DNA of 64,000 nucleotides, taken from Formosa sediminum. GTDB taxonomy: Bacteria; Bacteroidota; Bacteroidia; Flavobacteriales; Flavobacteriaceae. The position numbers and the translations under genes were made by a program. Below the pieces are notes generated by a model that saw only the letters and a program-made list of their open reading frames with translations, ran no database searches and was not told the DNA's origin. The stretch spans positions 124,001 through 188,000 of the forward strand of contig NZ_CP041637.1 of the NCBI RefSeq assembly GCF_007197735.1, written 5' to 3'. Shown here piece by piece: positions 1-64,000 of the stretch (positions are counted from its first letter, which is position 1; each line of letters begins with the position of its first letter).

Positions 1-287
1 TCTGGTTTTTCTCGTTCTATCATAGCTGCTTTACCCTTAGTAGGAATAAATGTTGAAGCTACAGGAACAGATAGAATATTATAATCTACAGTTTTTTTCT
101 TTACAGTAGAATTATCTTCTAAAGTAGGTGTTATTTTTGCTTTAAAAGCATCAGATATTGTTGGAGTGTAAGGCTTTATTACGTTGATAACATCGGTTTG
201 AATCGTGTCTTTCTCTTGTGCACACATAAGTGTAACACTAAATAGAGAAACTATAGGTACTAATATATATTGATAGGTCTTATACAT
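1..287 (-). CDS. Outer-membrane beta-barrel (TonB-receptor-like) protein, N-terminal part only
   Basis: The frame is open from an ATG at 287 to the left edge of the window, giving the first 95 residues. A signal peptide (hydrophobic residues about 7-20, ending near Cys-Ala-Gln) is followed by a segment with a VINVIKPYTPTISDAFKAK motif. I recall this motif from flavobacterial TonB-receptor-like outer-membrane proteins encoded next to a large TPR protein. The gene starts 23 bp after the stop of the TPR gene on the same strand, so the two are probably co-transcribed from the promoter at 3351-3358. The C-terminal barrel lies outside the window, so the family call is inference from the N-terminus and context. 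Confidence 0.55.
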   Translation of the reverse strand, partial: MYKTYQYILVPIVSLFSVTLMCAQEKDTIQTDVINVIKPYTPTISDAFKAKITPTLEDNSTVKKKTVDYNILSVPVASTFIPTKGKAAMIEREKP

Positions 288-310
288 AAGATAAGTAAAT
301 TTAAACGAAT

Positions 311-3300
311 TTAGTTTTGGGTTTTTACTGAAGAGTTTGTTTTTGCTTGCTCATTCTTGATGTCTTTTAATTGCTTATTGGCTTCTGCAACTACATCGTT
401 AAAAGATTTAAAATTTTCAATTACACTTTCTAAGATATAAGTCGCTTGAAATGCGTCTCCTAACTCTTTATAGTTCCTAGCCATGACAACCAAACCTTTG
501 GCACTAAAATATTTATAACTTGAATAGTCTTTAGCTAAACGTTGTACTGCTGCATTAGATCCTTCATAATCGCCTTCTTGGTGTTTAAAATAAGCATTAT
601 AAAACAATGCTTCGGCCGCAGTTTCACCCGTAGCAACCTTGCTAACCTCTTCATAAGCTTCTTTAGCAATAACAAGATCATTAGTACTAAATGCAGATCT
701 AGCGATAATTATATGTGCATCACTTTTAATTTTATTATCTATAGAGGCGTTAGCTAAAACCTTATTTGCATAACTAACAGCGCTCTTATATTTATTTAAT
801 TGATAATTAGCTTTCATTAAATTAGATTGTGCAAAAATCACATTCTGCGGGAATGTTGCCTCTGTTTCTAAACGTTGTAAAACGGGTATTGCATCAATCC
901 AGTTCTTACCCTCTAAGTAACTTTGGGATAGTCGCATTAAGGCTTCTTCTGTAAATTCACTTCTTGATGCATCTACTACATATTTATAATGTGGTGCAGC
1001 GTTAACTTTTAATCCTTTTTGGTAATATAATTGGGCTAAGTAAAAATGGGCTTGGGTGGAGTGTAAGCCATTTTTAAACTGATTTAAATAACCGTTAAAT
1101 TGTTTTATAGCTTCATCTGTATTATTTTCTAAATATTTTTTCTCGGCAGCTTCATATGTAGAATTATCAAGATCTGCATCTGTAACTTTAACATAATCTA
1201 GAGTTTCAACCCAACTTGCATACGTGTCTACCGCTCCCATATCAATATATATTAAACGTGCTGTAGATACGGCTTGTATGGCTTCTGGAGTACCTGGATA
1301 ATTGGCTGCTACAGTTTTAAATACAGCTAAAGCACCTTCGTTTTTATTGCTATTATAAAAAATTAACCCCTCTCTAAGCATTGCTTTAGGAGCTAAAGAA
1401 CTCATTCTGTATTCAGAACTAAGTCTGTTATACATACTCACAGCCTTTTCACTCTGATTAGATTTTGTATACGAATTTCCTAATTCGTACATAGCATCAT
1501 CTCTTAATTTAGATTTAGGATAATCGTCTAAAAAAGCTTCTAAAGCAGATACTTTTTTAGTAGAGTTACTAGTATAACCGTAACTTATGGCTTTTTGAAA
1601 AGCAGCATAATCAGACTCTAAAGTATTTAATTGTATTGCAGCATTATAAGCTGTAATAGCACTGTCGTATTTACTAGATACAAAATAACCATCTCCCAAA
1701 CGTAAATAAGCATCATTTAGTTTAATTTGATCATCTTTATAATTTTGGGTAAACGTGTTGAAATGTTCTGTAGCAAGTGCATACTCTTTTTGCTTAAAAT
1801 ACGCATATCCTAAATTATAATCTACAACTTTACCTTCTTCACTATCTGAAATACTATATTGTTTAAATGTTTTATAATCTAAAACAGCGTCTTTATAATT
1901 TCCTAAATTGTAGTTACTCTCTCCTCTCCAAAAACTTGCACGAGCTGTGTATTCTGGATTGATTTGTGTATTTACTGCCTTATCAAAAAAGCCTGTTGCT
2001 TCTTTATATTTTTCTTCTTCAAGTAACTCTAAACCTCTGTAAAAAGTAACTTTTTGATAAGCTTCCTTACTGGCAGCATCTTTTTTTGTTTCTAAAATTT
2101 TTAAAGCTTCCTTATAATTTTTAGACGTAATATAAGAATCTACCAATAAGCTTTCTATTTCTGTTCGGTGCGTAGTTTCTGGGTATTTTGTTATGTAACT
2201 AGACAGTACCGTAGGTACAGACTCGTAAGGGTTTCCGGTTTCATAACTAATTTTAGCATAATTATAGTAGGCATCTTCTTGAATTTTAGGTTCAAAATCC
2301 ATTTGGGAAGCATTTCTAAAAGCATTTAAAGCTTCTGTTTTTTTATTTAAACGTATATAACTTTCACCTAAATGATAGTATGCATTTTGAGCTACACTAT
2401 TATCGCCGCTTATAATTTTACTAAATTCTGAAATGGCATTTTCATAATCACCTTGTTTGTAATATGCATAACCTAGCAAATAATAATCAGTATTACTCCA
2501 CTTCCCTCTTTTACCTTCGTAAAGAGTTAAATACGGTATGGCTTGATCGTACTGTCCTAAATTAAAATAACTTTCGCCAATAATTTTATTTAATTCAGAT
2601 TCTTCTTCCCGGCTACTATACGGTATTTGCTCTTGAGCCAAGGCAATAGCTTGCTGGAAATTTCCTAATTTAAAATTTAAATCGGCTTTGTAATAAGACA
2701 TTTTTTCTTTGTATTTCTCTTGATCTTTTACCTGATCGAAATACTGATTAGCCTGACTAGCGTCATCGCTTTCATATGCCATGTAACCTATATAATACTT
2801 AGCTTGAGAGCCGTAAGTTGCCGAGTTCTCGACTTTATTTAGATACGTTCTTGCGTTTTTATAATTTTTAGTTATAAATGCAGTATACCCTTTATTAAAA
2901 TAGTATCTATCTTTCTCCAGATCTGTAAGCGAACGTTCGTCTACACGGTCGTACCATTTTTTAGCATGTGGATATTTACCACTTTTAAAATAAAAATCTG
3001 CTACATCTATATAGGCAGAATTTCGTTTTGGACTCGTTGGGTATTCTTCTACAAATTCCTCTACAAGATCGTCTGCTTTTAGTTGATTTAACCGAATAGC
3101 TGCACTAGCAATATAGTACGCACACTCAGACTTCATGACTTCTTCTTTAGTCTTTTTTTGAATACTTGTAAATATATTCTGAGCAGCAAGGTACTGTTTA
3201 CTATTATAAAGCGCCAATGCTTTTAAATAACTCTCTTGATCGTTTGTATAAATTGCGGTTTGTTGTGCTAGCATCTTGCTACACAATACAATTGCTAATA

Positions 3301-3328
3301 AAAATAATACAATCTTACTTCTAATCAT
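311..3328 (-). CDS. Large periplasmic TPR-repeat protein
   Basis: This 1005-residue protein has a Sec signal peptide (residues 1-21, ending MLAQ) and consists almost wholly of tetratricopeptide-like helix pairs, seen as repeated patterns such as A-YY-G-Y and Y-A-YF from about residue 35 to 970. It ends in a polar Lys/Glu/Asn-rich tail. TPR arrays of this length usually act as protein-protein scaffolds in the periplasm or at the outer membrane. It lies 23 bp upstream of the partial beta-barrel gene, which suggests a physical partnership or an assembly role. A TATCTTTG -7 element 23 bp before the ATG supports this start. No enzymatic domain is visible and the specific function is unknown. Confidence 0.8.
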   Translation of the reverse strand: MIRSKIVLFLLAIVLCSKMLAQQTAIYTNDQESYLKALALYNSKQYLAAQNIFTSIQKKTKEEVMKSECAYYIASAAIRLNQLKADDLVEEFVEEYPTSPKRNSAYIDVADFYFKSGKYPHAKKWYDRVDERSLTDLEKDRYYFNKGYTAFITKNYKNARTYLNKVENSATYGSQAKYYIGYMAYESDDASQANQYFDQVKDQEKYKEKMSYYKADLNFKLGNFQQAIALAQEQIPYSSREEESELNKIIGESYFNLGQYDQAIPYLTLYEGKRGKWSNTDYYLLGYAYYKQGDYENAISEFSKIISGDNSVAQNAYYHLGESYIRLNKKTEALNAFRNASQMDFEPKIQEDAYYNYAKISYETGNPYESVPTVLSSYITKYPETTHRTEIESLLVDSYITSKNYKEALKILETKKDAASKEAYQKVTFYRGLELLEEEKYKEATGFFDKAVNTQINPEYTARASFWRGESNYNLGNYKDAVLDYKTFKQYSISDSEEGKVVDYNLGYAYFKQKEYALATEHFNTFTQNYKDDQIKLNDAYLRLGDGYFVSSKYDSAITAYNAAIQLNTLESDYAAFQKAISYGYTSNSTKKVSALEAFLDDYPKSKLRDDAMYELGNSYTKSNQSEKAVSMYNRLSSEYRMSSLAPKAMLREGLIFYNSNKNEGALAVFKTVAANYPGTPEAIQAVSTARLIYIDMGAVDTYASWVETLDYVKVTDADLDNSTYEAAEKKYLENNTDEAIKQFNGYLNQFKNGLHSTQAHFYLAQLYYQKGLKVNAAPHYKYVVDASRSEFTEEALMRLSQSYLEGKNWIDAIPVLQRLETEATFPQNVIFAQSNLMKANYQLNKYKSAVSYANKVLANASIDNKIKSDAHIIIARSAFSTNDLVIAKEAYEEVSKVATGETAAEALFYNAYFKHQEGDYEGSNAAVQRLAKDYSSYKYFSAKGLVVMARNYKELGDAFQATYILESVIENFKSFNDVVAEANKQLKDIKNEQAKTNSSVKTQN

Positions 3329-3350
3329 TAACCTTAGGTTTTATTTAAAT

Positions 3351-3358
3351 CAAAGATA
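3351..3358 (-). promoter_or_regulatory. -7 promoter element of the TPR/beta-barrel operon
   Basis: On the minus strand this reads TATCTTTG, an exact match to the Bacteroidota -7 consensus TAnnTTTG, placed 23 bp before the TPR start codon. No convincing TTG -33 element was found at the usual 19-21 bp spacing. Confidence 0.5.
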
Positions 3359-3510
3359 ATTTAATCTCTATCCTTTAACGAAAATTAATTCAAAAATTAT
3401 TAATTTATATTACAAATTTGAAAAAAAATAAAAATAAATGCAATCAATCTCTGTTTTATAAGTTATTATAAAATGATACATTTACACCACTAAAAAAACG
3501 CTCCGTTATT

Positions 3511-4194
3511 ATGTCGCAAACTGTACTCCAATTAAAAGATGTCTCAATATTTCAAGGCGAAAGCCTAGTGCTTTCTAATGTAAATGTTGAAATTTACAAA
3601 GGTGATTTTGTGTACCTAATTGGAAAAACGGGAACCGGAAAAAGTAGTTTTATGAAAACCTTGTATGGCGATTTACCGCTTACTAAGGGCGAAGGTAATA
3701 TTGTAGACTTTAATTTAAGGACTTTAAAAGAAAAAGAAATACCTTATTTAAGACGTAAACTTGGAGTTGTCTTTCAAGACTTTAAACTTTTGGTTGATAG
3801 AAATATTAACGAAAACCTACGTTTTGTATTAAAAGCCACTGGTTGGAAAGATAAATCTGCAATGCAGTCGCGTATAGAAGAAGTATTAGAAAAAGTGGGA
3901 ATGAAAACAAAAGGATTTAAATTTCCTCATGAATTATCTGGAGGTGAGCAACAGCGTGTAGCGATTGCTCGTGCTTTACTTAACGATCCTGAACTTATCC
4001 TTGCAGATGAACCCACGGGAAACCTTGATCCGCAAACTAGTATTGAAGTTATGAAAGTCCTGCAAGACATCAATAAAAACGGAAATACCATCTTAATGGC
4101 TACCCACGATTACGCATTACTTTTAAAATACCCAAGTAAAACCTTAAAATGCGATAACAACCAATTATTTGAAGTGGTGCAACGTAAAGCATAA
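3511..4194 (+). CDS. ftsE: FtsE-like cell-division ABC transporter ATPase
   Basis: This 227-residue ABC ATPase has every nucleotide-binding motif: Walker [10 protein letters not shown] (38-46), Q-loop VVFQD (86-90), signature [10 protein letters not shown] (142-151), Walker B LILADE (162-167) with EPTGNLD, and the switch His199. Length and the EPTGNLDP motif fit the FtsE/LolD branch. FtsE works with the membrane protein FtsX to activate cell-wall hydrolases at the division septum. No ftsX is adjacent: the downstream neighbour is an unrelated membrane protein on the opposite strand. The gene is divergent from the TPR operon across 182 bp. LolD-type lipoprotein export is the main alternative. 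Confidence 0.8.
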
Positions 4195-4225
4195 TCTTTA
4201 CTACTTTGTATGCTTTTATTATTAA

Positions 4226-5176
4226 CTAAGTACTAGCTTTAAATCTAAAGACGTGAAGTATATTAGATATAATCGGAAAGCTTTGTAACGTCTTCTCAAA
4301 ACTAGTACCCTTATAAAAAGGAGACATTACTAATAAAGCACCAATAATTACAGGCGGAGCAAACATTACAATATCCATTACAAGTGCTATTCCAAAATGT
4401 AACATGATTAATAATACGCCCCAAGGTTTATGTAAATTAGATCTAAAAAACACATAAACTGAAAATAGCTCTATATACAATACTACCCAAAACGCAAGCC
4501 ATCCTATATAATAATGTTCTATTAACCAACTTCCTAAAACTGTAGGTGGTTTAACTTGAAATTGCACGATTAAAGTGTTTCTAAAAGACAAAGGTGAGAA
4601 TATACTAACTTCCCCTTTAATAAGCTGAATTATACCCCAAAATAATTTCCATACCCCTGTTAAACTATAAGAAAGTAATAAAAAAAATTGAGCCGTAGCA
4701 AACATTAAAATCGTTTTTGCTTTATATCCTGCTATTTTAGAAGAAGGCATTAAAACATAGCAAAACAAAAGCATTAAAGCTAAATGCATACTATGATCAA
4801 TCTTACCAAAAGAGTTTGAAAAAGCTACATATAAAAAATACGTACTAAAAACATAAAGTTTTATAAGCAAACTCTTAGGTTTAAAAATTAACCATATAAG
4901 TGATATAAATATATTAATTTGTAAAAAAAGAACTATGTTGCTAGAGGAAATTTCTTGAAAAGGAAAAATGGGCCAAAGCGGACTAATTAATTTAGTTTTC
5001 GACAAATTATGCACATTAAATAACTGTACAAATTGAAAACCTAAAAACAAAACAGGAATCCATTTTAAAATATTTTGAATTCGGCCATATAATAAATCTG
5101 TAGGCTCATTAAGTATTGGATTATTCCCTTTTAATCCAAATTTCCAGAATATATGTGAATTAATTAGCGTTTTCAA
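4226..5176 (-). CDS. HTTM-like polytopic membrane protein
   Basis: This 316-residue protein has about seven or eight hydrophobic segments. The blocks SLTGVWKLFWG (about 170-180) and LHFGIALVMDIVMF (about 262-275) resemble HTTM-domain proteins, which are distantly related to the vitamin K-dependent gamma-carboxylase membrane domain. The reaction of bacterial HTTM proteins is mostly unknown. The start overlaps the end of the upstream 155-residue gene by 17 bp, so the two are translationally coupled and likely form a pair. The location at the edge of a polysaccharide locus may be incidental. The HTTM assignment is from recalled motif pattern only. Confidence 0.5.
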   Translation of the reverse strand: MKTLINSHIFWKFGLKGNNPILNEPTDLLYGRIQNILKWIPVLFLGFQFVQLFNVHNLSKTKLISPLWPIFPFQEISSSNIVLFLQINIFISLIWLIFKPKSLLIKLYVFSTYFLYVAFSNSFGKIDHSMHLALMLLFCYVLMPSSKIAGYKAKTILMFATAQFFLLLSYSLTGVWKLFWGIIQLIKGEVSIFSPLSFRNTLIVQFQVKPPTVLGSWLIEHYYIGWLAFWVVLYIELFSVYVFFRSNLHKPWGVLLIMLHFGIALVMDIVMFAPPVIIGALLVMSPFYKGTSFEKTLQSFPIISNILHVFRFKAST

Positions 5177-5627
5177 AGTAAGTTATTGTTTTATTTTTCA
5201 CCATTAAAATAGTATCTAGTGTTACATTTAAGTTATAATCAGATTTCGTTAAATCTAAAGCCTTAGTACATAATAAAAACTCACTTTTATCTGAAAAAAT
5301 AGTAATAAACTCAGGCAAAGTTTGCTCCGCTTTATTAGTCTTATTTACAACAGTTTTATACCATTTATTTACATTTAAATCCATAGTAACCGGGTTTATA
5401 TGATGATGATTATACATGGCTGTTATATTAACCCTTTCTTTCAAATTCACACCATCTAATTTAGTCACCATCACAAAAGGAATAACCAATTCATTAGGAG
5501 TCTTAGAAAACAACGACCATCTAAAAAAAGGAAAAAACTCCCCGCTTTCAGAAAAAACTCGACCTAAGACTGCTATACTCATAAAAATTATAGTCCAATA
5601 CACAACAAAATTTTTGTACCAATTCAT
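5160..5627 (-). CDS. Single-pass membrane-anchored protein, partner of the HTTM-like protein
   Basis: This 155-residue protein has one N-terminal hydrophobic helix (about residues 8-22) and then a soluble, probably extracytoplasmic beta-rich domain containing a YNHHHINP segment. No family is recognised. It overlaps the downstream HTTM-like gene by 17 bp, and the two may form one complex. It is divergent from the GT2 gene at 5787 across a 159-bp AT-rich gap in which no clear consensus promoter was found. Confidence 0.5.
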   Translation of the reverse strand: MNWYKNFVVYWTIIFMSIAVLGRVFSESGEFFPFFRWSLFSKTPNELVIPFVMVTKLDGVNLKERVNITAMYNHHHINPVTMDLNVNKWYKTVVNKTNKAEQTLPEFITIFSDKSEFLLCTKALDLTKSDYNLNVTLDTILMVKNKTITYFENAN

Positions 5628-5786
5628 AAATTACACACTAATTTTACAAAGCATCTAATATAAAAACATATTGTATAATATAAGTTTCCCATACTTAAAT
5701 AATTAGTATTTTTAAACTTTAAAAAAATTATAATCAGATAACCGCCCTCAAATAATGTGTTTATTTACAATTTAGTTTTATAAATT

Positions 5787-6677
5787 ATGCTATCTGTTTT
5801 AATTCCAATATATAATTACAATGTAGTTGCTTTAGTAAAAGCATTACACAAACAACTTATTGAAGCTAATATTATTTTTGAAATTATATGTTTAGATGAT
5901 GCATCTGACGTAAAATACATGAATACAAATACTGAGGTTGAAGCATTATCTTGCACTTCTTTTTTAAAATCATCTCATAATAATGGTAGAACCCAAACAA
6001 GGCAATCACTTTGCGAAGCCTCACAATTTGAGTGGTTATTGTTTTTAGATGCAGATACTATTCCTGTAAACACAAACTACATTTTAACCTACATTAAATA
6101 TATAAATTCTGACTTCGAAGCCATTTTTGGTGGATTTGCTTACAACAATACACCTCCAGAAAATGAATTTATGTTAAGATGGAAATATGGTAGGAGTAAA
6201 GAAGTGGTAGATGCATCTGTAAGAAATCGCACCCCTTATAAAGTCATAATTTCTGCAAATTTTCTAATTAAAAAATCTGTTTTCAAAAGTTTAAATGCAC
6301 AAATGCAATATAGTGGATATGGTTTAGACAATTATTTTGGAGCATTACTTAAAGATAAATCAATCAAAGTATATCATATTAACAATCCAGTATATCATCT
6401 TGGTATAGAAAACAGTAACGTGTATTTACAAAAAAAAGAAGCAGCAGCTTTAATGTTATTAAAGTTAACTAAACAGCAAAAAATTAAAACTCATAATAAT
6501 AGTCTTCTAGCTCTATTTACCTCGCTTAAACACACTAAATTAAACGTTATATTTTCTTACATACATAGCATTTTTAAAGTTCAAATGAAACGCAACCTAT
6601 TAGGATCTAATCCTAATATTAAAGTATTACAACTCTACCGTATAACGTTTATGTGTTATATTGATTTTAACTCTTAA
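5787..6677 (+). CDS. Family 2 glycosyltransferase
   Basis: This 296-residue protein has a GT-A fold: an N-terminal VLIPIYNYN strand, an Asp pair in CLDDAS (35-40) and the metal/nucleotide-binding DAD at 88-90. The middle part holds SGYGLDNYFGA, which fits the acceptor-side acid region. GT2 enzymes transfer a sugar from a nucleotide donor to a growing glycan at the cytoplasmic face of the membrane. There is no membrane helix. A second GT2 gene starts 3 bp after its stop, so the two form a tight operon. The sugar specificity cannot be read from the sequence. Confidence 0.8.
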   Translation: MLSVLIPIYNYNVVALVKALHKQLIEANIIFEIICLDDASDVKYMNTNTEVEALSCTSFLKSSHNNGRTQTRQSLCEASQFEWLLFLDADTIPVNTNYILTYIKYINSDFEAIFGGFAYNNTPPENEFMLRWKYGRSKEVVDASVRNRTPYKVIISANFLIKKSVFKSLNAQMQYSGYGLDNYFGALLKDKSIKVYHINNPVYHLGIENSNVYLQKKEAAALMLLKLTKQQKIKTHNNSLLALFTSLKHTKLNVIFSYIHSIFKVQMKRNLLGSNPNIKVLQLYRITFMCYIDFNS

Positions 6678-6680
6678 TTT

Positions 6681-7622
6681 ATGAATACAGACGTAACTGT
6701 TATAATTCCTTTATTTAATAAAGAAAAACATATACTTAAAACAATTACAAGTGTTTTAAATCAGTCTGTAACAAATTTTAATGTTATTATTATAAATGAT
6801 GGTTCTACAGATCAAAGTCTGAACTTAATAAACACTATAAAAGATTCTCGTTTACAAGTAGTAACTATTACAAATTCTGGTGTATCGTTTGCTAGAAATT
6901 ATGGTGTAAAATTAGCTAAAACAGAGCTGATTGCTTTTTTAGATGCAGACGATTATTGGGAAACAGACCACCTAAAAACGCTTTTACTTTTATATAAAAC
7001 TTACCCTACTGCCGGATTATTTGCTTCTGGATATTTTAAGCAATATTTTAAAAGACCAAGATTTAAAGCGACTTACAATACTGTTTCTGAAAATTATTTT
7101 GGCTTGATTCCAGATTATTTTAAAGCATCTGTAATTGACAGTATTGCATGGACCTCTGCTGTATTACTACCAAAATCTACATTTAAAGAAGTTGGATATT
7201 TTAACGAAACTATGCGTTCAGGTCAAGACACAGAACTTTGGATTCGTATTGCATTGCACAAACCTATAGCATTTTCTATAAAACCAACGGCTACAAAAGT
7301 TATTAATAACACAGAAAATCATTTATCTTACTCTAATTACCGCGCTAATAGAATTCAGCTTTTTGATAGATTTAAAGCTGTAGAACCAAATCATCAAAGC
7401 TTAAAAACGTATCTAGATTTAAATAGATTTTCTTTAGCTATAGATAGAAAACAGAAAGGAGATATTATAAACTATAAAAGGTTAAAATCTAATATAAACC
7501 ATAAAAACCTTAATACAAAACAACGCATACTTTTAAATACACCTATTATAATACTTAAATATTTAAAAAAAATACAATTGTTTTTTCTAAAAAAAGATAT
7601 TTACTTAACACCCTTTAAATAA
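6681..7622 (+). CDS. Family 2 glycosyltransferase
   Basis: This is a 313-residue classical GT2: VTVIIPLFNKE at the N-terminus, NDGSTD at 39-44, DADDYW at 88-93, and a SGQDTELWIRIAL block near 170-185 that contains the catalytic-region acid. It is co-transcribed with the GT2 gene just upstream. Its 3' end overlaps the convergent fdtA-like gene by 18 bp, so the two transcripts are complementary at their ends. It probably adds one sugar of the repeat unit made by this locus. Confidence 0.83.
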   Translation: MNTDVTVIIPLFNKEKHILKTITSVLNQSVTNFNVIIINDGSTDQSLNLINTIKDSRLQVVTITNSGVSFARNYGVKLAKTELIAFLDADDYWETDHLKTLLLLYKTYPTAGLFASGYFKQYFKRPRFKATYNTVSENYFGLIPDYFKASVIDSIAWTSAVLLPKSTFKEVGYFNETMRSGQDTELWIRIALHKPIAFSIKPTATKVINNTENHLSYSNYRANRIQLFDRFKAVEPNHQSLKTYLDLNRFSLAIDRKQKGDIINYKRLKSNINHKNLNTKQRILLNTPIIILKYLKKIQLFFLKKDIYLTPFK

Positions 7623-8039
7623 AGTAAATGTTTCAAAATCCCTAATATAATCATCTTCATCAAACTCTTCTGATGCTAATACTAAACAAACAGATCCTGA
7701 AGAAAAATTTTCTATTTCCCTCCAAATTCCAGGGATAATTAACAACCCTATATCTGGTTTATTTAACATTATTAAATCTTCATTAGTACCATCTTTAACA
7801 CGTACTTGAAAACTACCGCTAAGAGGAATTAAAAATTGATATAATGTTTTATGTGCATGTCCGCCACGAAAAGCATCACTAGGTACATCGTATAAATAAT
7901 ACACCCGTTTTATCTTAAAAGGAATACAATCCTTTTCTATCACCGCTAAATTTCCACGAGCATCTTTTATTTTAGGAATCTCAATAATTTTTAAATCATT
8001 GACCGTTGTATTCACATTTTTTCTAATAGTTGTTTCCAA
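7605..8039 (-). CDS. fdtA: FdtA/QdtA-like dTDP-4-keto-6-deoxyglucose 3,4-ketoisomerase (WxcM-like cupin)
   Basis: This is a 144-residue cupin with the family's RGGHAHK motif (58-64), the active-site His region of WxcM-like sugar ketoisomerases. These enzymes move the keto group of dTDP-4-keto-6-deoxyglucose from C4 to C3, which prepares it for transamination by an FdtB/QdtB-type aminotransferase; such an enzyme is encoded at 11637-12737. The start overlaps the end of the upstream GT4 gene by 28 bp, which implies coupled translation. FdtA (galacto product) and QdtA (gluco product) cannot be told apart by eye, so the symbol is provisional. Confidence 0.75.
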   Translation of the reverse strand: METTIRKNVNTTVNDLKIIEIPKIKDARGNLAVIEKDCIPFKIKRVYYLYDVPSDAFRGGHAHKTLYQFLIPLSGSFQVRVKDGTNEDLIMLNKPDIGLLIIPGIWREIENFSSGSVCLVLASEEFDEDDYIRDFETFTLFKGC

Positions 8040-9118
8040 TCGTTTGTAATTTTTTTTATAGAAAACTTTTCTACACTACGTTTAGCATTCTTTTTACAAG
8101 TTTCGTACAGGGGTTTATCAAATATAAACCGATTCATGGCATAAGATATTGCTTTTGCATTAAAGTTTTCAACTAAAAGACCATTAAAACCATCAATTAT
8201 AATTTCATTAGGTCCAGATTTACAATCTACAGAAACAACCGGAACTCCAACAGATAGTGACTCTAAAAGCACTCTAGGAAAACCTTCTAAACGACTAGTT
8301 AAACACACGTATTTTGCTTGAGCAACAATAGGTAAAGGATTACTTACAAACGTTTTAAAAATCACATATCCATCTAGACCAAGATCTAATACCTTTTTTT
8401 TAAGATACGCTTTGTCTTTTCCCTCTCCCATTATCATCAAATGAATATGGTTATTGGATAATTCTGATAATTTATATGCTTCCAATAATAAAGAAATATT
8501 CTTAACACCATCATCTAATCGTCCGTAAAATAAGATGTAAGATTGTGTTTCATGAATTGAAGGCAGAAAGGTGTTTTCTGCAATAGGATTATATATTACA
8601 TCAATATGTTTAAAATTAAATACCCGTTCAATTTCAGTTTTAATACCGGAAGAAACAGCTACAATTTGAGCATTTTTTGAAAACAAGACATTAATAAACC
8701 AACGTGGCTTTGGAAAATAAACATCTAACTTAAAGCTTCTTACTACAAAAATTTTACGTTCTGATTTTAAAATAAACTTCTGAAAAAACACTTCTTTAAA
8801 AACATTAACTCTAGAACGGTTGTCTATAATCCAATCAAAATTATGTGCTTTAATAAATCTTTTTAGCATTAAATATCTAGACCACTTTCCGCTTAGCGTA
8901 TCGTCTTTATCTTTTAAATCTCCTAAGTTTAATAAAGTCCCTCGGTATTCAAAATCTACATGATTTAGTATAATTACTACATGTACATCGTACCCTAATT
9001 CATGCAACATTATAGACAATTGCCCTGTTGATCGCTCTGCACCTCCTTTTCCTAAAGAGGATACTAAAATACAAATCTTTTTGTTGTTACTTTGCAAGAC
9101 AAGATGATTTAAAAACAT
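8012..9118 (-). CDS. Family 4 glycosyltransferase
   Basis: This 368-residue GT-B protein has the N-terminal loop SLGKGGAERS (21-30) typical of GT4. A second domain holds FYGRLDDGVKN (198-207) and the C-terminal EGFPRVLLE motif (278-286), followed by GVPVVSVDCKSGPNEI. It transfers a sugar from a nucleotide donor at the cytoplasmic membrane. It overlaps fdtA by 28 bp. Its start is only 13 bp from the divergent gene at 9132, so the promoters of the pair must overlap or lie inside the coding regions. Specificity is unknown. Confidence 0.82.
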   Translation of the reverse strand: MFLNHLVLQSNNKKICILVSSLGKGGAERSTGQLSIMLHELGYDVHVVIILNHVDFEYRGTLLNLGDLKDKDDTLSGKWSRYLMLKRFIKAHNFDWIIDNRSRVNVFKEVFFQKFILKSERKIFVVRSFKLDVYFPKPRWFINVLFSKNAQIVAVSSGIKTEIERVFNFKHIDVIYNPIAENTFLPSIHETQSYILFYGRLDDGVKNISLLLEAYKLSELSNNHIHLMIMGEGKDKAYLKKKVLDLGLDGYVIFKTFVSNPLPIVAQAKYVCLTSRLEGFPRVLLESLSVGVPVVSVDCKSGPNEIIIDGFNGLLVENFNAKAISYAMNRFIFDKPLYETCKKNAKRSVEKFSIKKITNDWKQLLEKM

Positions 9119-9131
9119 TCAAATATACTAA

Positions 9132-10271
9132 ATGAAAATCTTATTAATAGGAGAATATAGTCGACTTCATAATTCTCTAAAAGAGGGTTTAGAAAAACTA
9201 GGTCATGAGGTTACTATTATTGGATTTGGAGACCAATTTAAAGATTATCCGGTAGATATAAAACTGTACAAAAACTACAAAAAAGGGTTACCTAAATTTA
9301 TTAAACGTATAATATACAAGGTTTTAAATTTTGATTTAATTTCTCTTGATATTAAGAAACAATTTTTCGCCGTAAAAAATAAACTTCAAGATTACGATGT
9401 TGTACAGCTAATAAATGAAAACGCTTTTAACACTATTCCTAAAACAGAAAAACTATTATTAAAATACATATTTAACCACAATAAAAAAGTATTTCTTTTG
9501 TCCTGTGGAACTGATTACATTAGTGTAAATTTTGCTTACAATAAAAAATATAAATACTCCATTTTAACACCGTATTTCGAAGAAAAAGAAGCAAAAACCT
9601 CATATTATTATGCATTAAAATTTACAAGTAAAAAACATAAAAAATTACATCATTACATATATAACAATGTTAATGGTGTGATTGCTTCAGATTTAGATTA
9701 TCATTTGCCTTTACAACACCATAAAAAATATTTAGGCATGGTTCCTAACCCTATCAATACAGATATTTTAAAATATACACCTTTAATTGTTAAAGACAAA
9801 ATTGTAATATTTCATGGTATAAACTCTTCTAAATACTATAAAAAAGGAAATGATATCTTTAATGCAGCATTAGATCGTATTAAAAAAAAATACACAGATA
9901 AAGTTGAAATTTTAACCGTTACAGACCTACCCTATAACACATACATAAATAGTTTTAATAAGGCACATATTGTATTAGACCAAATATATGCATACGACCA
10001 AGGTTTTAATGCATTAGAAGCCATGGCTAAAGGTAAAGTTGTGTTTACTGGGGCAGAACAGGAATGGTTAGAATTTTATAATCTTTCTGAAAATGCGGTA
10101 GCCATAAACGCCTTACCAAATATAGAATATATAGTAAACACCTTAGAATGGCTTATTTTAAATCCAAAAATAATTGAAACTATTTCTAAAAATGCACGCA
10201 ATTTTGTACTTACTAAGCACAATTACATTACTTCTGCTCAAACGTATTTAAAACTTTGGACTAAAGATTAA
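9132..10271 (+). CDS. GT-B fold glycosyltransferase
   Basis: This 379-residue protein begins with MKILLIGEYSRLH and the phrase LEKLGHEVTIIG, the usual GT-B N-terminal donor/acceptor fold. The C-terminal half holds FHGINSSKYYKKGND, then YDQGFNALEAMAKGKVVF, which is the donor-binding E-x7 region. It is probably a family 4-related enzyme, more divergent than the GT4 at 8012. It is encoded alone on the plus strand between two minus-strand operons, with 6 bp to the convergent flippase gene. The linkage made is unknown. Confidence 0.7.
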   Translation: MKILLIGEYSRLHNSLKEGLEKLGHEVTIIGFGDQFKDYPVDIKLYKNYKKGLPKFIKRIIYKVLNFDLISLDIKKQFFAVKNKLQDYDVVQLINENAFNTIPKTEKLLLKYIFNHNKKVFLLSCGTDYISVNFAYNKKYKYSILTPYFEEKEAKTSYYYALKFTSKKHKKLHHYIYNNVNGVIASDLDYHLPLQHHKKYLGMVPNPINTDILKYTPLIVKDKIVIFHGINSSKYYKKGNDIFNAALDRIKKKYTDKVEILTVTDLPYNTYINSFNKAHIVLDQIYAYDQGFNALEAMAKGKVVFTGAEQEWLEFYNLSENAVAINALPNIEYIVNTLEWLILNPKIIETISKNARNFVLTKHNYITSAQTYLKLWTKD

Positions 10272-10277
10272 TTTCAA

Positions 10278-11636
10278 CTAGGTGTCTTTAGTCTTCTCAT
10301 TATCGTCATCATCTAAATATGGTTCTTCCTCTTTAATAAGTTGTTCTTCAGGAATAACCCCAAATAAAGACGAACTAAAAATTAGTAATATTATTCCATA
10401 ATACATCACATACGTCACAAAATGAGCAATTGTAGCACCTTTTACCCCATATAAGTCTATAAAATATATACTTGTTAAATACATAATCATTACCGAAAAT
10501 GCTTCAGTAATAATATAATGCCAAAACATTTTTTTAGCCAAAAATTGATATGAAATTACGACAGAAAGCACTTTTACAAAATCTCCTAAAAGTTGCCATA
10601 AAAAGAGATCTTCAACAGGTTTAAATTCATCTGTAAAAACTATAGCTATAATAAAACGTTTAAGTAAAAAAATTACTAATAACCCCAATCCAAATACAGG
10701 GATAATAGTCTTATAAAACCCAAAAACCTCTTCTCTAAATTCTTTATTATTGTCAATTTCTGAAAAACGAGGCAAAATGTATAATGACATTAAAGAACTA
10801 ACAAACATTAGGTAATATTTAGAAATCCTAACCATGGCCTCCCAGAAACCAGCTTCCTTATAACCAATATTATCTATGATATACGTTCGAATTGAAATGG
10901 CTACAAGCGGTAGTATTATTGCTGAAAATAAAGCCATAATAGAATAAGAACTCAAGTTTTTTATATTCGTAAAGTTAACCTGACTCGCTTTAATTAAAGG
11001 TATTAAACTTCGCTGATTAACAACACCGACTAATGTAATTAAGAAAATTATAGACTCTGATACCACTATTGAGATTAAAGCCCCATCTATTTTATTTTGA
11101 TATATTAAAATTAATGTAATGGAAGCACCCAAAATTTGCCCAATAATATTAATTATTAGCAACATTTTATACTTAGAAAATCCATTCATTATTGAAAATG
11201 CAAACATATTCATGGAATAGAAAGGTAAAGCAATAGCCATGACTCGTATTACATATGCATAGTCATTATATGTAGGAAATATTAATATGTTTATATATTC
11301 TGCATTATAGTAGCATAAAAAAGATACTATAATCGTTGAAATAAATCCGATATAAAATGCTGTAGAAAGTGTTTTAGTAAGCTCGACTGTATTGTTTTTA
11401 AATTCTGCAATGTATTTAACCAATCCGTTATACATTCCTAAAACAGCAAAGGATTGTAAAGAGCTCACCAAGTTTCTTAAATTACCTATTAATGCCAAAC
11501 CTTCTGCTCCAATAAAAATTGCAATGGCCTTAGAGGTTAAAAAACCTGTCACTATTTTAGTTATTACAGATGCCGAGTTAAGTGAAGCAACTTTAATTAA
11601 AACATTGTTATTTATATAATCTATTAATTTTCTCAA
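10278..11636 (-). CDS. Wzx-type lipid-linked oligosaccharide flippase
   Basis: This 452-residue protein has about twelve hydrophobic helices, in the pattern of polysaccharide-biosynthesis exporters of the MOP superfamily (O-antigen translocase). An early motif AEGLALIGNLRNL (about 44-56) is common to that group. It moves an undecaprenyl-linked oligosaccharide from the cytoplasmic to the periplasmic leaflet. The C-terminus carries a cytoplasmic acidic tail with EEEPYLDDDDNEK, longer than in many relatives. Its ATG directly abuts the stop of the aminotransferase gene, which fits an operon with the Fdt genes. Confidence 0.8.
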   Translation of the reverse strand: MRKLIDYINNNVLIKVASLNSASVITKIVTGFLTSKAIAIFIGAEGLALIGNLRNLVSSLQSFAVLGMYNGLVKYIAEFKNNTVELTKTLSTAFYIGFISTIIVSFLCYYNAEYINILIFPTYNDYAYVIRVMAIALPFYSMNMFAFSIMNGFSKYKMLLIINIIGQILGASITLILIYQNKIDGALISIVVSESIIFLITLVGVVNQRSLIPLIKASQVNFTNIKNLSSYSIMALFSAIILPLVAISIRTYIIDNIGYKEAGFWEAMVRISKYYLMFVSSLMSLYILPRFSEIDNNKEFREEVFGFYKTIIPVFGLGLLVIFLLKRFIIAIVFTDEFKPVEDLFLWQLLGDFVKVLSVVISYQFLAKKMFWHYIITEAFSVMIMYLTSIYFIDLYGVKGATIAHFVTYVMYYGIILLIFSSSLFGVIPEEQLIKEEEPYLDDDDNEKTKDT

Positions 11637-12737
11637 TTAATATGTATTTAAAACATTTATTAAATAATTCACATCATCATTACTCATAACAGGACTTATG
11701 GGCAAACTCACAACGGTATTATGAATTTGCTCTGTTATTGGCAACTTTAAATGATTAAAACCACGTAAAGCATCTTGTTTATGAGGAGGAATTGGATAAT
11801 GATTTAAGGTTTCAATGTTATGTTTTAGTAAATACGACATAAACTCTTCTTTTTTATTTACTCGCACAACAAACAAATGAAACACATGAGACTTAGACTC
11901 TGTGCATAAAGGTAATATTATTTTATTATTTTTAACTTTTGAGAGATACTGATTTGCTACTTTTCGACGAAAATCATTATCGGTATCGAGTTGCTTTAAT
12001 TTTACACTCAAAAATAGAGCTTGAATTTCATCCAATCTAGAATTACAACCTGCAAGTTTATTTACGTATTTAGAGGTTGTTCCATAGTTAGAGAGCATTT
12101 TAATGGTTTGTGCTAATTGAGTGTTATTTGTGGTAACCGCACCTGCATCTCCCAAGGCTCCCAAATTTTTGGCAGGATAAAAACTAAATGCAGCAGCATT
12201 GCCTAAATTTCCAGCTCTACGATTATCTTTATATGTAGCTCCATGAGCTTGGGCAGCATCTTCAATAATAAGCAGATTATTAGACCCTGCAAACTGTTGG
12301 ATGGCATCCATATTGGCCAATTGCCCATATAAATGCACCACTAATACCGCTTTAGTTTTCGTGGTGATTTTACGCTTTACATCGGCTATAGATATATTAT
12401 AAGTATCTAAGTCGGGCTCAACAAACACAGGTATTAAGTCTGCCTGAATTATTCCTAAAATACTTGCGATATAAGTGTTAGCAGGCACTAAAACCTCATC
12501 GCCTTTTTGTAATTCACCTAAAGCCATATAGGCTTTTAAAATTAGAGTAATAGCATCTAAACCATTACCAACTCCAATAGCATATTTAGTACCACAATAA
12601 TTTGCAAACTCGGTTTCGAAAGTAGCAACACCATGTCCTAAAATATAATGCCCAGAATCTATAAATGTTTTAAATTTTGCCTGAAAATCTACTTCAAAGC
12701 GTTGGTTAATTTTATGTAAGTCTAAAAATTTAATCAT
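11637..12737 (-). CDS. fdtB: FdtB-like DegT/DnrJ/EryC1/StrS aminotransferase
   Basis: This is a PLP-dependent sugar aminotransferase of 366 residues from the start chosen here. Conserved features are SGHYILG (28-34), EDAAQAHGA (159-167) and the PLP-binding Lys190 in [15 protein letters not shown]. It would aminate the 3-keto sugar made by the FdtA/QdtA-like isomerase, giving a dTDP-3-amino-3,6-dideoxyhexose. The frame is open further upstream, but that extension overlaps the preceding gene and encodes a Cys/Arg-rich non-homologous stretch. The ATG at 12737 overlaps the upstream TGA in an ATGA arrangement and precedes the canonical IKFLDL start of the family. Confidence 0.8.
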
Positions 12738-13711
12738 AATAAAACAGCATCCAAAAGTGCAACATTCTTTGTTTCTAAACTGTAAAAGTCTTGAATAATT
12801 GTTCGTGCGCCAAAACCTTCTTTCCAAAACTGAAGGCCTTCGTTAAGCTGTTTACCATTATTTTCATTAGATGTTCCAAAATCAAAATACAATTTATCTT
12901 TAAAAACAGTTTGAATTAAATGTGCATGTAAAACATCTAAACTTCCCAATTCATTTTTAGAAGCATTCCCAGAAATGTATTGTGAATGTGCCACAACATC
13001 GGTTACAAACACCGTAGTTCCTGCGACAATCTGTCCGTTATAATATGCATTAAACTGTCTTATTTGTTCTGGAAATTTTGTTTTAAGAAGCGTAATTTCT
13101 TCTAAACTATGCACGGGTTTAGCTTGGTGTTTTTTAGATAAATTAGGAATTAAAATTGTGTTCCAAAAAGCATCAAAAGTTTGTTCTTCTTTTATAATTA
13201 TTTGGTGTTTTTTAGCACGTTTACAACCTTCTAATCTGCTTTTAGAAAATGGCAATGGTGCTTGCAAATTAATTACAGACAATAAATCTCTTCGATACAA
13301 ATTGGCATTCATTAAAAACATTAAATACAACAGTTCATCGTTTGGTATTATAGAATATATAGCCGGTAAAATTTTGATATTAAATGTTAAAACATCTTCA
13401 GCATACAACCATTTGAGTATCGCTTTAAAACATTCAAATACAATTTTAAACTTTGTATTAGGTTCTAACACTATACCTCCATACGTTAATCCTTGATGAG
13501 AATATAAAACCTGATCTTTAATATTTGCAGGTAAAACCGCTATAAGTTTATTGTTTTTATATACTAATAGCGAACAGTCTGTAAAACGATCTTTATGGTA
13601 GTCCATAAAATCTCTATGGAATAAAAAAGTCGCGTTTTTAGCTTTAGACACAAACATGTTCCATGCCTTTAAATGTGTCTCATTATATCGTTCTACCCTA
13701 AACTGATTCAT
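12734..13711 (-). CDS. GNAT/FemAB-like acyltransferase
   Basis: This is a 325-residue protein with two GNAT-like halves. The start ([18 protein letters not shown], then [11 protein letters not shown]) and the later [19 protein letters not shown] block fit FemAB-like or GNAT acyltransferases. It lies directly upstream of, and coupled by 4 bp to, the fdtB-like aminotransferase. In known Fdt/Qdt pathways the third enzyme acetylates the new 3-amino group, so N-acylation of the amino sugar is the likely job. That role is inferred from position: FdtC/QdtC enzymes of other bacteria are often left-handed beta-helix proteins, unlike this one. Confidence 0.6.
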
Positions 13712-13727
13712 AAGTTAAAAATACATT

Positions 13728-14636
13728 TTATTGAGTAAGTAAACTATCAATTAGTTTTGAAAATTTTTCTGCGCCCGTTGCATTTAAATGATCTACATCA
13801 ATAAAGTCTTGTTTATCAAAACGTTTATCATTTAACAAATTAAAATACCTACAATTCTCATACTGCTGTTGCATATTAACACCCGCATCTATGGTTTTCC
13901 TTAATTGAAGAGTATCTAGTTTATTAACATAGCTATGGTAAGCTGGCATGGTAACGAGTAAAACATTTATATTATGTTTATTACACATTTTAACTATACG
14001 TTCTAATATGTTTACATTCTCGGTATAGTAATTATCTGTAATTGCAGTATGTTTTTTAGCTATACGCTCGCCTAATGTCTCTAGGTTTACTAATTTAGAC
14101 GCGTCCATATGCATACTCCACCCTGAAGTATTAGTATGCTCAATTTCTTTTTTTAAGATATAATAGTTGTATAATCGTTCAATATTATATTTTAATTTAA
14201 CACTAAACATTTCAAAATGATATTTTAATTTGGTCTCTGTATGTACCGTTGTATAGATTGCATAATCTTTAAGTCTCCAACGTTCGTCTCCTTTTTTTAA
14301 TTGCTCAAAAGGTGTGGTATAAGACCACCTTAAAACTACTGTACTTAAAGCCTGTAATTCTGTAATATATTGACTAACAATATCGTAATCAATATCTATA
14401 GTTTGAGATACATTGCCGTAGTTTAAAGCTTTATCTGTTAAAAAATCGGGGTTAATACCATATAAAACATGAGAACTTCCTACAAGAAGTGTTTGTATAC
14501 TATCTTTATTTTCAATTAAATAATTTGATTTTATTTGGTACGCATTGGGAATTTGACGCAATAAAAATTCCATAGAACATCCTATTACCAAAATTGGTAA
14601 ACAAAACAACAATAATAGGTTTAAGAACTTTTTCAT
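13728..14636 (-). CDS. SGNH-like membrane-anchored protein paired with MBOAT
   Basis: This 302-residue protein has an N-terminal signal anchor (residues 4-20). A GSSH motif at 53-56 gives a candidate nucleophile Ser, and DVDHLN at 280-285 gives the Asp/His part of an SGNH-type triad. Periplasmic proteins of this type (compare AlgJ/AlgX and DltD) accept an acyl group moved across the membrane by an MBOAT and pass it to a polymer. The MBOAT gene ends directly at this ATG, so the two are one operon. A Cys at position 20 raises the possibility of a lipoprotein, but the surrounding residues are not a clean lipobox. Confidence 0.65.
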   Translation of the reverse strand: MKKFLNLLLLFCLPILVIGCSMEFLLRQIPNAYQIKSNYLIENKDSIQTLLVGSSHVLYGINPDFLTDKALNYGNVSQTIDIDYDIVSQYITELQALSTVVLRWSYTTPFEQLKKGDERWRLKDYAIYTTVHTETKLKYHFEMFSVKLKYNIERLYNYYILKKEIEHTNTSGWSMHMDASKLVNLETLGERIAKKHTAITDNYYTENVNILERIVKMCNKHNINVLLVTMPAYHSYVNKLDTLQLRKTIDAGVNMQQQYENCRYFNLLNDKRFDKQDFIDVDHLNATGAEKFSKLIDSLLTQ

Positions 14637-16085
14637 TTAAAATTGAAAATAAATAAATTGTTGGGGCTTTGCGTAAAAATAAAAGATACAGCATACAAGA
14701 ACGTAATAAAAACACCATCTGTAGGACCGTTTCCAAGTAACAGCAAATTGTTCTATTGCATATTCGTTTGTTTTACCAACCCATTCAATACTCATAAAAA
14801 CAAGTATAACTATAAAAAGGACAATAGCATCTATACGATTTGCAAACTCTGGAACTGTAAAAAAGGAAACCGAAAATATTTTACTCAGATAACTAACTCC
14901 CGTTTGTAAATTATCTGCTCTAAAAAACACGCGTACTAAAACTAGAAACGCAAAGGTTTTAACCATACCAATAAACTCGGCACGACTTGGAATTAGATGA
15001 TTAGTGTTTACATCGTTTCTATCTGTTCGTTTTGGACGCCAAATAATAAGTGGTAAAAAATATAAGGCATTGATAAATCCATATACTATAAATTTCCAAG
15101 CAGCACCGTGCCAAAAACCTATCAAAACAAAAAGCAAAATGGTATTTCTTATTTGAAAGGCTTTAGTTCCTTGATTTCCTCCTAAAGGAATATACACATA
15201 ATCTCTAAACCATGTGGTTAACGACATGTGCCAACGACGCCAAAATTGGGCTATATTTTTAGCAAAATATGGGAATGCAAAGTTCTTGGATAAATTAAAT
15301 CCGAATAAACGAGATACACCAATTGCAATATCTGAGTATCCAGAAAAATCACAATAAATTTGAATGGTGAAAAAGAAAGCTCCTATTAATAATGTACTTC
15401 CTGAATAGGCTTCATAATGACCAAAAAATTCATCTACAAAACGTGCACAATTATCTGCGATAACCATTTTTTTAAACAATCCCCAAAGCGCTTGTTTTAG
15501 TCCGTCTTTTGCTTTTTCAAAATCAAATACCCGTGTAGTTTCAAACTGTGGTAATAATTTCTTAGCACGTTCTATGGGTCCTGCAACTAACTGCGGAAAA
15601 AAACTAACAAACGCCATAAAACTAATAAAATTCTTTGTTGGTTCTAGCTGTTTTCTGTAAATGTCTATCGTATAACTTAAGGTTTGAAACGTGTAGAAAC
15701 TAATACCTACTGGCAGAATAATATTTAAGGATGAATAACGTAAATTGGCACCAAACGCTGTAAAGGCATTAACAAAATTCTCTAAAAAGAAATTATAATA
15801 TTTAAAAAAACCAAGTAAACCAAGGTTTACACAAATACTAACCCATAGTAGTAATTTTCTTTTAAAATGATCTTGTTCTTTACTAAGTGCTAGGCCAATA
15901 CAATAATCTATGCAAGTACTAAAAAAAATGAGAGAAAGAAAACGCCAATCCCACCAAGCATAAAACATATAACTTGCAATAACAAGAAGCGTATTTTGCA
16001 CACCTAACTTCCTATTACAAACAAACCAATACAGTATAAAAACTATCGGTAAAAATACAGCAAAATCTAGGGAGTTAAATAGCAT
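14637..16085 (-). CDS. MBOAT-family membrane O-acyltransferase (AlgI-like)
   Basis: This 482-residue polytopic protein has the MBOAT signatures: CDFSGYSDIAIG (245-256), RRWHMSLTTWFRDYVYIPLGG (283-303) with His286, and the invariant catalytic His326 in GFWHGAAW. AlgI-like MBOATs take acyl groups, usually acetyl, from the cytoplasm for attachment to extracytoplasmic polysaccharide. The SGNH-like protein encoded immediately downstream is the likely periplasmic partner. Together they suggest that the glycan of this locus is O-acetylated. Confidence 0.88.
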   Translation of the reverse strand: MLFNSLDFAVFLPIVFILYWFVCNRKLGVQNTLLVIASYMFYAWWDWRFLSLIFFSTCIDYCIGLALSKEQDHFKRKLLLWVSICVNLGLLGFFKYYNFFLENFVNAFTAFGANLRYSSLNIILPVGISFYTFQTLSYTIDIYRKQLEPTKNFISFMAFVSFFPQLVAGPIERAKKLLPQFETTRVFDFEKAKDGLKQALWGLFKKMVIADNCARFVDEFFGHYEAYSGSTLLIGAFFFTIQIYCDFSGYSDIAIGVSRLFGFNLSKNFAFPYFAKNIAQFWRRWHMSLTTWFRDYVYIPLGGNQGTKAFQIRNTILLFVLIGFWHGAAWKFIVYGFINALYFLPLIIWRPKRTDRNDVNTNHLIPSRAEFIGMVKTFAFLVLVRVFFRADNLQTGVSYLSKIFSVSFFTVPEFANRIDAIVLFIVILVFMSIEWVGKTNEYAIEQFAVTWKRSYRWCFYYVLVCCIFYFYAKPQQFIYFQF

Positions 16086-16195
16086 AAAAGAGCGCTTCTC
16101 TATATATCAGATTAAATTTAATAGCGAATATATAATATTTTGTGGAGTGTATTACTTTACTTAATCTTTCTTATAATTTTTACAGGCCATTAGTA

Positions 16196-16426
16196 TTATC
16201 CTTTCTTCAGAAATAAATAATAAGCATTTATAAGCATGATGGATCCATTAGTAATTACTACCGGCCAAGATGTATCAAGCATAATACCATATACTACAAA
16301 AAGTGCACAACCTACAGAATTTACTATTCTTAGTTTAGTAACATCTTTCATTGTAAACGACACTAATAATACAAAAGAAGCTAAATAACCAACCCACTCC
16401 GTTACTGAAATGCCTAACATGTCCAT
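16196..16426 (-). CDS. YgjV-like small inner-membrane protein
   Basis: This 76-residue protein has three predicted helices: GYLASFVLLVSFTM, a segment around VGCALFVVYGIML, and a C-terminal SIMLINAYYLFL. The pattern of a helix, then K-LRIVNS-G, then YGI matches the YgjV/Imp family of bacterial inner-membrane proteins, whose role is not established. It is a stand-alone gene between the MBOAT gene and the typA terminator. A start two codons later (MLGIS) is equally possible. Confidence 0.6.
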   Translation of the reverse strand: MDMLGISVTEWVGYLASFVLLVSFTMKDVTKLRIVNSVGCALFVVYGIMLDTSWPVVITNGSIMLINAYYLFLKKG

Positions 16427-16457
16427 AGTTTTATTTTTAAATTAGTATAGAAAACAA

Positions 16458-16487
16458 AAAAGAGGAACCCAAATGGATTCCTCTTTT
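16458..16487 (-). terminator. Intrinsic terminator of typA
   Basis: A 10-bp stem (AAAAGAGGAA pairing with TTCCTCTTTT), extended by CC/GG around a short loop, is followed on the minus strand by a T-rich tract. It lies about 50 bp after the typA stop codon. Confidence 0.75.
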
Positions 16488-16536
16488 AAATATATCGATT
16501 ATTTTAAAAACAACTAGTAAATAGTCGTATAAAATA

Positions 16537-18336
16537 TTAAATAATCTTGTTACGCTTACGCTCTACTTCGGTTAAATGAATTTTACGAATTCGTAAGAAA
16601 TTTGGTGTAACTTCTACATACTCGTCTTTTTGGATGTATTCTAAAGCTTCTTCTAAAGAGAATTTAATTGCAGGAACAATTTTAGCTTTATCATCTGCAC
16701 CAGACGAACGTACGTTACTTAGTTTTTTAGTTTTAGTAATATTTACTGTCATATCGTCTTGACGAGAATTCTCTCCAATAACTTGACCTTCATAAATATC
16801 TTCACCTGGATCTACGAAAAACTTACCACGATCTTGTAATTTATCAATCGAGTAAGGAATTGCTGTACCTTTTTCCATAGAAACTAAAGATCCGTTTTGA
16901 CGCTCTGGAATACCTCCTTTTAAAGGCTGATATTCTTTAAAACGGTGTGCCATAATAGCCTCTCCAGCTGTAGCTGTTAATAATTGGTTACGTAATCCAA
17001 TAATACCACGAGAAGGTACCATAAATTCAATTACCATACGCTCTCCTTTAGCTTCCATGCTTAACATTTCTCCTTTACGCATAGTCACTAACTCTACAGC
17101 TTTACCAGAAACATTTTCAGGTAAATCTATAGTCATTTCTTCTACTGGCTCACATTTTACACCATCAATTTCTTTGATGATTACTTGAGGCTGACCAATT
17201 TGAAGTTCATAACCTTCACGACGCATTGTTTCAATTAAAACAGATAAGTGAAGTACACCACGACCAAAGACTAAAAATTTATCTGCACTATCGGTTTCTT
17301 GAACACGTAATGCTAAGTTTTTCTCTAATTCTTTTGTTAAACGGTCTTTGATATGACGTGATGTTACAAACTTTCCGTCTTTCCCAAAGAAAGGAGAATC
17401 GTTAATTGTAAACAACATACTCATTGTTGGCTCATCAATAGTAATTGTTTTTAAAGCCTCAGGATTTTCAAAATCGGCAACAGTATCTCCAATTTCAAAA
17501 CCTTCTAAACCAACAATAGCACAAATATCTCCAGTTTGTACTTCGTCTACTTTTATACGTCCAAGTCCTTCAAAAACATGAAGTTCTTTTATTTTATTTT
17601 TTACTATACTACCATCTCTTTTTACTAAAGAGATATTCTGACCAACTTTTAATTCACCTCGTGTTAAACGTCCAATAGCGATACGACCTGTAAAACTAGA
17701 GAAGTCTAAAGAAGTAATTAACATTTGTGTTGTGCCTTGCTCAAATTTTGGTGCTGGAATGTGCTCAATCACCATATCTAATAAAGGCTCGATGTTTTCT
17801 GTTTGGTTTTTCCAATCGTCGCTCATCCAGTTATTTTTTGCTGAACCGTAAACTGTTGGAAAATCTAATTGCCATTCTTCTGCTCCTAATTCGAACATTA
17901 AGTCGAATACCTTTTCATGTACTTCTTCTGGCGTACAGTTTTCTTTATCTACTTTGTTAACAACCACACATGGTTTTAACCCTAAGTCGATTGCTTTTTG
18001 TAATACGAAACGCGTTTGTGGCATAGGCCCTTCAAAAGCATCTACCAATAATAACACACCATCGGCCATGTTTAATACACGCTCTACCTCACCACCAAAA
18101 TCGGCGTGACCAGGGGTATCAATGATATTGATTTTTGTGTCTTTATAAATAACTGAAACGTTTTTAGACGTAATAGTTATCCCTCTCTCACGTTCTAAAT
18201 CATTATTATCAAGGATTAAATCTCCTGTGTTTTCGTTTTCACGGAATAATTGACAGTGGTACATAATTTTATCTACCAGGGTTGTTTTACCGTGATCTAC
18301 GTGTGCAATAATTGCAATGTTTTTAATATTAGCCAT
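16537..18336 (-). CDS. typA: Translational GTPase TypA/BipA
   Basis: This is a 599-residue protein of normal family length. Visible motifs are the G1 loop AHVDHGKTT (11-19), the G2 region RERGITITSKN, DTPGHADFGGEVER (G3) and NKVDKE (G4). They are followed by EF-Tu-like domain 2, EF-G-like domains and the BipA-specific C-terminal domain ending LTEVERKRNKII. TypA binds the ribosome and helps 50S assembly and growth under stress such as cold. It is transcribed alone, with a TACATTTG -7 element upstream and an intrinsic terminator downstream. Confidence 0.97.
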   Translation of the reverse strand: MANIKNIAIIAHVDHGKTTLVDKIMYHCQLFRENENTGDLILDNNDLERERGITITSKNVSVIYKDTKINIIDTPGHADFGGEVERVLNMADGVLLLVDAFEGPMPQTRFVLQKAIDLGLKPCVVVNKVDKENCTPEEVHEKVFDLMFELGAEEWQLDFPTVYGSAKNNWMSDDWKNQTENIEPLLDMVIEHIPAPKFEQGTTQMLITSLDFSSFTGRIAIGRLTRGELKVGQNISLVKRDGSIVKNKIKELHVFEGLGRIKVDEVQTGDICAIVGLEGFEIGDTVADFENPEALKTITIDEPTMSMLFTINDSPFFGKDGKFVTSRHIKDRLTKELEKNLALRVQETDSADKFLVFGRGVLHLSVLIETMRREGYELQIGQPQVIIKEIDGVKCEPVEEMTIDLPENVSGKAVELVTMRKGEMLSMEAKGERMVIEFMVPSRGIIGLRNQLLTATAGEAIMAHRFKEYQPLKGGIPERQNGSLVSMEKGTAIPYSIDKLQDRGKFFVDPGEDIYEGQVIGENSRQDDMTVNITKTKKLSNVRSSGADDKAKIVPAIKFSLEEALEYIQKDEYVEVTPNFLRIRKIHLTEVERKRNKII

Positions 18337-18361
18337 AAATTTGATGCCTTATTTAAGCGTG

Positions 18362-18369
18362 CAAATGTA
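18362..18369 (-). promoter_or_regulatory. -7 promoter element of typA
   Basis: The minus strand reads TACATTTG, matching TAnnTTTG, 26 bp before the typA ATG. The -33 region is not clear. Confidence 0.45.
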
Positions 18370-18840
18370 CACTATATTTTTATAGAATAATGTATATTAT
18401 CTCATAAATTAATCATATAATAATCTGGCAACCTAATTATATAACATCTATATAGATTTTTCAACAAAACAACTCCTTATCAATTGTATATCAAATTATT
18501 AAAAAAGTCTCCCTTAATTATTAAATACACAATTACAGCATATACTACTTACCATTAATAATCATATTAACAAAATCACAACAACTAGATGTACTTACTA
18601 CCTGCTTAAAAACATCTAATCCTAACAATTAATTAGGTGTGTTTTTATTACGGGTTAGGATTTTGTTTTTTTTACGCATCTCATTTCCAGCCTAACTGTA
18701 TACATAATATAATTAAGCTTGTTTTACTTTTTTATACTTTTCTTTCAAATTTCCTGCTATATCCTACAAACAACTTAGCATTCACCTGTAATAGCGTATT
18801 AATTTTCCGTATCTTTGCAGCTTAAAAACTTTAATACAGT
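18370..18840. other. Intergenic region between typA and kdsA
   Basis: This AT-rich divergent spacer contains no credible gene. A short open frame at 18637-18825 encodes an aromatic- and Cys-rich peptide with no homologous look and is rejected. The spacer holds the kdsA promoter at its right end. It also holds an inverted repeat (AATCCTAAC at 18618-18626 with GTTAGGATT at 18654-18662) followed by a plus-strand T tract, which could be an orphan terminator. Confidence 0.5.
18810..18817 (+). promoter_or_regulatory. -7 promoter element of kdsA
   Basis: TATCTTTG is an exact TAnnTTTG match 23 bp before the kdsA ATG. No clear TTG was found at -33. Confidence 0.55.
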
Positions 18841-19659
18841 ATGAACCTTTCAGATGTTCCTCAATTAAAATATATTGATGCTGATAATTTCTTCCTACTC
18901 TCTGGCCCTTGTGCAATTGAAGGTGAAGACATGGCATTACGTATTGCCGAAAAAATAGTTAAAATCACTGACGATTTACAGATTCCTTATATTTTTAAAG
19001 GGAGTTTTAAGAAAGCCAACCGCAGTAGAATTGATAGTTTTACAGGAATTGGTGATGAAAAAGCACTTAAAATTTTAAAGAAAGTTTCAGACACATTTCA
19101 TATTCCAACTGTAACAGATATTCATGAAATCTCTGATGCAGCCATGGCTGCAGAATATGTAGATGTATTACAAATCCCTGCATTTTTAGTTCGCCAAACA
19201 GATTTAGTTGTTGCGGCAGCCCAAACTGGTAAAGTTATAAACTTAAAAAAAGGACAATTTATGAGTCCAGAGGCCATGAAACATGCCGTACAAAAAGTAA
19301 AAGACTCTGGAAACGATAAAGCTTGGATTACAGATCGAGGAACTATGTTTGGTTACCAAGATATGATTGTAGATTTTAGAGGTATACCAACCATGCGCCA
19401 ATATGCGCCTACAATATTAGATGTAACACATTCCCTACAACAGCCTAACCAAACTAGTGGTGTGACAGGCGGAAGACCAGATATGATTGAGACCATTGCT
19501 AGAGCTGGTATTGTAAACAATGTAGATGGGTTATTTATTGAAACACATTTCGATCCTGCAAACGCTAAAAGTGATGGCGCAAACATGTTACATTTAGATC
19601 ACCTAGAAGGATTATTAAGGCATTTAGTTGCAATTAGAAAAACTGTAACTGCTTTTTAA
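18841..19659 (+). CDS. kdsA: 3-deoxy-8-phosphooctulonate (KDO-8-phosphate) synthase
   Basis: This 272-residue TIM-barrel aldolase has the family blocks LSGPCAIEGED (near residue 20), FKGSFKKANRSR (about 54-65), TDIHE (about 96-100), LQIPAFLVRQTDL and the C-terminal DGLFIETHFDP. It condenses phosphoenolpyruvate with arabinose-5-phosphate to give KDO-8-phosphate, the precursor of the inner-core sugar of lipopolysaccharide. The length is typical and every core motif is intact. It starts just after a consensus promoter. The next gene follows after 21 bp and may be co-transcribed. Confidence 0.96.
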   Translation: MNLSDVPQLKYIDADNFFLLSGPCAIEGEDMALRIAEKIVKITDDLQIPYIFKGSFKKANRSRIDSFTGIGDEKALKILKKVSDTFHIPTVTDIHEISDAAMAAEYVDVLQIPAFLVRQTDLVVAAAQTGKVINLKKGQFMSPEAMKHAVQKVKDSGNDKAWITDRGTMFGYQDMIVDFRGIPTMRQYAPTILDVTHSLQQPNQTSGVTGGRPDMIETIARAGIVNNVDGLFIETHFDPANAKSDGANMLHLDHLEGLLRHLVAIRKTVTAF

Positions 19660-19680
19660 TTCTTTATACCCCCCTTTTTA

Positions 19681-20538
19681 ATGAAAATTCAAACTATTAT
19701 AATGGTAATAGGTAGTATGCTATTACCATTATTAAACACTAATGCCCAAGATTTAGAAACTGTAAAATACACTGCAACTAATAAAGGAAAGTTCTTTGTA
19801 AGTTGGGGCGGAAACAGGGATCATTTCTCTAATTCGGATATTACTTTTACGGGAGATGATTACAATTTTACATTATATGATGTAGCTGCGCATGATAAAC
19901 CCAAAGGTTGGCATGTAGATTATATAAATCCTGCAAATATGACCATTCCTCAAACTAATTTTAGATTGGGGTATTTTATTAGTGATCATTATGCAGTAAC
20001 GCTGAGTTTAGACCACATGAAATATGTAATGACGCAAGATCAAACAGTTCGTGCTAACGGCTATATTAATATTCCAGAAAACGACGAAAGCTCCCTTTAT
20101 AACAACAGTTTTCAAGATTCGCCTGTATTGTTACACAAAGGATTTTTAACTTTCGAGCATACAGATGGTTTAAACTATATACATACAGAAATTGCTAGGT
20201 TCGATGATATTTCTAAGCTTTTCGGAATAAATAACACAGATGTCTTTCAGGTAAAGTTAACAGAATCTGTTGGTGGTGGAGTTTTATACCCTAAAACGAA
20301 TGCTAAAGTCTTTGCTTACAAGAGAAACGACGATTTCCATATTGCAGGATACGGACTTTCTACTAGTGCTGGTTTAAATCTTACCTTTTTTAAACACTTT
20401 TTTATTCAAGGCGATTTAAAAGGAGGTTTTATCAATTTACCAGATATTAGAACAACAAAAAATCCTTCAGATCGTGCTTCACAGCACTTTTTCTTTTACG
20501 AAACAATTTTTTCAATTGGTAGTATTTTTAGGCTATAA
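19681..20538 (+). CDS. Probable outer-membrane beta-barrel protein
   Basis: This 285-residue protein has a signal peptide (residues 1-22, ending NTNAQ). Alternating hydrophobic/aromatic strands follow, such as KFFVSWGGNRDHFSN, NFRLGYFISDHYAVTLSLDHM and FFIQGDLKGGFINL, and the last strand is aromatic and ends in RL. This fits a small outer-membrane barrel. I do not recognise a named family. It sits 21 bp after kdsA and 16 bp before the META lipoprotein gene, so the run kdsA to the GNAT gene may be one transcript. Confidence 0.55.
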   Translation: MKIQTIIMVIGSMLLPLLNTNAQDLETVKYTATNKGKFFVSWGGNRDHFSNSDITFTGDDYNFTLYDVAAHDKPKGWHVDYINPANMTIPQTNFRLGYFISDHYAVTLSLDHMKYVMTQDQTVRANGYINIPENDESSLYNNSFQDSPVLLHKGFLTFEHTDGLNYIHTEIARFDDISKLFGINNTDVFQVKLTESVGGGVLYPKTNAKVFAYKRNDDFHIAGYGLSTSAGLNLTFFKHFFIQGDLKGGFINLPDIRTTKNPSDRASQHFFFYETIFSIGSIFRL

Positions 20539-20554
20539 TGTTTATTTTTAAGGC

Positions 20555-21361
20555 ATGAAACATCTATTAAACAGCTTATTGTCCTTACTTTTTATTTTGA
20601 TTGTGAGTTGTGGCCACTCTAAAAAAGAGACAAACAAATCAGATTCGACTGTAAAAAGTATTACCAATTCTATAGCAAAAACTACTGCTGCAGATATGCC
20701 TGAACATAATACGTTTGCATTTTTTAAAAGCTCTGGAGAAAATTCAGAATGGAATTTAGAGTTGTCTGAAAATGCAATTAAGTTTTCAATTAAAACTGAA
20801 GATTATTATTTTCCACTTCCAAAACCTGTGCTTGCTTCAGACGCAAACATTAAATCGTATCGTACAAAAACAGAATTGGGACACATTAACATTAAAATTG
20901 CAATGACCGAATGTGTAGATGCTCAATCAAAAACACATCCCTATTCAGTTTCTATAGATTTTAAACAAGCTTCAGCAACAGATTTTACTACTTATCAAGG
21001 TTGTGGAGACTATATTACAGATTACCGATTACATGACATCTGGGTGTTAGAAACCATTGCTAATGACTCTATTAGTATTGCACACTTTGCAAAAGAATTA
21101 CCCAAAATGGAGATTAATACTCGCACAAACACTTTCATGGGGTATGCTGGTTGCAATACTATGAATGGCACTATTTTTTCTGAACAATCTAAAATTAGAT
21201 TCACAAAAATTGCAGTCACAAAAAAAATGTGTTTACAAGATAACCTAGAAGCTCAATTTATAAAAGCTTTAAAACGTAGTACTGAATTTAAAATTGAAAA
21301 CAACCGCTTGTATTTATCGAATCCAGATGAAAATACGCTGACCTTTAAAAAAGTGGACTAA
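20555..21361 (+). CDS. META-domain (HslJ-like) lipoprotein
   Basis: This 268-residue protein has a lipobox ending in Cys19 (LIVSCG). The C-terminal domain (about 160-268) has the META/HslJ pattern: a W-L start, FMGYAGCNTMNGTI, ITKKMC-like VTKKMCLQ, and a final LYLSNPDENTLTFKKV strand. The middle part (about 55-150) has a CGDYITDYRLHDIWVLE junction, typical of the membrane-associated domain often found in front of META. HslJ is a heat-shock-associated outer-membrane lipoprotein linked to novobiocin tolerance in E. coli, and the role here is unknown. Three bases separate it from the downstream GNAT gene. Confidence 0.75.
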   Translation: MKHLLNSLLSLLFILIVSCGHSKKETNKSDSTVKSITNSIAKTTAADMPEHNTFAFFKSSGENSEWNLELSENAIKFSIKTEDYYFPLPKPVLASDANIKSYRTKTELGHINIKIAMTECVDAQSKTHPYSVSIDFKQASATDFTTYQGCGDYITDYRLHDIWVLETIANDSISIAHFAKELPKMEINTRTNTFMGYAGCNTMNGTIFSEQSKIRFTKIAVTKKMCLQDNLEAQFIKALKRSTEFKIENNRLYLSNPDENTLTFKKVD

Positions 21362-21363
21362 TT

Positions 21364-21831
21364 ATGGATATTACCATTAGACAAGCAACCCCTGAAGATG
21401 TAGCAGATATTACCACCTTGTTTAGAGATACCATTATTAATGTTAATGCTTTAGATTATAATGAAAAACAAATAGCTGCTTGGGCATCTGTAGCCAACGA
21501 CACAGATATTTGGATAGAACGCATATCTGATTTTTACTTTATTGTAGCCGAACGTGATACTGAAATTGTAGGATTTGCCTATTTAAAAAAAGGCTATTAT
21601 CTAGATGGTTTATTTGTACATAAAGACCACCAAAGACAAGGCATAGCTTCTGCTCTATTGCGAACTATAGAATCGCAGGTTATGATTGAAGATTACCCTG
21701 AAATTAGAACCGATGTGAGCATTACCGCTTTACCGTTTTTTGAAGATCGCTATTTTGATATTGTAAAGAAGCAGAAAAAAACATTTAAAGGCATGGCTTT
21801 TCAAAATTATATCATGAAGAAAACGCTTTAA
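21364..21831 (+). CDS. GNAT-family N-acetyltransferase
   Basis: This 155-residue single-domain GNAT begins ITIRQATPEDVADIT and carries the acetyl-CoA pyrophosphate-binding loop in VHKDHQRQGIASALL (about 91-105). The ending (a YFD-x-V-KKQKKTFKGMAFQNYIMKK pattern) is seen in the YafP-like group of putative acetyltransferases. The substrate is not predictable. It is encoded 2 bp after the META lipoprotein gene on the same strand and converges on the DUF1801 gene. Confidence 0.82.
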   Translation: MDITIRQATPEDVADITTLFRDTIINVNALDYNEKQIAAWASVANDTDIWIERISDFYFIVAERDTEIVGFAYLKKGYYLDGLFVHKDHQRQGIASALLRTIESQVMIEDYPEIRTDVSITALPFFEDRYFDIVKKQKKTFKGMAFQNYIMKKTL

Positions 21832-21850
21832 ATTCTAATAAATTAAAGAT

Positions 21851-22201
21851 TTACGCTTTAATTTCTGAAGCAAATCCCAAAAGTTCCACAAATCGTATTT
21901 CATCTAAATCTTCTAGATTTTTAATATGAATAGACCGCACCCGTTTACGATTATTTGCATCTTGCAACTCTGGAAATTTAGTTTCTAAAAGCACACCATC
22001 CATAAACACCACGTCTACATAATCTGTACCTTTTAATATATTAAGAAACACAAAAGGCTTCTTATTATAATAGTAAAACGGAAGTTTGTAACTATATTTT
22101 TCTTCAACCTCTAGTGTTTTCATAATAACACTACGCACGTATAACATAATAGATTGATAAGGTTCGGGTTGACGGAGAATATGTTCTTCTGCAGGTTTCA
22201 A
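21851..22201 (-). CDS. DUF1801-domain protein
   Basis: This 116-residue protein has the DUF1801 (YdhG-like) pattern: QPEPYQSIMLYVRSVI near the N-terminus, EEKYSYKLPFYYYNKKPFVFLN in the middle and VDVVFMDGVLL. Small proteins of this family are widespread and cytoplasmic, with no settled function. It is encoded alone and is divergent from the siderophore-receptor operon across 167 bp. Confidence 0.72.
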   Translation of the reverse strand: MKPAEEHILRQPEPYQSIMLYVRSVIMKTLEVEEKYSYKLPFYYYNKKPFVFLNILKGTDYVDVVFMDGVLLETKFPELQDANNRKRVRSIHIKNLEDLDEIRFVELLGFASEIKA

Positions 22202-22297
22202 AAAGATAAAATTTTAATCTAATATAATACTAAAGCCTAAAAATCAAGTAGTACAAAACTTCAATTTCCTTTTATTTAAAATTATTATAAATAAGTT

Positions 22298-22328
22298 TTG
22301 GTTAATCTAATACGCTAACATACATTTG
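22298..22328 (+). promoter_or_regulatory. Consensus promoter of the first siderophore-receptor operon
   Basis: TTG at 22298-22300 and TACATTTG at 22321-22328 are separated by 20 bp, a full match to the Bacteroidota housekeeping promoter (TTG, 19-21 bp, TAnnTTTG). This predicts a transcript start near 22335 and a 5' leader of about 35 bases. No Fur box was recognised by eye. Confidence 0.65.
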
Positions 22329-22368
22329 TCAAAAATTTTATAATTAATAACTAGTCTAAATAAGAACA

Positions 22369-24762
22369 ATGAAAACATTATTCAGTTTTGCTGCGCTATT
22401 ACTAACATCTTTTGTTATTAATGCTCAACAAATTATTGTAAGCGGTACTGTAACAGATGCAGAAAACACTCCTATTGTAGGGGCAAATATTTCTTTAAAA
22501 CATACAACTAACGGAAGTCAAACCGATATTGATGGCCACTTTGAAATCAAAAATATAGAAGCTGGAGACTATACAGCTATTGTATCCTATTTAGGATATA
22601 AAACAAAAGAAGTGCCTTTTACAGTTGCTAACAGCAATATTACGTTACCAAATATTACGCTTTACGAAGGACAAGAAATCCTATCTGAAGTCGTTATCGA
22701 TGGAAAACGTCGTAATATGTTTGCTAGAAAGCAAACCGCCTATGTATCTAAACTCCCTTTAAAAGATTTAGAAAACACACAAGTTTACTCTACAATTACT
22801 ACAGACATTTTAGAATCTCAAATAGCAACAAACTTTGAAGATGCTTTAGATAACGCAACAGGTATACAGCAACTATGGACGTCTACCGGTCGTGGTGGCG
22901 ATGGTGCTGGATATTATTCTTTACGTGGATTTAGCGTACAACCCCAATTAGTTAACGGTGTTCCTGGATTAACCAACGGAACAATTAACGCGGCTAATAT
23001 TGAGCGCATTGAAGTTATTAAAGGGCCTTCGGCAACGCTTTTTGGATCTTCGGTAACGTCTTACGGTGGATTAATTAATGTGGTTACAAAAAAACCTTAT
23101 AAAGGTTTTGGCGGACAAATTTCTTATACGGCAGGATCTTATGGATTAAACGTATTAACAGGAGATTTTAATACGGCTTTAGATAAAGACGAAAATCTAT
23201 ATTTCAGATTAAATACTTCATACCACACAGAAGATAGTTTCCAAGATGCTGGTTTTAAAAAATCATTCTTTGTAGCTCCTTCGTTATCATACCAAGTTAA
23301 TAACAGATTATCGTTTTCTTTCTACGGAGAAATTACACAATCTGAAAAAACAAATCCAACCATGTTATTCCTAAGTCGTTACGCAACTATGCAATACGAG
23401 GATTTAGATGACTTAGGTTACGATTACAAAACATCTTACACAAGTAATGCCTTAACTTTAGAAAACCCTACACAAAATTACCGTGTAGAAATGGACTATA
23501 AATTATCAGACACTTGGAACTCTCAAACTATAGTTTCTAGAAGTGTGACTTCTACTAAAGGGTATTATACTTACTTATACGATTTAACTGGTGAAGGCAC
23601 ATTTTCGCGTTATTTAAACAAGCAAGACGCCTTAACAAGAACAACAGATATTCAGCAAAATTTTAATGGTGATTTTAAAATCGGAAACTTAAGAAACAGA
23701 ATCGTTGCTGGTTTAGATTATTATACAGTAACCAGTATAGATAATGGTAGTAGTTATGCCTATTACGGTGCTGTTACTCCAAGTACAAGTGAAGAAGTTG
23801 CCGGGTACCCATTAACAACCGCTGGTGTAGATGCTGCTTTAGCTACAGCCAGCATAAACAATTATAAAACACGTACTAATGTGTATAGTGCATATGTTTC
23901 AGATGTGTTAGATATTACCTCTAAATTATCTGCTATGGCAAGTGTACGTTTTGATCAATTTGATAACGAAGGCGACATAACTACCAATACAGATGATTAC
24001 GACCAGTTTGCAATATCACCTAAATTTGGTTTATTATACCAACCTATAGAAGACAGATTGTCTGTATTTGCTAACTGGCAAAACGGATTTACCAACATCG
24101 CCCCTCAATTGGTAGGAGATCCTAGCTCGACAGAAGGTCAAACTTTAAAAAACTTTGAACCTGAAGAAGCAAACCAAATCGAATTTGGAGTTAAAACAAA
24201 CTTCTTTAACAACCGTTTAAACGCTACTGTAAATTACTATAGTATTCTTGTAAATAACAGATTAATGACAGACCCTAATGATGCGTTTAATCAAATTCAA
24301 GATGGTGAAGTCTCAAGTAAAGGTTTCGAAATAGAAATTAATGCCAATCCAATAGATGGGTTAAACATTAGAGCTGGATATAGCTATAACGATAGTGAAA
24401 TTGAAAAAGCAAGTACAGCGTCTACCGTAGGAGAACGTCCTGTAGATGCAGGTTCTGATGTGGTTTACAATTTATGGGCCGATTATATTTTTGAAACAGG
24501 TACTTTAGAAGGTTTCGGAATTGGAGCAGGATTTAATGGTGCAAGCGCACGTGATATAATAAATGCTTCAGGCTACACATCTGGTGTATTTAGCGTACCT
24601 AGTTATATTGTAGCTAATGCTTCTGTATATTATGCCGCAGACAAATACCGTATAGGATTAAAATTAAACAATATGTTTAATGAAGAATATTATTCTGGTT
24701 GGTCTACATTAACACCACAACAACCAAGAGCAGTTTTAGCTAACTTTGCATACAAATTCTAA
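22369..24762 (+). CDS. TonB-dependent siderophore receptor
   Basis: This is a 797-residue outer-membrane receptor: signal peptide (1-19, ending NAQ), carboxypeptidase-like domain (about 22-105, with VSGTVTDAENTPIVGAN), plug domain (about 130-245, with SLRGFSVQPQLVNG and IERIEVIKGPSATLFG), and a 22-strand barrel ending in the C-terminal aromatic residue (NFAYKF). The RGF and KGPSATLFG signatures and the overall length fit ferric-siderophore receptors of the FhuE/FoxA class. It is first in an operon with DUF4198, two small membrane proteins and a PepSY protein, a common iron-uptake arrangement. The exact siderophore is unknown. Confidence 0.88.
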   Translation: MKTLFSFAALLLTSFVINAQQIIVSGTVTDAENTPIVGANISLKHTTNGSQTDIDGHFEIKNIEAGDYTAIVSYLGYKTKEVPFTVANSNITLPNITLYEGQEILSEVVIDGKRRNMFARKQTAYVSKLPLKDLENTQVYSTITTDILESQIATNFEDALDNATGIQQLWTSTGRGGDGAGYYSLRGFSVQPQLVNGVPGLTNGTINAANIERIEVIKGPSATLFGSSVTSYGGLINVVTKKPYKGFGGQISYTAGSYGLNVLTGDFNTALDKDENLYFRLNTSYHTEDSFQDAGFKKSFFVAPSLSYQVNNRLSFSFYGEITQSEKTNPTMLFLSRYATMQYEDLDDLGYDYKTSYTSNALTLENPTQNYRVEMDYKLSDTWNSQTIVSRSVTSTKGYYTYLYDLTGEGTFSRYLNKQDALTRTTDIQQNFNGDFKIGNLRNRIVAGLDYYTVTSIDNGSSYAYYGAVTPSTSEEVAGYPLTTAGVDAALATASINNYKTRTNVYSAYVSDVLDITSKLSAMASVRFDQFDNEGDITTNTDDYDQFAISPKFGLLYQPIEDRLSVFANWQNGFTNIAPQLVGDPSSTEGQTLKNFEPEEANQIEFGVKTNFFNNRLNATVNYYSILVNNRLMTDPNDAFNQIQDGEVSSKGFEIEINANPIDGLNIRAGYSYNDSEIEKASTASTVGERPVDAGSDVVYNLWADYIFETGTLEGFGIGAGFNGASARDIINASGYTSGVFSVPSYIVANASVYYAADKYRIGLKLNNMFNEEYYSGWSTLTPQQPRAVLANFAYKF

Positions 24763-24777
24763 AAACTCAATTCAATA

Positions 24778-25494
24778 ATGAAAAAATTATTAGTAACATG
24801 TATTCTTTTAATTTGCATAGCAACGCCATCTTTTGCACATTATTTATGGATAGAAACTAAAGCCGAAGGCACCGTTGGTACCCCACAAGAAATACATGTG
24901 TTTTACGGCGAATACACTTATGGTGTTATCGAGCAAGTACAAGGAGAAGCATTTCCTAAAGTTAAAGATTTTACACTTTGGGTTGTAGATGCTAATGGTA
25001 AAAAAACACAATTAAAAGTTACAGCCAAAACAGATAGATATGTGGCTTCATTTACACCAACTGCAAATGGAACTTATACTATTGTGTTAGATAACGATAA
25101 TATTGAAGTTATTGATTATACCGAATACGATTTTGGTATTTTTAAAACCCATTATAATAGTTCTGCAATTATACAGGTAGGAAACAAAGTAACAAATACC
25201 AATAATGTAAATAAAACAGGAATATCTGTTATTGAAGTTGATAATACCTCTCACGATATTAAGCTACAAATTTTATTTAAAGGACAACCGTTAAAAGATC
25301 AAGAAGTTGATATCTTTGTGGCCGATAATTGGTCTAAAAAATTAACAACAGACAAGGATGGATATGTATCTTTTAAAACACCGTGGGACACCAAATATGT
25401 TATTGAAACCACAACAAAAGAAGAAGTCCCAGGAAAATTTAAAGGTAAAGATTATCAATTTATTTGGCATTGCGCTACCTATTGCATTCTGTAA
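24778..25494 (+). CDS. DUF4198 (NikM-like) periplasmic metal-uptake accessory protein
   Basis: This 238-residue protein has a signal peptide (1-20) cut before HYLWIETKAEG, so the mature protein starts with His. DUF4198 and related NikM-type proteins typically begin with H-x-W after processing, and this residue is a likely metal ligand. Two beta-sandwich-like parts follow (about 20-125 and 145-225), and the protein ends in HCATYCIL. It lies 16 bp after the TonB receptor gene. A paralogue in the same operon position of the second iron locus (36189-36916) is frameshifted. It is probably involved in handling iron or another metal in the periplasm. Confidence 0.7.
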   Translation: MKKLLVTCILLICIATPSFAHYLWIETKAEGTVGTPQEIHVFYGEYTYGVIEQVQGEAFPKVKDFTLWVVDANGKKTQLKVTAKTDRYVASFTPTANGTYTIVLDNDNIEVIDYTEYDFGIFKTHYNSSAIIQVGNKVTNTNNVNKTGISVIEVDNTSHDIKLQILFKGQPLKDQEVDIFVADNWSKKLTTDKDGYVSFKTPWDTKYVIETTTKEEVPGKFKGKDYQFIWHCATYCIL

Positions 25495-25505
25495 AAACAA
25501 TCTTA

Positions 25506-25541
25506 AAAACAACTCTAAATCTTAACATTTAGAGTTGTTTT
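25506..25541 (+). terminator. Intrinsic terminator/attenuator inside the siderophore operon
   Basis: A 15-bp stem (AAAACAACTCTAAAT at 25506-25520 with ATTTAGAGTTGTTTT at 25527-25541) closes a 6-base loop and ends in a T-rich stretch. It lies between the DUF4198 gene and the small membrane-protein genes, so it probably reduces read-through to the downstream half of the operon. Confidence 0.65.
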
Positions 25542-25555
25542 AATTTATATAATAT

Positions 25556-25894
25556 ATGATTACGTTATCCATTTTATTGGTTATTATAGCATTCTATTTA
25601 CACTATACAACCTCACAAAAAATGAAATCTGAAAATGTTTTGGGTATAGAACCATTACTAAATCAGCATACAAATTTGTGTAAAATTTTAAGTTATATAT
25701 TATTAAGTATTTCCTGTATACTAACCATTAATGTATTTGGTTTAGCTGCTGGAATGTTTTCTTTTGTAATCTACCTCATGACTTTTGGAAGTCTAATTAT
25801 ACTCTTAGTTCCATTACAACTATTCAATTACAAATCGCTTAGCTTATTTACATTAATGTGCTTTGTTTTAGAATTTGTAGTACGTATCCCATAA
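25556..25894 (+). CDS. Small four-helix membrane protein (DUF3325-like)
   Basis: This 112-residue protein has four hydrophobic helices, and its AAGMFSFVIYLMTFGSLIILLVPL stretch resembles DUF3325. DUF3325 genes sit between siderophore-receptor and PepSY genes in proteobacteria. A paralogue occupies the same place in the second locus at 36931. The ATG lies 15 bp after the internal terminator. It is likely part of an inner-membrane complex with the DUF3649-like and PepSY proteins. The family call rests on pattern and context. Confidence 0.55.
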   Translation: MITLSILLVIIAFYLHYTTSQKMKSENVLGIEPLLNQHTNLCKILSYILLSISCILTINVFGLAAGMFSFVIYLMTFGSLIILLVPLQLFNYKSLSLFTLMCFVLEFVVRIP

Positions 25895-25904
25895 ATCTAT
25901 TTTT

Positions 25905-26204
25905 ATGCCTGCAAATAAAAAATATCTTTCTAAATCACCTTGGCAACGTTTTGCCAAAATCTCAGCTGGTTTTTTAGGTGGTTATTTGGTAACCATGTCT
26001 TTTCACTTAGCTTTAACAGCATGGGCAGATTCAACCACGGTAATAATTACCGCTGCATTTTCAGCATTTATCATGTGGGCTGTTCTTTTTGTAGTATCAT
26101 TTCTAGCTAAAAACGGATGGAAAATTTGGGGGATTTACATCGCATTAACCATAGTATTTTCAACACTAATGTATTTAGGAGATTTATATAACCCGATAGT
26201 TTAA
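25905..26204 (+). CDS. Small membrane protein (DUF3649-like)
   Basis: This 99-residue protein starts MPANKKYL and contains three hydrophobic helices, among them LGGYLVTMSFHLALTAW. It resembles DUF3649, which accompanies PepSY proteins in iron-uptake operons. The first 23 nucleotides are identical to the start of the paralogue at 37271. It lies 10 bp after the DUF3325-like gene and 4 bp before the PepSY gene, so the three are one translational unit. Confidence 0.55.
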   Translation: MPANKKYLSKSPWQRFAKISAGFLGGYLVTMSFHLALTAWADSTTVIITAAFSAFIMWAVLFVVSFLAKNGWKIWGIYIALTIVFSTLMYLGDLYNPIV

Positions 26205-26208
26205 TATA

Positions 26209-27756
26209 ATGAGCGATAAAAGAGTTTACAACATTCTATTTCATACACATACTATAAGTGGTATTGTAATAAGTGTATTATTATACGTGATTTTTTTCGC
26301 GGGTTCATTCTCGTTTTTCAGAGACGAAATTATTAATTGGGAGCGTAATAACACAGTTAACAACACCGAAGCCCTACAAATGGATTTTGATGTTGCCCTT
26401 GATTCTTTACATAACACCTATAATTTAGATGGTAGAGATTTAGAGTTTTCGAAGCATTTTATAGAACAACGTATTGGTGTAATGATGTCTGCTCCTAAAG
26501 ACTCCTTAGCCCCAAAAACTATTGAAACTCCAGGGTATTTTACACTAGATACTAAAGACTATTCTAAGCAAACTTATTTTGAACAATATACTTTAGGCGA
26601 ATTTCTTTACAGACTGCATTTTTTTGCTCAAATGCAACCTATTGGCTACATACTAGCTGGTTTTATATCCTTCTTTTTTCTCTTTGCTATTATTACAGGT
26701 GTCATTGTGCATTGGAGCAAAATTGTATCTAACTTTTATACTTTTAGACCGTTTGCTAAACTAAAAACAGTGTGGACAGATGCGCATACTGCTTTGGGTG
26801 TAATCGGACTCCCATTTCAATTTGTATATGCAGTAACTGGAGCCTTTTTTATGATAAAAGCCATTATCATTGCCCCTACGGTAATGCTACTTTTTCATGG
26901 AGACGAAGCTAAATTTTATGACGATTTAGGATATGTGCACCCGCATTATGATTATGCAAACACTCCTTTAAATAAAGATTTTAGTCTGAATTACTATGTT
27001 AATAAAACAGAAGATTTATGGCCTGATTTTGACGTAACACAAATACATGTTTTTAATTATAATGATGCCAATATGCATGTTTTAATTGAAGGCCACTTAA
27101 AATACAAAACTAAATATAATGCGACTGGGGAAGCTATTTATAACGTAAGCACCGATGCATTAATACACGAAAAAAATCCTTATCAAGAAGCCACGTACTT
27201 AGACGGCGTAAAAAACGTTCTGTATAGAATACATTATGGGGATTATGGTGGAATTGCACTAAAACTTGTAAGCTTCTTACTTGGAATAATTTCCTGTTTA
27301 GTTATTATATCTGGAGTGATGATTTGGGGTGTTGCCAGAAATAAAAAAACCATTTCTGAAAAGAAAAGACGTTTTAACGAGTGGCTTGTTCGTATTTACC
27401 TTGCCATATGTTTAAGTATGTACCCAACAACTGCACTATCTTTTATAGCCGTAAAACTTAATGCACCTGCAAGCATGTCTTTTATTTACAGCTTTTATTT
27501 TATAAGTTGGTTGGTGTTTACAGTATTCTATATTTTGAAAAAAGATAATTATTTCACCAATAAAAACACGTTACTGTTAGGATCTATATTCGGATTTTTA
27601 ATTCCGATTGCCAATGGAGTTTCCACCAATAATTGGATATGGATGAGTTTTAAAAACCAAAACTTCCAGTTGTTCTTTGTCGATTTGTTTTGGGTAATAC
27701 TATCTGCCTTAACTTTGTATGTCTATTTTAAACTAAAGAAAAAACCTCAAGCTTAA
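26209..27756 (+). CDS. PepSY-domain inner-membrane protein (putative siderophore-iron reductase)
   Basis: This 515-residue protein has the PepSY-associated helix architecture. A first helix (about 16-38) is followed by a periplasmic loop, then a helix pair with the LAGFISFFFLF and GVIVHWSKI motifs, a second conserved unit WTDAHTALGVIGLPFQFVYAVTG (about 190-215), a long periplasmic PepSY region with HIHVFNYNDAN-type strands, and C-terminal helices. Conserved His residues in the helices suggest heme or metal binding. Members of this group are thought to reduce or release siderophore iron in the periplasm. It is the last gene of the first operon; a longer paralogue is at 37558. Confidence 0.8.
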   Translation: MSDKRVYNILFHTHTISGIVISVLLYVIFFAGSFSFFRDEIINWERNNTVNNTEALQMDFDVALDSLHNTYNLDGRDLEFSKHFIEQRIGVMMSAPKDSLAPKTIETPGYFTLDTKDYSKQTYFEQYTLGEFLYRLHFFAQMQPIGYILAGFISFFFLFAIITGVIVHWSKIVSNFYTFRPFAKLKTVWTDAHTALGVIGLPFQFVYAVTGAFFMIKAIIIAPTVMLLFHGDEAKFYDDLGYVHPHYDYANTPLNKDFSLNYYVNKTEDLWPDFDVTQIHVFNYNDANMHVLIEGHLKYKTKYNATGEAIYNVSTDALIHEKNPYQEATYLDGVKNVLYRIHYGDYGGIALKLVSFLLGIISCLVIISGVMIWGVARNKKTISEKKRRFNEWLVRIYLAICLSMYPTTALSFIAVKLNAPASMSFIYSFYFISWLVFTVFYILKKDNYFTNKNTLLLGSIFGFLIPIANGVSTNNWIWMSFKNQNFQLFFVDLFWVILSALTLYVYFKLKKKPQA

Positions 27757-27764
27757 TTCCATTT

Positions 27765-28724
27765 TTATCTCTCATTAAAAAAGATTAAATCATATTTCAA
27801 TCCTTGAATATCATTAAAAAGATAATTACCAGTTTTTTTCTTTTCTTCTAAGATATTAAAAGCACTTTTCAAATTGGGATGTTTTGAACTACTAGATTTA
27901 TATAATTCATTATATTTTATTTTGAAAATCTTTACGATTGGCTCATCCAATTCTATTTCATTTTCATAAAAATAATCACATAAAAATTCAATTAAATCGT
28001 AATCATCATTACGTTGATTATCATATAAGATAAATGCTCCTTCCTGTTTTTTCAAATTAAAATTATCAACTCCCGATATATTTGACTCCGGAAACACATC
28101 TATTCCTAAATGAATTTTCTTCTTACCTTTATTCAAAATATTAGTTTCAAACTGGAATTTACCGTAATATTCTGAAACTAAATTGCTACTTATAACTGAT
28201 AATTTTAAGGCTTCAATTAAAACTTTATAATTTATCTGATATATAGAGATTGAACAGTTTTCTGGATAAAAATTAGGAAAACCTTCCCTACAATAATTCC
28301 TATTTCCAACTGCATTCAATGAGGACATGGCAAAATATAATGCAACTAAAGGGTTATGTGTAAAATCAATTAAACAAGTTGGAATTCCATAATGTTGTAA
28401 ATAATAAAGCTTACTTCTTAAATCTAGCTTGTTTAATTTTTTATCGGTTACAAACTGATTATTTCTATAATAAATATCAAAGAGATTAGTCTCCAACTGT
28501 TGATTAAGAAATGAGCAAAACATAATTTTTTTGAATTGTTCATTTCTATTATAAGAAGAAAACACTTTCCATTCCAAATAACCTCCTTTAAGAAAGGAGT
28601 TAGTTTGACCTCTATAAATGTATTTATCAGACTTTAAATCTGTACTAGCAATTTCAAAATATTTTTGAAGAGATATATTTATTTCCTTAACAACCATAAT
28701 CTTTATGAATTCACTCTTTACCAT
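27765..28724 (-). CDS. FRG-domain protein
   Basis: This 319-residue soluble protein has the defining FRG motif near its N-terminus: YIYRGQTNSF (about 35-44). It also has LQHYGIPTCLIDFTHNPLVALYFA (about 107-130), the second hallmark of the family. The biochemical role of FRG proteins is not established; some occur in phage-defence or toxin settings. The ATG at 28724 overlaps the upstream dehydrogenase gene by 14 bp. An ATG at 28697 (MVVKEINIS) would remove that overlap and is a credible alternative. It converges on the PepSY gene with an 8-bp gap. Confidence 0.8.
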   Translation of the reverse strand: MVKSEFIKIMVVKEINISLQKYFEIASTDLKSDKYIYRGQTNSFLKGGYLEWKVFSSYNRNEQFKKIMFCSFLNQQLETNLFDIYYRNNQFVTDKKLNKLDLRSKLYYLQHYGIPTCLIDFTHNPLVALYFAMSSLNAVGNRNYCREGFPNFYPENCSISIYQINYKVLIEALKLSVISSNLVSEYYGKFQFETNILNKGKKKIHLGIDVFPESNISGVDNFNLKKQEGAFILYDNQRNDDYDLIEFLCDYFYENEIELDEPIVKIFKIKYNELYKSSSSKHPNLKSAFNILEEKKKTGNYLFNDIQGLKYDLIFFNER

Positions 28725-29916
28725 CTACATAATCTTGCAGGTAAGCAAATCTAGGTGTTAATTTTCCATCGTGTGTCATGCGGGCACGCTCCAATATTCC
28801 ATCAGCATCATTATTAAAGAATGCAGGGATTACGTGTTTTAAGAACATCTGTCCAAACCATATACTAGCATCGGAAGCTAATTCACTTGATAGATTATTT
28901 ATAGCCATAACGGCAATGGCATCAGGTGCTTTAAAATCTGTTTCTAATCCTGTTTGCGGATTATAGCCATAAAAAGGATGCTCTATAGTTGAAGTTCGTA
29001 TGGTTGATGCTAAAGCTCCATTGAGATCGCAACTAATATCTGCTACAACTTTAATTTTAAATCTAGCACTTTTTACATCTGCTTCTGTGTATAATGCAGG
29101 AGCTCCGTTACTAAAAAAATGTCCCGTAATTAGTAAATCTGTATGTTCAGCAAATTGATTAAAAGTAGATGCATAACGTTCTGGATGTTTGAAAAAATCT
29201 TTTATAGATTTCGCTTTGCCATCCATACGTGTATTATAATCTAATGTATTGATATTACAGTATACTGGTGTAGTAAAGGTTTTACTTACATAATCTTCAA
29301 TACTCACTTTGGGGATTTTTAATACGTCTAATATTTCTAAAGCTCCCTTAGCAACATTTCCGTTACCTGTTAACAGAATTTTTATATTGGGAAGCTGTAT
29401 TTTTTTTAAATGTGCATGTAATGCTTTTTGATCTGAGAGCATATTGGCTTTTGGTAACTCCCAACTATCGTATTTTAGGCCCCAAGCTCTAAACCCATTA
29501 TAAGCACCAACTATACCAGCATAGCGTCCAAAACCAATAAGTCTATTTTGTTTTATATCGGTAATTGCCTCATGATCGTAGAACGTAATTTTTTTATCTA
29601 AAAGTGCACGTAACAATTCCCTGTTATAGGGTTGTTTTTTAAGGGTGTGAGAAAAGAAAAAATACGATTTATTTGGCACCAAGGAATCTATTGACACTTC
29701 GTTAACTCCAATAAACACATCGGAATCTGCGACATGTTTAAGCACTAAAAAACCTGTTAATTTATATACTTCATCAGGAAAAATTCTAATTTTAGATTTC
29801 TCGACTTTAAATTTAACTGCTGGATATTGTTGTTTTATTTGTAATAAGGTCTTTGGTGAAAACACTACACGCCTGTCTAAAGGCGATTTACGCTCTTTAA
29901 TAATAGCAAATTTCAT
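28711..29916 (-). CDS. Alanine/saccharopine dehydrogenase-like NAD(P)-dependent oxidoreductase
   Basis: This protein has 401 residues from the ATG at 29916. The N-terminal half matches the AlaDH/PNT fold (MKFAIIKERKSPLDRRVVFS, later YFFFSHTLKKQPYNRELL and FGRYAGIVGAYNG). The C-terminal half has a Rossmann nucleotide-binding region (KILLTGNGNVAKGALEIL) and a conserved DISCDLNGALASTIR block. In flavobacteria this family is annotated as lysine-forming saccharopine dehydrogenase or alanine dehydrogenase, but the real substrate is uncertain. The frame opens 14 codons earlier, but that extension is unlike the family and overlaps the -7 element at 29928-29935. Confidence 0.78.
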   Translation of the reverse strand: MKFAIIKERKSPLDRRVVFSPKTLLQIKQQYPAVKFKVEKSKIRIFPDEVYKLTGFLVLKHVADSDVFIGVNEVSIDSLVPNKSYFFFSHTLKKQPYNRELLRALLDKKITFYDHEAITDIKQNRLIGFGRYAGIVGAYNGFRAWGLKYDSWELPKANMLSDQKALHAHLKKIQLPNIKILLTGNGNVAKGALEILDVLKIPKVSIEDYVSKTFTTPVYCNINTLDYNTRMDGKAKSIKDFFKHPERYASTFNQFAEHTDLLITGHFFSNGAPALYTEADVKSARFKIKVVADISCDLNGALASTIRTSTIEHPFYGYNPQTGLETDFKAPDAIAVMAINNLSSELASDASIWFGQMFLKHVIPAFFNNDADGILERARMTHDGKLTPRFAYLQDYVDGKE

Positions 29917-29927
29917 AGCAGCAAATT

Positions 29928-29935
29928 TAAAGATA
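29928..29935 (-). promoter_or_regulatory. Probable -7 element of the dehydrogenase gene
   Basis: The minus strand reads TATCTTTA, one base from TAnnTTTG. It would place the transcript start only a few bases before the ATG at 29916 and so argues against the longer start at 29958. Confidence 0.35.
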
Positions 29936-30008
29936 CTGACACCACATTGTATTGGCATAACTTTTGTACTAAATTACACGGAATTGCGAGTTTAAACAAA
30001 TTTTTTAA

Positions 30009-30016
30009 TAGCTTTG
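30009..30016 (+). promoter_or_regulatory. -7 element in front of the structured RNA
   Basis: TAGCTTTG matches TAnnTTTG. A TTG lies at 29984-29986 with a 22-bp spacer, slightly longer than usual. This suggests that the structured RNA at 30058-30146 is transcribed on its own from about 30023. Confidence 0.4.
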
Positions 30017-30057
30017 CAGTCCTAATTTTTTTCTTATTTTATTAAGATGAATTTTAG

Positions 30058-30146
30058 TCGCGTTAAGGATTGAAACGGCATCCTTTTTAATGTTTTACAA
30101 CATTAAAAAGATATAGTGTAAAGCCTGACCCGTAGGGAAACGCCAA
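30058..30146 (+). ncRNA. Conserved structured RNA, resembles Flavo-1
   Basis: No open frame is present here, but the sequence folds well. GCGTT at 30060-30064 pairs with AACGC at 30139-30143 to close the element. Inside is a perfect 12-bp hairpin (CTTTTTAATGTT with AACATTAAAAAG, 4-base loop) and a small CCC/GGG hairpin at 30129-30137. The blocks GGATTGAAACGGCATCC and GCCTGACCCGTAGGGAAACG are ones I recall as strongly conserved between genes in many flavobacteria, and I associate them with the Flavo-1 RNA motif. The class name comes from memory; the structure is read from the sequence. It lies about 80 bp upstream of ssrA. Confidence 0.55.
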
Positions 30147-30224
30147 AAAAGCGTAATTGATAATTTCCTGAATTTAGTTTAGGATTAACTCAAGAACGCA
30201 AATTAAATATTTACTTAAAATAAT

Positions 30225-30617
30225 GGGGTCGACTGGTTTTGACAGCGAGATTTATTGAACGGTAAGCACGTCGTGTAATGATTTTGAAACACGTAAAAGG
30301 CTAGATCACACTTTTAAACGGCGAGAATAACTACGCTTTAGCTGCTTAATCCGAATCATAGTAGGATTGGCCAAGGCACACAAGGTGTGCAAGCTTTATG
30401 TCTCCGGAAAGCCTTGATTGACGGCGTTCCTTTTTGAGGCATCGTAAATGTCAATATAGAAAGTAAGGCGCTTTGACTTGCTTTTGAAACTAAAAAAGAT
30501 AAGTTAAAAGTAGGTTGTCTTTAACCAGCTTTTAATCGAAAAACCAAGAAAAGAATAAGCGTGTAGAAAGCCCTTTGGTAACTTGTTTGGACGAGAGTTC
30601 GATTCTCTCCGACTCCA
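30225..30617 (+). ncRNA. ssrA: tmRNA (transfer-messenger RNA)
   Basis: The 5' end GGGGTCGACTGG and the 3' end CGACTCC pair to form the acceptor stem, and the T arm reads GAGAGTTCGATTCTC. The internal reading frame at 30320-30349 encodes the proteolysis tag GENNYALAA followed by TAA, the normal tag of flavobacteria. tmRNA with SmpB rescues stalled ribosomes and marks the unfinished protein for degradation. After the discriminator A the genome reads CTA rather than CCA, so the CCA end must be added post-transcriptionally. The last bases of the gene are repeated at 44608-44623. Confidence 0.95.
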
Positions 30618-30623
30618 CTAAAA
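30608..30623 (+). other. Putative attL: 3' end of ssrA
   Basis: This 16-bp segment TCCGACTCCACTAAAA at the ssrA 3' end recurs at 44608 with one mismatch. ssrA 3' ends are classic targets of tyrosine recombinases, and insertion there regenerates an intact gene, as seen here. It is the left boundary of the proposed island. Confidence 0.55.
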
Positions 30624-30640
30624 GTCCTTTTAGAGGCAGT

Positions 30641-30673
30641 AACCCCCAAAATTCATGGAATTTCGGGGGTTTT
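30641..30673 (+). terminator. Intrinsic terminator of ssrA
   Basis: AACCCCC at 30641-30647 pairs with GGGGGTT near 30665-30671. The stem is extended through one mismatch by an AAATTC/GAATTT-type arm and is followed by TTTTC. It is the present terminator of tmRNA transcription. Confidence 0.75.
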
Positions 30674-31335
30674 CATTACTTATCACTTCATTTAATGCTA
30701 ATTAAATGCATTTAAAACGGTACTAAAATGAATAATCGAATCCTATTTGGGAAACGCTATTCTCAATATTTGAACCGTAATAAAGTCTCCTTATTGGAGC
30801 AACAAAAAGGTAAATACGATAGAAAGGTAAAATTAAGAGATTGTGTTCAAGACTTGTTTAAATAAACTCTTTTTCCGAAATGTAACCTTCTCGTGAAATG
30901 AAGGAGAAAATAACTAACCAGATTCTAAAAATGAGTTTTATAATTTAAGTAGGACGCCTAATGAAAGTAACGTTAATGTTGTAAGCTGATATGAAATTTT
31001 ATTACTTCCCTTTTTCTCGATAATTAACAAAATATAGAAATCACCTCCAGAAGCTTTAACGTTGTGTTTAAAACTTTATAACGATACATTTTTTTCTGAA
31101 ATGAAACTTTTCTTAGAATGATGTGGCAATTAACTGAAGTTTAATTTAAGTAATAGTATATGATTGAAATTAACACTTATTTCTAATCCATTGTAATCCT
31201 TAAATTAAAAATCAAAATTATTACGTTATATGTGTGTTTTAAGTTCTTGGAGTCTCTCCTTTTAATTAGTTACCAATTTATGTTTAGATATATAGATTTC
31301 TAAATAGAGGGAGACTAAAATATGTTATAATGCTA
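30674..31335. other. Non-coding, apparently decayed left flank of the island
   Basis: There is no convincing gene. A 45-codon frame runs from ATG 30728 to TAA 30865 and encodes a Lys/Arg-rich peptide (MNNRILFGKRYSQYL...) that I do not recognise. Two imperfect copies of a roughly 50-bp stretch are visible: TTTTTCCGAAATG near 30871 and TTTTTCTGAAATG near 31089, each leading into a TAATTTAAGTA box. This looks like the remains of a duplicated or lost gene, possibly the recombination module, but no integrase motif survives. Confidence 0.35.
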
Positions 31336-32205
31336 TTAGTTTCTTAACTTACTAGGCACGTAACCAAAGTGTTTTTTAAATGCCACTGTAAAATGTTGAG
31401 GGTTTTTATAACCAACCTCATATGACACCTCAGAAATAGTTCTATTTTTCTGTCTAAGCATAAACTTAGCTTTTTCCATACGAAGACGAGTAAAGTACGA
31501 AAAAACTGGTTCATTATGTACTTTCTTAAAGTTACGATTTAATTTATGACGATTAGTACCAACTAAGGCTGATAGTTCATCAACTGTAATTGCTCTTTTT
31601 ATATTTTCTAGTAATATTTTTTCTGCTTGAATTACTTTATTCAATTCTACTTTTGAAAGAATACAAGCAAATTTTTCTCCGTCAGTATTCATTTTAGCAA
31701 ATAAATATCTAAAAGTATCCTTCAAAAGACACTCTAAATAGAGCTTATTAATATTTTTATTTTTTGTACAAGTAATAATCTCACTCACTTTATTCTCAAG
31801 AAAAAAATCAAATTCAGGACTCTTATTCCACATTTTAAAAGCTATATTTTCTTTTATAGATTCTCCAAATACACCAGCTATTTTATAAAAATCACTTTTA
31901 AATAATCTTTTAAAATAGGCATAATCGCATTCTATATCTATAGAGGTTATTTGTGTTGATGTTATTTGTAATCTCCCTTCTACTTCGGGTAAATAAAAAA
32001 AATTATACTGTCCCCCTTCTATAGTAATAGGAATACCATTTCCTGATTTAGGTTCGTAATGGGTTTTTCCACTAATAACAAAATGTAACTTTATAAAAGG
32101 AAAGTTATGTTTTATTTCATATTCTATAGGAGGAATTACTTTTAAATCTTTAATAAAAATTCTTACATCTTCAAAAAAAACAGATGTATTCACAGCTATG
32201 CTCAT
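31336..32205 (-). CDS. AraC-family regulator (PchR-like)
   Basis: This 289-residue protein has an N-terminal sensing domain (about 1-185) and a C-terminal double helix-turn-helix (about 190-289). The DNA-binding part shows ITVDELSALVGTNRHKLNRNFKKV and ISEVSYEVGYKNPQHFTVAFKKHFGYVPS. The N-terminus resembles PchR-type regulators that sense siderophores. The gene is divergent from the TonB receptor at 32378 across 172 bp, the usual place for a local activator. It probably turns on the island's iron-uptake operon when the cognate siderophore is present. Confidence 0.8.
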   Translation of the reverse strand: MSIAVNTSVFFEDVRIFIKDLKVIPPIEYEIKHNFPFIKLHFVISGKTHYEPKSGNGIPITIEGGQYNFFYLPEVEGRLQITSTQITSIDIECDYAYFKRLFKSDFYKIAGVFGESIKENIAFKMWNKSPEFDFFLENKVSEIITCTKNKNINKLYLECLLKDTFRYLFAKMNTDGEKFACILSKVELNKVIQAEKILLENIKRAITVDELSALVGTNRHKLNRNFKKVHNEPVFSYFTRLRMEKAKFMLRQKNRTISEVSYEVGYKNPQHFTVAFKKHFGYVPSKLRN

Positions 32206-32299
32206 GTTAATATTTTTCTCTATATAAAATTAATTTATCCAGATAGGTATCCTACAAAATGTTGCTCATTTACGTAAGTAAAAATGTGAATCACGTTAC

Positions 32300-32328
32300 T
32301 TGTCTTCCAAATGAAGATAATACTTTTG
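32300..32328 (+). promoter_or_regulatory. Promoter of the island siderophore operon
   Basis: TACTTTTG (TAnnTTTG) at 32321-32328 is preceded by TTG at 32300-32302 with an 18-bp spacer, one base shorter than usual. This slightly suboptimal spacing would fit a promoter that needs the divergent AraC protein. The transcript would start near 32335, about 40 bases before the receptor ATG. Confidence 0.5.
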
Positions 32329-32377
32329 CTCTCAAATTTAGCATTTATTAAGATTAAATAAAAATAATAAATAAAAA

Positions 32378-34810
32378 ATGAACATAAAAATAACAAGTGA
32401 TTATCTTGTTGTAATCATGCTACTATTTATAAGTTCTTTAGAGGCACAAGTTAAAGTTTCTGGAAGAGTAAGTGATGTAGAAAACAAGCCAATATTTGGA
32501 GCAACTGTTGTTATTAAAGACACCTCTATAGGCACACTAACGAATAATTTAGGTGAATTTGAAATACAGAAAGTTCCACTAGGAGAATTAGTATTGCAAG
32601 TACGTTATTTAGGATTTGAACCTAAAGAAGTTTCTTTTTCAACAAAAGAAAATAATGATTTAAAAATAGATATAAAGCTTCTCGCTAAAAGTGAAAACCT
32701 AGATGAAGTTATTGTAAAAGGACTAACAGAAAATCAACTATTAAAAGATAAAGCTGTGAAAATTGAAGTCATCGAAACCCAGAAATATAAAATGGAGTCG
32801 GCTTCAGTTATAAATTTAGTAAATCGCTCGTCAGGCATTAAAATCCGTCAATCTGGAGGACTAGGGTCTAGTACAAAAATCAATCTAAATGGTTTTCAAG
32901 GTGATGCTGTACGTGTGTTCAAGGATGGTATTCCTATGGATTACCTCGACGGGATTTACGGAGTTGGTTTTGTACCAGCCAATACACTTGAACGTGTAGA
33001 AGTTTATAAAGGTGTATTGCCCGCAGATTTAGGTTCTGATGCCTTAGGTGGTGCTGTAAATATGATATCTGCTTCCAATAAATTGGGAAATAAAATAAGT
33101 ACCTCGTATGAAATAGCTTCTTTTAATACGCACAGAGCTTCTGTAAACCTTAACCTTACCAATAAAAAGAACAACTTATTTGGAGGAATAGAGGCGTTCA
33201 TCAATTATTCTGACAATAACTACAAAGCAAATGTAAATTATATAGATCCAGATACAAGAAACGAAATTCCAATTGAAATTGATCTATTTCATAATACATT
33301 TCGCCAACATTATATAGAAGTTTTTGCAGGTATTAAAAACAGAAAATGGGTAGACGAGCTTAAACTAACTGTAACGAATTTCGAGTTATACAGAGAAAAC
33401 CAGTTCGGACAATTAATGCAGTACCCAATAGGAGCTGCTTACAACAAACAAATAGGGGATTTTGTACCTACACTTCGTTACAAAAAAAAGCTATTGAAAA
33501 AAAAGTTAATAGTAGATCAATTTTTTACCTATAGTGAAACTAGACGCATCTCTGTAGATACTCTTAACGGAAGCTATGACTGGTTAGGAAATTTCACCGT
33601 CAATAATGAAGACCAAGAACCAGGAGAAGCAGGAGATGCAGATTTAACAACTTTAAATCGTAAAAACACAGTGTCTCGCACAACACTTAAGTATATTTTA
33701 AATAATCACAATACCTTAACGCTTAATGCTGTATACACAACTTATAGACAAACAGGAAGTAACCCTTATGGCGAATATACGGAGGGTGAAAACCCAGTAC
33801 AGTTAGTCAGTCTTCCTGCAGATTATGATAAGTTTGTATCTGGACTTTCATTAGATAGTAAATTTATTAATAATCGGTTACAAAACAGCCTGCAGTTTAA
33901 ATACTACAACTCACATTCAAGTGGTAAATCGGTAGATGAGATTACTGGACTCTTAAATCCTGAAGAAGTTGAAGCTCGCATATCAAATTTTGGTCTAGGT
34001 AACTCGATTCGGTACCACATTAATGATAAATTAAATACTAGATTCTCTATAGAACAAGCTACTCGCCTACCTACACAAGCAGAAATTTTTGGAGATGGTA
34101 GCACTAGTATTGCAAATTTTGGTCTTAAACCAGAACAAAGTCTTAATGCCAACTTGGGGTTAGATTATGCAAATAACAGTAATTTCTCTGTAGGCGTAAA
34201 CGTTTTTTACAGATATAGTAAAGATATGATTTCAAGCAAAATAAGCGTAACAACCATAAGCTCTGTGTCTGAAAATCTAGACAAAGTTAAAGGCTATGGT
34301 CTTGAATTAAATTCAGGTTACACCTTTTTAAAGCACTATAATATAACAGGAAATCTAACCTATCAGAGCTTTAGGCAAGACGGACATCAAGAAGGAGAGA
34401 CAGATTTGCTTGACGATTCTAGAATACCCAATATACCTTATTTTTTCAGTAACCTAAGTGCTTCTGCCAACTTTGAAGACATTTTACGTTCAAAAGATAA
34501 ACTAAAAGCCTATTGGTATTACTCCTACATACACCCTTACTTTTTAAATAAAATACCAAAAAATTTAGAAGCTGATGGCTTTTTAGGATTGTTTGGAGAA
34601 CCAGGGCTTAAGGATACAGAATTATACATACCAAAACAAAATATGCATACTATAGGTTTAGTATGGTTACCTAATAAAGAAAAACAATTTTCAATTGGCT
34701 GTGAAGTAAAAAACCTTTTTGACCAGATTGTTTTCGATAATTTTAAAATACAGAATGCAGGACGTAGCTTTCATGTAAAGCTAACCTATGCATTTGATTT
34801 AAACCCTTAA
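32378..34810 (+). CDS. TonB-dependent receptor (XusA-like)
   Basis: This is an 810-residue outer-membrane receptor: signal peptide (about 1-23, ending LEAQ), carboxypeptidase-like domain (about 25-108, VSGRVSDVENKPIFGATV), plug (about 125-230, KINLNGFQGDAVRVFKDG and LERVEVYKGVLPADLGSDALGGAVN), and a barrel to the C-terminus. The plug differs from that of the receptor at 22369 and is closer to ferric-citrate/xenosiderophore receptors, so it is not a recent copy. It is the first gene of the island operon and is followed after 29 bp by a DUF4374 lipoprotein gene. In Bacteroides the equivalent pair XusA/XusB imports siderophores made by other bacteria. Confidence 0.85.
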   Translation: MNIKITSDYLVVIMLLFISSLEAQVKVSGRVSDVENKPIFGATVVIKDTSIGTLTNNLGEFEIQKVPLGELVLQVRYLGFEPKEVSFSTKENNDLKIDIKLLAKSENLDEVIVKGLTENQLLKDKAVKIEVIETQKYKMESASVINLVNRSSGIKIRQSGGLGSSTKINLNGFQGDAVRVFKDGIPMDYLDGIYGVGFVPANTLERVEVYKGVLPADLGSDALGGAVNMISASNKLGNKISTSYEIASFNTHRASVNLNLTNKKNNLFGGIEAFINYSDNNYKANVNYIDPDTRNEIPIEIDLFHNTFRQHYIEVFAGIKNRKWVDELKLTVTNFELYRENQFGQLMQYPIGAAYNKQIGDFVPTLRYKKKLLKKKLIVDQFFTYSETRRISVDTLNGSYDWLGNFTVNNEDQEPGEAGDADLTTLNRKNTVSRTTLKYILNNHNTLTLNAVYTTYRQTGSNPYGEYTEGENPVQLVSLPADYDKFVSGLSLDSKFINNRLQNSLQFKYYNSHSSGKSVDEITGLLNPEEVEARISNFGLGNSIRYHINDKLNTRFSIEQATRLPTQAEIFGDGSTSIANFGLKPEQSLNANLGLDYANNSNFSVGVNVFYRYSKDMISSKISVTTISSVSENLDKVKGYGLELNSGYTFLKHYNITGNLTYQSFRQDGHQEGETDLLDDSRIPNIPYFFSNLSASANFEDILRSKDKLKAYWYYSYIHPYFLNKIPKNLEADGFLGLFGEPGLKDTELYIPKQNMHTIGLVWLPNKEKQFSIGCEVKNLFDQIVFDNFKIQNAGRSFHVKLTYAFDLNP

Positions 34811-34839
34811 TTTTTTTAATAAGTAATACTAAATTTTAA

Positions 34840-36129
34840 ATGATGAAAAAAATGAATTTTTCAAAAGTAGGTCTTTTATTTCTGACCATATTAGGATTCT
34901 CCTGTTCTAGTGACGATTCAACAGATGATGATCCAGCTGTAGAAGTTGATAGCCGTTATATAGTAATGTCTGCTGAACAAACTATAGGAGGAGATGTAGC
35001 ATATTTATCCGTCTATAATTCCTTACCAACAAGTGCAATTGAAAACGCTACAGATGGAACCACTCAAGTTAATTCTTATGGTCGTATTAATACTTATGAA
35101 AATAAATGGGCATTCAAAAAGAAAAAATTTACTGGCGAAACAGGTCTAGTTCGTTATAGCATGAACACCGAAGGTGCTTTAGATCTAGATGGTTTTATTA
35201 GTACATCTACTACTGTAAACTATGCTATTTTAGACGACACCCACGGCTACTATTACGATTCTGGTGATGGAGAAAGAACCATTAGCACATTTAACCCTAC
35301 AACTATGGCACGTACTGGAGATTTTACTATCTCTGATGAAATTTTTGGTGACGAATTGAATAATTATGAAATAGCAGTTGGTTCAAAAACTATGATAATA
35401 TCAAAAGACAAACTATTTGTAAACGTTGAATATTCTGTTATCGATGTAGATGGAGTAACTCCTGAAGGAGTATATGTACCTAAATTTACCATGTTAGTTA
35501 TCAACACCGATACTAATGATGTTGAAAAGAAAATAACTCATACAGGAGCTATTTTTGATCAAGGACACGGCACAGCTACAGAATTTTCTGCGTATGTAGT
35601 TGCTAAAGATGGAGATATTTACATGTCTACTCATGCTCTTTTTGCAAGCCGATATGCTATAGATCCTATTTACGGAACTCCACGTGCCTGTGTATTTAAA
35701 ATAGAATACGATGATTTAGATTTTGACCAAGATTGGGTACTTAAAGGAGCAGATATTCAAGGAGGAGCAGATGGAGATAACTATGTGGTTTGGTCTATGG
35801 CCTTGGACGATGAAGATACACTATACGTAAACTGCTCAAAAGAAATTGTTCTTGACGACTTTTCTAATCTTCTTTCGAATATATACTATCCTTATATCAT
35901 AGATAAAGAAACTATGGCTGCAACAGCTATTGATGCTCCAGCTACTAATTTCGGGCATAGCGACGGAAATTTATGTACTGTGAATGGTAAGGTATATTAT
36001 CAATTAAAAGATGCAGACAGTGCTAAAGGAGGTTATTACTCACTTAATTCTGATGGTACGGCTGCTGAAGAAGTATTTAGTGTAACCGACACTTACCCAA
36101 GAGCATTGGGATACTTGGAAATTCAATAG
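34840..36129 (+). CDS. DUF4374 surface lipoprotein (XusB-like siderophore-binding protein)
   Basis: This 429-residue protein has a lipobox ending at Cys22 (LGFSC), followed by SSDDSTDDD, an acidic run of the kind that directs Bacteroidota lipoproteins to the cell surface. The rest is beta-rich with repeating strand patterns that fit a beta-propeller, including YYYDSGDGERTISTFNP and VVWSMALDDEDTLYVNC. The family DUF4374 includes XusB of Bacteroides thetaiotaomicron, which captures ferric siderophores and hands them to the TonB receptor XusA. The gene directly follows the receptor gene, which supports the same role. The first iron locus in this window has no counterpart. Confidence 0.75.
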   Translation: MMKKMNFSKVGLLFLTILGFSCSSDDSTDDDPAVEVDSRYIVMSAEQTIGGDVAYLSVYNSLPTSAIENATDGTTQVNSYGRINTYENKWAFKKKKFTGETGLVRYSMNTEGALDLDGFISTSTTVNYAILDDTHGYYYDSGDGERTISTFNPTTMARTGDFTISDEIFGDELNNYEIAVGSKTMIISKDKLFVNVEYSVIDVDGVTPEGVYVPKFTMLVINTDTNDVEKKITHTGAIFDQGHGTATEFSAYVVAKDGDIYMSTHALFASRYAIDPIYGTPRACVFKIEYDDLDFDQDWVLKGADIQGGADGDNYVVWSMALDDEDTLYVNCSKEIVLDDFSNLLSNIYYPYIIDKETMAATAIDAPATNFGHSDGNLCTVNGKVYYQLKDADSAKGGYYSLNSDGTAAEEVFSVTDTYPRALGYLEIQ

Positions 36130-36146
36130 AATAGAATTAAAACAAG

Positions 36147-36173
36147 CCTTATGATCCAATTTGGATCATAAGG
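36147..36173 (+). promoter_or_regulatory. Perfect 11-bp hairpin between the DUF4374 and DUF4198 genes
   Basis: CCTTATGATCC and GGATCATAAGG pair perfectly around a 5-base loop (AATTT). No T tract follows, so it is more likely an mRNA-stabilising or processing hairpin than a terminator. It could set a higher transcript level for the receptor and lipoprotein than for the downstream genes. Confidence 0.5.
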
Positions 36174-36188
36174 TCTAAAGCATAAAAA

Positions 36189-36916
36189 ATGAAAAAAACA
36201 CAAAATATAGTATACTCGCTATTCTTAATGCTAATAAGTCAAGTATTAATGGCTCATGGATATTGGGTAGAAACTAAAGCAGATGGAAAATTAAATGAAG
36301 CTCAAGAAGTAAAAATTTATTTCTCAGAACCTAATGATACTCCAGAACCTACCAATGGAAAAGAATGGGGTTTGGTTAAAGACTTCACACTTTATGTGGT
36401 TAGTCCGTCTGTAAAAAAACAGCATTAATTACAACAGCTAAGTCAGATCATTATGCAGCAAGTTTTACACCTAGCGAAATGGGTGGATATTTTGTAATTC
36501 TTGAAAGCACTAATCTAGGGGTTATGGAACCAGGTAAAAAATATGCATTCATTCCTGTATTTTATGCCACTACATTAGTTAAAGTTGGGGAAGTAAACCC
36601 TAAAAAAAAGCTTCTAAACATACTAGATTATGTGCCTATGGGTGTTTATGCGAATATAACGAAAGGTCGTAGCGGTGAATCTTTAAGTTATATTTTTAAA
36701 AACAAATCAGATGTAGACTTTATGGCCACGGTTATAACCCCAAATGGTCAAAGCCTACAGCTAAAAGGAAATCCAGAATCATTTAACTTATCTAAGTTCG
36801 AAAAAGGCACATACACTACACAAATGATGATTACAGAAAAAGTAAAAGGAACTAAAGATGGAAAAGTGTATAACACGATATACCATATAGCAACTAGCCG
36901 TTTTAATGTAGACTAA
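36189..36916 (+). pseudogene. DUF4198 protein gene split by a frameshift at an A7 run
   Basis: The first frame (36189-36428) gives a signal peptide and a mature start HGYWVETKADG, matching HYLWIETKAEG of the paralogue at 24778, then stops after VSPSVKKQH. Reading one base back in the A7 run at 36413-36419 continues as KKTALITTAKSDHYAASFTP, which aligns with KKTQLKVTAKTDRYVASFTP of the paralogue and stays open to 36916. The joined protein would have about 242 residues, the right length. This is a true disruption, a sequencing error in the homopolymer, or a programmed -1 frameshift on the slippery A-AAA-AAA. An internal ATG at 36479 could start only the C-terminal part. Confidence 0.7.
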
Positions 36917-36930
36917 ATCCTTTTATATCA

Positions 36931-37266
36931 ATGTATAGCCTATTAATATTTTTAAATTTTGCATCGGTTTGGTGTCTTTATGTAACCTCAAATCGAGTGG
37001 ACTTTGAGAAAACTGGTATCTATGCAAAACTTAATAAAAATAGAACGGCGTCCCGTGTAATTGCCATTCTATTTTATTTATTTTCCTGTGTTCTGTTAAT
37101 CTTAGATCAAGGTCCAACAACTGGAATTCTTTTAAGCGTAATGCTCTGGACTTTAATAGCTAGTCTTATTACACTTTTTGCGCCTTTTCCTAAATTCAAA
37201 ACGCTTCATCTCTGTTTATTAACAGTAGTGCTAATAGGTTTTGAAATCTGTTTATCTATTTACTAA
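36931..37266 (+). CDS. Small membrane protein (DUF3325-like), island copy
   Basis: This 111-residue protein has four hydrophobic helices, from LLIFLNFASVWCLYVTS to a C-terminal LLTVVLIGFEICLSI. Position, length and helix layout match the protein at 25556, although sequence identity is modest. It starts 14 bp after the DUF4198 stop and ends 4 bp before the next ATG. It is probably an inner-membrane partner of the PepSY protein. Confidence 0.55.
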   Translation: MYSLLIFLNFASVWCLYVTSNRVDFEKTGIYAKLNKNRTASRVIAILFYLFSCVLLILDQGPTTGILLSVMLWTLIASLITLFAPFPKFKTLHLCLLTVVLIGFEICLSIY

Positions 37267-37270
37267 AATT

Positions 37271-37555
37271 ATGCCTGCAAATAAAAAATATCTCATGCAA
37301 TCTGGTTGGGCACAAGCCAGTAAAATTATTGCTTCTGTTTTAGGAAGTCTTATTGCTTCCTTTGGATTTCATTTAGCTTTATCTTCTTACTTTTGGCAAA
37401 CCCAAATTGTAGCAACTTCCCTGTTTAGTATATATATGCTATGGGCAGGATTAGTCATTGTGGTATATTGGGTAAAAAAACCATGGATGGCTTGGGCTAT
37501 ACTTCTTCCTATTATTATTCTTTCTGCTATAGCAATATATATAAGACTTAATTAA
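37271..37555 (+). CDS. Small membrane protein (DUF3649-like), island copy
   Basis: This 94-residue protein starts at MPANKKYLMQSGW. The frame is open 10 codons further upstream, but the paralogue at 25905 begins with the same MPANKKYL and the first 23 nucleotides are identical, so the ATG at 37271 is chosen. Three hydrophobic helices include LGSLIASFGFHLALSS, which matches GGYLVTMSFHLALTA of the paralogue. It lies 2 bp before the PepSY gene. Confidence 0.58.
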   Translation: MPANKKYLMQSGWAQASKIIASVLGSLIASFGFHLALSSYFWQTQIVATSLFSIYMLWAGLVIVVYWVKKPWMAWAILLPIIILSAIAIYIRLN

Positions 37556-37557
37556 TT

Positions 37558-39408
37558 ATGGCAAAAGATAAAAGAAATTACAATGTATTCCTTAATGTAC
37601 ATACGGTTAGCGGAATTATAATCACAATAGGTCTTTTTATATGCTTTTTTGCAGGAGGAATAGCTCTTTTTTATAAAAATATTAATAACTGGGAAAAAAA
37701 CTTAGTTCAGAAAACTGTTGGACATAACGCATACAACATTGATTACGAAAAAGCGCTTGAAACCGTAAAGAAATCTGGTTATACTATGCAGGATCGTAAT
37801 TTTGATTTTGCAATCAAGACCATTGAAAAAAAGGATTACCTAAGTGTAAGTTCACGCGTAGGAAGTCCTCGTGGTAGACGCCCTGAAGCAGGTAAATCTA
37901 AAAACAAGAAAAACGAAGTAAAAAACGTAACCAAAAAAAATGATAAATCACTTAACAGTCTACAAAATACTTCGAAACAAAAATTAAAAGAATCCGATAA
38001 AAATAACAGTCAAAATTTAGAACTAAAAAAGAAAAAAGCAGAAGAGAGCTTTAACCCAAAAGGTAATATTGCAATGATCTTAGATCTTAATACCTACCAA
38101 CCTCTTAAAGATATTAAAAACGAAAATGGTGAACGTCGTAAACATGGAAAACCTCAAGAATTAGGTACATTTATTTACCATTTGCATTATTTTGACCAAC
38201 TTCCTACTGTTGGGGTATATATATCTGGGGTTCTATCGTTATTCTTTTTAGTCGCCTTGATAACAGGAGTAATTGTTCACTGGAAAAAGCTAATAGAAAA
38301 CTTCTTTACTTTTAGATTAAAAAACTCTATTAAACTACTTTGGACAGATGCACATACAGCTTTAGGAGTTATAGGACTGCCTTTTCAATTTATATTTGCT
38401 GTTACTGGTTCCTTTTTTGGTCTTGCTTCACTTTTTATAATTTTAAACACCTTAGTCATATACGAAGGAGATCAACAGAAACTTATTGCCGCTGTTGCTC
38501 CTGCTTTTATTAATGTCGAAAAAGCTGGTGAACCCTTAAAAAGTAAAGAGAGCCTTAATTTATTAGCTTTAAAAGCTAATGATGAACTTCACCTAAACAA
38601 CCATTATACGCTAACTGCTAAAATCCTAAATTACAACGACAAAAACGGTCGTTTTATATTGAATTACCGTGACAATGTTGGGAAAAATTTTTATGGGAAC
38701 GCCTATATTATGTATAATCTAAGTAATGGATCTATAGTGAGTAAAAAGGTAATTGATTCCCAAGGTTGGGATTTTGCAACCTCATTAGAAACTATGAGAA
38801 AACTTCACTTCGGCACCTACGGTGGGTATTTTTTAAGATTAGTATATTTTTTACTCTCCTTACTTACCTGTTTTGTAATTCTTTCAGGAGTTATGATATG
38901 GTTAGAAGTACGAAACAATAAAAAGTATGCAAAAAAATTAAAATTTAACCGTAATGTAGGGGCTATATTTATAGGTAACTGTATGGGGCTTTTTCCTGCT
39001 ATTGCTTATTTCTTTTGTTTAGCAAAGATTATACCTCAATCTCCAGATCGTTTTGGAATTATGGAGCAGAGTTTCTATATGTTCTGGTTTGGTTTTACTT
39101 TATATTCCTACTGGGTAAAAGACCTGCATACTATTAACAAACATGCACTATTTATGGCTGGGGTTTTAGGAATATCTGTCCCTATCTGTAACGGAATATC
39201 GACAGCTAATTGGTTTTGGCTTTCCTTAAATCGAGGTCTAATTGACTCCTTTTTTGTAGACCTCGCTTGGCTTATTACAGGTATAATAAGTCTTAGTATT
39301 TCATTGTTTGCAAAACGCTTGGTATCCAAAAGAAAAAAAAAGGCACCACAAACACGTAAACCTATTACACAACCTCAAGAAGAAATAACATTAATAATCA
39401 ATAATTAA
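37558..39408 (+). CDS. PepSY-domain inner-membrane protein (XusC-like), island copy
   Basis: This 616-residue protein has the same helix layout as the protein at 26209: N-terminal NVHTVSGIIITIGLF helix, VYISGVLSLFFLVALITGVIVHWKK, then LWTDAHTALGVIGLPFQFIFAVTG, a periplasmic PepSY part and C-terminal helices. It is about 100 residues longer because of a Lys/Asn/Ser/Glu-rich low-complexity insert at about residues 100-165 in the first periplasmic loop. In the Xus system the inner-membrane PepSY protein XusC completes iron retrieval after XusA/XusB import. Its C-terminal tail (KKKAPQTRKPITQPQEE) is also unusual. Confidence 0.8.
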   Translation: MAKDKRNYNVFLNVHTVSGIIITIGLFICFFAGGIALFYKNINNWEKNLVQKTVGHNAYNIDYEKALETVKKSGYTMQDRNFDFAIKTIEKKDYLSVSSRVGSPRGRRPEAGKSKNKKNEVKNVTKKNDKSLNSLQNTSKQKLKESDKNNSQNLELKKKKAEESFNPKGNIAMILDLNTYQPLKDIKNENGERRKHGKPQELGTFIYHLHYFDQLPTVGVYISGVLSLFFLVALITGVIVHWKKLIENFFTFRLKNSIKLLWTDAHTALGVIGLPFQFIFAVTGSFFGLASLFIILNTLVIYEGDQQKLIAAVAPAFINVEKAGEPLKSKESLNLLALKANDELHLNNHYTLTAKILNYNDKNGRFILNYRDNVGKNFYGNAYIMYNLSNGSIVSKKVIDSQGWDFATSLETMRKLHFGTYGGYFLRLVYFLLSLLTCFVILSGVMIWLEVRNNKKYAKKLKFNRNVGAIFIGNCMGLFPAIAYFFCLAKIIPQSPDRFGIMEQSFYMFWFGFTLYSYWVKDLHTINKHALFMAGVLGISVPICNGISTANWFWLSLNRGLIDSFFVDLAWLITGIISLSISLFAKRLVSKRKKKAPQTRKPITQPQEEITLIINN

Positions 39409-39411
39409 ATT

Positions 39412-39933
39412 ATGACATTACAACAAAAAATAGTGGCCGCATGGCTTTTCCTTACAATGGCTCTTTGCGCTCATATGATTCTAGAAAACTTAGAGGCCAT
39501 TCATTTTGGTTCTCATACACCTTCAAAAGAACACAATAAAGAAGTGTCTGCTAAAACAGATATAAACAAAACGAATAAGGAAAGCCACAATAAAAAAGAA
39601 ATTAAAGATTCTAAATTAACGCAGAGAAACAACCCAAATATTACTAAAGAAGATTCTGGTAATAATATGAAAATGGTTTTAAGAATAAAAAATCTATTCG
39701 TATTAGTACTGCCTCTTATTTTTGGATTTGTAAGTCTTTTTTACTCAAAAAAATGGTTTAAATGGATCACGTTTATTTACTCCATTCTTTTTGTTTTGCT
39801 AAATTTTGCTCATGTTGGAGAACAGATTTCTATGGGTTCAGAAAATTTTACTCAGGTAATTCTCTTATTATTTGTAGCCGGTATAAATATTTTGTTAATC
39901 GTATTCCTTAATAGATGGCGAAAAGTAGCTTAA
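39412..39933 (+). CDS. Four-helix membrane protein with a charged loop
   Basis: This 173-residue protein has a first helix (about 6-22), then a polar loop of roughly 65 residues rich in Lys, Asn, His and Ser (KEHNKEVSAKTDINKTN...), then three helices (about 92-108, 115-133, 145-163). No family is recognised. It starts 3 bp after the PepSY gene and is the last gene of the tight cluster. The loop has the same composition as the insert of the preceding PepSY protein, so the two may meet in the periplasm. There is no counterpart in the first iron locus. Confidence 0.6.
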   Translation: MTLQQKIVAAWLFLTMALCAHMILENLEAIHFGSHTPSKEHNKEVSAKTDINKTNKESHNKKEIKDSKLTQRNNPNITKEDSGNNMKMVLRIKNLFVLVLPLIFGFVSLFYSKKWFKWITFIYSILFVLLNFAHVGEQISMGSENFTQVILLLFVAGINILLIVFLNRWRKVA

Positions 39934-39969
39934 TCATATAAGTTTTAATAATTAGAATTTCATAAATTT

Positions 39970-39999
39970 TATAGCATATTTTTTATAAAAGATGCTATA
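39970..39999 (+). promoter_or_regulatory. Inverted repeat in the acylase leader
   Basis: TATAGCAT at 39970-39977 pairs perfectly with ATGCTATA at 39992-39999, 14 bp before the acylase ATG. There is no clear T tract. It could be an operator or a hairpin that affects translation of the acylase. Confidence 0.35.
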
Positions 40000-40013
40000 A
40001 CAAAAAGAATAAA

Positions 40014-42362
40014 ATGATAAATAATAATAATTTAAGAATAATATATAGGACAATATTTTTCGGATTATTGACATTAACAATCGGATGTTCTAAAGAAGAG
40101 AAGTTAAGTCAGGTAGAAATTAAGTGGACAAAAAATGAAGTTCCTCATATTAAAGCAAATAATTATAAAAATCTTGGCTATGGATATGGCTATGTACATG
40201 CCAAAGATCGCATTTGTGAAATATCGGGTCAGGCTATTACATTAAGAGGTGAGCGTTCTTTACGTTATGGAGCAGATGCCATTGCTACCATCGGTTTTTT
40301 AAAAACTACAAATCTTAATTCAGATTTATTATTCAAGATTCGTATTCCAGAAGAATGGGTGCAAGAAGAATTTGAAAAACTTAATAAAGAAACCAAAGAC
40401 TATATAAAAGGTTATGTTGATGGTATTAATTATTATGTTTCCACTTTAACTGAAGAAGAACGCAATGAGCTTTGTGAAGAAGGTCCTGTTATTACTTTTA
40501 AAACAAGTGATGTAATTAGATCTGCTATGCGTTTTGGCGTTCAAAAAGAATTGATAGATATTGGTCCACATATAATATCTTCTTCTCAAGCATGGCAGAA
40601 AAAAACTACAAATTATGCATTAAATTCTCCTCACACTAAAGCGGTAGAAATTGAAGGAGGATTTGGAAGTAATGGTTGGGTGTATGGAAGTGATGTTACA
40701 AAAACAAAAAGCTCTATTATGTTGTCTAACCCGCATTCAGCCTGGAAACGAACAGTACATCAACAACGCATATACATGCACCAATACCATTTAACTATAC
40801 CTGGAGAGCTAGATGTTGCTGGGGCATCATTTTTAGGAATCCCTTTTCCTATGACAGGTTACAATGCAGATGTTGCATGGACTATTTTAGATGCAGCAAC
40901 AGTTACACCTTATGTTTTACAATCTATGGAAGTAGAAGAATCTGCTGTAGCACCTAAATACCTTATGGATGGACAACAAAAACCTCTTAAAATAAAATCT
41001 GTACCTGTTAGAGTACTTGAAAAAGATAAAAAAATAAAAACACATGTTTTTAAGTTTGTTGAATCAGAATTAGGGATACTTTATAAATTACCAGAAAAAA
41101 AAGGAAAACCTGCTGGTTGGTATGCCATTACTAATCCTGGAGAAAAAAATGCAAAGGGCTTAGATCAATTCCTTGCAATTGCGCATTCTAAATCTACACG
41201 AGATTTTATAAGTGCTGTAGAAAATAATAGAGGTATTTTATCTCAATTACTCGTTGCCGACAAATTTGGTGAAGTAGGATATGTTATAGCAGGACAAATT
41301 CCTCCAATAACAGATGATGAAATGGAGAAATATCATATAAACAATTCTACAGCAGCATTTAATGTTATAAACGGTACTACTAGTGATGCTTCTTTTAGAG
41401 ATTCTAATAACAGACCTTTATTGGCTCCTGCTTCTTTTTATCCTAATATTATTTCGAAAGGAATTATTCATAACACCAATAATAGCTATAAATATACAGA
41501 GTATGGAAATCCTCAAAAAGATTATCCATCTGTATTTGGACAACATAAGCCTGATAAAGCTATTGGTAAAAAAAAGGCTGCAGGTTTAAGGTATGACCCA
41601 AGGCTAATTATGTCTGCTCAACGAATGAATGAAATAACTAAAGACAGTATTGTAACCCCCAAAGAAGCTCTAGAAGTTCTTTTTGATAATAGAAATTACG
41701 CTGCCGAAACTTTTTTAGATCGTATTCTAGAATTAAACAACGAATCTATATCTGAAGACGCTAAAAATGGCTTTAGAGTACTTAGCACATGGGATAGAAA
41801 AAATAACTCGAAAAGTAAAGGAGCTTTACTATTTCATCAGTTTTGGAAAAAAATTATTAAAATGGGAGTGCTCTTATCAAGTAAAAATGATGACCCAGAA
41901 ATAGGTTCTCAAATAAATATTACACCCCAGAATTCTCCAGCTATTATAAATGCTTTAGAAGAAGCTGTACATGAATTGGCTAATTTTGGTTTTCAGCCAG
42001 ATGATCCATGGGGAGAAGCGCTATATACAACTGTAAATGAAACTCGTATTCCATTACATGGTGGTTCTTATCAAGAAGGCTTACTTAACGGAGAGATGCC
42101 TGCGCCACTTACTAGCAAAGGTTTTCCTTATATTTTATTTGGTACAGCATACGTACAGTTAATAGATTGGAATGATGGAAATTTAAACGCGAATGTTCTT
42201 TTAAGTCATGGGCAAAGTAATAGTATAGATTATAAAGGACATTTAGATCAGTTAAAAATGTTTTCTAACAAAAAGCTTTATAAAGTGCCATTTACTCAAA
42301 AAGACCTTAATACAACCAAAGTTATTGATTCACTAATACTCACTGTTGATCATGTAAAATAG
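40014..42362 (+). CDS. Penicillin-acylase-family (Ntn hydrolase) lipoprotein
   Basis: This 782-residue protein has a lipobox ending at Cys25 (TLTIGC). It shows the penicillin G acylase/acyl-homoserine lactone acylase pattern: YGYGYVHAKDRICEI near the N-terminus and the autoprocessing site GFGSNGWVYG, where Ser219 would become the N-terminal nucleophile of the beta chain. Later blocks SNPHSAWKRT and LGIPFPMTGYNADVAWT are typical of the beta chain. These enzymes hydrolyse amide-linked acyl chains. Its place behind a siderophore-uptake operon recalls PvdQ, which removes the acyl chain from pyoverdine precursors. The substrate is unknown, and an antibiotic or quorum-signal amide is also possible. 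Confidence 0.82.
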   Translation: MINNNNLRIIYRTIFFGLLTLTIGCSKEEKLSQVEIKWTKNEVPHIKANNYKNLGYGYGYVHAKDRICEISGQAITLRGERSLRYGADAIATIGFLKTTNLNSDLLFKIRIPEEWVQEEFEKLNKETKDYIKGYVDGINYYVSTLTEEERNELCEEGPVITFKTSDVIRSAMRFGVQKELIDIGPHIISSSQAWQKKTTNYALNSPHTKAVEIEGGFGSNGWVYGSDVTKTKSSIMLSNPHSAWKRTVHQQRIYMHQYHLTIPGELDVAGASFLGIPFPMTGYNADVAWTILDAATVTPYVLQSMEVEESAVAPKYLMDGQQKPLKIKSVPVRVLEKDKKIKTHVFKFVESELGILYKLPEKKGKPAGWYAITNPGEKNAKGLDQFLAIAHSKSTRDFISAVENNRGILSQLLVADKFGEVGYVIAGQIPPITDDEMEKYHINNSTAAFNVINGTTSDASFRDSNNRPLLAPASFYPNIISKGIIHNTNNSYKYTEYGNPQKDYPSVFGQHKPDKAIGKKKAAGLRYDPRLIMSAQRMNEITKDSIVTPKEALEVLFDNRNYAAETFLDRILELNNESISEDAKNGFRVLSTWDRKNNSKSKGALLFHQFWKKIIKMGVLLSSKNDDPEIGSQINITPQNSPAIINALEEAVHELANFGFQPDDPWGEALYTTVNETRIPLHGGSYQEGLLNGEMPAPLTSKGFPYILFGTAYVQLIDWNDGNLNANVLLSHGQSNSIDYKGHLDQLKMFSNKKLYKVPFTQKDLNTTKVIDSLILTVDHVK

Positions 42363-42905
42363 AAATGTAGACTTACTCCTTTTATAGGACATCTTAAGTT
42401 TGATAGATAATTATTGGTTAATCATTTGTCAAATTCACTTTTTATCAGAACTATTTAAAGATAGAAAACATTTTAACTTTAAACAGTAATTATAGAATAA
42501 GTAAATTTTCATCAAAGCAGATCTCGAAGATTTTAGGAAAATTGGAGATCTGCAAACCTGTTTCAGACTAGAAAGTTATGAAGGAATCTAAATAGGTAAC
42601 GGCAAAGTCCCGTAAAGCACCTGACAACGTTTATGAACTAAATTAGAGTAGTTCTATTCGTCTTAAGCCAACCTAATACAGGTTTGAAACTCTCTCCTGT
42701 AGCTTACAACCTAATAATGATGCTAGAGAAATTACATTTTTTTGTATTAAAACACCTTTATAGGGTAATTTAGACCCACTCAAGACCTTTAGAATACTTG
42801 ACGTTAGTATTTTAAAATAGAAAATGCCGTTAAGGATAATTTTTATTATAGTGCTACTATTTATTTTGGGCTTGTTCAAAGATTAACATTTCCAACAAAT
42901 CGTTT
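42363..42905. other. Non-coding stretch between convergent island genes
   Basis: There is no credible gene. A minus-strand frame at 42673-42879 (68 codons) has no recognisable features. The stretch holds a perfect 9-bp inverted repeat, GCAGATCTC at 42517-42525 with GAGATCTGC at 42545-42553, whose loop contains a second ATTTT/AAAAT pair. A further inverted pair is CAAACCTGT at 42553-42561 and ACAGGTTTG at 42676-42684. The first hairpin may end transcription of the acylase gene, although no T tract follows. Confidence 0.4.
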
Positions 42906-44117
42906 CTATTCTTCTCCAACAAGAGAAGCTCCTATAGGGCGAATATATTTTGGGGGATTAGCTTTAATTTTGAATTGTTGATCTACATATTTTAGCACAT
43001 TTTCTTCATCTTCCATATTAGTACCGTCTATATCTGTTGTTGTTGAAAAAGTAACTGCTCCACCTGCATCTGTAATGTTTTTAACAAACCTATACGCTTG
43101 TTCTTTTTTAAACATTAAATCAGTTCTATTATTAGACCAAGTCGATCTAATAGGTAAAAACAAATGTTTTAAAGTTAGTTTAGAGCCATCATATGAGGTT
43201 GTTGGAGATGCTTTTATATCTGTGACTGTAAATTCTTCATAGGCCCACGAATTAGGTGGCGCACCTTGTGCCAAAGGAGTAATATGCCCGGCTGTCATAT
43301 CAGACCAAGGGTCTGTAGCCGTAAGCTTTATAATCTTATAATTTGCTTTATTGGTATCATTGGCTCCATCACTATCAACTTTTAAAAAATTCCCATTACT
43401 ATCCTTAAAATAATCTTTAGCATAGTTAGTCGATATTATAACATCTGGATCCACATTACGAATCATTTGCACAAATTCAGCTCTTTGAGTATCATTACCA
43501 GGATAACTAGAAAAAGCATCTATCCAATAGCCATCTACACCTAATTTTTCAAAACGTTTAATATATCCTTCGCATAAATTCATCCACGCTTGATGCTCGT
43601 CATTAGAGAAGTAACGGGCCACATAATCATTCCATGCTTGAGCTCCTGCAGTTGAGGCTCTACTCGCAGGACTCATTCCATTTATGTATAAAATTACTTT
43701 TTTATTAGCTTTTTTAAATTTTCCAATTACATTTATAATGACTTGTTCATTTGCTAAACTAGGTACAAATTCCTCATTTATAATGGAGCCTGAAATTCCC
43801 ATTACAGCATCAACATTTTCATTTGTCCTTAAAGTCCATAAATGTGCTTTTGCGTTATTAGTGGCGTTTGTCATTACATGTCCAATTGTAGGGTAATTAT
43901 TTATAATTTCTTGAGCACCTGCCACATAGTCGTAACCTTTACCACCATCAGAACTGTTCTTAACATAATGATTTAAAGTTTCACCACCTCTTACATACAA
44001 ACGGACACCCCAAGACCCTTGAAGAGATATTGGAATAGTTTTTTTTTGAATATTGCTCCAAATTGAACAGGATATTAAGAATATAATCACAATTAAAAGA
44101 CTGCAATTCTTTTTCAT
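42906..44117 (-). CDS. Lipoprotein with a predicted glycoside-hydrolase-like TIM barrel
   Basis: This 403-residue protein has a lipobox ending at Cys17 (FLISC). The middle part reads like a TIM barrel of glycoside hydrolases: DAVMGISGS, KKVILYINGMSPA, KLGVDGYWIDAFSSYPG with Asp200 on a strand end, and DPDVIISTNYAKDYF. The pattern of a buried Asp in YWID, followed by a surface loop, recalls GH29-type fucosidases and related barrels, but I cannot assign a family. It is on the minus strand at the right end of the proposed island and has no operon partner there. Confidence 0.5.
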   Translation of the reverse strand: MKKNCSLLIVIIFLISCSIWSNIQKKTIPISLQGSWGVRLYVRGGETLNHYVKNSSDGGKGYDYVAGAQEIINNYPTIGHVMTNATNNAKAHLWTLRTNENVDAVMGISGSIINEEFVPSLANEQVIINVIGKFKKANKKVILYINGMSPASRASTAGAQAWNDYVARYFSNDEHQAWMNLCEGYIKRFEKLGVDGYWIDAFSSYPGNDTQRAEFVQMIRNVDPDVIISTNYAKDYFKDSNGNFLKVDSDGANDTNKANYKIIKLTATDPWSDMTAGHITPLAQGAPPNSWAYEEFTVTDIKASPTTSYDGSKLTLKHLFLPIRSTWSNNRTDLMFKKEQAYRFVKNITDAGGAVTFSTTTDIDGTNMEDEENVLKYVDQQFKIKANPPKYIRPIGASLVGEE

Positions 44118-44607
44118 TTATTGTTTTTTGTTTGTTAACAGTATATCTCCTAATGTAATTTTATATTTCCACTAAAATATAGTTTTGTATTAGTTTTTTA
44201 CTAAGTTTTTATATTTTGAATTTCGTCCCAAACTACATCTAATCCTATCAGGATTATTTTATGTGAAAAAGGATTTGTAAGTTTTAAAAGCAGATATCTT
44301 GGTTTTTCTAATAATATTTCAAATACGTGTTAAATTACAAACATACTCCCGCACGGGCATTAACCCTTTGCATCGTTTTCTTAGTCATAACATAATTGCC
44401 GTTTTTATAATCCGCAAAATGAAAACAAGAAACCTTAATGTTCTATCCAAGATCTATTGATGCATTACTTTTCTAGGAATAAAACTTTTAATACAACTCT
44501 TCAGGAATGGATAAAAATATACTTATTAAAGTATATATTTATTAAGAACTGACAGTTTACCAATTGTTTAGTATCTAAACACTCTATTTAAAACTGCTAA
44601 TCTCCTT
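44118..44607. other. Non-coding right flank of the island
   Basis: This AT-rich stretch has no full gene. On the minus strand, 44335-44442 is open for 35 codons and ends in YKNGNYVMTKKTMQRVNARAG, a short Lys/Arg-rich peptide that could be the tail of a lost gene or chance. No integrase or transposase motif was recognised. Confidence 0.35.
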
Positions 44608-44623
44608 TCCAACTCCACTAAAA
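44608..44623 (+). other. Putative attR: copy of the ssrA 3' end
   Basis: TCCAACTCCACTAAAA matches 15 of the 16 bases at 30608-30623 in the same orientation and lies immediately before a strong terminator. This is the arrangement expected for the displaced original ssrA 3' end after integration. Confidence 0.5.
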
Positions 44624-44656
44624 AGCCCCGTAAGCCTAGTGTTTACGGGGCTTTTT
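44620..44656. terminator. Strong bidirectional intrinsic terminator
   Basis: AAAAAGCCCCGTAA at 44620-44633 pairs with TTACGGGGCTTTTT at 44643-44656 around a 9-base loop, with T tracts on both strands. On the minus strand it ends the sugar-transporter transcript. On the plus strand it would have been the original ssrA terminator if the 14-kb insertion model is right. Confidence 0.85.
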
Positions 44657-44679
44657 TCATCTTTTGTATTGAAACACTA

Positions 44680-46059
44680 TTACTTTTTCCAAAACCCTTC
44701 AATTTCTTCAAGAGATTTTCCTTTTGTTTCGGGTATGAATTTATAGGTCACAAATACAATTATTAGAATAAAACCTATAAATATATAATAGGGTAAAGAT
44801 CCATTCCAAGGTTCACTTGTATTGGTTTCGCTTCCCATTACTACTGGAAATGACTGAGATACCACATAATTTGCAGCCCATTGTGCTGCCACAGCTACAG
44901 ACATGGCCACACTTCTAATTTTATTCGGAAACATCTCTGCCAATAAAACCCAGACCACTGGACCCATAGACAGTGCAAAAGACGCTATAAATACCAAGAC
45001 TCCTATTAGCGATATTACACCAACATTTTGCTGTTGCAGGGTAATGCTTAACAGTAAAAAACCAACAACCATACCTACTGAACCGATATAAAGTAGTGGT
45101 TTTCTTCCAAATTTATCTACAGTAAACATTGCTACAAAAGTAAACACTAAATTAACAAAGGCTAATAGTATTTGCTGTAACAACACATCTTCTTTTCCGA
45201 ATCCAAGTGCTTTTTCAAAAATATCCGCACCGTAATACAATACAGCATTAATTCCTGTAAATTGCTGTAAAACAGAAAGGATTGTACCTATTGCAATGAT
45301 ACTTAAAATCGCTTTAGAAAAGTAATTTACATTTACTCCATCATTAGCTTCATTTAAAGAGGTCTTAATATCTTTCATTTCTTTTAAAGCAACCTCATCT
45401 CCATTTATTTGTTGCAATACTGCTAGTGCATCTTTATCTCTACCTTTTAAAGCTAACCATCTCGGACTTTTAGGCACAATAAATAATAACACTAAAAACA
45501 GTATACTCGGAATTAACTCTGACCAAAACATGCGGCGCCATCCAAACTCTATATTCTGGGCTAAACTTAAATTATTACCAATAAAATAGGTTGCTAAAAA
45601 CACCACAAAAAAACCAATTACAATTGCCAATTGGTAATATGTAACCATACGCCCCCGAATATTTGAAGGTGCAATTTCTGCTATATACATTGGTGCATTC
45701 ATAGACGCTACTCCAATACCTAAACCTCCTATAATTCTAAAAACAACCAACATACTTACAGTTTGTGGAAATAGCTCTGGCAAACCTGAACCATAGGCTG
45801 AAAGTGTAAAAAATACAGCCGATATAATTAAAGATTTTTTCCGGCCAATCTTAACACTTAAAGGTCCGGCTATAATTGCTCCTACAAAACAACCTAATAG
45901 CGCACTTCCTACAACCCAACCTTTTAAAGCATCGCTTAATTGAAAATATTCTGTTAAATAAAATTGGGCGCCATTAATAACTCCTGTATCATAACCAAAC
46001 AACAAGCCTCCTAAAGCGGAAACTGCTGCGATTAATAATAAAAAAAGACTTTTTTTCAT
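44680..46059 (-). CDS. Sugar/H+ symporter of the MFS sugar-porter family
   Basis: This 459-residue protein has twelve predicted helices. The sugar-porter signatures are present: GGLLFGYDTGVINGA at the N-terminus, KIGRKKSL between helices 2 and 3, ISPSN-like IAPSNIRGRM, the substrate-binding QQFTGINAVLYYG (about 265-277) and PETKGKSLEEIE at the C-terminus. This group (XylE, GalP, AraE) carries monosaccharides into the cytoplasm with protons. It is the last gene of the glycan-utilisation locus, 75 bp after the GH43 gene, and would import the released sugar, probably glucose. Confidence 0.88.
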   Translation of the reverse strand: MKKSLFLLLIAAVSALGGLLFGYDTGVINGAQFYLTEYFQLSDALKGWVVGSALLGCFVGAIIAGPLSVKIGRKKSLIISAVFFTLSAYGSGLPELFPQTVSMLVVFRIIGGLGIGVASMNAPMYIAEIAPSNIRGRMVTYYQLAIVIGFFVVFLATYFIGNNLSLAQNIEFGWRRMFWSELIPSILFLVLLFIVPKSPRWLALKGRDKDALAVLQQINGDEVALKEMKDIKTSLNEANDGVNVNYFSKAILSIIAIGTILSVLQQFTGINAVLYYGADIFEKALGFGKEDVLLQQILLAFVNLVFTFVAMFTVDKFGRKPLLYIGSVGMVVGFLLLSITLQQQNVGVISLIGVLVFIASFALSMGPVVWVLLAEMFPNKIRSVAMSVAVAAQWAANYVVSQSFPVVMGSETNTSEPWNGSLPYYIFIGFILIIVFVTYKFIPETKGKSLEEIEGFWKK

Positions 46060-46134
46060 TGTTTTAGTTTTAGTGTGTTTGTGTGTTTTAATAATGATTT
46101 AGAAACATCTGAAATAATCAAGATATTAGACAAT

Positions 46135-47982
46135 TTATTCAACAAATAAAATCTCACTTTTTACTGAAATTCCATTTTCATTAAATGCTTCTATAGTAAA
46201 ATAATAGGGCGTATCGCGATCTAAACAACGCATAAAATGTTGATTTGTATCGTAAACTTGCCATGATTGATATAATTTATCTTTAGCAATTCCCCAACGA
46301 ATATTGTAACCTTGGGCGTCTTTCACTGCATCCCAAGAGAATTTCACATCCCTGCGATCGTCTTCTCTTTTCACTTTAAATCCTGTAACTTTTTCGGGCT
46401 TATCTCCTACCCCTAACCCAAAGACTCTAAACTCGGACATCGCAAAATTTGCCCCAGGCACTTTAATGTTGTTATAACGCACGTATTTTGCTTTTACAGG
46501 AGCATCTAATACAATGTAGGCATTTGGCGTGTCCTTTACACTGGTACTTCTATCTACAACGGTTTGCCAATTAACACCATCTTGAGATGTTTCAATTGTA
46601 AATTGATGTTTTAAACCTTCGGTACGTGTATAGATTCCCGATTCATGGTCATGAAAATTCAATTGAAAAGCATTAATATTTCCAGGTTTTAGCATTTCAA
46701 TAGTAATCCATTGTTGATCATTATTGGCCTCTGCAACCCAAAATGTTTTAGGGTTCTCATCGGTTAATACTTTAGAGGTTATTTGACCCGCTTTATTTTT
46801 TTCTAAAGGCAATTCCGTAACTTCTACAGCATCATCATTAGACGTAAATTTCTTAATCTGCATTAATGAAGAAGAGACTGTAACCACTCCCTTGTAAGAC
46901 AATAACATCCATCCATTATGTTGTCCTGCCTTTGTTGGGTGGTTAGGACCAAATCGCGGATAATCGCCATATGCGGTATTTGTATACATCAATCCATCGT
47001 CATCAAAATACGTAGGAAACATACACAAACGACGTTCCCATTGCGAATTAGAAGCAAGTGCCATAGTAGCAAAGTGCCAATATTGTCCGTTGGTTTGTTT
47101 AACTGTTATGCCATGTCCTGCACCATTTGTAAATCCGCCAGGTTTAAAACTCATCGGATTATTTTTCATATACGTAAAAGGCCCTAATGGCGAATCTCCT
47201 ATATAAGCTCCGTCAGCATACACATTAAATTGTGTGCCAGGTGCAGCGTATTGTAAATAATATTTTCCGTTGTGTTTGGTCATAGAGGCACCTTCCATAT
47301 AGCCTTCCTTTAAAGTCGGATGGAAATTATTTTCGCCAAAACGTTCCCAGCCGTGTGCGTCTTCGTCGAGATTAAATAATGCTTTACGAACACCAGTTTC
47401 TAAAAAACGATCGTTTTTATTCAACATTTTTACGTGGAGCGGATTCACATTAGAAGATCCCCAATACAAATAGGTTTCTCCATCGTCATCTATAAATAAT
47501 TCTGAATCTTGAATGTCGGTAGATATGGATGCTGTCGGTTCCCATTTTCCACTTTTTGGATCATCTGTATAAAGAATACTTCCGTAACCTGCTGGATTAC
47601 CCGCAAAATACACTAATGAATCCTTATAATTGAAAGCTGTAGGCGCATTACTCCCTTCAAAAAACCATTGCTGTGGCTTAATAAAATTCCAATTAACCAA
47701 ATCGGTAGAATGCCAATAGCCAAAAGAACGCGTAACAAACATATAATACTCGCCTTTAAATTCTATAACCGCTGGATCTGCACCAGAACGGTAAGATATA
47801 TTTTGACTTGAATTATAAACCATATAGGTATAATCTATATCTAATGGATTAATGTACGTTTCAGACGTATTATTTATCTCTGTATTTTCTACTGTATTAG
47901 ATGTATGCTCTGTCTTCTGATCCTTCTCATTATTACAAGAAAAAAATAATGCTATAGAAAAGAAAATAATTAAATTTTTCAT
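46135..47982 (-). CDS. GH43-like glycosidase lipoprotein with F5/8-type and fibronectin-like domains
   Basis: This 615-residue protein has a lipobox at about Cys16 (LFFSC). The N-terminal five-bladed propeller shows the GH43 acids: Asp in RSGADPAVIEF (about 68), Asp in DIQDSELFIDDDG and Glu in YMEGASMTKHNGKYYL. A discoidin-like carbohydrate-binding domain (about 385-520, KTFWVAEANNDQQWITIEM to YVRYNNIKVPG) and a fibronectin III-like domain (about 525-610) follow. GH43 enzymes usually remove arabinose, xylose or galactose. With a GH144/GH3 locus it may trim side groups of the polymer. It is separated from the GH3 gene by 264 bp. Confidence 0.75.
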   Translation of the reverse strand: MKNLIIFFSIALFFSCNNEKDQKTEHTSNTVENTEINNTSETYINPLDIDYTYMVYNSSQNISYRSGADPAVIEFKGEYYMFVTRSFGYWHSTDLVNWNFIKPQQWFFEGSNAPTAFNYKDSLVYFAGNPAGYGSILYTDDPKSGKWEPTASISTDIQDSELFIDDDGETYLYWGSSNVNPLHVKMLNKNDRFLETGVRKALFNLDEDAHGWERFGENNFHPTLKEGYMEGASMTKHNGKYYLQYAAPGTQFNVYADGAYIGDSPLGPFTYMKNNPMSFKPGGFTNGAGHGITVKQTNGQYWHFATMALASNSQWERRLCMFPTYFDDDGLMYTNTAYGDYPRFGPNHPTKAGQHNGWMLLSYKGVVTVSSSLMQIKKFTSNDDAVEVTELPLEKNKAGQITSKVLTDENPKTFWVAEANNDQQWITIEMLKPGNINAFQLNFHDHESGIYTRTEGLKHQFTIETSQDGVNWQTVVDRSTSVKDTPNAYIVLDAPVKAKYVRYNNIKVPGANFAMSEFRVFGLGVGDKPEKVTGFKVKREDDRRDVKFSWDAVKDAQGYNIRWGIAKDKLYQSWQVYDTNQHFMRCLDRDTPYYFTIEAFNENGISVKSEILFVE

Positions 47983-48246
47983 GATATATAATTTAGTATC
48001 ATTTTAGGTAAATTGATTATAAAAAACGTTCAGTACGCTTAATCTTTCAAACGGTTTATATGCACATATTACATTTCTTTTGATATGTTGTTTAAATTCT
48101 ATTCAGACTAGATATTCCTTACTGAATCTTACAAGACTTTATTTCTAGTAATCTAAAAAGTAAAAGCCACACAAATTATTAAGAATATAGGGGATAAAAA
48201 CTTAAAATAAAGTGTGGCATTAAATTGCTATTAGTAAATTAGAGAG

Positions 48247-50589
48247 TTATTTAGTCAATTGAAATGCTTTCATCATTTTAGTATCAGAATTTGTTCCTAC
48301 AAATACTTGAAATTGTCCTGGCTCGGCAACAAAATCTAAATCTGAATTATAGAACTTTAAATCTTCAACAGAAATTTTAAAAGTAATAGTCTGAGTTTCT
48401 CCTTTTTTAATTAACACCTTTTTAAAGCCTTTTAATTCTTTAACAGGTCGTGTTACAGAGCCAACAAGATCTCTTATATATAATTGAACTACTTCTTTTC
48501 CGTCGTAATCTCCAGAATTAGTCACATCTACAGACACATTAATTTCACCATCCATATTTATGGTAGACTTATCTAATTTTAAGTTAGCATAATCAAATGT
48601 GGTATAACTTAAACCATAGCCAAAAGGGTACAAAGGTTCATTACGAACATCGATATAGTTACTTTTAAATTTTTCGAATTTTCCTTCTGAATTTCCAAGC
48701 GGTCTTCCTGTATTTTTATGATTGTAAAATAAAGGAACCTGACCTACATGTCTAGGAAACGTAGCAGTTAATTTCCCTGAAGGATTTACATCTCCAAACA
48801 GCACATCTGAAATTGCTAAACCTGCCTCACTTCCGGGAAACCAAGCATTAAGTATTGCTGGTACGTTTTCATGTTCTTCTACTAAAACTAAAGGCCTTCC
48901 TGTAAAAAGCACCAACACGACAGGCTTACCTGTTTTTAATAATGCATTCAATAAATCTTTTTGCACTTGCGGAATGCCAAGATCTGTTCTGCTGCTACTT
49001 TCTCCGCTTAATTCTGCAGACTCTCCAATAGTAGCCACAATAACATCTGATTTAGCAGCTATCTGAAGCGCCTCGTCTAACAATTGTTTATCTGTACGTC
49101 CATCTCGTGGAATGTCTTTTCCAAACATAGTTGCACGTTGTTCGAGTTCTAAATCGTAATCAATATTGCTACCTTTAGCGTATAAAATTTGGGCTTTATC
49201 ACCCACTACTTCGGTTAAACCATCAAACACAGAATTTGATTTTTCTTGATCTGTCGCCACACTCCAAGTCCCAGCCATATTGGTAGTTGCTTTAGCCAAT
49301 GGGCCAATTAAAGCAATTGTTCCTGATTTTTTTAGCGGAAGTAATTGATTCTCATTTTTCAGTAATACCATAGATTCAGCAGAAACTTTACGAGCAAATG
49401 CTTTATGTTCTGGTGTAAATATTTCTGTTTTTGCACGATTAACGTCACAATATCTATACGGATCATCAAACAACCCTAATTGATATTTTGCTGTTAGTAT
49501 ACGCTTTACAGCTGTATCAATTTCAGCCATGGATACCTTATCATTTTCAAGAGATGTTTTTAATGTCTTCACAAATGCCGCTGGAACCGAAGGCGAATCT
49601 CCTGCCATATCCATATCTACACCGGCTTTTAATGCAAGTTTGGAAACAGCATATTTATCTCCTACTCCATGAGCAATCATTTCATAAATACCTGTATAAT
49701 CAGTAACAACAAAACCATTAAATCCCCAATCGTCTCTAAGTAAATCGGTAAGCAACCACTTATTTCCTGTTGCAGGAATACCGTCTACTTCATTAAACGA
49801 TGCCATAACAGAACCTACACCCGCATCTATAGCTGCTTTGTAAGGTGCTAAATATTCATTATACATTCTAATTCGACTCATGTCTACGGTATTATAATCT
49901 CTACCTGCTTCAACAGCTCCATAGAGAGCAAAATGTTTTACACAAGACATTAATGTGTTATTAGCCGCCAAATCGTCTAACTGATATCCGTTAACCATTG
50001 CTCTAGCAATAGCACTTCCTAAATAAGGATCTTCTCCGTTACCTTCGGAAACACGCCCCCAACGTGGATCTCTAGAAATATCTACCATTGGTGAAAACGT
50101 CCAATTAATACCATCTGCACTTGCCTCTATAGCCGCTACTCGAGCCGTTTTTTCAATCATTTCCATATCCCAAGAACTTGATAAGCCTAAAGGAATTGGA
50201 AAGGTAGTTTTATAACCATGAATAACATCCATTCCAAAAATTAAAGGAATCCCCAATCTACTTTGTTCTACAGCAATTTTCTGAACTTCGTAAATCTTTT
50301 CGGCTGTTTTTATATTAAATAAACCACCTACCAGTCCTTGTTTTATACGTTCACCTACATCGGTACCTTTTGCTGCTCCTGTAGTGATATCTCCAGACGT
50401 TGGTAAATTTAGTTGACCTAATTTTTCTTCAATAGTCATCAATTTTAAAATTGAATCTACTTTATATTCGAAGGGATTCGCTTCCGTTGTTTTAGAAGGC
50501 TTAGCTGTATCGCTTTTAGAATTACAGCTTGCACATGTTATTGCTATAATCAGAATCCCTGTTATTTTTATAAAAAATTGTTTTATCAT
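48247..50589 (-). CDS. GH3 beta-glucosidase (BglX-like) lipoprotein
   Basis: This 780-residue protein has a lipobox ending at Cys22 (ITCASC). The catalytic TIM barrel carries the nucleophile Asp297 in GFVVTDYTGI, with KHF (218-220) and GEDPYLG (186-192) for substrate binding. The second alpha/beta domain has the acid/base region near SGESSSR (about 535-541), and a C-terminal fibronectin III-like domain (about 665-775) is present. It removes glucose from beta-gluco-oligosaccharides in the periplasm. A GH3 enzyme of this layout next to GH144 is known to act on sophoro-oligosaccharides (beta-1,2). It lies 4 bp after the alpha/beta hydrolase gene. Confidence 0.9.
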   Translation of the reverse strand: MIKQFFIKITGILIIAITCASCNSKSDTAKPSKTTEANPFEYKVDSILKLMTIEEKLGQLNLPTSGDITTGAAKGTDVGERIKQGLVGGLFNIKTAEKIYEVQKIAVEQSRLGIPLIFGMDVIHGYKTTFPIPLGLSSSWDMEMIEKTARVAAIEASADGINWTFSPMVDISRDPRWGRVSEGNGEDPYLGSAIARAMVNGYQLDDLAANNTLMSCVKHFALYGAVEAGRDYNTVDMSRIRMYNEYLAPYKAAIDAGVGSVMASFNEVDGIPATGNKWLLTDLLRDDWGFNGFVVTDYTGIYEMIAHGVGDKYAVSKLALKAGVDMDMAGDSPSVPAAFVKTLKTSLENDKVSMAEIDTAVKRILTAKYQLGLFDDPYRYCDVNRAKTEIFTPEHKAFARKVSAESMVLLKNENQLLPLKKSGTIALIGPLAKATTNMAGTWSVATDQEKSNSVFDGLTEVVGDKAQILYAKGSNIDYDLELEQRATMFGKDIPRDGRTDKQLLDEALQIAAKSDVIVATIGESAELSGESSSRTDLGIPQVQKDLLNALLKTGKPVVLVLFTGRPLVLVEEHENVPAILNAWFPGSEAGLAISDVLFGDVNPSGKLTATFPRHVGQVPLFYNHKNTGRPLGNSEGKFEKFKSNYIDVRNEPLYPFGYGLSYTTFDYANLKLDKSTINMDGEINVSVDVTNSGDYDGKEVVQLYIRDLVGSVTRPVKELKGFKKVLIKKGETQTITFKISVEDLKFYNSDLDFVAEPGQFQVFVGTNSDTKMMKAFQLTK

Positions 50590-50593
50590 TATA

Positions 50594-51400
50594 TTATATT
50601 TTATTCGATTTAGAGAAAAGCCATATTAATAATTCCGGTTCTGCAAAAGCAGCATCCCAACTGTTATGATTTGCATAGTCGTATAATGTAAACCTTGGAA
50701 CTCCACCATTTTTAAGAAGTGCAGATACCATATTTACAGACAAATTTGGATCTACCACATCGTCTTTTGCTCCATGAAAAACCCACAATGGGGTGGACTT
50801 AGCGTAGGCCTTGACAGATTCTGGATTTCCACCACCACAAATAGGAATTGCAGCCGCAAACAGATTTGGTTTACGATAGAGTATTTCGAAAGTACCCATG
50901 CCACCCATAGATAAACCCATAACATAAACTTGATTGGTTTTTACGTATGTTTTTTTTACTAAATCATTCATTAAGTCTATAACTAAAGCCATTGCCTTAG
51001 TAGGTGATTCTTTGTATTTGTAAGTAAATGTTATTGGTTTTGTTGAGCGATCTGCTTCTAGTTTTGCCCAATAATCATTTTCGGGACATTGTGGAAAAAT
51101 AACTATTGCAGGAAACGTTTTTCGTATACTTTCCTTTAAAAATAAATCACTCCCATTTGCTAATTGCTTCTTATTATCGTTACCTCGTTCTCCAGCACCA
51201 TGAAGAAATAAAACAACGGGATACGTCTTATTTTTAGAAAAATCTTTAGGTAAAAGCATTCTGTATTGTAGCGTATCTGTATTTACGATATGTGTTTTAC
51301 TTAAAAACAAATCTTCAGTTTTTTTTAAATGCTGTGCATGTGTTAAAAATGGAGTTAACAAAGCAAAACACATTACAACTATAATAGATTTAAGTGTCAT
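50594..51400 (-). CDS. Secreted alpha/beta hydrolase (esterase/phospholipase-like)
   Basis: This 268-residue protein has a signal peptide (1-22, ending HAQ). The alpha/beta hydrolase features are FLHGAGERGN (66-73), which forms the oxyanion region, the nucleophile Ser164 in GLSMGGMG, an Asp in FHGAKDDVVDP and His in YANHNSWDAAF. Similar proteins in glycan-utilisation loci are feruloyl- or acetyl-esterase-like (CE1 type), so it may remove ester groups from the polymer before glycosidases act. It sits between the GH144 and GH3 genes in the same operon. Confidence 0.75.
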   Translation of the reverse strand: MTLKSIIVVMCFALLTPFLTHAQHLKKTEDLFLSKTHIVNTDTLQYRMLLPKDFSKNKTYPVVLFLHGAGERGNDNKKQLANGSDLFLKESIRKTFPAIVIFPQCPENDYWAKLEADRSTKPITFTYKYKESPTKAMALVIDLMNDLVKKTYVKTNQVYVMGLSMGGMGTFEILYRKPNLFAAAIPICGGGNPESVKAYAKSTPLWVFHGAKDDVVDPNLSVNMVSALLKNGGVPRFTLYDYANHNSWDAAFAEPELLIWLFSKSNKI

Positions 51401-51422
51401 ATTTTTTATTTTTTAAACAATA

Positions 51423-52796
51423 TTAATATGTAAATCCTAGAGCTTTTAACCCATTTTGCACATCACTATTTTTCATAAATAAGCGCCATAGCAATCCTGT
51501 TCTATAATTTTCTATCATTACAGGGATTGGACCTTGATCTATGGCTAAATATCGTGGTGTATACCAATTATCTTCAAAACTAAAAGCATCATAAGGGCCA
51601 TATTTACCAACAAGACTGTCATGATTTTTATAAATATTTTTTAAAACATTCATACTTTCATCAGGAGTATATGGAAATGACGATAGTGCTGCAGTTGGGG
51701 AAATTACCCCAACATCGTTTCCGGGCCTGTGTCCTGTATATCCATTTACAGAATAGCTAGAGGTTAATCCCCAAAGGCTATCTCCATATCCTTTATAATT
51801 AAGCGGATTATCGACTGCATATTTATAATGTATTTTAGCCTGATTTAGCGTTAGTGTCCAATAATTTGCATATTGATCTGACAAGTTTCTCGGATCTAAA
51901 CCTAAGTACGAATAATGTGCCCAAAATAAGGGCCCAACCAAATCGGTATCATTATAGAAATAATTTAAAACTAAATCTTCGCCATAGTAAGTTTTAGAAG
52001 AAACGATATCGCCTTGCCTTGCCCAACCTTTTTCATAGACCGATGGACTAATAGGGTGTGTAGGAGACGCGGCTGCAAGTATATACATAATTAAACACTC
52101 ATTATATCCTTGTACAGGCATATTCATATCCCAGCCATAGTCTGGTGACCAATGCCAATACAATACGTCTTCTCCCCCTTTAGTATACCAGTCCCATTCT
52201 ACAGTTTTGTATAACGTATCGATTTTAGAAACCAGTTCTTTCTCTGCTTCGGTATCTCCATCAAAATATTCAGAAACCGTTAATAAGCCTTGAATAAGAA
52301 ATGCGGTTTCTACTAAATCCCCGCCGTTATCTTTTTCACTAAAAGGGTATACTTTTCCTGTTTCACCATTAATCCAGTGTGGCCATGCCCCATGAAAGCG
52401 ATCTGCTTTGTCTAAGAAATTTACTATCTTATCAAATCTTAATAATGCTTCTTCTCTAGATATAATTCCTCTTTCAATACCTACTAAAATAGCCATCAAT
52501 CCAAAACCACTTCCTCCAGTAGTAACTGTATTTTCAGGAGATTCTAAATATGTGTTATCCATATGTATTCTTTCGCGTGCTAAACCTGAATTAGGTTCTG
52601 CACCGCTCCAGAAATAATCGATAGTTTGCTCTTGAATACGATTTAAAAGCACCTCATCTGAAACAGCATCGTCTATTAGCTCAGTATTCTCTGCTGTGTC
52701 TTCTTTATCCTCCTTTTGTGTATTACAGCCAAACAGAAAAAGTGATAGTATGCTTATTAAAACAAATTTACGTGTAAGTAGCATGCTCATTAACAA
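51423..52796 (-). CDS. GH144-like beta-1,2-glucanase lipoprotein (glucoamylase-family)
   Basis: This 457-residue protein has a lipobox ending at Cys24 (LFLFGC) and an (alpha/alpha)6 toroid seen as repeated helix/loop units. Marker blocks are TIDYFWSGAEPNSGLARER, TGGSGFGLMAI, WPHWINGETGKVYPFS, DLVETAFLIQGLL, LYWHWSPDYGW, GYNECLIMYILAAASPTHPI and WGLTSS. These are hallmarks of the 'glucoamylase family' COG5368, which contains the endo-beta-1,2-glucanases of GH144. It would cut beta-1,2-glucan to sophoro-oligosaccharides for the GH3 enzyme. A start four codons later (MLLTRK) is possible. Confidence 0.78.
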   Translation of the reverse strand: MLMSMLLTRKFVLISILSLFLFGCNTQKEDKEDTAENTELIDDAVSDEVLLNRIQEQTIDYFWSGAEPNSGLARERIHMDNTYLESPENTVTTGGSGFGLMAILVGIERGIISREEALLRFDKIVNFLDKADRFHGAWPHWINGETGKVYPFSEKDNGGDLVETAFLIQGLLTVSEYFDGDTEAEKELVSKIDTLYKTVEWDWYTKGGEDVLYWHWSPDYGWDMNMPVQGYNECLIMYILAAASPTHPISPSVYEKGWARQGDIVSSKTYYGEDLVLNYFYNDTDLVGPLFWAHYSYLGLDPRNLSDQYANYWTLTLNQAKIHYKYAVDNPLNYKGYGDSLWGLTSSYSVNGYTGHRPGNDVGVISPTAALSSFPYTPDESMNVLKNIYKNHDSLVGKYGPYDAFSFEDNWYTPRYLAIDQGPIPVMIENYRTGLLWRLFMKNSDVQNGLKALGFTY

Positions 52797-52848
52797 CGTC
52801 TTAAAAGTTAGTCATACCCAGAGGTTGGGCATGACTAAAATATTTATA

Positions 52849-54261
52849 TTATTCCCATCCTGGATTCTGTTCCATTGTTGGAGTTTGCACAATTTGATTA
52901 TATGGAATTGGAAACAATTCGTGTTTTCCAACAATGAATGTTTTACCATCTGCTGCCATGGCTTCTTCTGCCTGACCAGTTCTTACAAGATCAAACCAAC
53001 GATCGTGTTCCATAGCTAATTCTAGATGTCTTTCATTCCAAATCTGTTCAAGTGTTGGATCGGTTATTGACGCTAACCCAACTCTGTTTCTAACCAAATT
53101 TAAAGGCGTAGCTGCATCTGCTCCGATATATTTTGCCGCCTCAGCTTTGATTAATAAAATCTCTGCGTAACGTAGTATTCTTATATTTTTATCGCCATCG
53201 TCTGCACCTGCAGAAGCACTAGAATATGCTTTTTCATTATATCTTGGGTTTTCAACTTCAAAAACTTCACGTCCATCCCATAATGTTTCACCTTCAAAAA
53301 TAATAGTGGCATTCATTCTAACTGTATCGCCTTCTGCTTCAAATGCATTTACAAGGGTCTGAGATGGAATATTATAACCCCAACCCCAACCATCGGTACC
53401 TCTAGCTCCTTGAGTTTGTGAATATTGTTGAACACCATGAGCTACAGACTCACCTCTGGCTTGAACTTCAAAAATAGACTCTATACCATTTTCTGTAGAA
53501 GCTCTCCATAATTCTTCATAATTAGTGTGTAAACCATACTCTCCAGAATTGATAACATTATCGGCCATATCGTATGCTTTTTGCCATTCTTCTTCATACA
53601 AATACACTTTAGCTAATAAAGCCTGCGCTGCACCTTTAGTAACACGACCTAAATCGTCTGAATCGTATTCACTTTTAAGAGGTAATTTTTCTATCGCATT
53701 AAGCAAATCTGTTTCTATATATGCATACACATCATCTACAGGCTGTCTTTCTATTAAATCTACATCTTGAAGCGGAACTGCTCCAAAAGATCTCACCAAC
53801 CAAAAATAATTTAAAGCTCTTAAAAACTCGGCTTCACCAACCAATCTATCCTTATATTCTTGATCTGTCAAGCCATAATCTTCAGCATATTCTATAGCTG
53901 TCGATGCTCTGTTTATAGATTTATACCAATTTTCCCACATGGCTAAAACTGAACCAGCACTACTTGTAAATGTTAAAGCATCTAACACGTCTTTATCTGA
54001 ACCTGTATCTGTAGATGAACTTCCTTTATCTGCGTTGTCTGAAATGATTTCGGTTATACCTAGGTAAGAAAAAGCATAATCCCATTCGGTTAGCATCCCA
54101 TATACCCCATTTACCATTTGTTCTGGGGTTACGGTTTCAGAATCTTCTTGCTCTAAAGCATCTGTACTATCTACATCTAAATAATCTTCGCTACAAGACA
54201 TTGTAACCAAAAGCAATCCAAGAAAAAACAGAACTTGTATATTTTTAATATTAATTTTCAT
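52849..54261 (-). CDS. SusD-family glycan-binding lipoprotein
   Basis: This 470-residue protein has a lipobox ending at Cys23 (LVTMSC), followed by SEDYLDVD. SusD hallmarks are the early GVYGMLTEWDY helix, NRASTAIEYAEDYG, the ALNYFWLVRSFGAVPL block and the C-terminal RNIRILRYAEILLIKAEA and RHLELAMEHDRWFDLVRTG segments. It is a surface lipoprotein that binds the oligosaccharide and closes the SusC channel like a lid. Its gene lies 20 bp after susC on the same strand. Confidence 0.93.
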   Translation of the reverse strand: MKINIKNIQVLFFLGLLLVTMSCSEDYLDVDSTDALEQEDSETVTPEQMVNGVYGMLTEWDYAFSYLGITEIISDNADKGSSSTDTGSDKDVLDALTFTSSAGSVLAMWENWYKSINRASTAIEYAEDYGLTDQEYKDRLVGEAEFLRALNYFWLVRSFGAVPLQDVDLIERQPVDDVYAYIETDLLNAIEKLPLKSEYDSDDLGRVTKGAAQALLAKVYLYEEEWQKAYDMADNVINSGEYGLHTNYEELWRASTENGIESIFEVQARGESVAHGVQQYSQTQGARGTDGWGWGYNIPSQTLVNAFEAEGDTVRMNATIIFEGETLWDGREVFEVENPRYNEKAYSSASAGADDGDKNIRILRYAEILLIKAEAAKYIGADAATPLNLVRNRVGLASITDPTLEQIWNERHLELAMEHDRWFDLVRTGQAEEAMAADGKTFIVGKHELFPIPYNQIVQTPTMEQNPGWE

Positions 54262-54281
54262 GATAATTGTTTTTTAAAGTT

Positions 54282-57200
54282 TTATAAATCGATGTTAACC
54301 CCAAGTAAGAATGTTTTGGTATTTGGATAAGCAGAAAGTTCTATCCCTGATGTTCCGCTAGCTCCTGTAGACCCGCTAGTCCCCACAACTTCAGGTGTAA
54401 AACCAGAATATTTGGTAAACATAAATGGATTTTTTGCAGAGGCATAAATTCTAATTCTTGAAACTTGATCAATAACTTTAGGAAGTGTATACCCTAGAGT
54501 AATATTATTAATTCTTAAATAATCTCCATCTTCTAAATAGTAACTTGAGGCATACGAATCTTTGTTAGCACCTGGATTAACATTTGTAGAGCCTTCTCCA
54601 GTCCATCTGTTTGCAAATGTATCTTGTGCTATATTTTCTCCGCCATCTATTGTGGTTCCTTTTAATCCGTTGTATACTTTATTCCCACCGGCACCAAAAG
54701 CATCTAAAGAGAAATCAAAATCTTTATAGTTTACAATGATATTAAAGCCAAAATTATATGTAGGAATATAAGAGCCAAAGTATTTTTTATCTTCATCGTC
54801 GATAACTCCATCTTCATTTTGATCTTTATAACGTAAATGCCCAGGAGATGGCGTACCGTAATGTGTATTGTTATCTATCTCGTCTTGATTTTGCCAAACA
54901 CCATCTGCTTCCCACATCCACCAAGCATATATAGGCTGACCTTCTTGTAGTCTTTTAGTTACTTGTCCGTTAGAAAGGCTTCCACCTGTTTGTCCGTCGT
55001 AAGCAGATTTTACATTTTCAACATTATTATCATTATTAGAAAATACAACTCCAACACTATAAGATAAATCATCAGAAATATTGTCTTTCCAATTAAACTC
55101 CAATTCAAATCCTTTGTTTAGCACTTCTGCACCATGATCGTAATAATTAGATCCTTCTCCTGAAGTATATACAGGTGTTACATTTAAAATTGCATTTTCT
55201 GTATTTCTATTGTAGTAGTTAAAACTACCTGATAATCGTGAATTATAGGCTTGAAAATCTAGTCCCACATTTGTTTCTTTAGTAATCTCCCAAGAAATAG
55301 GATAAATAGAAGCTCCTAAAGCGGCACCATATACTAAATCTTGATTTGCTCCAAACACATAATTTACATTACTACTGCTTGTAGATGTTGTATAAGTTGA
55401 CACATTAAAAGGAACGTCTGAGTTTCCTAATTTACCCCAACCAGCTCTTATTTTTAAAAAATTAAGATTCTTTATATCACTTAAAAACGGTTCTTTGGTT
55501 AACACCCAACCGGCACTAAAAGAAGGGAAATTTCCAAAATACTCTGTGTTATCATCATTATTAAATGTGCTTATACCATCTCTACGCATGTTAGCTTGCA
55601 AGAAATACTTTTCGCCATAATTATATTGCAATCTACCATAATATGATAATTGATGTGTTGGTGTGGAGTTAGACTGTTCTGACGTCTGATCATAATCATC
55701 TGACGCAAAATTGATACTCCAATATTGTGATTTTTCAGGAACATCGTAAGCCAATTGATAGGTACTAAACACATCATTTTTGCTTCCTTTAGTAAGACCA
55801 GCCACCACATTAATAGTATGTTCTCCCAGTTGCTTATCAAAAGTTAAATAATTATCCCAATTGTATCTATAGCTTTCTGAAGTAGAATAAGACAAACTGT
55901 TATCTGCATATGCTGTTGTTGTGGGATTGGCTGCTTTTAAGGCATTAAAATCGTCTTCATCTTGCCCTGTATTAGATGTTAAATATTGTGATTTAATATC
56001 GTTAAAAGATCTTGATTTATAGTACGTTTTAGTTGCCCCAAAACGAGAATTAGCTTTTAAATAATCGGTTAATTTAACTTCAATATCAAACGAGCCTTGT
56101 AAATCTGTTGTTTCTGCTTTTTGATTATAATAGTAAACCGTTGCTAAAGGGTTACCAATAGAGTTTAAACTATTACTACCTTGGTAAGCAACTTGACCTG
56201 TAGTGGGATCCCAGTCTGGCTGACCAAAACCTCCATTCTCATAATAGGTAGGTACAATTGGAGCTTGTTTGTAAGCTTCATCAAACGCTGAAGATGGTTT
56301 AGGTGTTTCTTTAGAAAATGAACCACTAATACTTTGGGTTAATTTAACTCTATCATCAAAAAGGTTAAAAGTTGTATTAGATCTTAAAGTGTTACGTGTT
56401 AAATCTTGACCTTCTAATATACCTTCTTCATTATAATTATTTAAACTCACAAAATAGTTAACATAATCATTCGCTCCAGAAATAGAAACATTATTACTAT
56501 TAGAAAAGCCTACCTGCGCTAACTCATCGTACCAATCTGTATTGTAAGGTTGATCTGTTGAAAGCAGACTTGTAGATCCTAATGCAGTTTGTACTTCATT
56601 AAAATAAGTTACATACTCTGAAGCACTTGCCATATCTACAGGGTTTAGCATACTTGTAGCTCCATAATAAGAACTTAAAGCAATTTTAGCCTTTCCTTGT
56701 TTTCCTTTTTTGGTGGTAATAAAAATCACACCATTTGCAGCATCCATTCCATAAATGGCAGCCGAAGCTGCATCTTTCATAACATCCATCGTTTCAATAT
56801 CTGAAGGGTTGATGTTGCTAATACCACTTACTTGTATACCGTCTACGATATAAAGAGGTGTAGTTCCAGATGCTGCAGTACCTAATCCTCTAATCATTAC
56901 TACCGGATCACTCCCTGGTGCGTTGGTATTAATTATACTTACTCCAGATAATTTCCCCTGTATGGATTGTGTTGCATTTACAGCAGGTTGCTTCAATAAC
57001 TCATCAGACTTTATACTTGACACAGCTCCTGTAAGGTCTGATCTTTTTTGAGTACCATAACCAATTACAACAACTTCATTTAAAGCTTCTACATCTTCGG
57101 CTAATACAACATTAATAACACTCTGGTCTCCCACAGTTTTCATAATAGTTTTAAAGCCCATGTAGCTAAACTCTAATTGATCTCCTGTATTAACAGTAAG

Positions 57201-57380
57201 TGCATACTTACCATCAAAATCGGTTGAAGTACCATTATTAGTTCCTTCTACAATAATATTCACTCCTGGTAAAGGAATACCATCAGTTTTACTAGTAACA
57301 ACACCACTAATTTCTATTTCTTGTGCAAAAGCAGAAATTGAAAAAAACAGTATCAATAATAGACTAATCTTTGTTTTCAT
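54282..57380 (-). CDS. SusC-family TonB-dependent glycan transporter
   Basis: This 1032-residue protein has a signal peptide (1-19, ending AFAQ), a carboxypeptidase-like domain (about 20-100, ISGVVTSKTDGIPLPGVNI), the SusC signature NEVVVIGYGTQKRSDLTGAVSSI-like block (about 102-124), a plug with IRGLGTAASGTTPLYIVDG and ASAAIYGMDAANGVIFITTKKG, then a 22-strand barrel ending LLGVNIDL. It imports oligosaccharides across the outer membrane using TonB energy together with the SusD protein encoded downstream. The 251-bp leader holds repeated TGACGTA motifs that are likely regulator sites. Confidence 0.94.
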   Translation of the reverse strand: MKTKISLLLILFFSISAFAQEIEISGVVTSKTDGIPLPGVNIIVEGTNNGTSTDFDGKYALTVNTGDQLEFSYMGFKTIMKTVGDQSVINVVLAEDVEALNEVVVIGYGTQKRSDLTGAVSSIKSDELLKQPAVNATQSIQGKLSGVSIINTNAPGSDPVVMIRGLGTAASGTTPLYIVDGIQVSGISNINPSDIETMDVMKDAASAAIYGMDAANGVIFITTKKGKQGKAKIALSSYYGATSMLNPVDMASASEYVTYFNEVQTALGSTSLLSTDQPYNTDWYDELAQVGFSNSNNVSISGANDYVNYFVSLNNYNEEGILEGQDLTRNTLRSNTTFNLFDDRVKLTQSISGSFSKETPKPSSAFDEAYKQAPIVPTYYENGGFGQPDWDPTTGQVAYQGSNSLNSIGNPLATVYYYNQKAETTDLQGSFDIEVKLTDYLKANSRFGATKTYYKSRSFNDIKSQYLTSNTGQDEDDFNALKAANPTTTAYADNSLSYSTSESYRYNWDNYLTFDKQLGEHTINVVAGLTKGSKNDVFSTYQLAYDVPEKSQYWSINFASDDYDQTSEQSNSTPTHQLSYYGRLQYNYGEKYFLQANMRRDGISTFNNDDNTEYFGNFPSFSAGWVLTKEPFLSDIKNLNFLKIRAGWGKLGNSDVPFNVSTYTTSTSSSNVNYVFGANQDLVYGAALGASIYPISWEITKETNVGLDFQAYNSRLSGSFNYYNRNTENAILNVTPVYTSGEGSNYYDHGAEVLNKGFELEFNWKDNISDDLSYSVGVVFSNNDNNVENVKSAYDGQTGGSLSNGQVTKRLQEGQPIYAWWMWEADGVWQNQDEIDNNTHYGTPSPGHLRYKDQNEDGVIDDEDKKYFGSYIPTYNFGFNIIVNYKDFDFSLDAFGAGGNKVYNGLKGTTIDGGENIAQDTFANRWTGEGSTNVNPGANKDSYASSYYLEDGDYLRINNITLGYTLPKVIDQVSRIRIYASAKNPFMFTKYSGFTPEVVGTSGSTGASGTSGIELSAYPNTKTFLLGVNIDL

Positions 57381-57474
57381 ATTAGTTTTATTAATAAATT
57401 AAAATTCAGTTTTGTTTGTGTTACTAAATTATAACCTATTGTTAAATAAGGTTAAAATTCATTTACATTTTAAA

Positions 57475-57595
57475 TACGTCATAGCGCATGAATACTACCA
57501 AAAAGCTTGAAAAAAACTTGTTTGACGTACTTTATCTTTTTAAATAAAACGTTGTAGTTGTTTAAGAATTAATTAAATGACGTAGTAATGACGTA
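57475..57595. promoter_or_regulatory. Cluster of TGACGTA motifs in front of susC
   Basis: Four copies of TGACGTA occur: 57475-57481 (minus strand), and 57523-57529, 57578-57584 and 57589-57595 (plus strand). The last two are part of an exact 11-bp tandem repeat, AATGACGTAGT, at 57576-57597, which is about one helical turn. A regulator gene of the LuxR type ends at 57632, immediately next to the cluster. This is the expected place for its operators. Confidence 0.5.
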
Positions 57596-57631
57596 GTCTT
57601 AAATTACAAATTACACAAAAATTGCATATAT

Positions 57632-60427
57632 TTATTTAATATTTAACAAGTAGTCTACTACAGAAATATCATTTTCTAAATTTAACTTCTTTTTTAAACG
57701 ATATCTATGGGTTTCTACGCCTCTAGGAGAGATATTCATTAAAGGTGCAATTTCTTTTGAAGATAAATTCATTTTGATGTAGGCACAAATCTTTAAATCT
57801 TTAGGCGTAAGTTTAGAATGTCTAGCTTTTAAAGTTTGAAAAAACTCATCGTGTACTTGACTAAAATTATTTTCAAACACTTCCCATTCATCTTTAAGCA
57901 CAATAGAATTATCTAGTTTTTTTAGAACTTTTTTATACGAGTAATGACTATTAAAACCATCTTTATTAGCTATTAAATCTTTCTTTATATCTTGAAGTGT
58001 TTCATTTTTCTTAACTAAAGCCATGGCATTATTTGCCAGTTGTTTGCTTTTAAGCTTGATTTCCCTTTGTAAAGCTTCATTTTTTAACTGAACAATTTGT
58101 TTTTCATTTTCTAAAGTTTTTTCTCTAAGTAATTTCTGTTGCTCTTTTTGATACTTAATTTTAATTAAGCGTTGTTGTTTAGCTATTTTTTTATTTTGCA
58201 GAATATAAAATATAGCTCCTATTACAACGGCTATAAAAGTATATAGTAGAAATCCCCATGTAGCGCGATACCACGGAGGAAGCACTTGTATTTGTAAATT
58301 TTGTAAGGGTGAAACATTCCCAGAATTTCCTCTTGCTCTAAATGAAATGGTATATTCTCCATCTTTAAGACTAGAAAATTCTACTTTATTACCATCTACT
58401 TTATACCAAATGTTATCTGTATTAGATATTTTATATTCAAAAAAATGATTAACAGATTTGGGTGAAGTTAAGGCAACAGTTATATTTTCATTAAAATTAA
58501 AAGAGACCTCATCATTGGTAAACCTAGAACGATTAATAGGTTCTCCGCCTACATATACTTTTTCTATAATTGGTTTTTGTAAATATGTATTAGAAGGTGA
58601 TGTACTATTTATCATTATAAAACCATTGTTTAGGTTTAATGCACAAACAGAATCATTTATTTTAGACACATTTTCATAACCTATAATGTATCTGTTTTTT
58701 AAAAAATCGTCACTTAAAACAAGTTGATCTTCATCATTAGAAAATGATTTGAAATTGATAAATCCATCATTATTTTTCAAAGCAAAAAGATTGGTATCTT
58801 CTTCAGAAATAATATAACTGTGTTTGCCTAACTTTTCATTTAGCAAATTATACGGAATAATAGAGTCTAGGATTGGCTCATATTTTTGCCAACCTTCGTT
58901 AGTTTTAAAACTTATATCATTTTTAATATTATAGACTCTAATATTGTAATTAGAGCTTAGTCCTTTTTTCTGATAATCTTGTACGCTACTTATAGACTGA
59001 TAATTTTCATCGAATATAATTTTGTAAATTCCTTTTGTTTCATGAGCGACCCATGCTGTATGTGGGTTTTCAAAAACCAAAAAACGAGTTGGCATAATAG
59101 CTTTATCAAAATGTTTTACCTCCCAATCGTTATCTTTTTTTTCAAATTTAACTAAGCCTGAATAGGTTCCCTGAATATAAGTGTTCTTACGTTCTGGAAC
59201 TTTTTTAATTGTCCAACCTCCTGTAAAGTTTGATATTTTTTTAAATGAATTAGTATCTACTATAAATGTACCGTCATTATGACCGCAAAATAACTCATCT
59301 CCAATTAATGTTAAATCCCAAACCTGACCTTGAGAACCTTCAACAAATTCAAGTTTATCGTTTTTATTTAGTCTAAAAAGTCCCGTATTGGTACCTATAT
59401 ACATTACCTCTTTATATTCAATAATATCGTATACAGCCCCTAACTTCCCTGACACATCATTAAAAAAATAATTGCGGCTATTAAGTTCTATAGTTGCTAT
59501 ACCATTATCTAATCCCAACCAGAGGTTATCGTATTCATCTAAATCCTGACCTAAAACAGTATTATTTAATAAGCCATTTTCTTTACTAATATGAAATTTA
59601 ATTTTCCCTGAAAAATCAGTTATATATACACCGTCTTTTATGGTTCCAAAAACCATTTCTCCGTTTTTTAAAACTGAAAAATCATTAAGTTGATGCTCTT
59701 TAATTTTTTCATTGATTTGGAATGGTGTTGGAATCAATACATTTTTAGACAAAAAATAACTCCCTTTAAGCGATGTAGTTAACAATAGCTTATCGTTATA
59801 CTTATCTATAGATATAATTTTAGTATCTACAAGGATGTTGTTAAAATAAAAAGGTTGAAGTGTATTGTCTTTTAATAAAAAAACACCTGCTGTTAAAGTA
59901 CTTACATATAAATTATCTTCTATTACACTAAATGATATAAGTATGGAATCGGATTCTATTTTCACAATACCATTAGCGTCATAGACGTAAATATTTAAAA
60001 ATGAACGAAAGATTATTTTATCTTTAAACTTAACAATTTCCCAAATTTCTTCATTTGGGGAAATTTTATTGAGAATGGTATCACTCAAAGAATGGTATTT
60101 TAGAACACCAAAGTCGTCTTTTTGCCAATACCCAAATTCTTCGTAAGATCCTGTATAGATCACATCATTTACTGCTAAAACAGACCGCACAGTTGTTTTA
60201 TTAGGTAATTGATATAATTTCCAAACCAAAGCGTCGTACTCTAATAAACCACTATCATTAGCGGCATACACCTTACCATTTTGTGCTCTTGAAACATCCC
60301 AATTTTGATTTCCTGCCCTATATTCTGCTAATGTAAAATTTTGAAGACTGGGAGAATATTGCGCATTTACAATTAAAATAAAAAAACAATAAAAAAATAT
60401 AGTTAGAGATAGTAAACGTTTTGTCAT
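57632..60427 (-). CDS. Propeller/Y_Y_Y-domain LuxR-type regulator of the glycan locus
   Basis: This 931-residue protein has a signal peptide (1-22), a large beta-propeller sensor (about 25-640) with two-component-propeller repeats (such as NGLLNNTVLGQDLDEYDNLWLGLDNGIATI), a Y_Y_Y immunoglobulin-like domain (about 660-745), one membrane helix (about 755-772), a coiled coil (about 775-830) and a C-terminal LuxR helix-turn-helix (about 865-931, LTPKDLKICAYIKMNLSSKEIAPLM and SPRGVETHRYRLKKKL). It has no kinase or receiver domain. It likely senses a glycan fragment in the periplasm and activates susC, whose gene follows after 251 bp. Confidence 0.85.
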   Translation of the reverse strand: MTKRLLSLTIFFYCFFILIVNAQYSPSLQNFTLAEYRAGNQNWDVSRAQNGKVYAANDSGLLEYDALVWKLYQLPNKTTVRSVLAVNDVIYTGSYEEFGYWQKDDFGVLKYHSLSDTILNKISPNEEIWEIVKFKDKIIFRSFLNIYVYDANGIVKIESDSILISFSVIEDNLYVSTLTAGVFLLKDNTLQPFYFNNILVDTKIISIDKYNDKLLLTTSLKGSYFLSKNVLIPTPFQINEKIKEHQLNDFSVLKNGEMVFGTIKDGVYITDFSGKIKFHISKENGLLNNTVLGQDLDEYDNLWLGLDNGIATIELNSRNYFFNDVSGKLGAVYDIIEYKEVMYIGTNTGLFRLNKNDKLEFVEGSQGQVWDLTLIGDELFCGHNDGTFIVDTNSFKKISNFTGGWTIKKVPERKNTYIQGTYSGLVKFEKKDNDWEVKHFDKAIMPTRFLVFENPHTAWVAHETKGIYKIIFDENYQSISSVQDYQKKGLSSNYNIRVYNIKNDISFKTNEGWQKYEPILDSIIPYNLLNEKLGKHSYIISEEDTNLFALKNNDGFINFKSFSNDEDQLVLSDDFLKNRYIIGYENVSKINDSVCALNLNNGFIMINSTSPSNTYLQKPIIEKVYVGGEPINRSRFTNDEVSFNFNENITVALTSPKSVNHFFEYKISNTDNIWYKVDGNKVEFSSLKDGEYTISFRARGNSGNVSPLQNLQIQVLPPWYRATWGFLLYTFIAVVIGAIFYILQNKKIAKQQRLIKIKYQKEQQKLLREKTLENEKQIVQLKNEALQREIKLKSKQLANNAMALVKKNETLQDIKKDLIANKDGFNSHYSYKKVLKKLDNSIVLKDEWEVFENNFSQVHDEFFQTLKARHSKLTPKDLKICAYIKMNLSSKEIAPLMNISPRGVETHRYRLKKKLNLENDISVVDYLLNIK

Positions 60428-60735
60428 TCTGCTTTGTAATCTTATTATTTTAAAATTTTACAACCGTATAAAATTAATCTTTTACCATGAGGCAAGAAAC
60501 TTTAATAATTTAAAATTGACTTAAATTAAAACTACAGGATCGCTTTATGCAAATCACAAATCCAATTACTCATTACTATGTATGTAAAAAAAACGTAAAA
60601 CTTACTAATTCCGTTTTACGTTTTTTTATTAAATATTATATCTAAAAATAGATAGAAAAAACCTAAAATCACTTAACTGCTTATAAGTTACATATTAACT
60701 ATTACACAGCGTAAAAACAGGTTATTAATATACTA
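60428..60735. other. Intergenic region upstream of the LuxR-type regulator
   Basis: No gene is seen. The stretch contains the terminator of the DUF4625 operon at 60586-60627 and, to its left, the presumed promoter of the regulator gene. No exact TAnnTTTG was found there. Confidence 0.5.
60586..60627 (-). terminator. Terminator of the TonB receptor/DUF4625 operon
   Basis: Seven A's plus CGTAAAAC (ending at 60601) pair with GTTTTACG plus seven T's (60613-60627) over 15 bp, with an 11-base loop and T tracts on both strands. It insulates the regulator gene from the upstream metal-uptake operon. Confidence 0.8.
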
Positions 60736-61215
60736 TTATTCTACTATTTTAATATCTACAGAGGTTCTAGACTGCCAACCTGTTTCATCGGTAACCGAAT
60801 ATGCACAATGGTAATCTCCTGTATCTACATCACTAGGTATACTTACTGTAATGTTTATTTCATAACTCATTACACCATCTTCAATATTGTAATTTTCCAA
60901 TATGGTTAAAGGATTAACGGCTTCTTTTTCATCATCGAGCACACAAGATTCCTCTTGGTCGTCGTGTGTATGGTGATCAAAATTATTATGTATGTCTATA
61001 CTATAAGCAGCTAAGGCTTGATTGTCTGTCACTAAAGCTTTAAAAACGTAGGTTTCACCACGTTGAAGCACTTCGCAGGCTTGCGGAAAACCATCATCGT
61101 AATTAATAGTTATTGTAGGTTTTTCTTCGTCTATATCTACAGAATCACTGTCTGAACAAGCTCCTAAAAGGAAAAGAAGAAGAATTATATAATTGTATTT
61201 AAATACTAATTTCAT
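60736..61215 (-). CDS. Histidine-rich DUF4625-like lipoprotein
   Basis: This 159-residue protein has a lipobox ending at Cys20 (FLLGAC), then SDSDSVDIDEE, an acidic surface-export-like run. A single immunoglobulin-like domain holds a metal-ligand-like cluster HNNFDHHTHDD (76-86), a Cys at 47 and another at 91, and ends with GDYHCAYSVTDETGW. This fits DUF4625 lipoproteins that accompany TonB receptors. It is the last gene of the operon, 53 bp after the two-domain homologue. The His cluster suggests binding of zinc or a similar metal. Confidence 0.65.
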   Translation of the reverse strand: MKLVFKYNYIILLLFLLGACSDSDSVDIDEEKPTITINYDDGFPQACEVLQRGETYVFKALVTDNQALAAYSIDIHNNFDHHTHDDQEESCVLDDEKEAVNPLTILENYNIEDGVMSYEINITVSIPSDVDTGDYHCAYSVTDETGWQSRTSVDIKIVE

Positions 61216-61268
61216 GTGCTAAAAATATAAAACCGCATAGCCTAACACTATGCGGTATAATGAGTGTA

Positions 61269-62054
61269 TTAGGCTGTAATATCGATATGTGTTTCGTATT
61301 CAACGATGTTACCATCTTCATCTTCAATAGTAAAGGCTACATGATATTCTCCCGCTGGAGCAGTTGCAGGAATATCTATATGCTCATGAAATTCTGCTTC
61401 TGTTAACTCATGATAATCAGCAAAAACTTCTTCGTAATCCCATTCTTCTTCACCTTCACCAACTTCAAGATCATGCGCATGAATATCTACACTAATTTCA
61501 TGAATGCCGTTAACAGCAGTTACTAAAAATTCAGCATGGAAATCTTCACCACGTGCTGCTGTTTCTTCAATATCAATATCACTTAATGAAATAACATCCA
61601 TAATCTCTAGGTGACCTTCTGAAATTGTACTGTTTCCTAAAGCATCTACAACAATTAACTCAACATGATACTCTCCAGCTAAAATATCTGAAGGAATATC
61701 TACATGCTCGTGAAAAGTTGGGTTAATAACTTGGTAAGATGCATCGTCGTAAACTTGTTCAAAATCCCATACAATGGCATCATCAGTATCTGTTAAATCA
61801 TGCGAATGTATTTCTAAGGTAATACTCGCTACCGTGGCTTCAGCATAAATATCGGCTTCTACATGAAGGTCTGAACCTTTATAAGCTACAGGTTCTGTAG
61901 AGTGTTCACTACCTTCCCCAAATTCAAAATCGGAAATTACTGGTGCACTTATTACAGCGCCGTCGTCGTCACTACTACAAGATTGTAAAAACAATCCTAA
62001 TGAAAGGATAATTGCTAAAAACTTAAATTGTGTGTTCATCATTTTTGTGTTCAT
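61269..62054 (-). CDS. Two-domain histidine-rich DUF4625 lipoprotein
   Basis: This 261-residue protein has a lipobox ending at Cys26 (FLQSC), followed by SSDDDG, a likely surface-export signal. It contains two tandem copies of one domain (about 60-150 and 165-260). Each has an HxHDL motif (HSH 83-85, HAH 192-194), a matching HEHxDIP motif (HEH 115-117, HEH 223-225) and AGEYHV. The regular His pairs on facing strands look like metal-binding sites. The first residues have two possible ATGs (MNTKM and MNTQF). It is encoded 29 bp after the TonB receptor gene. Confidence 0.7.
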   Translation of the reverse strand: MNTKMMNTQFKFLAIILSLGLFLQSCSSDDDGAVISAPVISDFEFGEGSEHSTEPVAYKGSDLHVEADIYAEATVASITLEIHSHDLTDTDDAIVWDFEQVYDDASYQVINPTFHEHVDIPSDILAGEYHVELIVVDALGNSTISEGHLEIMDVISLSDIDIEETAARGEDFHAEFLVTAVNGIHEISVDIHAHDLEVGEGEEEWDYEEVFADYHELTEAEFHEHIDIPATAPAGEYHVAFTIEDEDGNIVEYETHIDITA

Positions 62055-62083
62055 TGTTGTTGATTTTAATTAATTATTAATAT

Positions 62084-64000
62084 TTAAAAAGGTATTGTTA
62101 CGGATAGTGATAGATTTCTTCCTGCCTCTGGAACATCTATTAAACGATAGAAACTCGTGTGATCAAAGTATTTTGTGTTGAATACATTGTTTAGTTTTAA
62201 TCGTATTGGTATAGGTAAATTAGTTTTGAAAAGGTCCAGTTCTGCTAAAAACGACATATTAAATAATTGATAGCCATCTGTAACTTCTTCTGGCGGTACA
62301 ATCTCGTCTTGCTTTGCTGTAATTTTATATTCAGCTATAACTTGAGGTTGTTTTAACACTGAAACATTTTTAAATTGATATCTGGCTGAAAACAGTGTGG
62401 ATAGCGGCGGTGAAAACGGAATTGAAAATCCTTCTTTTGGCCCACTAGTTTGTCTGGAATACACATATTCTGCTGCAGCATCTAACTGTAAGTTTTTAAT
62501 TAGTGTTGTACTGGCTCTTACCTCACCTCCTATTCTAAAAACTTTACTTTGGGTATATTCATAAATCTGTAAAGTTTCATAATAACTAGACGTAGGGTTT
62601 AAATAAATAAAGTTGTCAAAAAGGTTAACAAACGGACTAACACCTACGCTAAATGTTTTGGTAGTATGATCTATGTCTAAATCTAACTGGTAAGAGGTTT
62701 CTGGATCCAGATCTAAGTTTCCTTTCTCGTAGCGATACATGTGGTAATTCACACCATCTGATGCTAACTCATTAGCTAATGGCATTCTAAAACTTTTACC
62801 TACATTTAGTTTAAAAGTAGTTTGATTTAGAATATAACTTACACCTACAGAGCCACTAAAATTACCAAAGGTTAGGGTTTTATCTTGCGCTCTTTGCGTA
62901 TATACATAAGAAGTTGTACCATCGTCATTTGCGACAGTTGAAGGGTACCAATCAAAATAAGCTTTAGTATCTGTAACTCCATAGTCGTAACGTACCCCAG
63001 CTAAAAGATGAAAATCTGGAGTTAGCTCATAAGTATCAAATGCAAAAACACCAACCGAAAATCTGTTATATTCTGGAATTAAAAATCCCCAACCACCAAT
63101 ATTATTATCCTGATATTCTAAATTTACACCTAAAACAATATCTTGTTTATTTTTATAACTAAAGGCATCTTTAATATTTAATGCGTAGGTATTTTTATTA
63201 AAATCTCGCTCTAAAGTATTGGATGGTTTTGGCATATATCCATGAGCTACAGCTTCTGAATGTTCTTCTCTATGATTATTTTGATAGCCTAAATCCAATA
63301 AAAATGTATGCGCGCCGTGCTTAAGCGATGTATTATTGGTGATTTTGAAATGATTTACAGTATGATATGGCAAATCGACATCTCGACTAGAACTATCGTA
63401 ATCAATATCGGAAACAATGACTTCCAAACCATGAGCATTTGCGAAAAACCCGTTTTTAGCACTTACGTTACTAAAAGTTGTTTCCGACTGTATATTATCA
63501 TTAATATAGCCTAAACTAAAACTAGCATCGGCTTCATGCCCAGCTGTATTTCTTAAATTATTGTCGTGTAAATTAAAAATGTAATTTTCGTAACTAATTT
63601 TATCTGTAGGGACTTTATAATCGGCATAATCTCTATACGTTAATCTAGACCTATAAAACCAATGATACTTTCTACCAGTAATTCCAGCAGATACCCCGAG
63701 TAAATCATTATTACTTTCGGCTAACACATTTACCTCTCCTTTAAACGAATGTACTAATGGAACGCTATTGGGCTTAATATCTACAACTCCCGCAATAGCA
63801 TCAGAGCCGTATACTAAAGATGCTGGACCTTTTATAATCTGGATATTCTCAATGCCATATTGGTCTATTTCTAAACCATGGTCGTTCCCCCATTGTTGCG
63901 CTTCGTGTTTTATCCCATTTTGTACGACTGCAACACGATTAAATCCTAAGCCTCTAATTACGGGTTTAGATTGCCCCGACCCAATATTAATTGTACTTAC
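62084..64000 (-). CDS. TonB-dependent receptor, probably for zinc or another metal (5' end outside the window)
   Basis: The frame is open to the right edge, giving the last 638 residues. The plug domain is clear (SGQSKPVIRGLGFNRVAVVQNG, then IQIIKGPASLVYGSDAIAGVVDI), and the 22-strand barrel ends in the C-terminal Phe (LSVTIPF). A GTG at 63727 could be mistaken for a start, but it lies inside the plug/barrel and is not one. The loop HEAQQWGNDHGLE in the plug resembles zinc receptors of the ZnuD type. Two His-rich DUF4625 lipoproteins follow in the same operon, which supports metal uptake. The true start and any carboxypeptidase-like domain lie beyond 64000. Confidence 0.8.
   Translation of the reverse strand, partial: VSTINIGSGQSKPVIRGLGFNRVAVVQNGIKHEAQQWGNDHGLEIDQYGIENIQIIKGPASLVYGSDAIAGVVDIKPNSVPLVHSFKGEVNVLAESNNDLLGVSAGITGRKYHWFYRSRLTYRDYADYKVPTDKISYENYIFNLHDNNLRNTAGHEADASFSLGYINDNIQSETTFSNVSAKNGFFANAHGLEVIVSDIDYDSSSRDVDLPYHTVNHFKITNNTSLKHGAHTFLLDLGYQNNHREEHSEAVAHGYMPKPSNTLERDFNKNTYALNIKDAFSYKNKQDIVLGVNLEYQDNNIGGWGFLIPEYNRFSVGVFAFDTYELTPDFHLLAGVRYDYGVTDTKAYFDWYPSTVANDDGTTSYVYTQRAQDKTLTFGNFSGSVGVSYILNQTTFKLNVGKSFRMPLANELASDGVNYHMYRYEKGNLDLDPETSYQLDLDIDHTTKTFSVGVSPFVNLFDNFIYLNPTSSYYETLQIYEYTQSKVFRIGGEVRASTTLIKNLQLDAAAEYVYSRQTSGPKEGFSIPFSPPLSTLFSARYQFKNVSVLKQPQVIAEYKITAKQDEIVPPEEVTDGYQLFNMSFLAELDLFKTNLPIPIRLKLNNVFNTKYFDHTSFYRLIDVPEAGRNLSLSVTIPF

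Follow-up and report, generated by a model that had tools for sequence, protein, structure and literature searches.

The ssrA locus and its direct repeats

The window analyzed here, a stretch of 64 kb from the marine flavobacterium Formosa sediminum (GCF_007197735.1, NZ_CP041637.1, positions 124,001-188,000 of the forward strand), contains an ssrA gene whose 3′ end recurs 14 kb further to the right. The main cargo between the two copies is an 11-kb operon resembling the Xus system of Bacteroides, with a PvdQ-like amidase gene. The features of the locus, in window coordinates, are as follows:

30225-30618, + strand: ssrA (tmRNA), integration target at its 3′ end (ARAGORN; 30225-30620 by Rfam RF00023)
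30605-30623, + strand: attL, left attachment repeat, CTCTCCGACTCCACTAAAA
30641-30671, + strand: terminator-like hairpin presently behind ssrA
30704-31137, no strand: decayed non-coding relic, whose long homologues in other elements lie 340-510 bp away from ssb genes
31336-32205, - strand: AraC-family regulator (71% identical in G148, a genome of another genus)
32378-34810, + strand: TonB-dependent receptor, XusA-like (9gbc, the XusA structure, E 4e-82)
34840-36129, + strand: lipoprotein-like protein, XusB-like beta-propeller (by profile and predicted fold)
36189-36916, + strand: DUF4198-like gene, frameshifted (intact homologue in G148)
36931-37266, + strand: small protein, weakly DUF3325-like (E 0.014, below cut-off)
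37241-37555, + strand: small operon protein (colinear in G148)
37558-39408, + strand: PepSY_TM protein, XusC-like by family and position
39412-39933, + strand: small operon protein, membrane-like by eye (colinear in G148)
40014-42362, + strand: penicillin-amidase/PvdQ-like Ntn-hydrolase (full-length Pfam match)
42566-42890, - strand: probable decayed remnant of the 3′ end of a DDE-transposase gene (matched in DNA only)
42906-44117, - strand: fucoidanase-like glycoside hydrolase (6m8n, P5AFcnA, E 3.5e-93)
44417-44489, no strand: short stretch matching, in L075, the same non-coding DNA as the left relic (E 2.6e-6)
44605-44623, + strand: attR, right attachment repeat, CTTTCCAACTCCACTAAAA
44620-44656, + strand: terminator displaced from ssrA by 14 kb (-24 kcal/mol, z -8.5)

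An earlier note on this sequence had described a 16-bp repeat of the ssrA end, in the same orientation and with one mismatch. Our analysis confirmed it: TCCGACTCCACTAAAA at 30608-30623 and TCCAACTCCACTAAAA at 44608-44623 lie on the same strand and differ at one position. With the core extended leftwards, attL and attR are identical at 17 of 19 positions and differ at two. The repeat covers the tmRNA 3′ end and a few bases past it, and its two copies border the 14-kb block on both sides. Under a Markov-1 model, the chance expectation for such a match (at most one mismatch, same strand, 64 kb) is 0.0007. When up to three mismatches on both strands were allowed, two matches were found, one being the sequence itself, where shuffled sequences averaged 0.52 and 14 of 100 shuffles contained at least two; the strength of the repeat lies in how close the match is and where it lies. 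A looser core, CTYTCCRACTCCAC, occurs eight times in six genomes (G000, the window's own, and the congeners G001-G005), namely at five ssrA ends, at the right ends in G000 and G003, and once inside a reading frame of G003; the last occurrence (G003:619892) was taken as chance. The reversed control pattern gave no match in the same search. Base composition does not set the island apart (G+C of 0.317 versus 0.319 in the rest).

Genes carried between the repeats

Xus is the xenosiderophore-utilization system of Bacteroides and comprises XusA, XusB and XusC (PMC13142918). Among solved structures, the island receptor is best matched by that of XusA, whereas its best NCBIfam model is MxcH, with 423 bits under a cut-off of 925; by sequence, it is an XusA-like TonB receptor. 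The adjacent lipoprotein-like protein has no direct Pfam match, and DUF4374 was reached through its homologues, one of four scoring above the cut-off, two below it and one having no match. Additionally, a profile match to XusB (9hqe) was obtained (E 8.8e-6), and the six best fold matches of its AlphaFold model were all chains of B. fragilis XusB. This model, computed from six sequences, is of middling confidence (pLDDT 65.9, pTM 0.74). The protein beside the receptor is an XusB-like (DUF4374) lipoprotein by remote similarity (15% in the fold alignment). The third component, a predicted PepSY inner-membrane protein, is encoded within the same operon. Beyond the Bacteroides system, the island operon includes the DUF4198-like and small proteins, the PvdQ-like amidase and the AraC regulator, and it differs in sitting inside an integration-site island as well as in the remoteness of the XusB similarity.

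The locus had been noted as a siderophore island with a complete iron-uptake operon and its own AraC regulator. Both the operon and the regulator are present, but completeness does not hold, since the DUF4198-like gene, as assembled, is frameshifted at an A-run; the annotated genes look like those for siderophore uptake rather than synthesis. They look fit for taking iron from the siderophores of other microbes. In the mechanism that we propose, the lipoprotein would capture a foreign ferric siderophore for delivery to the TonB receptor, iron reduction would fall to the PepSY protein, the amidase would break an acyl or amide bond in the siderophore, and the AraC protein would control the operon.

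The amidase has a lipobox-like N-terminus by eye and, as in the PvdQ/penicillin amidase family, a serine (Ser219) at the position where the PvdQ beta-chain starts, together with the full-length Pfam match. Its score against the NCBIfam PvdQ equivalog NF051460 is 280.8 bits, far under the cut-off of 950, and it is therefore not called PvdQ. PvdQ, which bears the name of an acyl-homoserine lactone acylase, is among the solved relatives of the amidase, and the enzyme might degrade N-acyl-homoserine lactones or other amides outside siderophore handling. We regard this as a real but lesser possibility, as the amidase gene closes a siderophore-type operon whose colinear order is retained in two genera, and a Parabacteroides Xus operon includes an esterase that might cleave siderophores (PMC13142918). 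Cleavage of a siderophore is the role that we favor.

Left of ssrA lies a native operon (22369-27756) that resembles the one in the island both in sequence and in its arrangement of receptor, DUF4198, two small proteins and PepSY. A tandem duplication of this operon is very improbable as the origin of the cargo: the island proteins are 27-37% identical to those of the left operon versus 59-77% to those of G148, and the left operon has neither the XusB-like nor the amidase gene. In G148, the island operon is colinear, with 74.6% DNA identity, and is not near ssrA. The cargo is patchily distributed. A close relative of the amidase (E ≤ 1e-60) is found in two of 397 genomes of the family, and the receptor in three of 298, the window's own genome being counted in both cases; none of the five congeners matches the amidase at E 1e-3.

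The content given in the earlier note was incomplete, as the island also contains the fucoidanase-like gene, for a seaweed-polysaccharide enzyme, and the probable transposase relic. The first is found in five of 298 genomes, its own included, with a distribution separate from that of the operon. From its homology to P5AFcnA (6m8n), which we take to be a GH107 member, it is a predicted GH107-type fucoidanase. The second matches at 66-70% in DNA a gene of G003 that encodes a DDE transposase; a tblastn search with this transposase found nothing in the island, hence the DNA match is what identifies the relic.

These observations bear on whether the operon was part of the original element. It could have entered separately, by homologous recombination or on a transposon, into an element already present at ssrA. 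The operon alone is common to G148, where it is not at ssrA; in the island, the probable transposase relic separates it from the fucoidanase-like gene, which has its own distribution. Against this, no independent boundary was seen at the left end of the operon. We consider separate entry possible though doubtful, and it is a version of the integration described below, not its opposite.

Decayed flanks and the search for an integrase

Five long matches (281-410 bp) to the left relic (30704-31137) were obtained, of which four are near ssb genes (elsewhere in G000, and in G001, G003 and G004). Its G+C content is 0.29, versus 0.40-0.41 in the three homologous copies measured. Nine more matches are short or away from ssb, so part of the relic is a motif dispersed in the genus. 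The left flank thus appears to be a decayed copy of the non-coding DNA near the ssb genes of other elements; the decay of the flanks suggested earlier is borne out, while their non-coding DNA is in part identifiable.

No integrase and no remnant of an integrase or transfer gene was found in searches of the flanks and the island; the absence of an integrase had been noted before. With the reading frames of the compared regions of G003, G001, G004, G005 and G000 as tblastn queries against 30620-32300, 36100-36500, 42350-42920 and 44100-44625, no integrase remnant was among the best 15 matches per stretch. One strong match in the left flank was rejected because its query was a chance reading frame within the non-coding relic. 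The G003 and G001 integrases gave a single match to the whole island, of 14 residues (E 0.50). Of the parts of an integrative conjugative element (integrase, relaxase and transfer genes), the island thus has just non-coding relic.

The same site in relatives and the origin of the island

The earlier note had suggested comparing the loci of relatives, and had named an identical gene order in all of them as evidence against insertion. This order is not shared by all. In G002 (Formosa algae), ssrA (C4:108448-108843) is followed by the symporter reading frame 84 bp away, the flanks are orthologous on both sides, and homology to the window ends at 30623 and restarts at 44686; G002, an empty site, is the one of the five congeners in which the symporter gene directly follows ssrA. 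In L112, from another Formosa, ssrA is directly followed by the 44620 terminator, with one difference over 34 nt, which places the terminator of the window behind ssrA, as had been proposed. The exact core of this terminator occurs only in L112 and at 44625 of the window (2.41 Mb compared, overlaps included). Among the relatives compared, none has both terminator and symporter directly behind ssrA. Together, the empty site of G002 and the terminator of L112 support the insertion at the ssrA 3′ end.

The hairpin at 30641-30671 was probably brought in by the element. R1, a covariance model of nine integrase-positive loci that did not include the window, matched it with 23.5 bits and E 0.13, a score that does not by itself demonstrate this origin. 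R1 also matched behind ssrA in G004 (E 2.3e-6), at the right terminator of the window (E 0.005) and at the G002 empty site (E 0.08), and it recognizes mostly terminators. Hairpins of this kind are not unique: a looser version of the terminator one follows ssrA in L131, and another is found where the G001 element has its left end.

In G003, the same site is filled by an 83-kb conjugative element with integrase, RteC, TraG/M/N, MobC and ssb, which ends in an exact 16-bp right repeat followed by the same symporter. This Bacteroides-type element shares site and genus with the island, whose left flank resembles the ssb-proximal DNA of such elements; unlike them, the island is devoid of genes for conjugation, relaxase or integrase. 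In G001, an integrase and the mobilization genes MobB/MobC occupy the site; the right border was not found, and no second exact core occurs anywhere in G001. Integrases 52-79% identical to the G003 and G001 enzymes lie 240-263 bp past ssrA at seven of 74 ssrA loci. Together, these loci point to repeated use of ssrA as an integration site in Flavobacteriaceae.

The repeats would also permit a precise deletion, and the block could then be ancestral in the genus and lost from G002 and others; the whole-genome comparison covered five congeners (G001-G005). We judge this improbable, given the rarity of the amidase described above, the filling of the same site by other elements in G003 and G001, and the terminator retained behind ssrA in L112. 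It is instead very likely that an element, probably of the tyrosine-integrase type, inserted at the ssrA 3′ end and was later stripped and decayed, leaving the operon and the fucoidanase-like gene. Site-specific recombination, with GACTCCAC as its core, would have left the tmRNA tail intact, the element probably supplying its own terminator, and would have displaced rightwards both the symporter gene and the terminator that ssrA originally had. We infer that integrase and transfer genes were lost afterwards, with decay, so that the Xus-like operon, the fucoidanase-like gene, the non-coding element relic and the probable transposase relic were left between attL and attR.

The ssrA 3′ end is a known target of genomic islands and of integrative elements, and a 2002 survey reportedly treated tRNA and tmRNA sites. 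The present island shares with them the target, the direct repeats, the intact tmRNA end and an empty site in a relative, and differs in that the integrase is gone and the host belongs to the Bacteroidota. At the level of listings and passages, the few papers surveyed contained no described ssrA island in Bacteroidota, and its titles and abstracts included no ssrA island in Formosa or Flavobacteriaceae and no Xus operon in an integrative element. Riemerella anatipestifer is a relative within the Flavobacteriia. Its 10K genomic island is likewise of the integrase type with att repeats, but it is located at an Arg-tRNA gene and has kept its integrase (PMC6764341). In the accessible part of PMC3478194, the sole mention of tmRNA is within the reference list.

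Islands at ssrA are a familiar kind, and the present one is well documented by its relatives, through an empty site, a full element and the cargo found elsewhere. One genus thus presents one site in three states: empty, filled by a full conjugative element, and reduced to a stripped relic that keeps its cargo. More tentatively, and with the balance somewhat against it, the ssrA 3′ end may be a standing integration site throughout marine Flavobacteriaceae that has been filled, stacked and emptied time and again, and by way of it a self-contained capture-cleave-reduce cassette for iron piracy, its amidase specialized for acylated foreign siderophores, may have passed between genera. Iron piracy of the Xus type, known from gut Bacteroides, may also be spread among marine bacteria as the cargo of islands.

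Border repeats and the probably displaced terminator

30225-30618: ssrA (tmRNA gene; 30225-30620 according to Rfam)

The Formosa sediminum genome is a single 3.93-Mb contig. The tail of its ssrA gene, TCCGACTCCACTAAAA, lies at 30608-30623 and recurs on the same strand at 44608-44623 with one mismatch, which confirms the right-border repeat claimed in the earlier note; over 30605-30623 and 44605-44623, the repeats are identical at 17 of 19 positions. The chance expectation for a same-strand match so close in 64 kb is 0.0007 (Markov-1 estimate). When up to three mismatches were allowed on both strands, at least two hits appeared in 14 of 100 shuffles; thus, the repeat carries weight through how close its match is and where it falls. 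Immediately upstream of ssrA, a Flavo-1 RNA is located at 30052-30134.

The earlier note had proposed searching relatives for ssrA followed directly by the symporter gene of the right flank and by the right-hand terminator, and each arrangement was found. Among the five congeners, G002 (taken as Formosa algae KMM 3553) has 84 bp between ssrA and the convergent orthologue of the symporter gene, and DNA orthologous to the window continues outward on either side of this junction; its homology to the window ends at 30623 and resumes at 44686. In another Formosa (locus L112), AAGCCCCGTAAACCTAGTGTTTACGGGGCTTTTT lies directly behind ssrA, and 44623-44656 of the window, directly behind the right repeat, agrees with these 34 bases at all but one. 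The exact terminator core was searched for in 2.41 Mb of sequence, counting overlaps, and was found only at the ssrA of L112 and at the window site, which loci L003 and L192 also cover. A looser form of the hairpin stands right after ssrA in locus L131 and, in L069, forms the left end of the element in congener G001. No single relative has both the terminator and the symporter gene directly behind ssrA, as G002 carries a different terminator sequence and L112 has other genes there. In our reading, the 44623-44656 hairpin is the original terminator of ssrA, moved 14 kb away.

The symporter gene (44678-46075) has a second copy in the same genome (C1:3776947-3778326), 98.6% identical over the length of the gene alone, representing either a recent duplication or gene conversion. 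Left of ssrA, an FRG-domain gene (27765-28724) is absent from the otherwise colinear G002 locus and is perhaps another local insertion.

Occupied ssrA sites in relatives

Behind ssrA, the congener G003 carries genes for an integrase (296231-297466), RteC, TraG, TraM, TraN, the coupling protein MobC, and ssb. A frame spanning two loci begins like the MobB relaxase of F. sediminum, which itself scores above the MobB cut-off, and one of several transposase-like frames seen by eye was confirmed. The insert closes 83 kb on with the 16-bp ssrA tail repeated exactly, followed by a terminator and the same symporter gene. In G001, an integrase gene located 260 bp past ssrA precedes genes for a MobC-like protein and MobB and, by eye, an ssb-like gene; a search for the right border of this element did not find it.

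Further loci were collected via a conserved neighbour gene (best 80 of 210), and ssrA was present in 74. In seven loci of this set, the DNA 240-263 bp past ssrA holds an integrase that shares 52-79% identity with the G001 and G003 enzymes. By raw count, five loci repeat the 18-nt tail of ssrA, with up to three mismatches, within about 9 kb or less of downstream DNA: L115, L139, L151, L169 and L180. In L139 and L151, the downstream copy follows each host's own ssrA variant, and the repeats bound islands of about 7.1 kb past ssrA, each with a gene whose integrase SAM-like domain scores above the Pfam cut-off and whose catalytic domain scores below it. Because the L151 island abuts the apparent end of a second element, elements at ssrA may stack. 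L115, L169 and L180, from three different genomes, contain inserts of about 140 bp just past ssrA, bounded by ssrA tails; these are candidates for scars or for elements of minimal size. TAATCTCTCC is common to the right ends of all three, ahead of the core, and the right repeat of the window has a similar GCTAATCTC. Behind ssrA in congener G004, L071 5773-5838 matches a left-end model built from integrase-bearing loci (E 2.3e-6), a model that mostly recognises terminators, with no integrase close by; this site is possibly another relic.

Decayed sequences within the island

All six integrase-family hits of F. sediminum map outside the island, and integrase queries against the island gave nothing credible, which upholds the earlier statement that no integrase remains.

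The decayed left flank (30704-31137) has 13 further matches, all to non-coding DNA, spread over four congener genomes and F. sediminum itself. Matches occur in 5 of the 35 genomes searched, all of this genus, G005 being the congener without one. The five longest other matches span 281-410 bp at 66-72% identity; four lie 340-510 bp from ssb (G000:3507066 in F. sediminum, G001:2588576, G003:332717 and G004:3841541), and the fifth (G003:3507308), not near ssb, is in a region with an integrase hit. Contexts were read for four of the eight shorter matches, and none had ssb nearby. The sequence is thus in part a motif dispersed in the genus, and it is the long matches that connect it with mobile elements. 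Its G+C content is 0.29 in the window versus 0.40-0.41 in three other copies measured, as expected from unselected decay. Non-coding homologues near ssb were observed in four elements (L075, L101, L066 and L103), and the family has internal repeats of about 75 bp, also dispersed across the genus. This DNA may be an origin of transfer or replication. The family is matched again, more weakly, over 73 bp at 44417-44489. A DDE-transposase gene of G003 aligns by its 3′ end with 42566-42890 at the DNA level, with no translated match.

The uptake-type operon and its neighbour

42906-44117: fucoidanase-like gene (P5AFcnA, 6m8n, E 3.5e-93)

The best solved relative of the receptor is XusA (9gbc, E 4e-82), of the Bacteroides xenosiderophore-utilisation system; PMC13142918 lists 9GBC as the complex of XusA with XusB. 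No direct Pfam match was obtained for the lipoprotein (429 aa). A window-like receptor lies alongside in all three loci found through the lipoprotein, as does the lipoprotein in L202, found through the receptor. Against DUF4374, the XusB family, one of four lipoprotein homologues scored above the cut-off, two below, and one had no match. With a six-sequence profile, matches at E ≤1 were XusB/DUF4374 chains only, one at 8.8e-6 (9hqe) and four at 0.018-0.066. The top matches of the predicted structure (pLDDT 65.9) were six XusB chains from two B. fragilis entries (first match E 1e-14, TM 0.62/0.69), followed by B12-binding lipoproteins, with B. viscericola XusB at rank 30. With the PepSY protein, the XusABC set is complete.

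PvdQ acts in pyoverdine maturation. The amidase resembles PvdQ and has a serine (residue 219) at the position that begins the PvdQ beta chain; its score falls far under the PvdQ cut-off. By analogy with an esterase of a Parabacteroides Xus operon, which might cleave siderophores according to PMC13142918, the amidase would cleave the imported siderophore. Apart from this amidase, no siderophore-synthesis family was found among the island-protein matches, and we therefore call this an uptake island.

A genome of another Flavobacteriaceae genus, G148, has a locus colinear with the operon (31336-42362; 74.6% over 11 kb); that locus is not at ssrA (2.90 Mb versus 1.40 Mb) and, by eye from protein starts, adjoins ATP-synthase genes. 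The uptake-type genes of the "complete iron-uptake operon" described earlier stand; its completeness does not, as the DUF4198-like gene, intact in G148, is frameshifted in an A-run, with an assembly error as an alternative reading. Counting the window's own genome in all family tallies, close amidase relatives (E 1e-60) occur in 2 of 397 genomes, F. sediminum and G148; the receptor (E 1e-150) in 3 of 298, one just 36% identical; and the fucoidanase-like gene (E 1e-30), 78% identical to a gene of genome G007, in 5 of 298. Weaker amidase relatives (E 1e-3) occur in 15 of 59, but none of the five congeners has one. Left of ssrA, a native operon (22369-27756) has an island-like layout of receptor, DUF4198, two small proteins and PepSY, with no lipoprotein-like or amidase-like gene.

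Among the titles and abstracts listed in our literature searches, neither an island in which a Xus-like operon is joined by a PvdQ-like amidase nor ssrA recurrence in Flavobacteriaceae came up. Elements of this kind are already known, and the most likely reading of the block is the relic of an integrative element at ssrA, with useful cargo retained.
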